Positions 1-36,268 of a stretch of 36,268 nucleotides of DNA are shown here, piece by piece (position 1 is the stretch's first letter; the number at the start of each line of letters is the position of its first letter). A program made the position numbers and the translations under genes. The notes under the pieces are model-generated. The model saw only the letters and a program-made list of their open reading frames with translations, searched no databases and was not told the DNA's origin. Source of the stretch: Opitutia bacterium (lineage in GTDB: Bacteria; Verrucomicrobiota; Verrucomicrobiia; Opitutales; T3Sed10-336); contig PWMU01000012.1 of the NCBI GenBank assembly GCA_003558065.1, positions 1-36,268 of the forward strand, written 5' to 3'.

Positions 1-1164
1 GTCCGGCCGGCGAGGCAGTTCCAGCAACCCGTCCACAAAATAGTCCGACATTTCGTGGTACAGCGGAATGCGCATGATGGGATCGGGTCCCCCGTGCTCG
101 TCGACCAGTTCGATCTGGCGGTCCAGCATCGACCGGATAAAGGCGGCCCTCTCCGCGTCGGTTTGAGGCGCGTCTTCGTAGTCCTCCCAGAAGGCGACGT
201 CGCCATGGGCGCGGAAGGTTACGGTCCAGATGGTTTCCAGTTGCGCGTCGAGAACAATCCCCATGCTGTGTCTCCAGAAATCGAGCATGGCCGGGAGATT
301 GGAGAGTGTGCGGGGGGGCGGTGCCTGATTGCGGATCCCCGACCAGTAATTGTTCCAGCGGGTGTCCTCCATCCGGGTTCCGAGCGGGCTGGTGTGCGTC
401 GACATGACGGCGATACCCCGCTCGCGGGCGGTGTGCGCCTCGCTGGTCACATCGTCAAACGAGGGCGCCACCACGCCACCGGTGTCCCAGGCGTTGAGTT
501 TCAGGCGCAGCATGGTTTCGGCGACGGCGTCGCGGTTGGCGGGATCGCGCTGCATCCAGGGGATGAGGTAGTCCTGGTCGTTGGGGAACCAGGTGCGCCA
601 TTTCACGTAGGGAGGATCGACCTTCAGGTCGGTGGAGAGGGGGATGTCGAGAGCGTCTTGAGTCTCCGGCTCCCATGAGGTCCAAACCCACAGCGGCGGC
701 ACCCCCAGGAGCTGCTCCGAAAACGTGTAAACGGCGTATAGGGCCCCGCGGGTGTCGGGTCCCTGCAGGACGAGGTACGGGTTGTCGCCGACCTGCTCGA
801 CAAACACGCGGTGCGCCTCCCGGCCATCCACCCAGCGGTCCTGCCCGATGCGCACGTCGACCTCCGGTCCGGCCACGACGATCGCGGATCCGTTGCGCAG
901 GTCCTCCTTGTCGTGGGTAAGAGGAAACTCGGCTCCGAGGATCTTTTCCAAGTCCCTTTGCAGATCCGCGACGGCCTTCCGCAACGGTTCCGCTTCCGCT
1001 TCCGAGACGTATATCGGGATCGGTGCGCCGGCTTCGAGGACGAGCGAATCCGCGCCCGTTTCGTTTCCGGCGAGCGGTGCCCGGGCGGGCATGAACAACA
1101 TAATGGCCGCGCCCAGTATCAGGCCGGCGTGCGGGACGGAAGGCGTTTGGGTCGATCGTTTCAT
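1..1164 (-). CDS. GH115-like alpha-glucuronidase, N-terminal 388 residues (3' end outside window)
   Basis: This open frame starts at the ATG at 1164 and runs without a stop to base 1, so the C-terminal part is missing. It begins with a basic N-terminus and a hydrophobic stretch (LILGAAIMLFMPARA), a likely Sec signal. It aligns by eye with the two GH115-like proteins further right: a paired 'ADLQRDLEKILG' helix, then 'DTRGALYAVYTFSEQLLGVPPLWVW', which corresponds to the family block around 'KRGTIYGIYDLSEQIGVSPWYWW', and later 'FRAHGDVAFWED'. GH115 enzymes remove 4-O-methyl-glucuronic or glucuronic acid side groups from xylan-like glycans. It is the most divergent of the three copies here. No good ribosome binding site is seen, and a terminator-like hairpin lies only 18 bases upstream of the start. 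Family assignment is by motif recognition; the substrate is not known. Confidence 0.82.
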   Translation of the reverse strand, partial: MKRSTQTPSVPHAGLILGAAIMLFMPARAPLAGNETGADSLVLEAGAPIPIYVSEAEAEPLRKAVADLQRDLEKILGAEFPLTHDKEDLRNGSAIVVAGPEVDVRIGQDRWVDGREAHRVFVEQVGDNPYLVLQGPDTRGALYAVYTFSEQLLGVPPLWVWTSWEPETQDALDIPLSTDLKVDPPYVKWRTWFPNDQDYLIPWMQRDPANRDAVAETMLRLKLNAWDTGGVVAPSFDDVTSEAHTARERGIAVMSTHTSPLGTRMEDTRWNNYWSGIRNQAPPPRTLSNLPAMLDFWRHSMGIVLDAQLETIWTVTFRAHGDVAFWEDYEDAPQTDAERAAFIRSMLDRQIELVDEHGGPDPIMRIPLYHEMSDYFVDGLLELPRRPD

Positions 1165-1174
1165 GGTGATTAAA

Positions 1175-1199
1175 GGAAAACACCCCGGTCGCACCGGGG
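1175..1199 (-). terminator. Rho-independent terminator-like hairpin between the pectate-lyase-like gene and the partial GH115 gene
   Basis: Read on the minus strand, a perfect 7-bp GC stem (CCCCGGT, loop GCG, ACCGGGG; bases 1199-1183) is followed by TGTTTTCC. It lies 34 bases after the stop of the pectate-lyase-like gene and ends just before the start codon at 1164, so it could terminate the upstream gene or act as an attenuator for the next one. Confidence 0.6.
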
Positions 1200-1233
1200 C
1201 GAGCAAAAGGGATGGAAAACCGGGCCGTAGGCT

Positions 1234-4092
1234 TCAATCCTGGATAAAACGCAGACGAAAGAATTGCGGCTCCGCCGCCGGTTCCGTCAGCGGGGCCCGG
1301 CCCCGGTAGAGCAGCCGGTGTTCGTCCAGCGATTCGGATTCCCACGAGGCAACGTCCATGGGCTCCCAGTTTTCCAGATCGGGCGAACGCTCCAACAGGA
1401 ACCACGTGCGGGGAGTAAGGTTCGTGTGCCACGGCACCGCGACATCGAGTTCGTTGCCGGTTACGGTTAACCGGATCAACGGCTCGGCCGGCGCGTGGGC
1501 CGGGATTCCGGTGGCATAAGCGATCAGGTTGGGGATTCCGTGTCCGAACCGGTCCCGGTCGGGTTCCCGCTCGGCCGGAGGGATACCGGTTGCCTCGGCC
1601 CATTGGGCATAGGTTTGATAGTCCCGGTAGGAAAGAAGCAGTTGCGGACGCAACGCCGCCGAAGGATTCCCGGTGGACCCGTATTTCATCAACGGGCTGG
1701 AGTTGTCCTGGTCCAGAATGAGCAGGCGGAGGCTGACGGTTGAACCCGGCGGGGGTTCGGTAAAGGCCGGCGAGATATCGATCTCGACCGGACCGGTGGC
1801 GCCGTCACCGGTCCAGTTGCCCACCGCCTGTCCCGCCGTCGGGCGGTTGTTCCAGGTCAGCGTGTCCTGGGACCAGGAGTCGCTCTCGAGGAGGATCACC
1901 CGCCCGATGTGGGGTGTCGAGTCCTCCGTCTTGTGCAGCAGCAGCGACGCGCCCTTTACTGTTTCCGGGTCGATGGCGAGGGCGGAGAGGTCGAACTTCA
2001 TAAAACCTTCCCGCGTGTTCGTCTGACCCTGTTCCTTGATCCAGATTTCCGGCCGCGATCCGTAATTGGTATCCGGATTGGCGACGTGAACAAAGGCATC
2101 ATCGGTCGGAGAGAGGTTTCCGGTGACGATCTCGGCTGTTGAGGGGAAGGGGGCCAGCGATACGAGCAGGTCCAGTGTTTCCGCCGCTTCCGGATGCCCG
2201 GGCAACTGCGCCGCCGCCCGTACCCGATAGGTCCCCGGCCGACTCCCGACAAACCGCGGGTTCGCGGTCGTGGCGTCGTCCAGACGGGCGTCGCCGGGGC
2301 CGTCGACCACCTCCCACTGGTAACCGAGGTCGCCGGGGCCGCCGGCCAGATTCGCACCCACTTCGGCCGCCACCCTCAGGTCGACGCCGGTGCGCGGGAG
2401 TTCGGTTGCGGGGGAACTCATGAGGTGAAGCCGCACCGAGTTGTGGCGACGGTCGAGCTGGTCCACGTAGAGGGATTGAGGCGTGAGGGTGGCGCCCGTT
2501 CCCACGCCTTCCACGTGATCGTCGGGTGAGGTCTGCGGCCGGGAGCTCGTGTACGTAACACCGCTGCGCGGGCCCTGGGTTCCGATGATGTAGCCGTAAC
2601 GGGCCTGTTCACTTCGCACGACCGCGCCGCCGCTGCCTTCACCCCGCGTATTCCAGAAGGTGGTGTGGGCGGCGGTGATGTTGTGCTGCGGTATGGAGCC
2701 GAACGGCCGGTAGCGCGCCTCGTAATGACTGTCGATGGCCAGGTTCCCGTCGAGGAGGTTGGAATGACTGAAATGCATGTGATGGTCGCTGCCGGCACTG
2801 CCCGCGGTGCCGCTGGCCGCCCAGCGGGTAAACTGGTCGGTCGAGTTGTGAATGGCATTGCCGGTCGCTCCCATGTGGGAGAAGACAAAGCCGTGACGGT
2901 TGTGCGAGGCGACGCAGTTTGTCAGGAGATTGTCGCCGGCGTGGGTGAGCCGGTAATTGTAACCGTTACCCCCGCCGCCCCCGTATTGCACGCGCTGCAT
3001 GCTGACGGTGTCCAGAGTGACGAAGCGGGCGTGGAGCAGCCGCACGCCGTTGCTCAGCTTGTGCGCGTTCAACGAGTTTCCTTGCGGACGAAAGGACGAG
3101 ACCCGCCGTATCCAGCAATTCTCGACGCGGCGCAGGGCGATGAGGTAGGAGCCGTGGACGTCGTATGCCGCCGTGCCGCTGTTGGTGTAATCGTTCTGTT
3201 CCCATCCGCTTCCGGGGTGTTCGATGTTGCCGATGGAGAAATCCTCCAGGCCCACTTCGACAATCGCGGGTCCGGCGCGGTGCACGCGGGCGCCATCCCG
3301 CCTTTTCAAGGCGTACCGGATCGGTGCGTCCACCAGGAGCGTGTGGGCCGCGTCATCGACCGCGAGGACCGTCCGCGAATAAACCAGGCCCGGGAAATTG
3401 CCCGCATACCCGGCCCAGTTGGGTTCGTTGTGCTCGGCGATCCAATCCTCCGTAATCGTGTTCCGGATCATGATCCGGTCGCCCTGAGAAAATCCGCTGG
3501 CATCGCGCACCGGGATGACCTGGGTCGGCCCCATAAGGTCGCGCGTCAGCGGATTTCCGAAACCGTGGTCGGCGAACCACGACGCACTGGAGGGTCCCGT
3601 CACTTTGATGACCCGTTTTCCGCGCATGTCGTACGACGTGTTGACGAGGTAGGTTTCGTGCCTCCCCGCACCCCGCAGGATCACGTTCGAATGGGTGATC
3701 TGCAGCGCCCAGTTGCTGCCGGCCGGAGGCTCGATCGCGTAGGTTCCGGCCGGCATATAAACCACGCCGCCTCCCGACCTCACGGCGTCGTTGATCGCAC
3801 TCTGGATCGCGCTCGTGCTGTCAGCTACGCCGCCGGGGTCGGCGCCGTAGGCGGTCACGTCGAATAGCGGACCTTCGACGTCCGGAATGGGCGCGTCGCC
3901 GCCCCGGTAACCCGCGCGTGAATAATCCTGCATGATTCTGTCGGTGTAAAAATCGGAATCCGCCGCCGGGGGGGACCAGTCTTCCGGGTACAGTTCGCTC
4001 CGCCACGATGCGGACACCGCGGGCGTCGCCACCAGACCTGCGGCTGAGGCCGCCAGAAGAACGAGGAGTGAGGCGGGAAAGCGGGTGTGCAT
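1234..4092 (-). CDS. Secreted pectate-lyase-superfamily beta-helix protein with PKD-like, DNRLRE/CBM96-like and C-terminal tail domains
   Basis: A 952-residue protein when started at the ATG at 4092; the frame stays open to a GTG at 4182, but MHTRFPASLLVLLAASAAG is a typical signal peptide start (ATG at 4104 is an alternative). Mature protein: 'FDVTAYGADPGG.ADSTSAIQSAI' at about residues 77-100 is the hallmark of the pectate lyase 3 / right-handed beta-helix superfamily, and the helix extends to about residue 560. A PKD/Ig-like domain follows (about 575-650), then a DNRLRE or CBM96-like domain (about 657-824: TDDAFVHVANPDTNYGS, WSQDTLTWNNRP). The last 128 residues form a tail ending FFRLRFIQD, related to the tails of three other proteins in this window. 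Known members include lyases and hydrolases acting on uronic-acid polymers, and CBM96 domains bind alginate; which activity applies here is not visible. It is divergent from the beta-helix gene at 4208. Confidence 0.85.
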   Translation of the reverse strand: MHTRFPASLLVLLAASAAGLVATPAVSASWRSELYPEDWSPPAADSDFYTDRIMQDYSRAGYRGGDAPIPDVEGPLFDVTAYGADPGGVADSTSAIQSAINDAVRSGGGVVYMPAGTYAIEPPAGSNWALQITHSNVILRGAGRHETYLVNTSYDMRGKRVIKVTGPSSASWFADHGFGNPLTRDLMGPTQVIPVRDASGFSQGDRIMIRNTITEDWIAEHNEPNWAGYAGNFPGLVYSRTVLAVDDAAHTLLVDAPIRYALKRRDGARVHRAGPAIVEVGLEDFSIGNIEHPGSGWEQNDYTNSGTAAYDVHGSYLIALRRVENCWIRRVSSFRPQGNSLNAHKLSNGVRLLHARFVTLDTVSMQRVQYGGGGGNGYNYRLTHAGDNLLTNCVASHNRHGFVFSHMGATGNAIHNSTDQFTRWAASGTAGSAGSDHHMHFSHSNLLDGNLAIDSHYEARYRPFGSIPQHNITAAHTTFWNTRGEGSGGAVVRSEQARYGYIIGTQGPRSGVTYTSSRPQTSPDDHVEGVGTGATLTPQSLYVDQLDRRHNSVRLHLMSSPATELPRTGVDLRVAAEVGANLAGGPGDLGYQWEVVDGPGDARLDDATTANPRFVGSRPGTYRVRAAAQLPGHPEAAETLDLLVSLAPFPSTAEIVTGNLSPTDDAFVHVANPDTNYGSRPEIWIKEQGQTNTREGFMKFDLSALAIDPETVKGASLLLHKTEDSTPHIGRVILLESDSWSQDTLTWNNRPTAGQAVGNWTGDGATGPVEIDISPAFTEPPPGSTVSLRLLILDQDNSSPLMKYGSTGNPSAALRPQLLLSYRDYQTYAQWAEATGIPPAEREPDRDRFGHGIPNLIAYATGIPAHAPAEPLIRLTVTGNELDVAVPWHTNLTPRTWFLLERSPDLENWEPMDVASWESESLDEHRLLYRGRAPLTEPAAEPQFFRLRFIQD

Positions 4093-4207
4093 GGGGCCGA
4101 TCATCGCCCGCGGGAGGTGAAACGGCAACTCTGTTTTACGGGTTAGCCCGGTTCCGCGGAAGCTGTCGTTTACGCCATGCACGGTTTATGATGGGCACGA
4201 GGGGATT

Positions 4208-6634
4208 ATGTCTCCAGGTTTGTGGACTATGTTGACAGGAAAACGAGGTGCCGGCCGATTCGGAACTCAATGGGGTGTTTTGTGGGTGTGCTGGATCGCT
4301 GCCGGGTGTGTCGCCGGTGGCGGGCATGAGGCGGAGGAATCAGCGTCACCGCTGTATTTTGTTTCGGAGGACGGCGATGACGAAAATCCCGGCACCCGGG
4401 ACGAACCGTGGGCCACACCCGGGCATGCGGGGCGAATGGCCGGAGCCGGGGATACCGTGGTTTTCCTTCCGGGTGACTATGCGGGGCGGCTCGTGCCGAA
4501 GAACAGCGGCACGGCGGACGCGCCGATTGTCTTCCGGGCGGCCGAGCGGCGAACCGCCCGCCTGGTCGGCACCGCCGAGGGGAGTTGGGAGCGCGGCGAA
4601 ACGCCGCGGGTGTTTTTGGGCGATGTCGCTCACATCGAACTCAACGGTTTTCACATCGAGGATACGGGGAACGGGGGTTGGCTCAAAACCGATCGGGCCT
4701 CACACCTCGCCATCGTGGACTGCCGTTTCCAGGGCGGAACGCGCTGGGCGGCGTTCTGGATCGAGGAGAGCGAGGATGTTCGGGTCGTGGACAATGATTT
4801 CTCCCGGCGTGATTTCAGTGGTGATATGGGCCGGGTGGCGGCCTCGAAACGGCTCCTGTTCGAGGGGAACAGCTTCAGCCGTGCGCTGCATTCGCTGGTG
4901 ATGCTTCACCTGCCCGCCGGCGGGTCGAGCCGGATCGTCGTCCGGGGAAACGTATTTCATTCGGGATGGTCCCGAAACCTCGAAAACGTCGGGCATCCGC
5001 ACGTGCTCGTCGAAAACAATATTTTCACCAACGCGTACAACGGCGGCCGTTCGGCCGGTTCGGTGAATCAGTTTACCGGATCCCGGGTAATTGTCCGTTT
5101 CAACCGGATCTTTCGCAACTTCGGCGCGCCATGGCAGGTCAATTCGTCCACGGCGCGGGACAACGAGCACATGCGCTTTTACCACAACGTCTTCTCGGGC
5201 AACCACGGCCCGGGTTTGATCATCCAGGGCGAGCGTTCGAATTTCGTCGATTTTATTCTGAAAAACTCGATCTTCGCCGACAACGACCCCTACGGGAGCC
5301 GGACACAGGTGGCGATTTCCGGGGGCGGTCCCGAATCGGTGCGGGTTACCGGCAACGCCTTCTCCGCCGGAGAGTCCGGGGCTTCGTCACTGCTCCTGGT
5401 CGGGCATGAGCCGTTGAGCCTGGACGCGGCGCAGGCGGATCCGGGAATCTTTGTCGGCAACGTGGAAACCGAGCCGGGGTTCCGGGACGCGGGAAACTTT
5501 GATTTTTCCCTGGCCGAAGGGAGTCCGATGCGCGAGGCGGCTGCGCCCCTGACCCGTACGCGGGAGGGCGGCAGCGGGCGCGACCTGCCGGTGGACGATG
5601 TCTCGTATTTTTATGATGGGTACGGTATCGAAGGGGAGCGGGGTGATTTGATCGCGGTGGGCGCGCCTTCGAATCGAGCCCGTGTCGTGGGGATCGATTA
5701 CGGGGAGCGGCTGCTGTTGCTGGACCGGGAGCTCTCGTGGGAGGGGACGGCACCGGTGGGATTCCCGTGGTCGGGCGCCGGGCCGGACCTGGGCGTGTAC
5801 GAGCACGGCGAAGCGGTGCGGCCGAGCGTGCAGGTCGTCGTCGACGACGCTTTTCCGGATCCGGGACAAGCCGTGGAGCTGCGGGCGGTGACCCGGGGGA
5901 TCGAGGAGCCCGTGGCCTATGAATGGCACCTGGGCGATGATACCCGGACCGAAGGCGAACGGGTGCGGCACCGCTTCGTGCCGGGATACGACTACGGGAT
6001 CCGGGTGCGTGTGACCGATGCGAACGGGGTGACGTATACGGGGGTCGGTTACGTCAACGTCGAGCCTCCGCAGGACGACGAGGTGCTGATTCACACGACA
6101 TTCGATGCCGACGACAAGGACTGGTGGGTGCACTGGCAGTTTTACCGGGGCCGGCGGGGGACCGGTTACGCGAGGTACACCCACCATTTGAACGAGGATA
6201 CGGGAAAAGGGTATCATCGCATTGCCGCGCAGGGTGGTAACGGACCCATTCCGGCGATCATTCACCCGCGCAACTGGGACATCGGGAAATACCCCACGGT
6301 GCGGATGCGCTACCGGATCCGTCCCGGGACGCCGGTGGCCATCTTTGTGAGTCCGTATCCGTCAGCTTATGACATCAAGGATCCGTGGGATTTCCGTATC
6401 GACCGGCGTCGCCACTACCTGGCGGGTACGGAGACCGAACCCCGGGGCGACCGGGTGCTGATCGACGACGGGGAGTGGCACGACATAACCCTGGACGTGA
6501 GCGGGATCGCGGATAGCTTCCCCGGCGTGCAAACCATCCAGTCCCTCCACATGGGCGATCTCGAGGACTACGGGGGAGCGGTGGTTGGGCCGGACGACGT
6601 GTTCTGGCTCGATGAGATTTACATCGGGAAATAA
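4208..6634 (+). CDS. Secreted right-handed beta-helix protein with PKD domain (808 aa)
   Basis: The start ATG at 4208 follows GAGGGG by a short spacer. The N-terminus has a hydrophobic segment ending in AAGC (Cys34), so a lipoprotein is possible though the lipobox is weak. Next comes 'YFVSEDGDDENPGTRDEPWATPGHA', the typical opening of DUF1565-like parallel beta-helix proteins, followed by many helix turns with 'NNIF', 'HNVF' and 'FNRIF' repeats up to about residue 400. A conserved block (FYDGYGIEGERGDLIAVGAP ... PWSGAGPDLGVYE) closes the helix, a PKD domain covers about 538-622 (YEWHLGDD, GYDYGIRVRVTD), and a 186-residue beta-rich C-terminus completes it. It is a clear paralogue of the gene at 31110. 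Such proteins are often polysaccharide lyases or binding proteins; no PL6 catalytic motif was recognised, so the function is inferred only broadly. It converges on the PL8 gene, with 39 bases between them. Confidence 0.85.
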   Translation: MSPGLWTMLTGKRGAGRFGTQWGVLWVCWIAAGCVAGGGHEAEESASPLYFVSEDGDDENPGTRDEPWATPGHAGRMAGAGDTVVFLPGDYAGRLVPKNSGTADAPIVFRAAERRTARLVGTAEGSWERGETPRVFLGDVAHIELNGFHIEDTGNGGWLKTDRASHLAIVDCRFQGGTRWAAFWIEESEDVRVVDNDFSRRDFSGDMGRVAASKRLLFEGNSFSRALHSLVMLHLPAGGSSRIVVRGNVFHSGWSRNLENVGHPHVLVENNIFTNAYNGGRSAGSVNQFTGSRVIVRFNRIFRNFGAPWQVNSSTARDNEHMRFYHNVFSGNHGPGLIIQGERSNFVDFILKNSIFADNDPYGSRTQVAISGGGPESVRVTGNAFSAGESGASSLLLVGHEPLSLDAAQADPGIFVGNVETEPGFRDAGNFDFSLAEGSPMREAAAPLTRTREGGSGRDLPVDDVSYFYDGYGIEGERGDLIAVGAPSNRARVVGIDYGERLLLLDRELSWEGTAPVGFPWSGAGPDLGVYEHGEAVRPSVQVVVDDAFPDPGQAVELRAVTRGIEEPVAYEWHLGDDTRTEGERVRHRFVPGYDYGIRVRVTDANGVTYTGVGYVNVEPPQDDEVLIHTTFDADDKDWWVHWQFYRGRRGTGYARYTHHLNEDTGKGYHRIAAQGGNGPIPAIIHPRNWDIGKYPTVRMRYRIRPGTPVAIFVSPYPSAYDIKDPWDFRIDRRRHYLAGTETEPRGDRVLIDDGEWHDITLDVSGIADSFPGVQTIQSLHMGDLEDYGGAVVGPDDVFWLDEIYIGK

Positions 6635-6673
6635 ACGGGTAACCGGGGGCTTCCGGCACCAACCTGAACCGGC

Positions 6674-9625
6674 TTACGGCGCGGGTTCGAGGAGGAACGT
6701 GTAGGTGGCGCCGTCCCGGCAGATGATTTCGAGTTGGCCGGGGGCCTCTTCGCGGATGTTGTCGGGTGCGGCGGCAAGGCGCCAGTCCGGGGAGAGTTGG
6801 ATGCGCAGGGGCGCTTCTTCACTCGGGTCGGCGAAATGGGCGCGCGTGCCGGTCTCCTGTTCGGTGGAGAGACGCAGGTCGGGGTCGGCGATGGCCACAC
6901 GCAGGCGGTTTCCCTCGGTACGGGTCATGAACAGGCACGGACGGGCGGTTGAGCGGATCGGACCGAACTCCAGGTCTTCGGCTTCTTCGAAGAGGGTGAA
7001 AGCGGTGACGCCGGCGCCGGCAAAGCGGACGATGTGGGCGGCGTTGTCGCGACGGAGCACCTTGTAGTCGGGATCGGCGGCGTAGGCTTCCATTTCTTCG
7101 GCGTCGGCTCCGGGACGGACGGCGTAGTCGTAGCCGTCGCCTTCGGGAGCGGTGCCGTGGTCGATCCAGGCGACAACCGCGTCGCCTTCCGTTTCCCGTC
7201 CCGTGGAGGCGTGACGGGATTCCTGGCGTCCGTAACGCAGCCTGATTTCCCGCCCTTCGGGCACGTAGTACCCGTTGCCGGTGGCGTCCACCAGCCAGCG
7301 CCGGTCGACGGTTCGGCTGAGCGGAAAGGCTTCGAGTTTCTCCTTTTGGTCCGAGAAAGTGAGGATGTTCTGAAACAGGACGGTCTCGGTGCGGCGTTCC
7401 GAATCCTCGTTGGCGATACCGGAACCCAGGCGGAGGATCGTTCCGTCGACAAAGACGGCCGATTTGCGGAACCGGAAGGATTTCTCATCGTGGAAATACG
7501 GATCCTCGAAACGCATCGCCCAGAGCCCTTCGGTTTCATCGAGTTCCACGCCGCCGAGAAAGGGATCGTTCGTATAAAGGCGAATGGGAACTTCGGACAA
7601 CTCGTCGAGCGAGGTACGGATGACCGTGGCTCCCGGCGGACGCCTCCAGTCCCAGCCCGCTTCGACAAACCCGCTGTCCTCGGGGGTAACCGGGTCGCCC
7701 CGGCCGAAGATCTGCAGGACGCCGTGGGTGCTGTAGTGGCCGTACTTGTTGCCGCGACCGTTTTCGTAGTTTTGGTGGTACCGGCCCCAGCCGATGACCG
7801 AGGCGACCCAGTGGTCGCGGCGGTGGACGTTCATGCCCGCGTAGGGATGGGCACGGTGGCCCCGCGGCTCGGGTTCCGGTTCGTATTGTTCCGCGATATC
7901 GAGCAGGAGCGGGAGCGAGCCGGGCGCGTGGGCCCAGTAGATGCCGGCCGAGGCCGTGCGAAAGAAGTTCTCGAAGCCCTCGTAACCGGGTTGCCAGAGG
8001 CGGGCGAACGCGCGCCCGAGTTCCTCGTCGTCCAGCCCTTTCGCCAGATAGCCGAGGGCGGCTGAGGTCTGTACCATAATCGGGCCGCGAATGGGCCGGC
8101 GGCAGTTCACGCCCCAGGGGGTGTGGTACTTGCCGGTCATGAAGCGGAGCGTCAGGAGCGCGTCTTTCAGGTTCTCCGCGGTTTCGTCCGAGAGCGCGAA
8201 CCCCGTGTCATGTAAAAGATAATACACGAGCGAGGCCATGTGCACGGCGTTGCTGCCGTAACTCGCGGGGTGGGCGGTGCCATGGTGAAAGACGGTTCCG
8301 TCGGGCTTGATGGTGCCCGCGTATCCCGGAGCCCGTTCGAGGGCGGAGTCCGTCCAGCGGAGGAAATACCGCATGTCACGCAGTTTCTCCGGCGACTCCT
8401 CCTGCATCAGGATGTGCAGGAGCCGGTACTTCAACTTGGTCCGCAGGTAGTCCGAGTTGGCGCCGGGATGTTCGGGATCGGCGTAGATCTCGGCCATTTC
8501 AATGTGATAGGCGAGGGTCTCCATCTCCCGTTCCAGCCGTTCCTTTTCCCGGAGGAAGTCGCGGAGGATGTAGACGCCGTGGACCCAGCTTGAGATGCGG
8601 AGAGTTTCGAGGTAATTCGTGCCCATCATGCTGCGCGCCGCCCATCCCTGGTCGTGCGCGTAGTCGATCAGCTCGAGAAAGCGCCGCCGGGCCCGGTCAC
8701 TGTCGTTGAGGCGGGCGTCCAGGGCCAGCGGCAGAGCGATGGACTGAAAAACATCGGCGGCCAGGGGCGGCCGTCCTTCATCGCGGGCGGCGAAGGCGCC
8801 CGGGCCGGTCACGACGTTTTCGTCCCGGCGTTCGAGACCGAGGTCCTCAAAGGCCCGGTGTCCCCGGTGGATGTAGGTAGCCACTGCTTCGACTCTGAGC
8901 CGGACGGGGCGGCGCGGATCGTCCAGGCGGCCAAACAGATACTCTTCGTAGCGCTCCGCGATTTCGTTGAAGGCGGCCTGTTCTTCAGCGCTGGGCGCCC
9001 GTTCGGGCTCCGGGGCGTTTTCCTTGGCCCAGACGAACCAATCCTCCGGGGTGCGCCAGCGATCGCCTCCGGCACCGATGGAACGCCGCGGATTCGTGTA
9101 AGGGGTAAGCGAGTCGCCCATCCGGAACCACGGCACCTCGCCGAACTCCACCAGATCCAGCCAGAGGGTTCCCGTTTGATCCGGCGCCGTGATCCTGAAC
9201 CCGTCCACTTCTTCGGAAATTTCCTCGGCGTCCTCTGAAAACATCACCCACACCGCGCGCCATCCCGTGAAACCGAGATTGACCGGGAACCGATACCGCC
9301 CCGCCCGCACCTCCAGTTCGCCGGCGATCGGCGTTTCGCTGTACAACCACATCTGAACGCCGCCGGTCCGGGTCTCGAGCGTTTCCGCCAGGGCGTCGTC
9401 CCGGGCGTGCGTCAACGTGCCGCCCGGCTCGAAATCCCAACGCAGCGAGGAATCGCCGTCCTTCCAGCGGGAGTCGTCGACGAGGAGTTCGGAGCGGTCG
9501 TCGGCCGCCCATTCCCCGGCCGAATCGCCGGCGGAAACCGAACACCCGGTTGCGGAAAAAATGAGAACGGCAAGCGTCCAAAACCATGTCGTTTGTGGTG
9601 CGGTTGCTCTCGAAAAATACATCAT
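6674..9625 (-). CDS. Polysaccharide lyase family 8, chondroitin ABC lyase-like
   Basis: A 983-residue protein, about the length of chondroitin ABC lyases. The start ATG at 9625 has an AGGGAAAG ribosome binding site. The N-terminus ends in SATGC (Cys28), a plausible lipoprotein signal. Residues about 45-165 resemble the lyase N-terminal jelly roll (WKDGDSSLRWDFEPGG, NLGFTGWRAVWVMF). The alpha-barrel region contains 'IKPDGTVFHHGTAHPASYG' at about 439-457, matching the active-site stretch of chondroitin ABC lyase: His447 or His448 and Tyr456 would be the catalytic His and Tyr, with Arg509/Arg510 (CRRPI) and the 'NYENGRGNKYGHYSTHG' block (619-635) supplying the Arg and Glu/Asn region. These enzymes cleave chondroitin, dermatan or hyaluronan by beta-elimination outside the cytoplasm. 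The match is from memory of the family; specificity could differ, for example another uronate-containing marine glycan. Confidence 0.88.
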   Translation of the reverse strand: MMYFSRATAPQTTWFWTLAVLIFSATGCSVSAGDSAGEWAADDRSELLVDDSRWKDGDSSLRWDFEPGGTLTHARDDALAETLETRTGGVQMWLYSETPIAGELEVRAGRYRFPVNLGFTGWRAVWVMFSEDAEEISEEVDGFRITAPDQTGTLWLDLVEFGEVPWFRMGDSLTPYTNPRRSIGAGGDRWRTPEDWFVWAKENAPEPERAPSAEEQAAFNEIAERYEEYLFGRLDDPRRPVRLRVEAVATYIHRGHRAFEDLGLERRDENVVTGPGAFAARDEGRPPLAADVFQSIALPLALDARLNDSDRARRRFLELIDYAHDQGWAARSMMGTNYLETLRISSWVHGVYILRDFLREKERLEREMETLAYHIEMAEIYADPEHPGANSDYLRTKLKYRLLHILMQEESPEKLRDMRYFLRWTDSALERAPGYAGTIKPDGTVFHHGTAHPASYGSNAVHMASLVYYLLHDTGFALSDETAENLKDALLTLRFMTGKYHTPWGVNCRRPIRGPIMVQTSAALGYLAKGLDDEELGRAFARLWQPGYEGFENFFRTASAGIYWAHAPGSLPLLLDIAEQYEPEPEPRGHRAHPYAGMNVHRRDHWVASVIGWGRYHQNYENGRGNKYGHYSTHGVLQIFGRGDPVTPEDSGFVEAGWDWRRPPGATVIRTSLDELSEVPIRLYTNDPFLGGVELDETEGLWAMRFEDPYFHDEKSFRFRKSAVFVDGTILRLGSGIANEDSERRTETVLFQNILTFSDQKEKLEAFPLSRTVDRRWLVDATGNGYYVPEGREIRLRYGRQESRHASTGRETEGDAVVAWIDHGTAPEGDGYDYAVRPGADAEEMEAYAADPDYKVLRRDNAAHIVRFAGAGVTAFTLFEEAEDLEFGPIRSTARPCLFMTRTEGNRLRVAIADPDLRLSTEQETGTRAHFADPSEEAPLRIQLSPDWRLAAAPDNIREEAPGQLEIICRDGATYTFLLEPAP

Positions 9626-9926
9626 CGCTTTCCCTTTCTGGTTGTGTTGCGGGCGGAGGTTTTTCCCGGCCGGCCTGTGGGCGGGAGCGGCGGTCGGTAC
9701 GGATTACGCGACTAGGTTGAAAGTCTATCGGGTCGGTCAATGAGTGGGCGAGTCGATTCGCTTGGGCTGACTCGAAAAGGTATTTCAGGCGGGGATTTGT
9801 GTATTCAAGCCCTTCAGCGCCACATCGAGGAGAAAACCTTTTCGAACAACCTCTCGCTTGAAACAAACGCGAGCAACGGTGCCTTTGGCGTGTTCGTGTA
9901 TCGTGTATAAAGAGGATTTGAAGCTG
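9626..9926. other. 301-base intergenic region upstream of the PL8 gene
   Basis: No gene is seen here. It carries the PL8 ribosome binding site (complement of 9628-9639), a possible minus-strand promoter (TTGACC, complement of 9735-9740, and a weak ACCTAG, complement of 9712-9717, 17 bases apart), and an inverted repeat CGAGTC/GACTCG at 9749-9774 that could be an operator. The end of the neighbouring transporter gene lies at its right edge without a clear terminator. Confidence 0.4.
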
Positions 9927-10886
9927 TTATTCCCAGCCTCTTCCCCGTCCGTTTCCAGAGGGCGGTTCGCCGACGGGTTGGGACAACCTGGCCCGGGTTC
10001 CCTTTTGGGCGAGCCAGACGCCCGCGATGATAAGTAGGCCCCCCGTGATGGCCGGCAGACCGATCCGCTCGCCGAGAATGAGGGCGCCGGCGATCACGGC
10101 GACAAGCGGGATCAGGTAGGTTACCAGTGTGGTGTTGGTCGCCCCGACCCGTTCGATCAGCGTGTAGAATATCAGAAAGGCGGCCCCTGTCCCGAGAGCT
10201 CCCAGGGCGAAGACGGACCCCGCGACGGAGAGAGTGATCTCCGACGGATCGGGAAGCGGATCGATCAGAAAGGCCGCCGGGACGGTCACTATAAACGCCG
10301 TCAGTACCTGGCCCGTTGCGATGGTCAGCGGGGAGGAGATTCCGGAAACCCGTTGGTTCGCGTAAACGGCGCCCAGAGCGTACATGATTGTCGCTGCGAT
10401 GACGACCGCGATCGCTGCGAGCCGTCCCGGATCCCTCGGGTCCGCGGCCACGGTGAGAGCGACGCCCGAGAGCGCGAGAGCGAGGCCCGCGATACGGGCG
10501 CGGGTGAATCGTTCCAGCCTGACCGCAACCGAAACCAGTAATGTCGAGGTCGGAACCGCGGCCATCAGAAGCGCGACCAGGCCCGAAGGGAGCCATTGCT
10601 GGGCCCAGGCGACGCCGGTCCAGGGAATGGCGTTCGTGATCACGCCCAGGACGAGGAGATGGCCCCAGATCCGGGCCGAACGCGGAAGCCGTCCGTTCCG
10701 CATCCGGAGAGCCGCGTAGAGGACCAGAGCCCCCACACCCGTCCTCCCCACGACAATCCACACCGGGCCGAATCCCCTCAGGGCAATCTCGATGAAAAGG
10801 AACGACAGGCCCCACATGCCCGCGAGGGTCAACAGCAGACCGGTTTCCGCCCGGCCGAACGACCGCGGAACAAGCGCGGATCTCAC
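9927..10886 (-). CDS. DMT superfamily (EamA-type) transporter
   Basis: A 319-residue integral membrane protein with about ten hydrophobic segments arranged as two EamA repeats (roughly residues 15-145 and 160-300). The recognisable parts are 'LLLTLAGMWGLSFLFIEIAL' at the first segment, 'TNAIPWTGVAWAQQWLPSGL' in the first repeat and 'GTGAAFLIFYTLIERVGATN' with 'LIPLVAVIAGALILGE' in the second, all typical of drug/metabolite transporters. The start is a GTG at 10886; no in-frame ATG lies nearby. These proteins move small metabolites across the inner membrane, often as exporters. The substrate cannot be told. It is the only transporter in the window and stands alone between the PL8 gene and the GH115 operon on the same strand, so a link with sugar or uronate transport is only a guess. 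Confidence 0.9.
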   Translation of the reverse strand: MRSALVPRSFGRAETGLLLTLAGMWGLSFLFIEIALRGFGPVWIVVGRTGVGALVLYAALRMRNGRLPRSARIWGHLLVLGVITNAIPWTGVAWAQQWLPSGLVALLMAAVPTSTLLVSVAVRLERFTRARIAGLALALSGVALTVAADPRDPGRLAAIAVVIAATIMYALGAVYANQRVSGISSPLTIATGQVLTAFIVTVPAAFLIDPLPDPSEITLSVAGSVFALGALGTGAAFLIFYTLIERVGATNTTLVTYLIPLVAVIAGALILGERIGLPAITGGLLIIAGVWLAQKGTRARLSQPVGEPPSGNGRGRGWE

Positions 10887-10928
10887 GGCAGCATCGAGAG
10901 CCTATGCCGGGCGGCACCGGAGTTCGCC

Positions 10929-10950
10929 GCGCGGTGCGCCCGCACCGCGC
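10929..10950 (-). terminator. Strong hairpin downstream of the GH115 operon
   Basis: A perfect 10-base inverted repeat (GCGCGGTGCG / CGCACCGCGC) is separated by only CC, so about 8-9 bp can pair around a small loop. It lies 62 bases beyond the stop of the GH115 gene. There is no following T-run, so it is a possible 3'-end hairpin rather than a classic rho-independent terminator. Confidence 0.4.
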
Positions 10951-11011
10951 CGGTAAGGGGATACCGCTTGCGGGGCCCTTCTTCTATCCTTCCATGGTTA
11001 TCCTTCATTTT

Positions 11012-14000
11012 TCAATTTGCCAGCCGTACCCTGAGCCGCATAAAGCGGGAACCGGCGGAATCGTTGCCGGTATCGGCCACGTTTTCAATCACGATCGGAT
11101 CCTCGCCGCCGGGATAGGGATGGTCGGTGCTGTTCCAGATGGATTCCCATTGCTGCAGGTCGGAGGAGGCATCGACCAGGTAGGTGATTTCCTCAGCCGC
11201 CGCTTTGGCTCGGGTGAACTGGAACGTCTTTCCGTCCTTGGAGCGTACCAGGACGGGGGCGGAGGCCGACGCGGGAACCAGGGGATGACCGCCCGCGGCG
11301 AATTCGAGCAGGTTGTCGATTCCGTCCCGATCGGGATCGGCCAGCGGGCCGCTGATCGAGTTATCGCGCAGTTCCTCAAGGGAAAAAAACTGCCCGCGCC
11401 AGGCGCCGAAGCGGGGAGGGAGCGGTCCGGCGGAAGCCTGGGTCAGCGCGAGGTCGCTCACGCTTTCGCCGTCGGCGCGAAACAGGGCGCTGACGCGGTT
11501 CATGCTGCTGCCACCCAGCCGGGAAAGATTCCGGTAGTCGGGAATGGTAATCGTTTCCACCTGTTCCCAGGCACCCGAATCGTCATCGAATTGATCAAAG
11601 CGCAGCTTCAGCGAATCCGTTTCGGATCGGGTATATACGATGAGCCGGTACTGGCGGTAATCGGTCGTGCTCGTTTTCAAGCCGGACATGCCGGTCTGGT
11701 ATTCCGTGTCCCCGAACAGATTTCCATTGTCGGAAATCCCCAGCGTGGAGCCCCCATCGGTTGCGCCGATACGCACGCCGGCGTAGGGCCGGGCTCCGTC
11801 GCCGTCGGCCTGAAAACGGAAAACGGTCCGATTGTCGGTGGCGTCGCCGCCGAATCGCATCCGAAAATACAATACGGTCGTGGTGTCGTCCCCGAGACTC
11901 AGTTCCAGGGGTGCGTCGAGGACGTTCGACTGGTCGAAAATCAACCACGAACCCGCCCAGTTGTCGTTGCGGGTGCTGGCGAGTACGCCGTCGGCGATGT
12001 AAGTCCAGCTTCCGAAAGACCAACCGTCGGGACCGTAAAAATCGGTTTCATAAAGCACGGCGTGGGCGGGAAGGTCGTCGAAAAACGCGTCGGTCCCCGC
12101 TTCCTCGCCGGGATCGGGATCGTCGGGCGCGACCGCTTCACGCGCCTCGCGAACCGCGTCGCGGCGGGTACGGAAGTTGAAGACCCCCTCGGGGTGGTAC
12201 CAGCTTCTGAACACCCCGTGCTGGGCGCCGTCGAGGCTCGATACCATCTCTTCGGCCGCCTCGTCCGCCTTTACGGCGTGCGCAACCAGGTCCTCGTTGC
12301 GTTCGTCGACGCGCGCCCGAAGGGCTTGGCCCAGGTGCAGCACGGTTTCGGTGGCGTGCCGGAGAAAATAGGCCTGTACGCGGAGATTGTCGTTGAAGAA
12401 GGGCCGGGCCCTTTCCGGCAGCGCGTCAAGCAGCGCGTCGGCGTCGGCGGTCAGCTCCTCCAGTTCGACGGCCGATTCCCCGAGACCGGCAATGAGGGCG
12501 TCGACTTCCGTCTCGACCCCGTGGAAGGACGGCTCGATGCGGAACCAGTCGCCGCTCCAGAAAGGATCGAGGTCCTGGCTCGGATTTCGGGAGGCTTTGA
12601 GGCGCCCGGTGAGGATGTCGATCGAACGCCCGAGGCGAAGGTCCTGGAAAATATACTGGCGCTCGAATCCGGGGAGGTCCGGTTCGCGCTGGCGCCAGTG
12701 GGCCTCGAAGAGGCGGCGGTAAAGGTCGGCCGCGTCGTCGGCGTATTCGGAACCGAAATACGTCTCACAAAAACGGTCGAGAAACACGTCGGAATCGTAG
12801 GCGTCGAAATCCCACAACAGCCGCGCGTTGGCGTCGAGTTCCAGCACGTGTTCGCGGATGTTGCCGGCGTTGACCACGGAGTAGGCGAGGGGAATCCCGC
12901 TGCGTCCGGCCACGGTCCGGTAATTGCGTTCCATTTTCCAAGGCCCCTCGGCCTGGACCATGTGGGAACCGGTTGAGTTGAACTGGAAATTCATGTAATA
13001 GCCAATGGGTTGCTCCGGGGGAATCTCCTGGGTCAGCACATCCTGGGCGGGAAAGTGGTCGCGACGGGCGGCGACAAAGTTCCAGGTCAGGTTATCCCGT
13101 TCGGGCAGCTCCAGGTGGCCGTCCGCGACGAGGCCGGTCTTTTCGTTGTAGAGGAGGGTTCGCATCGGCAGGTCGTCGCGGCCGGTTACGGTTTCCAAAA
13201 GCTCGATCTGGCTGTCCATCATGGAGCGGATAACCTCGCCGCGGTCTTCGTCGGAATCGGGCGCATCCGGAAACGCCTCCCAGAACGCGTGGTCGCGCTT
13301 GCCCCGGAAACCGATCATCCAGACCGTCTCGAGATCGTTTTCCAGGACGGTTTCAATATGATATTCCCAAAACTCCAGGAGCTTGTCCTTGTTGGCCAGG
13401 GTGGCTTCGGGCGGGCTTTGGTTTCGTATGTTCTCCCAGTAGTTGTTCCAGCGGTTGAACCCGATTCCCAGCCAGGCGCCGAGGGGTGACTGGTGGCTCG
13501 TGCTCACCGCCAGGCCGTATTCCTTCGCCATCAGGGCATCGGAAGCGGCCTCGTAGGGAGCATTGAATCCGGGGGCGGTCAGCGCGTTCAACTCCAGCAC
13601 GTTGAGCTTTAGCCGCATCATCGTTTCCGCGTAGGCCCGAAAGTTCTCCTCGGACCGTTGTCTCCAGGGGGAGAGGCGGCGTTGGTCGTTCGGGAACCAG
13701 GCGCGCCACTCGACTTCCGGCGGATCGAAATGGCTGTGAAAGGCTTCCGAAAGGGCGATCCGTTCGCGGCTTTCGGGCGGTCGCGAGGCCCAGAACCACA
13801 GGGGGGAGACCCCGAGGACTTCTTCGGAGAAGGTGTAGATCGCGTAGATGGTGCCGCGCATGTCACTGCCGTGCAAAACGATGTGGGGCGTTCCGTCGAC
13901 CTCGCGCACGTAGACCGCATGCGACTCGCGACCCTGTACGTCGCCGGAAAGCTCCAGCCCGGGCCAATCGCTCTCCGGGCCCGCCACGACCAGCACGGGG

Positions 14001-14251
14001 GAGTCGCCGGTCTCCGGCCATTCACCGGCCCCTACCAGCGGCGATGTTTCGCCGAACACCCGTTCCAGGTCGCGCCGCAGGTCTTCGACGGCGCGCAGGA
14101 CCGGTGCCGGCTCATTCGGGTCCACCAGGACCCCGGCTCCGGGAAAGATCTCGACTTCAACCGCGGAGGCGGTGCTTGCGGCGGCAATGACGCTGCAGCA
14201 GATCGTTCTCATTCGGGCGGACAGGCGGGTCGGAGAAGGTGTCATCATCAT
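11012..14251 (-). CDS. GH115-like alpha-glucuronidase with C-terminal LamG-like and tail domains (1079 aa)
   Basis: The last gene of a three-gene minus-strand run, 15 bases after the stop of the preceding GH115-like gene. It starts with MMMTPSPTRLSARMRTICC and a short signal peptide. Residues about 30-715 carry GH115 features: 'SDMRGTIYAIYTFSEEVLGVSPLWFW', 'GFRGKRDHAFWE', 'LYNEKTGLVADG', 'NFVAARRDHFP', and 'SVVNAGNIREHVLELDANARLLWDFDAY', which fits the family's 'NVGDLKPxE' region. Known GH115 enzymes release glucuronic acid side chains from xylan and similar glycans. Residues about 723-940 form a LamG-like beta-sandwich (FGSWTYIADGVLASTRNDNW) nearly duplicated in the secreted protein at 18955, and residues 945-1079 form the shared tail ending RFMRLRVRLAN. 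The extra C-terminal part is absent from the neighbouring GH115 copy. Substrate and catalytic residues were not verified. Confidence 0.85.
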   Translation of the reverse strand: MMMTPSPTRLSARMRTICCSVIAAASTASAVEVEIFPGAGVLVDPNEPAPVLRAVEDLRRDLERVFGETSPLVGAGEWPETGDSPVLVVAGPESDWPGLELSGDVQGRESHAVYVREVDGTPHIVLHGSDMRGTIYAIYTFSEEVLGVSPLWFWASRPPESRERIALSEAFHSHFDPPEVEWRAWFPNDQRRLSPWRQRSEENFRAYAETMMRLKLNVLELNALTAPGFNAPYEAASDALMAKEYGLAVSTSHQSPLGAWLGIGFNRWNNYWENIRNQSPPEATLANKDKLLEFWEYHIETVLENDLETVWMIGFRGKRDHAFWEAFPDAPDSDEDRGEVIRSMMDSQIELLETVTGRDDLPMRTLLYNEKTGLVADGHLELPERDNLTWNFVAARRDHFPAQDVLTQEIPPEQPIGYYMNFQFNSTGSHMVQAEGPWKMERNYRTVAGRSGIPLAYSVVNAGNIREHVLELDANARLLWDFDAYDSDVFLDRFCETYFGSEYADDAADLYRRLFEAHWRQREPDLPGFERQYIFQDLRLGRSIDILTGRLKASRNPSQDLDPFWSGDWFRIEPSFHGVETEVDALIAGLGESAVELEELTADADALLDALPERARPFFNDNLRVQAYFLRHATETVLHLGQALRARVDERNEDLVAHAVKADEAAEEMVSSLDGAQHGVFRSWYHPEGVFNFRTRRDAVREAREAVAPDDPDPGEEAGTDAFFDDLPAHAVLYETDFYGPDGWSFGSWTYIADGVLASTRNDNWAGSWLIFDQSNVLDAPLELSLGDDTTTVLYFRMRFGGDATDNRTVFRFQADGDGARPYAGVRIGATDGGSTLGISDNGNLFGDTEYQTGMSGLKTSTTDYRQYRLIVYTRSETDSLKLRFDQFDDDSGAWEQVETITIPDYRNLSRLGGSSMNRVSALFRADGESVSDLALTQASAGPLPPRFGAWRGQFFSLEELRDNSISGPLADPDRDGIDNLLEFAAGGHPLVPASASAPVLVRSKDGKTFQFTRAKAAAEEITYLVDASSDLQQWESIWNSTDHPYPGGEDPIVIENVADTGNDSAGSRFMRLRVRLAN

Positions 14252-14266
14252 AACTGCGTTTCATTT

Positions 14267-16384
14267 CTACCGGGTTGATTCGAGAAGATCGGCGATCTCT
14301 TCGCGGCGTTCGTGAAAGTGAAAATGGGTGCGTGGGGCGTACCAGTCGGTGAAGTCGCCGTGTTCGGTTTCGGAAAGGATGTCGATCATCCGGATAATGG
14401 CGCGATCGGCTTGTTCGATCTCCGGAGCGATTTCCCGGTCCTCTGAAAGGTCGAGCATCGCCCGTCCCAGATGATACACAACTTCGGAGGCGTGTTTCAG
14501 AAAATAGGCCTGCACCCGCAGGTTGTCGTTGAAAAACATCTTTCGAGCCTCCGGAAGGCGCTCGAGCAGGGCGTCCGCTCGCCGGGTCACGTGTTCGAGC
14601 TGTTCGACTGATTCCCGCATTCCCAGGATGAGCGCTTCGACTTCGGTGTCCGCGCCGGTCGCGGCCGGGTCGATGCGGAACCAGTCGCCTCCCCAGAAAG
14701 GATTCAGGTCGGCTTCGCGCTCCTTGAGTTTGGGGATGAGGATGCGCATGGCGCGGTGAAGGCGGAGATCCTGAAAGAGATATTGCCTCGGAAAATCCTC
14801 GAGGTCCGGTTCGCGCTGCTCCCAGTAGGCGTCGTAAAAATCCCGATACAACCCGGCAATGGCTCCGGCGGCTTCGTCGCCGAAATACGTGCTGCCAAAG
14901 CGCTCGAGGAAACGGTCGCTGTCATAAGCGTCGAAATCCCACATCATCGCCGCGTTGGAGGCGAGTTCCATAACGTGCTCCCGGACGTTTCCGGCATTGA
15001 CCACCGAAAGCGTGACGCCGGCCGGGCTCAATGACTTTACCTTCCGGAAATTGCGTTCCATTTTCCAGGGGCCTTCCCCCTGGGCGATAAAGGAACCGGT
15101 CGATACAAATTGAAAGTTGAAGTAATAGCCCGTCAACGGGGCCTCGCTGAAATCGAAACCCATCAGATCCGGCGGAGGGAAATGATCCCGCCTGGCGGCG
15201 ACAAAGTTATAGATGAGGCTCGGCTCCCGCGGCAGTTCCAAAAGCCCGCGGGCCATAAAGTCGGACTTTTCGTTGTACAGGGTGATGCGCATCGGCGGGT
15301 GGTTGTCTCCCGTAACGGCCTTCAGCAGGTCCACCTGTTCGCGCAGCATCTCCTCGATCACCTCCGCGCGGAGTTCGTCGGTGCCCGGATCTTCAAAGTT
15401 ATCCCTTTCCCAGAACGCCACGTCCCCGCTGCCGCGAAAAGCGATCGGCCAGACCACTTCAAGCGCATGATGCCGCGCGGCCTCGATGTGGTACTCCCAG
15501 TATTCGAAAAGGGAGTTCTTGTCGTGGATGGAACGGGCGGGCGCGTCATCGAAGCCCCTGATCCTTTCCCAGTAGCGGGTCCATCGGTTGATGTCCGGAT
15601 GCGCCCCCAGGGGCGCGGTATGGGTGGCCGTTACGGCTAATCCGTAGCGTTTGGCCATTGCGGCGTTCGGATGAAGCTGGTACTCTTCGGAAAAGCCTCC
15701 GTGGAGCACCGACAACATATCCAGGCAGTTCATCTTGAGCCGAAGCATTGCTTCGGCGTAGGCGTCATGCTTTTCCTGATTCCGGTTTCGCCAGGGATTG
15801 AGCTGGGTCTGGCCCATGGGAAACCAGGCGCGCCACTTGACTTCCGGCGAATCGAAATGGATATGGAAGTCCTTCGGAACGGCGATCCGGTCGCGTTTTT
15901 CGGGCGGTTGCGAAGCCCAGAACCACAGGGGGGACACCCCGAGGATTTCCTCCGAGAACGTGTAGATCGCGTAGAGGGTTCCGCGCATGTCGCTGCCGTG
16001 CAGGACGACGTGGGGCGTTCCGTCGACCTCGCGCACGTAAACCGCGTGCGACTCGCGCCCCTGTACCTCGCCGGAGAGCTCCAGCCCGGGCCAATCGCTT
16101 TCCGGGCCGGCCACCACCAGCACGGTTGAGTCGCGGGCTTCCGGCCACTCGGCGGAGGACAGGGTGGGGGATTCCCGGCCGAATACTCTTGAAAGGTCCC
16201 TCTGTAAATCCTCGACGGCCCGGTGAACCGGCGCCGCTTCCCGCGAGTCCACGGCGATTCCTACCCCCGGCTCGATATCAATCGCCGCGTAGGTGCCTGC
16301 GGCGGACCCGAGGATCAGTCCGGCAACGGCGTTCCAGAGGATTCGCGATTTGGCCGAAACGGTCCTTGGACCATACGGGCCCAT
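14267..16384 (-). CDS. GH115-like alpha-glucuronidase, catalytic part only (705 aa)
   Basis: The start is taken as the ATG at 16384, one base after the TGA of the pseudopilin gene, which suggests translational coupling; the frame also reaches a TTG at 16402 that would overlap it. The N-terminus (SRILWNAVAGLILGSAAGTYA) is a likely signal peptide. The same GH115 blocks as in the next gene are present: 'SDMRGTLYAIYTFSEEILGVSPLWFW', 'AFRGSGDVAFWERD', 'LYNEKSDFMARG', 'SVVNAGNVREHVMELASNAAMMWDFDAY'. A 75-residue stretch starting at VLVVAGPESDWPG differs from the downstream copy at only five positions, and the DNA is close to identical there, while other parts are much more diverged. It lacks the LamG-like and tail domains. 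The pair is a tandem duplication, presumably acting on related glucuronate linkages. Confidence 0.85.
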   Translation of the reverse strand: MGPYGPRTVSAKSRILWNAVAGLILGSAAGTYAAIDIEPGVGIAVDSREAAPVHRAVEDLQRDLSRVFGRESPTLSSAEWPEARDSTVLVVAGPESDWPGLELSGEVQGRESHAVYVREVDGTPHVVLHGSDMRGTLYAIYTFSEEILGVSPLWFWASQPPEKRDRIAVPKDFHIHFDSPEVKWRAWFPMGQTQLNPWRNRNQEKHDAYAEAMLRLKMNCLDMLSVLHGGFSEEYQLHPNAAMAKRYGLAVTATHTAPLGAHPDINRWTRYWERIRGFDDAPARSIHDKNSLFEYWEYHIEAARHHALEVVWPIAFRGSGDVAFWERDNFEDPGTDELRAEVIEEMLREQVDLLKAVTGDNHPPMRITLYNEKSDFMARGLLELPREPSLIYNFVAARRDHFPPPDLMGFDFSEAPLTGYYFNFQFVSTGSFIAQGEGPWKMERNFRKVKSLSPAGVTLSVVNAGNVREHVMELASNAAMMWDFDAYDSDRFLERFGSTYFGDEAAGAIAGLYRDFYDAYWEQREPDLEDFPRQYLFQDLRLHRAMRILIPKLKEREADLNPFWGGDWFRIDPAATGADTEVEALILGMRESVEQLEHVTRRADALLERLPEARKMFFNDNLRVQAYFLKHASEVVYHLGRAMLDLSEDREIAPEIEQADRAIIRMIDILSETEHGDFTDWYAPRTHFHFHERREEIADLLESTR

Positions 16385-16385
16385 G

Positions 16386-17180
16386 TCAATTGCGCATGAC
16401 AACGTTGTTCATGTTCTCGTCGACATACCCGAGAAATCCGATTTGCCGCAATTCCTGCCGCCCCATGGTGCGCACGCTTCCGTCGAGAAAGGCCATGTTC
16501 GCGCTGCCGCCGTGACGCATCTGAATCCCGTCAAGGCCGGAAGGTTGCCAGCCCCGGATCTGGTAGCGTTGGCTTCCGTTTCCGGGAGAGTTGTAGGGAT
16601 CGTAGTCGCCGGGCATAACGCTGTCCACGAAAGTGAAGTAGCGGGACGGATCGCGGACGGCGTTGGCGTTGAGGCGGTGGCCCGCGCCGACAACGGATCC
16701 TGCCTCGGCATAATCCGTACCGCCGACAAGGGGCGGTGCCGTCGTGATCATGTTCATGCCGTAGACGCGGAAGTTGTGTCGTCCAGGCGCCTCCTCCCGG
16801 ATCTGTTCCCATGAATAGGGATGTTCCGAGGGGCAAACCGTGACGGCGCGGTTGTCCAGGAAACCATCGTTCTCAAGTCTTTGAGCCCAATGGGGTACAT
16901 CTTCAGAGCCATCACCCGATGCGCTGTGCACATCGATGCGGCCCTCGTTGTCTTCGAGAAACAGATTCAAGGCGAGGGTCAGATCCCGCAGATTGCCGAT
17001 GCAACGCGAGGCGCGGGCGCTGTCCCGGACCGCGCTGACAACCGGAATCAGGATTGCCGCCAGAATGCCGATGATGGCAATCACCGTGAGGAGCTCGATC
17101 AACGTGAAAGCGCGGTTTTGCGCCATTCGGGTTGCCTTCCGGCCGGGGGCGAATCCGGTTCGCTGGTGTAGGGTGTTCAT
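16386..17180 (-). CDS. Type II secretion/type IV pilin-like pseudopilin with H-X9-DG motif
   Basis: Contains the class III leader and helix '[23 protein letters not shown]', with Ala before the processed Phe and Glu at +5, so it should be cut and methylated by a prepilin peptidase. Near the C-terminus '[12 protein letters not shown]' fits the prepilin processing-associated H-X9-DG motif that is common in Verrucomicrobiota, Planctomycetes and Lentisphaerae. The start is uncertain: ATGs lie at 17195, 17180 and 17126, the last with a GGAAGG site 8 bases upstream. I prefer 17180 because the long leader [12 protein letters not shown] resembles [12 protein letters not shown] of the second pseudopilin at 26512. 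It heads the operon with two GH115 genes and is divergent from a LacI regulator. The role is likely a minor pseudopilus or surface component; a direct link to glycan handling is inferred from context only. Confidence 0.88.
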
Positions 17181-17644
17181 CGTTGGAGTTATCATGGAGT
17201 TGTTATTTGAGCTTTAGTCGAAGTTGTATTGTCGGGGTCCCTGGAAAACCGCCTGGAACCGGAGGGTGCTGTTAATCATATCCCTGATTGATGAAAAGCG
17301 CGATTGGTGTCATTGCATTTCCCTGTGAAAACTCGCCGCCCTCCGGGACGGAGGAAGACGGTTTGCGGATTTCATCTTGCACGGGTACTACCGTTTTTGA
17401 GTTGACGTGATGCAGGCCGTGTGGACAGAACGACGGCTTTCAAAGCCAACGCTAGGTGAATGGGCAAACCTTGCCAAGCGCGCTCTTATTGTAACTGTAC
17501 AATTGACCCGGAGATTCTTTCCGGGCCCCGTCCTTCGCTTGATTTCTTATCCCAGTACTGTTTCAGCTTGATTTTTAATTACTCTAACGCTTCTCTCTTC
17601 CACCTTGACGTTGCCGGGTTCGTTGCGGTGTAATCAAGCTCTTA
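17181..17644. promoter_or_regulatory. 464-base divergent regulatory region between pseudopilin-GH115 operon and LacI regulator
   Basis: No gene is seen. It holds a perfect inverted repeat ATTGTA-ACTG-TACAAT at 17488-17503, a smaller one GGCAA-ACC-TTGCC at 17463-17475, and a hairpin CCTCCG-GGA-CGGAGG at 17340-17354 in the leader of the pseudopilin. The motif GCTTGATT occurs at 17537 and 17566 and, in the opposite orientation, as AATCAAGC at 17632. The TATGAT at 17274-17279 (minus strand) may be a -10 box without a good -35. These are candidate operators for the adjacent LacI protein. Confidence 0.45.
17605..17634 (+). promoter_or_regulatory. Predicted promoter of the LacI regulator gene
   Basis: TTGACG at 17605-17610 and TGTAAT at 17629-17634 are separated by 18 bases. 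The expected transcription start (about 17641) falls only a few bases before the ATG at 17645 and no Shine-Dalgarno sequence is present, so the message may be leaderless. The -10 box overlaps the inverted AATCAAGC half-site, which would suit self-repression. Confidence 0.4.
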
Positions 17645-18733
17645 ATGCCAGGTGATACTCGTGTTACGCTCAAAGTTATTGCGAAGGCCGCGGGCCTTTC
17701 CAAGTCGGCGGTGTCGATGGCTTTGCGGAACCATCCCAGCTTGGCTAAAGCGACACGAGAGCGTGTCTGCGAGCTGGCCGAACAGATGGGTTACCGTCCC
17801 GATCCCGCTCTCTCGGCTCTCGCCTCCTACCGCCACGGAAAACACGGGCGCGTTGGCGAAACGCTTGCCTGGGTGACGAATTGGGCCACGAGTGATGAAT
17901 GGGAGCACACCTCGCCCGTATACCGCTCGTACTATACCGGCGCCTGCCGCCGCGCCGAGCGGCTGGGATACCGTGTGGCGCATTTCTGGTTGAGGGAACC
18001 GGGAATGAACCGGGAGCGCTTCGAGCAGATTCTCTACTCGCGCGGGATTCGTGGACTTCTGCTGGCACCGCTGCCGCTTCCCCTCGTGAGTTTCGATCTT
18101 ACCTGGCCCAGGTACGCGGCCGTCACGATCGGCACCTCCATCCAGCGTCCGTCGCTGCACCGGGTGACGTTTTCTCCCCACAGTTCGACGATGCTGGCCC
18201 TTAACCGGTTGCGCCGGCGGGGCTACCGCAGAATCGGCTGCGTGTTGCCGGTCGAGGCCGATAAACGCACGGAACATGCGTGGCTCGCCGCTTTCCTGCT
18301 GGACCAGTACAGTCACCAGGAAATCAATCCGGTTCCCCCGCTGCTTCTGCACCCGAAACAGCGGCGACGCGATCGTTTTTGCGCCTGGCTGAAAACCCAC
18401 CGGCCCGAGGCGGTGATCACCGTCGGCGCCCGGTTTCCTTTGGCCGTGCGCGAGTGGTGCGGGGACTGCGGGCTGGCCGTTCCGGAAGACTGCGGGCTCG
18501 CGGTGATTTCCAATGTCCCCCTCAAAGGGGAGCTGTCGGGGATACACGAGCCGTCGGAAGAAATGGGGGAGACCGCCGTGGATGTGCTGACGGGGATGTT
18601 GTACCGCAACGAACTCGGCTTGCCGCTCCTCCCCCGGCGCACGATGCTGGAAGGAACGTGGGTGGAAGGTCGAACCGTGCGTCGCGCCGGCTGGCGGCGG
18701 GAGGTCGGAAAACAGTCGAGCCCCTACGTGTGA
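17645..18733 (+). CDS. LacI family transcriptional regulator
   Basis: A 362-residue one-component regulator. Residues 7-27 (VTLKVIAKAAGLSKSAVSMAL) are the LacI helix-turn-helix, followed by the hinge region 'ATRERVCELAEQMGYRPDPALSALASYR'. The rest is the periplasmic-binding-protein-like effector domain, with 'GIRGLLLAPL' and 'RRRGYRRIGCVLPV' as typical strands. It should bind DNA as a dimer and respond to a sugar or oligosaccharide. It is divergent from the pseudopilin-GH115 operon and is followed by the secreted LamG-like gene, the usual arrangement for a local regulator. The ligand is unknown; released glucuronate or an unsaturated disaccharide would be a reasonable guess but is not shown. 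Confidence 0.93.
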   Translation: MPGDTRVTLKVIAKAAGLSKSAVSMALRNHPSLAKATRERVCELAEQMGYRPDPALSALASYRHGKHGRVGETLAWVTNWATSDEWEHTSPVYRSYYTGACRRAERLGYRVAHFWLREPGMNRERFEQILYSRGIRGLLLAPLPLPLVSFDLTWPRYAAVTIGTSIQRPSLHRVTFSPHSSTMLALNRLRRRGYRRIGCVLPVEADKRTEHAWLAAFLLDQYSHQEINPVPPLLLHPKQRRRDRFCAWLKTHRPEAVITVGARFPLAVREWCGDCGLAVPEDCGLAVISNVPLKGELSGIHEPSEEMGETAVDVLTGMLYRNELGLPLLPRRTMLEGTWVEGRTVRRAGWRREVGKQSSPYV

Positions 18734-18896
18734 CCCGGGCGGCTTCCACGGCTTGTGCCGGGGTGTCCGTTCGGCGAAGCGTGGCGCGCGGGCGGCGATC
18801 GCCCTCACAGAAGGCTTTCGTTGGTTTGTACAGGTTCAGTAATCCGGGACTTGTCGGCCCCGTCGATTGGAATGAGTCTCGGGAAGACGAACAAGC

Positions 18897-18916
18897 GCAT
18901 GCCATCCTCGGCATGC
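18897..18916 (+). promoter_or_regulatory. Inverted repeat upstream of the secreted LamG-like gene
   Basis: GCATGCC and GGCATGC are perfect 7-base arms separated by ATCCTC, ending 38 bases before the ATG at 18955. It lies in the 221-base gap after the LacI gene. It could be an operator or an mRNA hairpin; there is no T-run to suggest a terminator. Confidence 0.35.
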
Positions 18917-18954
18917 CCAAGGCACGAATTGAACCTCCCATTGAATCTCCCCTT

Positions 18955-20847
18955 ATGAAAAACAGAAAGTTTCTTCCGTTGCTCTGCATGATTCCGGTGA
19001 TTTCCTTCGGAACTCCGGGCGCCGCTGAATCCGTAACGACCGCTTTTGCCGATGACCTGCCGAACCAGGTCCTGCTCTACGAAACCGACTTCAACGACAG
19101 CACGGGCTGGGCTTTTGGGAGCCACACCTACATGTTCGACGGTGCGCTTGCCAGCACCCGGGACGACGGCTGGGCCGGCTCCTGGCTGATTTTCGACCAG
19201 GAGTCCGTTCTCGACGGTCCGTTGAACCTCGAGGTGGACGAGGAGACTACGACCGTCCTGTACTTCAGTGAACGGTTCGGCGGCGATACCGGCGACAACC
19301 GAACGGTTTTCCGCTTCCAGGGGCTGGGGGACGGTGACTTTCCCTACTTGGGCGTTCGTGTCGGGGTGGAGGATTCAGGGACCACGCTCGGGATCTCCGA
19401 CAACGGGAATTTGTTCGGGGAAACTGACTACCGGACCGGCATGTCAGGGGTGACCACCAGCACGGAGGAGCCGCTGGACTACCGGCTGGTTCTCCATGTC
19501 GTGGCGGAGACCGGGACACTTACCGTCAGTTTCGAACAGTACGACGCCGAAGGCGAGGCATGGGAAACCGTGGAGAGCATCGAAATCGCCGATTACAGCG
19601 CTGACTCCCGCCTCGGCAGCAATCTGGTCGATCGAATCAGCGTGCTGTTCCGCACTTCCGGAGAAAGGGTGACGGGCATGGCGATCACGCAATCGGCGCC
19701 TCCCCCGCCGCCGACCTTTGCCGGTTGGCAGGAGCGGCATTTCACCACGGAGGAGCTTGACGACGAAGCGGTGAGCGGTCCGTTTGCCGATCCCGACGGA
19801 GACGGCATGCCCAACCTCCTCAAATACGCGCTCGGCGGCAATCCCTGGACTGCGAGTAAGGAGATCGCCCCGCGGATGGGGCTGGCCGGGGCCGCGGGTG
19901 ATCAGTACCTGGCTTTGAGTTTTATCCCCGCCGATCCCGCTCCGCTGGATCTCGACTACCGCGTGGAGGTCTCGAGCGACCTGATCAACTGGACGGAAGA
20001 GGTCCGGGAATTGGCTTTTCTGCTGGACGAATTCGTGGTGGGCGACGGGACGGGGATCAGCTACCAGACCGGTGACATCAACGGGCAGAGCGGCGGCGCC
20101 AACTGGGCCCCCGACACCGAATGGAGTCTCGGCGGCAGCGGGGGAAACCGGCGGCACATTTCGGTGGGCGACTACATCCAGTTCGAGAAATTCAACGTGG
20201 ACCACGAAAACAACCAGATCATCCTCTCCCGCGAATACGCGTCGCCGGGAATCGACCGGTACGATATTCATTTCCGCGTCGCGTTCGGGGAACTCGGCGG
20301 CATTCGCCTGCTGGAGGGAGAGCCCACCAGTTCAGGCGGAAACCGCGCCAGCGACAAGTTTGCCATTTTTGACGGGGGCGGAACGTCGAACGCCGTGACG
20401 ACCGGAGTGCCGTGGTACATCGAGGCCGCCGGGGGGTACTGGCATGCGTTGCCCGGCACCGGCAACGGCGGCAACTACGGCGAGCCGGTCCAGTTGGCGC
20501 CGCTGGTCGAGGACGAGACGTACGAAATCAGCGTGTCTCTTTTCGGCGACGCCTCGTGGGAGGCAACCGTCAGCATGGTGAATGCCGAGGAATCCTTCTC
20601 GTCAGGGAGGCTTCCTTTCATCGGGGACAACGAGCAGGTGCACAATTGGCTGCATATTCGCTCGCAGTATTCGGATACCGCCGGCTCGGATTATAATATC
20701 CGCCTGCACAGCGCCTCCATCACCAGTCCCTTCGAGTTGGCCGAAGGGGAGGATGCGGGCCGGGCATCGATTTTCCGGGACACCGTTTCAAGCGGCGAGG
20801 AGGGTCGTCGCTTCATGCGTCTCCGGGTCACGCTTGACGAGGAGTGA
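18955..20847 (+). CDS. Secreted LamG-like protein with split C-terminal tail (630 aa)
   Basis: The frame is open far upstream, but MKNRKFLPLLCMIPVISFGTPGAAES from the ATG at 18955 is a clear signal peptide, so I start there. Residues 33-248 are a LamG-like beta-sandwich (TGWAFGSHTYMFDGALASTRDDGWAG) closely matching residues 723-940 of the GH115 protein at 11012. Residues 253-352 begin the shared tail (WQERHFTTEELDDEAVSGPFADPDGDGMPNLLKYALG), which is interrupted at about 353-596 by a second beta-rich domain (ISVGDYIQFEKFNVD, YDIHFRVAFGELGG) before the tail resumes and ends with RFMRLRVTL. No catalytic motif was recognised. It probably binds a glycan or forms part of the cell surface. It is next to the LacI regulator, on the same strand. 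Confidence 0.82.
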   Translation: MKNRKFLPLLCMIPVISFGTPGAAESVTTAFADDLPNQVLLYETDFNDSTGWAFGSHTYMFDGALASTRDDGWAGSWLIFDQESVLDGPLNLEVDEETTTVLYFSERFGGDTGDNRTVFRFQGLGDGDFPYLGVRVGVEDSGTTLGISDNGNLFGETDYRTGMSGVTTSTEEPLDYRLVLHVVAETGTLTVSFEQYDAEGEAWETVESIEIADYSADSRLGSNLVDRISVLFRTSGERVTGMAITQSAPPPPPTFAGWQERHFTTEELDDEAVSGPFADPDGDGMPNLLKYALGGNPWTASKEIAPRMGLAGAAGDQYLALSFIPADPAPLDLDYRVEVSSDLINWTEEVRELAFLLDEFVVGDGTGISYQTGDINGQSGGANWAPDTEWSLGGSGGNRRHISVGDYIQFEKFNVDHENNQIILSREYASPGIDRYDIHFRVAFGELGGIRLLEGEPTSSGGNRASDKFAIFDGGGTSNAVTTGVPWYIEAAGGYWHALPGTGNGGNYGEPVQLAPLVEDETYEISVSLFGDASWEATVSMVNAEESFSSGRLPFIGDNEQVHNWLHIRSQYSDTAGSDYNIRLHSASITSPFELAEGEDAGRASIFRDTVSSGEEGRRFMRLRVTLDEE

Positions 20848-20924
20848 ACGCCGGATTGCGGCCAAAGGTGAATCGGGATGCGAAACGGGTTTCGGGGCCT
20901 CGTCGAAGGGGGATATACCGCGCG

Positions 20925-21042
20925 TCATCAAGTTTTCGGATTCAAATGCCAGATCATTCCCCTCTTGAGAGAGGGGCCATGCGCCAGCATGGTGGGGTGT
21001 GTTTTCCGAAAACTTGATGAAGGGGAGTATAGACGATACTCC
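20925..21042. mobile_element. Inverted-repeat element, MITE/REP-like, non-coding
   Basis: Perfect 16-base terminal repeats TCATCAAGTTTTCGGA (20925-20940) and TCCGAAAACTTGATGA (21005-21020) enclose two adjacent hairpins, CCCCTCT-TGAG-AGAGGGG (20959-20976) and CCATGC-GCCA-GCATGG (20977-20992). A third hairpin GGAGTAT-AGACG-ATACTCC (21024-21042) follows directly. The inner part resembles widespread 'CCCCTCTTGAGAGGGG ... GGGGTGTGTT' repeats seen between bacterial genes, as I recall them. No second copy was noticed in this window. It lies between the secreted LamG-like gene and the DUF4838 gene. Confidence 0.6.
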
Positions 21043-21098
21043 TCCATGGCGGTGCCCGTTCACGAAACACGAAATTGGAATCTGACAAGAGGAGGCCC

Positions 21099-23324
21099 AT
21101 GATTCGAGGTGCCAAATGGTTGTTGCCGGCGGTCTGCGTTTCGGTGATACTTGCTTCCGCCGTCGCACGCTCCGGCACGTTTCTCGAGAATCCTCAGGAA
21201 GCGTTGGCCGCGGACGGTGTTGTTTTTGTCGCCGAGGGAGAGCCGCGGGCCGCGATTATCTTGCCCGAGGCGTTTACCGAAGGCCATGAGAAGGCGGCCG
21301 AACTCCTTGTTGAGTACGTCGGGAGAATGAGCGGCGCCGAATTGCCCGTGGTCACGGATCCGAACGAGGTGCGCACCGGCAACCGGATTTGGATCGGCAT
21401 GCGCCCGGAGGGCGGGGAGCGGTTTCCCGGCACGGATTTTTCCTTCCCGAATCCCGAGGAGTTTGTGATGGTCGCACGCGCGAACGAACTCGCGCTGGTC
21501 GGGCGCGACGAAACGCACGCCGGCGATCCGGTCCATGCCGGGACCCTGCTGTCGGCGCTGACTTTTTTGCAGGAGAGGCTCGGCGTGCGTTGGGTTTGGC
21601 CTGGCGAGGGCGGAACCGATATTTTGGAGGCTGAAAGCATCGCCTTCGAGCCCTTTGAATTCCGTTACCATCCGCCGCTGCGCCACCGCAATCTGCGTGC
21701 GGTGAACTTTGGTCATCGCTGGAATGCGGTATTGAGAGAGGAGGAGCGGCGCCAGGCCCCGAATAAAGTCGACTTGTTGGAAGAATATGCCGGTGGATAC
21801 GAAGGGATGGAGAATTTGATGCAGGAAAAGGACCGGAAAGCCCAGCGCTGGTTCAATCTTCAACGGGTCGGAGCTCACCGTGCCTGGGTGGACGGAGGGT
21901 ATTTCGACCGGGCGATGCTGGGCAGCCTGCGTTACCAGGCCGGCCATGCCTTCGGGGATTGGTACGGCCGCTTTGCCGCCGACCATCCGGAGTGGTTCGC
22001 GCTTCAGCCGGACGGCCTGCGCGCGAGCGAACAGGAGGAGCCCTATCCCAGTATGGGCCGGGTCAAGTTGTGCGTATCCAACCCGGAAGTCGCCGAGCAG
22101 TGGTTGAGCGATGCGGAGGAATATTTCAATGCCAATCCGGAAGCCACGACGCTCAGCGCCTCTCCCAACGACTACGGCTGGAGAGGGTACTGCGTGTGTG
22201 ACGATTGCAAGGCGTGGGATTCGCCGGAGGGACCGATGTTGCCGCGCCCTTTGGAGTGGCGCGACCACGAGGAGGACCATTACGCGCTAACGGATCGCTA
22301 CGTGCGGTTTTGGAACCATCTCGCCCGAGGCCTGAAAGAGCGTTTCCCCGATCGGGAAGTCAATATCGGGGTGTGGGCCTACTGCGCCTACGAACCGGCG
22401 CCGCACTCCCGGAAGCTGGCGGCCAACATTATACCCGGCTATGTGGGAATCCGCACCCGATGGGTGGGTGACAACCCTCGCGAACGGATGACCAGCCACG
22501 TCAATACCTGGCGCGAATGGGTTGAAAAGGGAGCCACGGCGATGGTCTGGCGGCCGAACTCCCTCAAGCGGAACGCCGGTTTGCCGTATGTGTACATGCA
22601 CCGGCACAGCGATGTTTGGAACACATTGGCCGAAAACAACATCGTCGGTTTCGAGCTCGACAGCGTGCACCATCATTGGGCGAATCAGGCACCCCAGTTT
22701 TACGTGATGACCCAACTCGTCTGGAATCCGACCCTGTCGGCCGACGAGATCCTGGATGATTTTTACCGGCGGGCGTTCGGGGAAGACGCGGCCCCGCACG
22801 TCGATGCCTACTTTTCGGTTTTCGAGCAGCTTTATTACAAAGTGGACGAAACCCATAATGACTGGGAAGACGCGTCCTGGCACTTTTACTCGGGCCTGCC
22901 GCATGCGTACCGCGAACTCAAGCTCGCGCCGACCCTCGGAAGAACCATGGCCGACCACGCCTGGGGTAACTACCTCTGGGAACGTGACGATGCCCGGCAC
23001 AGTGCCGAAGAATTGGCGGAGCATTACCTGCAACAGGCCGAAGCCGCCGTCGCCGAAGGGCCGGCGAAATATAGGGAACGACTCGCTTTTTTGCGTACCG
23101 GATTCTCTTTGATTGAACCGCAACTCGCTATGATAGAAGCCATGAACGATCTGCGCGAGGATCGAGGCGCCAGGGACGAGGTCCTCGCACGCGCCTTCCG
23201 GGCCGCCGAGCTCCGCGAGCGTCTTCTTCTGGAGAACATTGACAACTTTGCCTTTGGATACCCGCAGATGCTAATGCATTATCGCTACCGCTGGCCGCAC
23301 CGTCTGGGACCGCCGGAGGAGTAA
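21099..23324 (+). CDS. Secreted DUF4838 family protein
   Basis: The ATG at 21099 is chosen because of the strong AGGAGG site just upstream and the following signal peptide (MIRGAKWLLPAVCVSVILAS); the frame extends to a TTG at 21075. The 741-residue protein has an N-terminal alpha-glucuronidase-like domain (residues about 40-190: AAELLVEYVGRMSGAELPVV, then TLLSALTFLQERLGVRWVWPGEGG) and the DUF4838 core with 'SPNDYGWRGYCVCDDCKAWD' at 355-373, whose Cys365, Cys367 and Cys370 form the typical cysteine cluster. Later 'IGVWAYCAYEPAP' and 'WGNYLWERDD' are also usual for the family. DUF4838 proteins are found in polysaccharide loci and are related in layout to GH67/GH115 enzymes; the activity is not established to my knowledge. 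Eleven bases separate it from the oxidoreductase gene, so the two probably form an operon. Confidence 0.9.
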   Translation: MIRGAKWLLPAVCVSVILASAVARSGTFLENPQEALAADGVVFVAEGEPRAAIILPEAFTEGHEKAAELLVEYVGRMSGAELPVVTDPNEVRTGNRIWIGMRPEGGERFPGTDFSFPNPEEFVMVARANELALVGRDETHAGDPVHAGTLLSALTFLQERLGVRWVWPGEGGTDILEAESIAFEPFEFRYHPPLRHRNLRAVNFGHRWNAVLREEERRQAPNKVDLLEEYAGGYEGMENLMQEKDRKAQRWFNLQRVGAHRAWVDGGYFDRAMLGSLRYQAGHAFGDWYGRFAADHPEWFALQPDGLRASEQEEPYPSMGRVKLCVSNPEVAEQWLSDAEEYFNANPEATTLSASPNDYGWRGYCVCDDCKAWDSPEGPMLPRPLEWRDHEEDHYALTDRYVRFWNHLARGLKERFPDREVNIGVWAYCAYEPAPHSRKLAANIIPGYVGIRTRWVGDNPRERMTSHVNTWREWVEKGATAMVWRPNSLKRNAGLPYVYMHRHSDVWNTLAENNIVGFELDSVHHHWANQAPQFYVMTQLVWNPTLSADEILDDFYRRAFGEDAAPHVDAYFSVFEQLYYKVDETHNDWEDASWHFYSGLPHAYRELKLAPTLGRTMADHAWGNYLWERDDARHSAEELAEHYLQQAEAAVAEGPAKYRERLAFLRTGFSLIEPQLAMIEAMNDLREDRGARDEVLARAFRAAELRERLLLENIDNFAFGYPQMLMHYRYRWPHRLGPPEE

Positions 23325-23335
23325 GGGAGTAAACT

Positions 23336-24433
23336 ATGAAAAAGCCAATCTCAGTAGCGGTGGTGGGATGCGGTATCGGCCGGGCCCATGTCAAAGCCTA
23401 TCTTGAACTTCCCGAACGGTTTGCCTTGAAAGTGATTTGCGATCTCGACCAGGAGAAGGCAAAGAGTCTGGCGGCGGCGTCGGAGGTTCCGGAGGTTTGC
23501 TCCAGCGTCGGCGAACTCTGTAAGCGGCCCGATATCGAGGTGATCGATCTCTGCACCCCTCCGCATCTTCACTTTGAGCAGATTCAAGAAGTTTTGCATG
23601 CCGGCAAGCACGTTATCTGCGAGAAACCGCTGGTCGCTTCGCTCGAGGAGGCCGACCTCCTGGCGGAGGTGGAACGCGGATCGGGCCGCCGGATTATTCC
23701 GATTTTTCAGTACCGTTTTGGTCACGGCTTGCAGAAATTAAAACGCCTGCGCGCGGCCGGGGTGACGGGCGAGGCTCTGGTGTCGACGGTGGAAACGGCC
23801 TGGCGCCGGCGCAGTAAGTATTACGAGGTACCGTGGCGCGGCAACTGGAGCACGGAACTCGGCGGGGCGGTCCTCGGGCACGCGATTCACGCGCATGACA
23901 TGCTGTATTACATTCTGGGACCGGCCAAGCGGGTTTTTTGTCGCACCGCCACGCGCGTCAATCCGATCGAGGTCGAAGACTGCGCCTCAGCTTCCCTCGA
24001 AATGCGGAACGGCAGCCTGGCCACCCTCTCGGTAACCCTCGGTTCATCCTCTGAAATCACACGTCACCGGTTCTGCTTTTCCGGAATGAGTGCCGAGAGC
24101 AACAACGCTCCCTACACAAATTCGAAAGATCCGTGGACTTTCACAGGGGACACTCCCGGGAAGCAGCAGGAGATTGAGGAGGCGTTGAAGGATTTCGTAC
24201 CCGCACCCGAATCCTTCGCGGGGCAATTTTATCGATTGTACGATGCCATTCAGGGAGAGGGAGAGCCACCGGTGAGCCTGGCGGATGCCCGAGAGGCCCT
24301 GGAGCTCGTGACCGCTCTTTATTATTCAGGCGAAACCGGCGGGGACGTCTCGCTGCCGATTACGCCTGAACATCCCCGCTACCGATCCTGGATTCCAGCT
24401 GCGTTCCGTTCTCCCGAACGCGGCCGAGAATGA
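23336..24433 (+). CDS. Gfo/Idh/MocA family oxidoreductase
   Basis: A 365-residue protein without a signal peptide, so cytoplasmic. Residues 6-20 hold the Rossmann motif (VAVVGCGIGRAH), residues 93-98 the family signature VICEKP with the conserved Lys97, and 180-191 (LGHAIHAHDMLYY) the second-domain histidine motif. These enzymes use NAD(P) to oxidise or reduce sugars, inositols or related compounds. The ATG at 23336 has GGAG 8 bases upstream, and the gene is 11 bases behind the DUF4838 gene, which suggests that it acts on a sugar released by the exported enzymes. The substrate cannot be predicted from sequence. Confidence 0.94.
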   Translation: MKKPISVAVVGCGIGRAHVKAYLELPERFALKVICDLDQEKAKSLAAASEVPEVCSSVGELCKRPDIEVIDLCTPPHLHFEQIQEVLHAGKHVICEKPLVASLEEADLLAEVERGSGRRIIPIFQYRFGHGLQKLKRLRAAGVTGEALVSTVETAWRRRSKYYEVPWRGNWSTELGGAVLGHAIHAHDMLYYILGPAKRVFCRTATRVNPIEVEDCASASLEMRNGSLATLSVTLGSSSEITRHRFCFSGMSAESNNAPYTNSKDPWTFTGDTPGKQQEIEEALKDFVPAPESFAGQFYRLYDAIQGEGEPPVSLADAREALELVTALYYSGETGGDVSLPITPEHPRYRSWIPAAFRSPERGRE

Positions 24434-24460
24434 GACCCTCGTTCCCGATTCAACGCCTCT

Positions 24461-24943
24461 CTAATTTCGGGGATCGTCTTCGGGATTGATGTATTCGATG
24501 CCCCAGGGGCCGGTGCCATGGAGCTGCATGATCACTTCCCCCTCGGCATAGCCGAACATGGGATCACCCGGTGGCATGATGGCGACTCCGCCCGGCTTCA
24601 GCGCCATCGTTTCCTCCCGGTCGAATTCTTCTCCGTGGGCGAAATGCAGCGTACCGGAAATGACCGTAACCCGCTCGTAAGCCGGGTGAATGTGGGGCAG
24701 AATTTCGTAGCCGTCGGGAAGCTTGAGACGGAAGGTGAAGGGAGTTTCCTCGCTCAGATCGCCTTCGACGATTGCCATTTGCGCTGGCGGCGCCATGGAG
24801 CCGATCGGCCCCCAGTCAAGATCGTCGGCATTCAACATGATATGGCCCTCGCCGTGATACGGCAACTCGGCCATCCCGGCGATTCCCGGGACAGTCAGGG
24901 TCAGTAGCGACGCGGCGGCAATGATCGAGACATGCTTTTTCAT
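24461..24943 (-). CDS. Exported cupin domain protein
   Basis: A 160-residue protein with an N-terminal signal peptide (about residues 1-24) and a single cupin barrel. Residues 78-97 (GYEILPHIHPAYERVTVISG) fit the first cupin motif G-X5-HXH-X3-E-X6-G exactly, with His84, His86 and Glu90 as metal ligands. The second motif is degenerate (GGVAIMPPGDPMFGYAEG), as in many single-domain cupins. The start ATG at 24943 has AGGAGC upstream. It lies convergent with the oxidoreductase gene, 27 bases apart. A role as a metal-dependent enzyme or binding protein in the periplasm is possible; nothing ties it firmly to glycan breakdown. Confidence 0.88.
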   Translation of the reverse strand: MKKHVSIIAAASLLTLTVPGIAGMAELPYHGEGHIMLNADDLDWGPIGSMAPPAQMAIVEGDLSEETPFTFRLKLPDGYEILPHIHPAYERVTVISGTLHFAHGEEFDREETMALKPGGVAIMPPGDPMFGYAEGEVIMQLHGTGPWGIEYINPEDDPRN

Positions 24944-25043
24944 GGCGGTCTAGCTCCTTTCGTGGATCTGGGTTGGTTTTATTTGAAAAGTAAACGGCTC
25001 GGGGCTCGGAGAACTTGCGCCCCCATTGCCAAAAGTTGGTTCA

Positions 25044-25072
25044 ATTTTGCGTAAAACAGGAGAAAACGTCAA
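25044..25072 (-). promoter_or_regulatory. Predicted promoter of the cupin gene
   Basis: Read on the minus strand, TTGACG (complement of 25067-25072) and CAAAAT (complement of 25044-25049) are separated by 17 bases. This would give a leader of roughly 90 bases before the cupin start at 24943. Confidence 0.4.
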
Positions 25073-25140
25073 TCGGAAAGAATAGATCGTGGAATCCCTT
25101 CCAAGGCGTCCGGGGCGGGACTGCCCTGTGACCCCTGGAC

Positions 25141-26337
25141 TCAACCCGCAACCCGCTCCGTGGCTTTCGGCATATAAACGGTGGGCAGAATGACCGCCTT
25201 GTCCGTCGGAATACCTGTAAGGATATTCTTGATATGGTGAAAGGCCGTGCGCCCGGCCGCGGAAAAATCCAGGGCCATGAGTTCGAGGTTCGCTTCGCGT
25301 TTGTCAATCAGTGTCGGACTGCCGCAGCCGATGACTTCGAGCCTGCGCGGAATCCTCCGGCCGGCCGCGGCAAGGGTTCTTTTGAAATTGATGTAGTTGC
25401 TCACCGCCGGAGCGAAGAGCGCGGTGGGACGGGTTCCGCTTTCAGTAAGGAAGTCGTGAAGCTGCAGGCAGGCCCGCTCGGTTCGGCGAAACTGAACGAC
25501 CGAGAGGGAAGCCTCGCCCGCCGGATCGAATTCCCTGAGGCCGAGCCGCACTCCTTCCAGGCGCTGTTCGCAGTTGTCGATACGCCGCGGCGGCATCAGG
25601 GCGGCCAGGGAGCGGTGTCCCTTCTCCAGGAGTATGCGGGCCGCGTCATAACCGGCGCCTATGTTGTTGAAATTAATCGAGGATACCGCCGAATGCTCGC
25701 AGTCGTCGAAAACCGTCAAAACCGGCAACGTCTGCTTGAGCAGGCGTTCGATGAACGGACGCAACAGTTGGACCCGAAACCGGCGAAAAAAGACGACCGC
25801 ATCGAGCTGCTTGCGACGAACTTCCGAGGCAATGAACTCCTCGTTGTCCTTCTTCCCGTTCTGATAAAAGTAGAGGACTTCGCACTCGTGTGTCGTCGCC
25901 TCCTGAAAGAACGCCCTTGAGGCCTCCAGCGCCGCGAAATCGGAACGGTCCGGCCGGAGGGGACCGGGACCGCTTTTGCCCTGGTCCAGGATGAGCCCGA
26001 TCCGAAAGCGGCTGGCGGAGGAATCCGGCTGGAGAATTTTGCGCCGTTTGTCTGTCCAGGTCGAAGGCGGGGGAAGGGAAGTGCCGGGCGAGGTGTGTAG
26101 GAGAAGCAGGGCCTTCTGCTGGAAATCCGGGCCAAGGAGGTAACCGCTTCGGGGTTTTGCGGCAATCAGGCCGTTCTCCAGGAGGTGGCGGATCGCGGTC
26201 TTGGCGGTGGGTTCCGACACGTTCCAGAGACGGCAGATCTTCCGCTTGGAAAGGAAACGCTCACCTTCTCCGTAGGTGCCGCTGGCCAGTTCGGCCAAAA
26301 GTGCCCGGGTAAGGCGGTGATAGAGGAAAGGTCGCAT
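25141..26337 (-). CDS. GntR-type regulator with LacI-like substrate-binding domain
   Basis: A 398-residue protein. Residues 7-70 are a GntR winged helix (LTRALLAELASGTYGEGERF, RLWNVSEPTAKTAIRHLLENGLIAAKPRSGYLL), followed by a linker and, from about residue 110, a periplasmic-binding-protein-like domain like that of LacI proteins (FRIGLILDQGKSG, NNIGAGYDAARILLEKGHRSLAALMPPR, LEVIGCGSPTLID). This GntR plus sugar-binding-like layout is common in Verrucomicrobiota and related phyla. It is divergent from the second pseudopilin gene, with about 170 bases between, and probably controls it and the genes behind it. The ligand is unknown but a sugar is expected from the fold. Confidence 0.9.
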   Translation of the reverse strand: MRPFLYHRLTRALLAELASGTYGEGERFLSKRKICRLWNVSEPTAKTAIRHLLENGLIAAKPRSGYLLGPDFQQKALLLLHTSPGTSLPPPSTWTDKRRKILQPDSSASRFRIGLILDQGKSGPGPLRPDRSDFAALEASRAFFQEATTHECEVLYFYQNGKKDNEEFIASEVRRKQLDAVVFFRRFRVQLLRPFIERLLKQTLPVLTVFDDCEHSAVSSINFNNIGAGYDAARILLEKGHRSLAALMPPRRIDNCEQRLEGVRLGLREFDPAGEASLSVVQFRRTERACLQLHDFLTESGTRPTALFAPAVSNYINFKRTLAAAGRRIPRRLEVIGCGSPTLIDKREANLELMALDFSAAGRTAFHHIKNILTGIPTDKAVILPTVYMPKATERVAG

Positions 26338-26511
26338 CGAAGTGTTCGCAAAGCTTCGACAGGTTCGCCTGTCCGGTCAAGAAAAGTATATCCAGTTTTT
26401 AGGCTCGATCACCGTGATAGCAATTGCGCGGCTCGGCAATGATGTTTAATTTCCTCCACAACAGTTCAGAAACTGCCCTGAAAAGAAGTTCGGCATCCAA
26501 GTTTGAAGATG
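26338..26511. promoter_or_regulatory. Divergent region between the GntR-type regulator and pseudopilin 2
   Basis: Contains a hairpin GACAGG-TTCG-CCTGTC with a UUCG loop (26358-26373) in the leader of the regulator and a short inverted repeat ATCAC-C-GTGAT (26408-26418) near the middle, which is a candidate operator for the adjacent GntR-type protein. Confidence 0.4.
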
Positions 26512-27249
26512 ATGAATGAAATGCATTTGAGAAAAGGTTTTGGTCCTGTGTCAGCACGAACTCCTGTTTCGTATGGCTTGTACGGTCGCCGTTGCGGATT
26601 TACTCTGATCGAGCTTCTGACGGTTATTGCCATTATCGGGATTCTGGCGGCGATTCTGATTCCAGTGCTGCGATCGGTTCGCGAGAGCGCCCGGACGGCC
26701 CAATGTCAAAGTAATCTCCGGCAATCGGCAACCGCTATACTGTTGATGATGAACGATGATGAGGGTCGTCTCTTCACGCACCAGGGGGGAGCGGGATCCG
26801 ATGGGCTGAACTGGAGCCAGCGGTTGATCGATTGGGGATACCTCGACAACGAAGTCGCCGCCGAAGTGGTGCGTTGTCCGTCGCACCCGCCCGATTATTA
26901 CCATTCCTGGAGTACCTATGGGTTGAATATGATTGGAGATGCAGGAGAGTCGGTTTCAGGGGAGGGCAATACGCGCTACCGGCTTAACCTGAACCTGATC
27001 CGGGACCCAAGTCACTATTTTCTCCTCGTCGATTCGCATGCTGCCGCGACAGAGCGTCAACGGATGCGGATCACCGGCATTTGGGCTTCCCATGCCGACG
27101 GAGTTCACACGCGCCACAACAACCGTGCCAATATGGCTTTCGCCGACGGGCATGTGGAGGCGGTCGGGCCGAAGCGGCTGGCGATTCTGGGATTTGGAAG
27201 TTATTTCGACGAGGGCTTAACGGCCAGAGCCGTGCCGGATATTGATTAG
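26512..27249 (+). CDS. Second pseudopilin with H-X9-DG motif
   Basis: A 245-residue prepilin-like protein with '[23 protein letters not shown]' (Gly before the cleaved Phe, Glu at +5) and '[12 protein letters not shown]' as the H-X9-DG motif. ATGs at 26509, 26512 and 26521 are all possible starts; I chose 26512 because the leader [12 protein letters not shown] resembles that of the pseudopilin at 17180. No clear ribosome binding site is seen. The 27 bases after the helix ([18 protein letters not shown]) match the usual continuation in this family. It is divergent from the GntR-type regulator and 35 bases ahead of the PEP-CTERM gene, so they are probably co-transcribed. It should be an exported, membrane-anchored filament or secretion component. 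Confidence 0.88.
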
Positions 27250-27284
27250 ATTGATTACTGTAACCCTGAACCAAGGAAAGAAAA

Positions 27285-28106
27285 ATGAACCCGCTTCCCA
27301 ACAATAGAAAACCGTTTCGAAATAAATTATTGTGGCGCGCTCTGTTGTCGAGTGTGACGATCTCCTTACTCTGCTTCGGAGGAAAAGCAACCGGATATTC
27401 GGCCATCGTGACCTTTCAGGATGATTTTGAAGGTCATACGCCCGGTGAGGCTCCCGGTGCTCCGTGGACTGCGGTTAGCGACGGCCCCGGCTCAGGGAGT
27501 GTCACCGTGATTCAGGACGAAAATGACCTCTTCGGCAAAGGAACGACCAATCAGATCCTCGAATACCGCAAAGACGGCACGGACATTGCCCAGAATCTGG
27601 TTACCGAGGAAACCTTTTCCGCCGAAGTGGCGAGGATCCGCTTCAATTTCTTTCAGCCTGAGGATGAGTTCGACGAGCACAGTTGGATCATCCTGTATGC
27701 GGGATCCCGCTCCACCGGCAACCGCGCCCAGGTAATGAATTTCGGGGCCGACGGCGACACGATCGGAAGCTCGGCGATCTATGACCGCGGGGTGGTCAAT
27801 CAATTGGAGTTGATCGTCAATAACAGTAATGATCCGTTCAGTTATTCGAACGGACAAACCGTTGAACCGGGAACGGTCGATATTTGGATCAACGAAGTAC
27901 TGGCGGAGGAGGGCTTCTCGGCGCAAAACAACCAGCGAGGCGCTATAACCACCTTCGAATTCAACACCTCGAGTAGCCGGCAACAAGCCTTTTTCATTGA
28001 TGACATGGTGATTGTTCCGGAGCCCCGCGCGGTCGGTGCGGTTTTTGGAGTCGTCGCTCTGGGGGCGGTCTTCGTCCTTCGGCGCCGGTCTTCGAGAAGA
28101 CTGTGA
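27285..28106 (+). CDS. PEP-CTERM surface protein with one copy of a ~200-residue domain
   Basis: A 273-residue protein with an AAGGAAAG ribosome binding site, a signal peptide, one beta-rich domain (about 45-243) and a C-terminal PEP-CTERM tail: Val-Pro-Glu-Pro at 244-247, a hydrophobic stretch (AVGAVFGVVALGAVFVL) and a basic end (RRRSSRRL). The PEP-CTERM tail is normally cut by an exosortase, so this should be a surface or extracellular protein. The domain (DDFEGHTPGEAPGAPW, FQPEDEFDEHSWIILYAGSRS, FEFNTSSSRQQAFFIDD) resembles carbohydrate-binding or LamG-like beta-sandwiches but I do not recognise a named family. The next gene carries three more copies, and the signal peptide and leader are also similar, so the two genes are related by duplication. 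Confidence 0.87.
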   Translation: MNPLPNNRKPFRNKLLWRALLSSVTISLLCFGGKATGYSAIVTFQDDFEGHTPGEAPGAPWTAVSDGPGSGSVTVIQDENDLFGKGTTNQILEYRKDGTDIAQNLVTEETFSAEVARIRFNFFQPEDEFDEHSWIILYAGSRSTGNRAQVMNFGADGDTIGSSAIYDRGVVNQLELIVNNSNDPFSYSNGQTVEPGTVDIWINEVLAEEGFSAQNNQRGAITTFEFNTSSSRQQAFFIDDMVIVPEPRAVGAVFGVVALGAVFVLRRRSSRRL

Positions 28107-28286
28107 GTGTCAACGGAAACCATCTTTGTCCGGTTCGAACGTTTTTTTATCCCGGGGCAGCACGATCGATCGTTCGATTCAGCACGACGGGGTGTATGGA
28201 GGTGGCGGAAATTTTCGAAACGAGACGCCGCTTGGTACTTTGACTCTAATCGCTAACGTTACTCAAACCTGGAACCAAAAAAGAGA

Positions 28287-30776
28287 ATGAAACCGTTTTT
28301 TCTGAATACGAAACCGTTTGCTAAGGCCACCCTTTTGCGTGCTTTATTGCCGTGTGTGACAATCCCGTTGCTGAGTCTTGCAGGAAGTGCGACCGGATTT
28401 GCGTCGGAGGTGGTTTTTTCGGATGACTTCGAAAACCATACGGCCGGCGAAGCGCCCGGCGAGCCGTGGACGGAGGTGGGAGATGGTCCTAATTCGGGGA
28501 GTATTCTGGTGCTCCAGGACGAGGACGATCTTTTTGGGAAAGGGACCGACAACCGGATATTGGAGTATCGCAAGGATCAAACTCATGACGACCTGCCGTC
28601 GGCCCAGAATCTGGTCACCGAGGAAAGTTTTTCCGCCGAAGTCGCGAGTATCCGATTCAGTTTTTATCAACCTGAGGACGAGTTCGACGAGCACAGCTGG
28701 ATCATCCTGTATGCGGGATCCCGTTCCACCGGCAACCGCGCCCAGGTCATCGACTTCGGCGCCGAGGGTGATACGATCGGAACTTCGGCGACCTATGAGC
28801 GCGGAACGGTGAATGAACTGGAACTGATCGTGAATAACGGTGCCGGACCGATTGTTTACGGCGACGGGCAGATCCTGGACGGGGGTGAGACGGATATCTG
28901 GATCAACGGGGAATTGGCCGAGGAGGCTTTCTCCGCGCATAATAATCAAAGAGGTCCCATTTCCACTTTCGAGTTCAACACATCGGGCTCCCGGAAGCAG
29001 GTCTTTTACCTGGATGAGATCGTCATTGAATCATTGGACGTGGAAGCGTTTCGACTTGGCCTGGAAGACGATTTCGAAGGACACACGGTGGGCGAAGCGC
29101 CGGGCGAGCCGTGGACGCAGGTTGTGGACGGACCTTTCTCCGGAAGTGTCCTGGTGCTTCAGGACGAGGACGACCTTTTCGGCAAGGGCCCGGATAACCA
29201 GATCCTCGAGTACCGGAAGGATGGAACCGATCCTGATGAGCCTTCAAACCAGGCACTTATTGCCGAGGAGGCCTTTTCGGCGGAGGTGGCGAGCATCCGG
29301 TTCAGTTTTTACCAGCCCGACGACGAATTCAACGATCACAGTTGGATTATTCTTCATGCGGGATCGCGCTCCACCGGCAACCGTGCCCAGGTCATCAATT
29401 TCGGTGCCGACGGCGACACGATCGGAACTTCCGCGACCTATGAGCGCGGCGTGGTCAACGACGTCGAATTGATCGTCAACAACACGACTTCACCCATCGA
29501 ATACGGCGAGGATGACCAGGTGCTATTCCCGGGCTCTACGGATATCTGGATCAACGGGGAACTCGAAGAGGAAGGCTTTTCATCGCAGAATAACCGATTG
29601 GGAGCCATAACCAGCTTCGAGTTCAATACCTCGGGTGGGCGGCGCCAGGTGTTTTTCGCCGACGATTTCATAATCGAGCCCATTCCGGCGGAAGACGTTC
29701 AGATCCAGATCGCACTTGAAGATGATTTCGAGGGGCATACCGTCGGCGCCGAGCCGGGCGAACCGTGGAACGATGTCCGAACCGGCCCCGGTGCGGGCAG
29801 TATCCTGGTGCTCCCGGACGATGACGACCTCTTCGGGAAAGGAACCGACAATCAGATTCTCGAATACCGAAAAGATATGGATGGCATATCCCAACGCCTT
29901 TTGACCGAAGAAACCTTTTTCGCCGAGGTGGCGAGTATACGCTTCAACTTTTTTCAGCCCGATGACGAATTTGACGAACATGCGTGGCTGATGCTCTATG
30001 CGGGTCCCCGTTCGACCGGTAACCGTGCCCAGGTTTTGAATTTCGGCGAGGATGGTAATAAAATCGCCGAGTTCGGCGGGGATGCTTCGGTGACTTATGA
30101 GCGCGGAGTGCTCAACGAATTGGAGCTCGTCGTCAACAACGGCCATGAACCCTTTACTTATGCTAATGGTCGGACAGTTCAACCGGGGACGCTGGATATC
30201 TGGGTCAATGGGGAGCTTGAAGGTGAAGGCTTCTCGGCAAGCAATAACCGCCGTGGCGGGATTACCGGCTTCGAGTTCAACACTTCGAGTTCGCGAACAC
30301 AGGTCTTTTATCTCGATGATTTTGTAGTCGAGCCCTTGGCTGAGGTTGCGCCCGAAGCGACGTTCGCGGCCTGGCGCGACGAACACTTCACCGACGACGA
30401 ACTGGGTGACGAGGAAATCAGCGGCCCACTGGCCGATTTCAGCGGTGACGGAGTCGCCAACCTGGTTAAATATGCCCTCGGCTTGAATCCGCGCGTGGCT
30501 TCCCTCGAAGGCTTGCCGGCCACAGCGATCCAATCCCTCGAAGTCGACGACGAAACCGACGCGTTCCTGACGCTGACCTTCGACCGTCCGGTCGATCGCG
30601 TGGATTTGACTTACGAGGTTACCGCAGCCGCGGAGCTGCCCGAGTGGACCGTGCAGGCGGTTCAGGTTTCGGTGACCGAGAACGGAAACGGAACCGTTAC
30701 CGAACTCTGGCGGGACTCCCAGCCGATCGATCAGGCAAACAGGCGTTTCATGCGGCTGGAGGTGACGTTGGACTAG
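28287..30776 (+). CDS. Secreted protein with three tandem copies of the same domain and the shared C-terminal tail (829 aa)
   Basis: After a signal peptide similar to that of the previous gene (MKPFFLNTKPFAKATLLRALL) come three copies of the domain found once in the PEP-CTERM protein, at about residues 44-248, 258-465 and 476-683. Each has 'DDFEGHT.GEAPGEPW', 'DDLFGKG..NQILEYRKD', 'FFQPDDEFDEH', 'GSRSTGNRAQV' and 'FEFNTS'. In place of PEP-CTERM, residues 690-829 are the tail shared with three other proteins here (WRDEHFTDDELGDEEISGPL, GDGVANLVKYALG, ending RFMRLEVTLD). It is probably an extracellular glycan-binding or adhesion protein with avidity gained from repetition. No catalytic signature was seen. 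It is on the same strand behind the PEP-CTERM gene, with 180 bases between. Confidence 0.85.
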   Translation: MKPFFLNTKPFAKATLLRALLPCVTIPLLSLAGSATGFASEVVFSDDFENHTAGEAPGEPWTEVGDGPNSGSILVLQDEDDLFGKGTDNRILEYRKDQTHDDLPSAQNLVTEESFSAEVASIRFSFYQPEDEFDEHSWIILYAGSRSTGNRAQVIDFGAEGDTIGTSATYERGTVNELELIVNNGAGPIVYGDGQILDGGETDIWINGELAEEAFSAHNNQRGPISTFEFNTSGSRKQVFYLDEIVIESLDVEAFRLGLEDDFEGHTVGEAPGEPWTQVVDGPFSGSVLVLQDEDDLFGKGPDNQILEYRKDGTDPDEPSNQALIAEEAFSAEVASIRFSFYQPDDEFNDHSWIILHAGSRSTGNRAQVINFGADGDTIGTSATYERGVVNDVELIVNNTTSPIEYGEDDQVLFPGSTDIWINGELEEEGFSSQNNRLGAITSFEFNTSGGRRQVFFADDFIIEPIPAEDVQIQIALEDDFEGHTVGAEPGEPWNDVRTGPGAGSILVLPDDDDLFGKGTDNQILEYRKDMDGISQRLLTEETFFAEVASIRFNFFQPDDEFDEHAWLMLYAGPRSTGNRAQVLNFGEDGNKIAEFGGDASVTYERGVLNELELVVNNGHEPFTYANGRTVQPGTLDIWVNGELEGEGFSASNNRRGGITGFEFNTSSSRTQVFYLDDFVVEPLAEVAPEATFAAWRDEHFTDDELGDEEISGPLADFSGDGVANLVKYALGLNPRVASLEGLPATAIQSLEVDDETDAFLTLTFDRPVDRVDLTYEVTAAAELPEWTVQAVQVSVTENGNGTVTELWRDSQPIDQANRRFMRLEVTLD
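28416..30335 (+). repeat. Three in-frame tandem domain repeats of about 205 residues
   Basis: Repeat 1 lies at about 28416-29030, repeat 2 at 29058-29681 and repeat 3 at 29712-30335, with short linkers. Repeats 1 and 2 are the most alike at protein level; repeat 3 has a small insertion (NKIAEFGGDASV). The fourth related copy is in the PEP-CTERM gene at about 27417-28013. Confidence 0.85.
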
Positions 30777-31109
30777 CCGGGCGTAGCCTCGAGCCCGAAG
30801 TAGCGCACGCATCTTGAGGCGCGCGCACCGGGACGAAATCCCGGCTCGCCGTGGGCTGCGTGCAGAATTCACGATTCTGCCGGACATCGAGCGAAGTCCC
30901 GTGCCTGCCGGGAGAAACGTAAGCTGCATATCGGCGGCACATTTCGAAAAACTCGAATCAGATTTAAGCTCGCTTCCGGTGGCTCGGCAGCCAAAGAATG
31001 AATTTTTATCGGGAGCGCATCGTTTCGCCGGTAAGAGGTCCCGTGGGGTTGCCGTTTCAAGGGATGCCGCAGTCGTCCGGAATATTCGAGTCCGATGTGG
31101 GAAAGAATC
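30777..31109. other. 333-base intergenic region with two hairpins and a repeat-like stretch
   Basis: No convincing gene. It holds a hairpin CCGGGA-CGAAA-TCCCGG (30828-30844), which may end the preceding transcript although it lacks a T-run, and GCAGAAT-TCACG-ATTCTGC (30862-30880). The stretch around 30801-30827 (GTAGCGCACGCATCTTG) resembles a repeat that, read on the minus strand, encodes 'RAPQDACAT', a peptide I recall from many mis-annotated repeat ORFs in Verrucomicrobiota and Planctomycetota. Confidence 0.4.
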
Positions 31110-33485
31110 ATGAAGATTTATTGGCGTGTGGTAACTCTGGTCGCAGTGACGATGCTCGTGACCCTCGGTCCGGCCAAGGCGGGTCATTACTATTTGGCAC
31201 CGGATGGCGACGACAGCAACGCAGGCACCCGCGAGGCGCCGTGGGAGAGCCTGGAGAAGGCGTCGGCGACCGCGCGGGCCGGGGATACGATCGTGCTGCT
31301 TCCGGGCAGGTACCCGGGGCGGTTGCGCCCGGTCGACAGCGGCACCGCCGACGCTCCTATCGTCTTCCGCGCCGAACCGCGCATGGGCGCGACACTCACC
31401 GGGCCGGGCGGCGACCGAGCGATCGTCTTGGAGGATCTGAAGCATATCAGCCTGGAGGGCCTGCACGTGGAGCCGGAGATCTCCGGCGTGGGCTGGCTCA
31501 CGATGCGCAACTGTTCACAGGTAACGGTGGAGGATTGCCGAATGGAAAACTCCACCGCCGGCCTGGCGGCCCAGATCGAGGACTCCGAAGACATACGTCT
31601 GCTTAACAGCGTCTTTCAAAAGCAGTTGGGCGGCGTCAACATGTTCCGCATTGTCCGTTGCACGCGCATACTCTTCGAGGGGAACGTCATCAGTCGCGCC
31701 GGACACTCCCCTCTCCAGCTCAGGCCGGACAACGCCACAAGCTACGTCGTGATGCGAGGCAATGTTTTCCACGCCGCGTGGGGGCGCAACTTCGAGCACT
31801 TTGGCACCCACAACGTGCTCTTCGAGCACAACATCGTAACCCATGCCTTCAACAGCGGCCGCTCGGGGAGCGCGAACGCGAAGTTCGCCACCACGCATGG
31901 AATCTTTCGCTTCAACAGGGTTTTCCGCAACCCTCACGGGCCGATTCACCTGTATCCGTTCCGCGACGTCTGGCTCGATAGAATACGCCTTTACAACAAC
32001 GTCTTCGACGACAACGGCCATTACGGCATCGCCGTCCGCAGTTCACAGGAGCAGACAAGAGATCTCGTCTTCGCCAACAACATCTTCAGCCGGAACGACC
32101 CGCATGGCATGGAACGCCAGATACAGCTCAGAGGCGGGAGCCCTGGACAAGTCCGCATGGTGCGCAACGCGTTCGCCGGTACGCAGCGGGGTTTGCCCCT
32201 GGTGCATGACTATGGTGACTCGTTCACGGTCGAGGCGCTGCAAGAGGCAGCCGTGCAGGCGGAGCACGGAGCGCGCTATGAAGGCAACATGGACGCGGAT
32301 CCCGGCTTTGTCGACGCGGAGACCTACGACCACGCGCTGCGCGAGGACAGCCCGCTGAGGGATGCGGGCGTGCCGCTAACACGCGCGGTAGGCGCCGGTG
32401 AGAGCGCGCGGCTTGCGGTCGAAGACGCTGCGCCCTTCTACGACGGTTTTGGCATTGAGGGCGAGAAGGGCGACCTGATCGCCGTGGGCGCTCCGGACCG
32501 GAGGGCACGGGTGGTCGAGGTCGATCATGACGCTAACACGCTGCTGCTCGACCGGGAGGTAAGGTGGAGTGAGGGCGACCCGGTAAGTTTGCCCTGGTCG
32601 GGCGAGGCGCCCGATATGGGCGTCTACGAAAATGGCGGTGACGGGCGCGTGGGGGTGCAGGTGGTCGTTGAGCCGTTCGAGGTGCGTCCGGGCGAGGAGG
32701 TAACCATGCGCGCCGTAATCCACGGTGACGCTCGGCCCGAGCGTATCCGCTGGTGGCTGGGCGACGGGAGTGTGGCGGAGGGCGGCGAGATCACGCACCG
32801 CTACGATGAGGAGCACGACTACGCGATCCGCGTGCAAGTGGTCGACACCGAGGGCCGGACACATTATGGACCCGGTTACGTGTGGGTGGCCGAGCCAACC
32901 GATCCGTCCGCTCCGCTGATTCACTCCACGTGGGACCCCGACGACGACACGGCTTGGTGGCTGTGGAAGAGTTACGGGTATCCGGGACCTGCGGCTTTTG
33001 TAGACATCGTCGAGGGCGGCGTGCGCCATGCCGGCAGTTCCGCGTACATGCCCGAGGGCTACGAGCCGCCCGGCCCGGGCACCAACTTCCGGCACGTGTT
33101 CGCGCCCGAGGACCGCGGCGGCCTGCCGGCACGTGTTCATCCGGATGGTTGGGACATCGACCTCTACCCGGAGGTCTTTGTGCGCTATCGGGTCAGCGAG
33201 GGAACGCCGGTGGCGTTGTCGTTGAAGCCTTTCGGACGGGCGCCATTGCTGGTGGCGCTCACTCCCGCAGGGGAGTCGGACCTCTCGTCGGTCGCGGACC
33301 ACGTTCTGCATGACGATGCCGAGTGGCATGAACTGGACTTCGATGTACGGAAGGTACGCGGGGTTTATCCGGACCTTCAGGTGTTGGAGGGATTGTATTT
33401 TCTCAGCTCGCCGCAGGATGCGGTGAGGGAGGGGCAATGGTACGACCTCGACGAGGTGCTCATCCGGCCTGCTGCGAATGAATAA
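31110..33485 (+). CDS. Second secreted beta-helix protein with PKD domain (791 aa)
   Basis: Started at the ATG at 31110, which follows GGGAAAG and begins a good signal peptide (MKIYWRVVTLVAVTMLVTLG, Ala-Lys-Ala cleavage site); an upstream ATG at 31095 is less likely. 'YYLAPDGDDSNAGTREAPWESLEKA' opens a DUF1565-like parallel beta-helix, with 'HNIV', 'NNVF' and 'NNIF' turns. The closing block (PFYDGFGIEGEKGDLIAVGAP, PWSGEAPDMGVYE), the PKD domain (IRWWLGDGSVAEGG, DYAIRVQVVDTEG) and the C-terminus all match the protein at 4208, its paralogue. The beta-propeller gene follows after 21 bases, so they may be co-transcribed. Function is probably glycan cleavage or binding; no catalytic residues could be assigned. 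Confidence 0.86.
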   Translation: MKIYWRVVTLVAVTMLVTLGPAKAGHYYLAPDGDDSNAGTREAPWESLEKASATARAGDTIVLLPGRYPGRLRPVDSGTADAPIVFRAEPRMGATLTGPGGDRAIVLEDLKHISLEGLHVEPEISGVGWLTMRNCSQVTVEDCRMENSTAGLAAQIEDSEDIRLLNSVFQKQLGGVNMFRIVRCTRILFEGNVISRAGHSPLQLRPDNATSYVVMRGNVFHAAWGRNFEHFGTHNVLFEHNIVTHAFNSGRSGSANAKFATTHGIFRFNRVFRNPHGPIHLYPFRDVWLDRIRLYNNVFDDNGHYGIAVRSSQEQTRDLVFANNIFSRNDPHGMERQIQLRGGSPGQVRMVRNAFAGTQRGLPLVHDYGDSFTVEALQEAAVQAEHGARYEGNMDADPGFVDAETYDHALREDSPLRDAGVPLTRAVGAGESARLAVEDAAPFYDGFGIEGEKGDLIAVGAPDRRARVVEVDHDANTLLLDREVRWSEGDPVSLPWSGEAPDMGVYENGGDGRVGVQVVVEPFEVRPGEEVTMRAVIHGDARPERIRWWLGDGSVAEGGEITHRYDEEHDYAIRVQVVDTEGRTHYGPGYVWVAEPTDPSAPLIHSTWDPDDDTAWWLWKSYGYPGPAAFVDIVEGGVRHAGSSAYMPEGYEPPGPGTNFRHVFAPEDRGGLPARVHPDGWDIDLYPEVFVRYRVSEGTPVALSLKPFGRAPLLVALTPAGESDLSSVADHVLHDDAEWHELDFDVRKVRGVYPDLQVLEGLYFLSSPQDAVREGQWYDLDEVLIRPAANE

Positions 33486-33506
33486 GACGAATGCCCATTC
33501 AAATCG

Positions 33507-35462
33507 ATGAAAAACATGAAATCTTCCGGAATACGAATCCTACTCACCGCGACGCTCGTTTTTGCCGCGATTCCGTCGGTCGCCGACCGGCTTCCCGCAG
33601 GCTTTGAAGATCACGGTCCCGCCGCTCCCACTGGGCAGGAAACCTTTGGGGGCAGCGCCTTTGCCACGGTGGACGCCGAAGGCAGCCGTCTTGTATTCAT
33701 GAAACTGTGGGCGGGCGGGCAAGGCTACTACCTTTTTATCGATGCCGAAACCGGGGAGACCGAACAGATTCATCCCGGGATCAACGGCGGCGGGGGCTGG
33801 CCGCCTTTGTTGACTGATGAAAACAAGGTTTATGATACCATGGGGGCGTGGTTGATGGAGATCGACGTGCCGGCGCGCGAGGTGCGCCGTGTCGGGCGCC
33901 TGCCCTCGGGGCGGAGCCTCGGGCTGGGAAACACCGTCGATGAGAACGGGATCGTCTACGCGGGAATTTTCCCCAGCGGAAACCTGGTGTCGTATGATCC
34001 GGCAACCGAAGACTTCACCGATCACGGGCGCCTGGTCGAAGAGGACTGGAATCAGTATTTGCGGCCGATGGTGACCGACGGCGAAGGCTGGGTTTACATG
34101 GGTATCGGCCAGAAACTGGCCCAGGTGCTGGGGTACCATCCTGCAAGCGGCGAAACCCGCGCCTATGTGCCGGAGGACGAACGCGAAAGCGGGGCGGGAG
34201 AGGTGCGTCTGGGCGCCGACGGACACGTGTACGGCAACGCGCCGGGATGGAGCTGGCACCGGCTTTCGGGGGGTGAAGCGACGCCGGTCGACGAACCGGC
34301 GGCCGCCTCCTCGAGCCGGGAACGCTACACCCGTCCGAGGACCGCGGAGGGCAACAGGTTTCCGGACGGTTCCCGTTTGATGGGGATCGATTTGGTCAGA
34401 CGGACGATCACGATTCTGGATACGGACGCCGAAGAACCCCGGGAGATTCGTTTCGATTACGACAGTCCGGGGGTGCCCGTTTACTCGATGGTGGCGGGGC
34501 CGGACGGGAACATTTACGGCGCGACCGGGAATCCTTGCCACCTCTGGCGTTTGCAGCCCGATACGGGAGAAATGGACGATTGGCGGGTAGGCGGTGGCCA
34601 CCTCAATCAGCTTGTGCTCCAGAATGGAAAAATTTACGGAGGAAAATACAGCCAGGGCTCCATTTATGAATTCGATCCCTCGAATCTGTTTCGCGACGAG
34701 GAGAAAACCAGGATACGATGGAGAAGTGTTCAGGAGGGAAGTTACGGCTTTCGCGGGGATCCCGACATGGTCGGGCGGCCCTATGCGATGCTGGCCCATC
34801 CCGATGGCAGGCATGTGGTCATGGGCGGCAACCCGGCACGGGTGGAGATCGGCGGCGGGCTGCTGATCGTCGACATCGAGGACGAAAAGACCACGGCCCT
34901 GCTGCCCGAAGACTTGATTCCCGACCAGGGAGTCATGGCCCTGGCCGCGTTGCCGGGCGGCGACCTGATCGTCGGCAGCACCACGGCCGCCGCAACGGCG
35001 GGTACCTCCGGGGCGAGCGAGGCCTTGATCTACCGTCTCGACTGGGATACCCGTAAAGTGGTCGGCACGTGGAAACCGGACCCGGCACCGGGCTCCATCC
35101 GGGACCTGATCGTTGCCGGGGACGGGCTGGTATTTGGACTGGCGACCGGGAACCGTTTTTTCGTCTTCGATCCCGCGAGCGGCGAGTTTGTTCATGACGA
35201 AGAGGTGACCGAATACGGCGGGCTGACAGGGGGACAGGCGCCCAGGAGCATGGCCCTCGGTCCCGGCGGTAACCTCTACGTGCTGTTTCGCGACGCGATC
35301 GCCCGGATTGATCCCGAAACGTTCGAGCACCGCGAAGTCGCCCGGCCCGGCACGCCGATTAACTCGGGCATCGTTATTCAAGATGACCGTTTGTACTTTA
35401 TCGGGGGCGGACGGCTGCGTCTCTACAGCTACGAGTTGAACCAACAGTCCGGTCCGGATTGA
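33507..35462 (+). CDS. Secreted beta-propeller protein
   Basis: A 651-residue protein with a signal peptide (MKNMKSSGIRILLTATLVFAAIPSVA). The body is a series of blade-like repeats in which a short strand plus 'D.ETGE', 'DPATEDF', 'QPDTGEMDDW', 'DPASGEF' or 'DPETFEH' follows 'GxDGxxY' turns (GADGHVYGNA, GPDGNIYGATG, GPGGNLYVLF). This fits NHL, SMP-30 or similar six- to eight-bladed propellers. No catalytic signature or metal site was identified, so it could be a lyase, a lactonase-like enzyme or a binding protein. It lies 21 bases behind the beta-helix gene and 45 bases before the hydrolase, which suggests one transcript. Confidence 0.82.
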   Translation: MKNMKSSGIRILLTATLVFAAIPSVADRLPAGFEDHGPAAPTGQETFGGSAFATVDAEGSRLVFMKLWAGGQGYYLFIDAETGETEQIHPGINGGGGWPPLLTDENKVYDTMGAWLMEIDVPAREVRRVGRLPSGRSLGLGNTVDENGIVYAGIFPSGNLVSYDPATEDFTDHGRLVEEDWNQYLRPMVTDGEGWVYMGIGQKLAQVLGYHPASGETRAYVPEDERESGAGEVRLGADGHVYGNAPGWSWHRLSGGEATPVDEPAAASSSRERYTRPRTAEGNRFPDGSRLMGIDLVRRTITILDTDAEEPREIRFDYDSPGVPVYSMVAGPDGNIYGATGNPCHLWRLQPDTGEMDDWRVGGGHLNQLVLQNGKIYGGKYSQGSIYEFDPSNLFRDEEKTRIRWRSVQEGSYGFRGDPDMVGRPYAMLAHPDGRHVVMGGNPARVEIGGGLLIVDIEDEKTTALLPEDLIPDQGVMALAALPGGDLIVGSTTAAATAGTSGASEALIYRLDWDTRKVVGTWKPDPAPGSIRDLIVAGDGLVFGLATGNRFFVFDPASGEFVHDEEVTEYGGLTGGQAPRSMALGPGGNLYVLFRDAIARIDPETFEHREVARPGTPINSGIVIQDDRLYFIGGGRLRLYSYELNQQSGPD

Positions 35463-35507
35463 TCTTTGCGAACCAACTCAATCCCCGTTTTCCGAAAGCC
35501 CTGCCTT

Positions 35508-36268
35508 ATGCCGTTGTCCCGATTTATTTCCACCGCACCGAACGTCCCTTTGGCGGGGTTTTTAGTGACATTGATCGTCCTTGTTTGGGCCGTGCCCATC
35601 CGGGCGGAGGATTCCGGAGAGTGGCTGACGGCCCCGCCCAGCGACCGCGCCGAGGTGGTGGAGGGGCTGATGGAGTATTTTGGGCCGGGTCCCGGTCCCG
35701 AAGACATCGTGCCGCCCGAAGTCGAAGTGGTCGAAGAACGGGACATGGGGGATCATGTTCGCCGGACGCTGCGCTACCTGGTCGAGGAGGGCGAACACGG
35801 CGAGGCTTATTTGCTGCTGCCCAAGCCCCTGCCCAACGCGGAAAATCCGGTGCCTCTGGCCTTGTGCCCCCATCCGACGCACGCCCTGGGGAAGGATTCG
35901 GTCATTGGCAATTTTCGCGAACCGCCCGCCGACGAACAGGAAGCCGAACATCGCGGGCAGCGGATGTACGCCTTGGAACTGGTGCGGCGCGGATTCGTCG
36001 TTTTCGCCCCCGATCGCGCCGCCTACGGCGCGCGCCGCGTCGTCGAAAACGAACGCAGCGGCCGGCGCCTGATGGAGGCTTATCGCGAGCAGTTCTTCGA
36101 CGAGCGCTGGCCCGAGTGGAGACTGACCTCGGGAAAGATGGTCTGGGATCTGCAACGTGCCCTCGATTTCCTGCTCGAGTACGATTTTGTCGACTCCGGG
36201 AACGTCGGGATTAATCCCGACGTTCCCGGAGTCGACAAAATCGTACTCGAGCAGGAAATCGAGGGCAC
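35508..36268 (+). CDS. Alpha/beta hydrolase (acetyl xylan esterase / abhydrolase_7-like), truncated and corrupted at the 3' end
   Basis: From the ATG at 35508 the N-terminus has a hydrophobic signal (GFLVTLIVLVWAVPIRAED). The following frame carries alpha/beta hydrolase strands: 'EAYLLLPKPLPNAENPVPLALCPH', 'ALELVRRGFVVFAPDRAAYGAR' and 'GKMVWDLQRALDFLLEYDFVDSGNVGI', the last leading up to where the nucleophile elbow GxSxG would stand. At codon 235 the sequence folds back on itself and the frame continues into the reverse complement, so residues after Ile235 are not real and the catalytic serine is not present. Members of this family remove acetyl or other acyl groups from polysaccharides. It would fit as a de-esterifying enzyme in this locus. 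Confidence 0.75.
   Translation, partial: MPLSRFISTAPNVPLAGFLVTLIVLVWAVPIRAEDSGEWLTAPPSDRAEVVEGLMEYFGPGPGPEDIVPPEVEVVEERDMGDHVRRTLRYLVEEGEHGEAYLLLPKPLPNAENPVPLALCPHPTHALGKDSVIGNFREPPADEQEAEHRGQRMYALELVRRGFVVFAPDRAAYGARRVVENERSGRRLMEAYREQFFDERWPEWRLTSGKMVWDLQRALDFLLEYDFVDSGNVGINPDVPGVDKIVLEQEIEG
36157..36268. repeat. Perfect 112-base palindrome at the right edge (probable assembly artefact)
   Basis: Two exact 56-base arms (36157-36212 and 36213-36268) meet with no loop and the right arm ends precisely at the last base. Both arms match coding sequence of the hydrolase and its reverse complement, which a natural element would rarely do so exactly. Confidence 0.9.

Follow-up and report, generated by a model that had tools for sequence, protein, structure and literature searches.

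Two neighboring genes in a 36,268-nt stretch of DNA from a soda-lake Verrucomicrobiota bacterium (hereafter, the window) were found to encode paralogous proteins that carry the same domain on different ends, the first (ORF A) on a PEP-CTERM-type tail and the second (ORF B) on a ~130-residue C-terminal domain that closes with the motif RFMRL. The paralogy of the two ORFs and the recurrence of the RFMRL-type tail go far beyond chance, and the swapping of ends on the shared domain is real and recurrent. The tail is probably an alternative end to PEP-CTERM that does not belong to the same pathway, and we give roughly even weight to its being an end module that secreted proteins of a polysaccharide-degradation region carry independently of exosortase, with a plausible role in retention or export.

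The source genome (G000) comprises 4.13 Mb in 197 contigs and is 97% complete. Profile searches of the window identified a PL8 lyase, two GH115 enzymes, a pectate-lyase-like/CBM96 protein and beta-helix/PKD proteins, and the window has the appearance of a region for polysaccharide degradation; it also contains a GntR/LacI-type regulator and two type IV-pilin-like (DUF1559-type) genes at 16389-17195 (- strand) and 26503-27249 (+ strand), the second of which ends 35 bp upstream of ORF A. Among named organisms, the nearest relative found was a MAG from soda-lake sediment, Verrucomicrobia bacterium T3Sed10_319 (PXDC01); the genus PXDC01 is placed in the family T3Sed10-336 (Verruconatronumaceae, Opitutales; PMC13274419). 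Verruconatronum alginivorum is a cultivated member of the same family as the window genome; 67 DUF1559-type pseudopilin genes and a type II system were reported for it, and PEP-CTERM, exosortase and sorting are all unmentioned in that report (PMC13274419). A domain-based search for related loci returned a single locus on a contig of the T3Sed10_319 relative (L206, positions 1-4580), where a sulfatase and a homologue of the gene at 33507-35462 (63% identical) come after a B-like gene with two domains and the tail, so that the neighborhood is partly conserved. Tail alignments offered no stretch conserved enough for a search of this kind.

ORF A (27285..28106, + strand) encodes 273 aa, in which a signal peptide precedes a single domain copy (aa 46-243; 27420..28013) and a PEP-CTERM-type end (28014..28103). 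ORF B (28287..30776) lies on the same strand, 180 bp downstream, and encodes 829 aa consisting of a signal peptide, three copies of the domain (aa 46-247, 28422..29027; aa 261-463, 29067..29675; aa 479-681, 29721..30329) and the RFMRL-type C-terminal domain (30357..30773), with domain boundaries taken from an HMM. BLASTP aligned ORF A with residues 1-247 of ORF B at 68% identity (E=1e-114), and the domain of ORF A, which is ~202 aa in length, with residues 259-467 and 475-683 at 69 and 65% identity, respectively. The signal-peptide regions have 20 of 39 residues in common and are thus related but non-identical. These BLASTP and HMM results bear out the architecture proposed in the initial annotation, namely adjacent paralogues that share their signal-peptide region and a domain, one with a PEP-CTERM end and the other with three domain copies plus the RFMRL tail. 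Scans for promoters and terminators around the pair gave nothing above chance.

No significant family was found for the shared domain in Pfam, NCBIfam or PDB profile searches, and none of 23 copies matched Pfam. The AlphaFold model is mostly beta (pLDDT 52, pTM 0.51), and the best fold matches of this weak model, at a TM of about 0.3, were largely carbohydrate-active proteins bearing jelly rolls or lectin folds, including an Akkermansia sialidase, PL7 alginate lyases and galectins. On this weak evidence a concanavalin A/LamG-like jelly roll is the most likely fold of the domain; the domain resembles Laminin_G_3 and concanavalin A-like modules in its predicted beta content and differs from them in the missing Pfam match and the low TM values. 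Carbohydrate binding by the domain would suit its polysaccharide-degradation neighborhood and is offered here as a guess.

Domain-bearing ORFs were taken from genomes of the order and typed by their ends, with PEP-CTERM called by a pattern rule under which at least one long protein (L162_12520) is a doubtful call. Among the 98 ORFs, 46 ended in PEP-CTERM, 24 in the RFMRL-type tail and 21 otherwise, and seven were cut by contig ends; no typed ORF carried both ends. PEP-CTERM-ended proteins were short, with a median of 290 aa and usually one domain, whereas RFMRL-ended proteins had a median of 868 aa. The RFMRL tail on this domain was confined to the window's own family (24 proteins, vs. 13 with PEP-CTERM), and elsewhere in the order 33 domain proteins were PEP-CTERM-tailed and none RFMRL-tailed. 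On a quick tree of 97 domain copies, the two ends must have been switched at least nine times, a figure that is approximate given multi-domain proteins and weakly supported branches. In this tree the domain of ORF A falls among the copies of ORF B, nearest to copy 3 (support 94). The earlier suggestion that alternative tails occur on the same domain is supported. A separate observation concerns genome G020, in which the domain family is strongly expanded; about 20 mostly single-domain PEP-CTERM paralogues were found there (L144-L155), several of them in tandem, with four in a row at L147.

The tail itself was described in the initial annotation by its last residues, RFMRL. This motif is present on ORF B, but the description understates the tail, which is a whole domain of ~130 residues with RFMRL as just its last strand. 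In ORF B it occupies residues 693-829 (~137 aa), reads W..HF..E..D..SGP.AD..GDG..NL.KYALGL.P ... RRFMRLEV, and ends with RRFMRLEVTLD. An iterative profile seeded with this tail gave a consensus of about 130 residues (FEAWRAEHFTEEELEDEAISGPEADPAGDGVPNLLKYALGLDP... VEYRVEASEDLEEW ... RRFLRLRV) and detected the tail in 70 ORFs of the source genome, a count that rests on sampled loci fetched for their similarity to ORF B. The domain is covered by no family of Pfam or NCBIfam (50 tails, matches at E<=0.1), a PDB profile search returned no significant family, and no description of it was found in the literature; weak similarity to F5/8C, TSP3 and DUF3999 was seen. An AlphaFold model of the tail, built with four sequences, was unusable (pLDDT 41). 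The first third of the tail contains a DP.GDG..N motif reminiscent of the DxDxDG calcium loops of TSP3 and dockerin-type repeats (PF18884 and kin), although just one member matches PF18884, weakly, and the loop is fused in the tail to a second half ending in RFxRLxV.

The tail ended at most nine residues from the C-terminus, mostly three to five, in 58 of the 65 ORFs with a defined end. Its cargo is very diverse: 58 tail proteins included beta-propellers, LamG, CBM96, Golvesin_C, GH115 and BspA-like LRR proteins, and in about 88% of tail proteins a crude hydropathy rule pointed to an N-terminus resembling a signal peptide. Four copies are encoded in the window, namely that of ORF B, one on the GH115 enzyme at 11015-14251 (11015..11416, - strand), one on the pectate-lyase-like/CBM96 protein at 1237-4182 (1237..1614, - strand), and one on the protein at 18955-20844 (19717..20844, + strand), which is split by an insert of about 250 aa before the last strand. 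The GH115 enzyme lies next to a paralogue on the same strand (14270-16402; 55% identical over 709 aligned positions), and the former alone is extended, by a ~230-aa module and the RFMRL tail. In the protein at 18955-20844, too, the tail comes after this module, the two copies of which are 59% identical. Since module and tail extend only one of the two GH115 enzymes and the module recurs elsewhere, the tail was added together with its upstream module, and the tail-free neighbor shows that the catalytic part of the enzyme can do without it.

Some copies do not close a protein. An N-terminal copy was found in L073 (aa 38-149), an internal copy, ahead of an A/B domain, in L035_11805, and tandem copies in L052 and L074. 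Together with the insert-split copy, these do not fit a strict C-terminal sorting signal, which would not tolerate such arrangements, and they count against the mechanistic counterpart of PEP-CTERM that the initial annotation had suggested. They speak instead for a plain structural domain. The main rival to a sorting role is that the tail has a merely structural or ligand-binding function, as a calcium-stabilized, beta-rich and possibly carbohydrate- or matrix-binding module that stands last in multidomain proteins by chance. Its joint movement with an upstream module and its weak similarity to F5/8C, TSP3 and DUF3999 point the same way. The strong C-terminal bias, the great diversity of cargo and the failure to find any domain protein with both ends argue against this reading, which we regard as a real but lesser possibility.

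Whether the tail could be the functional counterpart of PEP-CTERM, in the same or a linked pathway, as the initial annotation had supposed, turns on its features and on its company. The PEP-CTERM/exosortase (EpsH) system is represented by the models TIGR02595 and PF09721 (Haft 2006, PMC1569441). The source genome contains two exosortase matches to PF09721 (149.5 and 79.6 bits) and about 32 PEP-CTERM matches above the cut-off. ORF A has a signal peptide, and its C-terminus (VPEPRAVGAVFGVVALGAVFVLRRRSSRRL; VPEP...VFGVVALGAVFVLRRRSSRR) has the near-invariant PEP motif of the class, followed by a hydrophobic helix and a terminal basic cluster, RRRSSRR. TIGR02595 scored 13.1 bits in a whole-protein scan and 17.7 bits in a genome search (match at 28014-28088), on either side of the 16-bit cut-off, so that the end of ORF A is best classed as a weak, atypical PEP-CTERM. 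The ORF B tail, by comparison, had no TIGR02595 match in the whole-protein scan. The RFMRL-type tail, which is ~130 aa long and predicted to be soluble, lacks all three features of the PEP-CTERM end: the PEP motif, the hydrophobic segment and the basic cluster. As a measure of hydropathy we took the highest 15-residue Kyte-Doolittle mean in the last 35 residues, which separated the two classes completely; PEP-CTERM domain proteins never fell below 1.84, and the 24 RFMRL-type domain proteins never exceeded 0.94. Across all 60 tail proteins measured the maximum was 1.26, below the PEP-CTERM minimum, and none therefore has a transmembrane-like C-terminus. Judged by sequence, the tail is not a PEP-CTERM variant, and the idea of a mechanistic counterpart finds no footing in its features.

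At the level of genomes the two systems do co-occur. Among 132 genomes of the order, 66 had both the tail and an exosortase, seven only the tail, 26 only an exosortase, and 33 neither; among 193 genomes of the phylum that were at least 90% complete, the corresponding numbers were 91, 3, 52, and 47. In the phylum sample an exosortase was thus present in 91 of 94 tail genomes vs. 52 of 99 tail-free genomes, an odds ratio of 27 that ignores the kinship of the genomes. LamG_3, used as a control, was associated with exosortase in the same direction, more weakly (odds ratio 8.7). Co-occurrence was rejected as proof that the tail depends on exosortase, given the control, the non-independence of related genomes and the existence of exceptions. 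It is possible that the tail and exosortase are functionally linked through the same envelope or exopolysaccharide.

The exceptions answer the question, raised with the initial annotation, of whether genomes with the tail and without exosortase exist; they do, but they are few (7 of 73 tail genomes in the order and 3 of 94 in the phylum sample). Neither PF09721 nor TIGR04178 matched in the well-assembled genomes G032 (one contig, 20 tails) and G007 (19 tails), whereas PF09721 matches are present in their congeners G064 and G089. G032 retains three PEP-CTERM matches and G007 one, and these leftovers make a divergent exosortase possible in both. In G230 (one contig, two tails) PF09721 found no exosortase and TIGR04178 gave a sub-threshold match. 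Genomes G057 and G096, which are less complete and have 4 and 13 PEP-CTERM matches, respectively, were left out as evidence. Taken together, the repeated exchange of ends on one domain and a co-occurrence stronger than that of LamG_3 speak for a shared or linked pathway, while the absence of PEP-CTERM features, the tails of G032, G007 and G230, the many exosortase genomes that have no tail, and figures that count related genomes as independent speak against it, and we consider such a counterpart quite unlikely.

The C-terminal secretion domains (CTDs) of the Bacteroidota type IX system (T9SS) are about 100 residues long, divergent, and found on many unrelated cargo proteins. The tail resembles them in size, position, divergence and range of cargo, but a type IX-like domain recognized by an outer-membrane translocon is very improbable, since no Pfam or NCBIfam T9SS CTD model matched (50 tails, E<=0.1), some copies are internal or N-terminal, and SprA_N (PF14349) was unmatched in 19 genomes including the source, in a search whose positive control gave no signal either.

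Under the reading that we favor, an exosortase-independent end module, ORF A and ORF B would have arisen by gene and domain duplication inside the polysaccharide-degradation region, and both would cross the inner membrane by Sec, as their predicted signal peptides suggest. ORF A is predicted to be a substrate of exosortase, and a short VPEP-helix-basic tail would retain the protein in the inner membrane, where exosortase would process it and send it on to the surface. ORF B would be soluble and trivalent, its three domain copies providing avidity, and its end domain would fold in the periplasm or outside. The tail is pictured as a soluble folded module in which a DxxGDG loop, TSP3/dockerin-like and presumably calcium-binding, precedes a second half rich in beta structure, the last strand of which forms the end of the protein. 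Found on dozens of unrelated secreted proteins, it would act independently of exosortase, and its most likely role would be C-terminal retention or outer-membrane export of large secreted proteins, with type II secretion as a possible preceding step. A more specific form of this idea, which we regard as speculative and rather unlikely, is that Verrucomicrobiota have an undescribed route for C-terminal export or surface retention that recognizes the RFMRL domain and runs parallel to exosortase, with large multidomain secreted proteins served by this route and small single-domain ones by exosortase.

The tail family may bear on how Verrucomicrobiota retain or export their large secretomes, and it is large; it occurs in about half of the sampled Verrucomicrobiota genomes, on many polysaccharide-degrading and surface proteins, and lies outside Pfam and NCBIfam. 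Paralogous pairs with and without the tail, such as ORF A and ORF B or the two GH115 enzymes, provide natural controls. The window contains a third paralogous pair in the beta-helix/PKD proteins at 4208-6634 and 31095-33485, which are 41% identical over 755 aligned positions.
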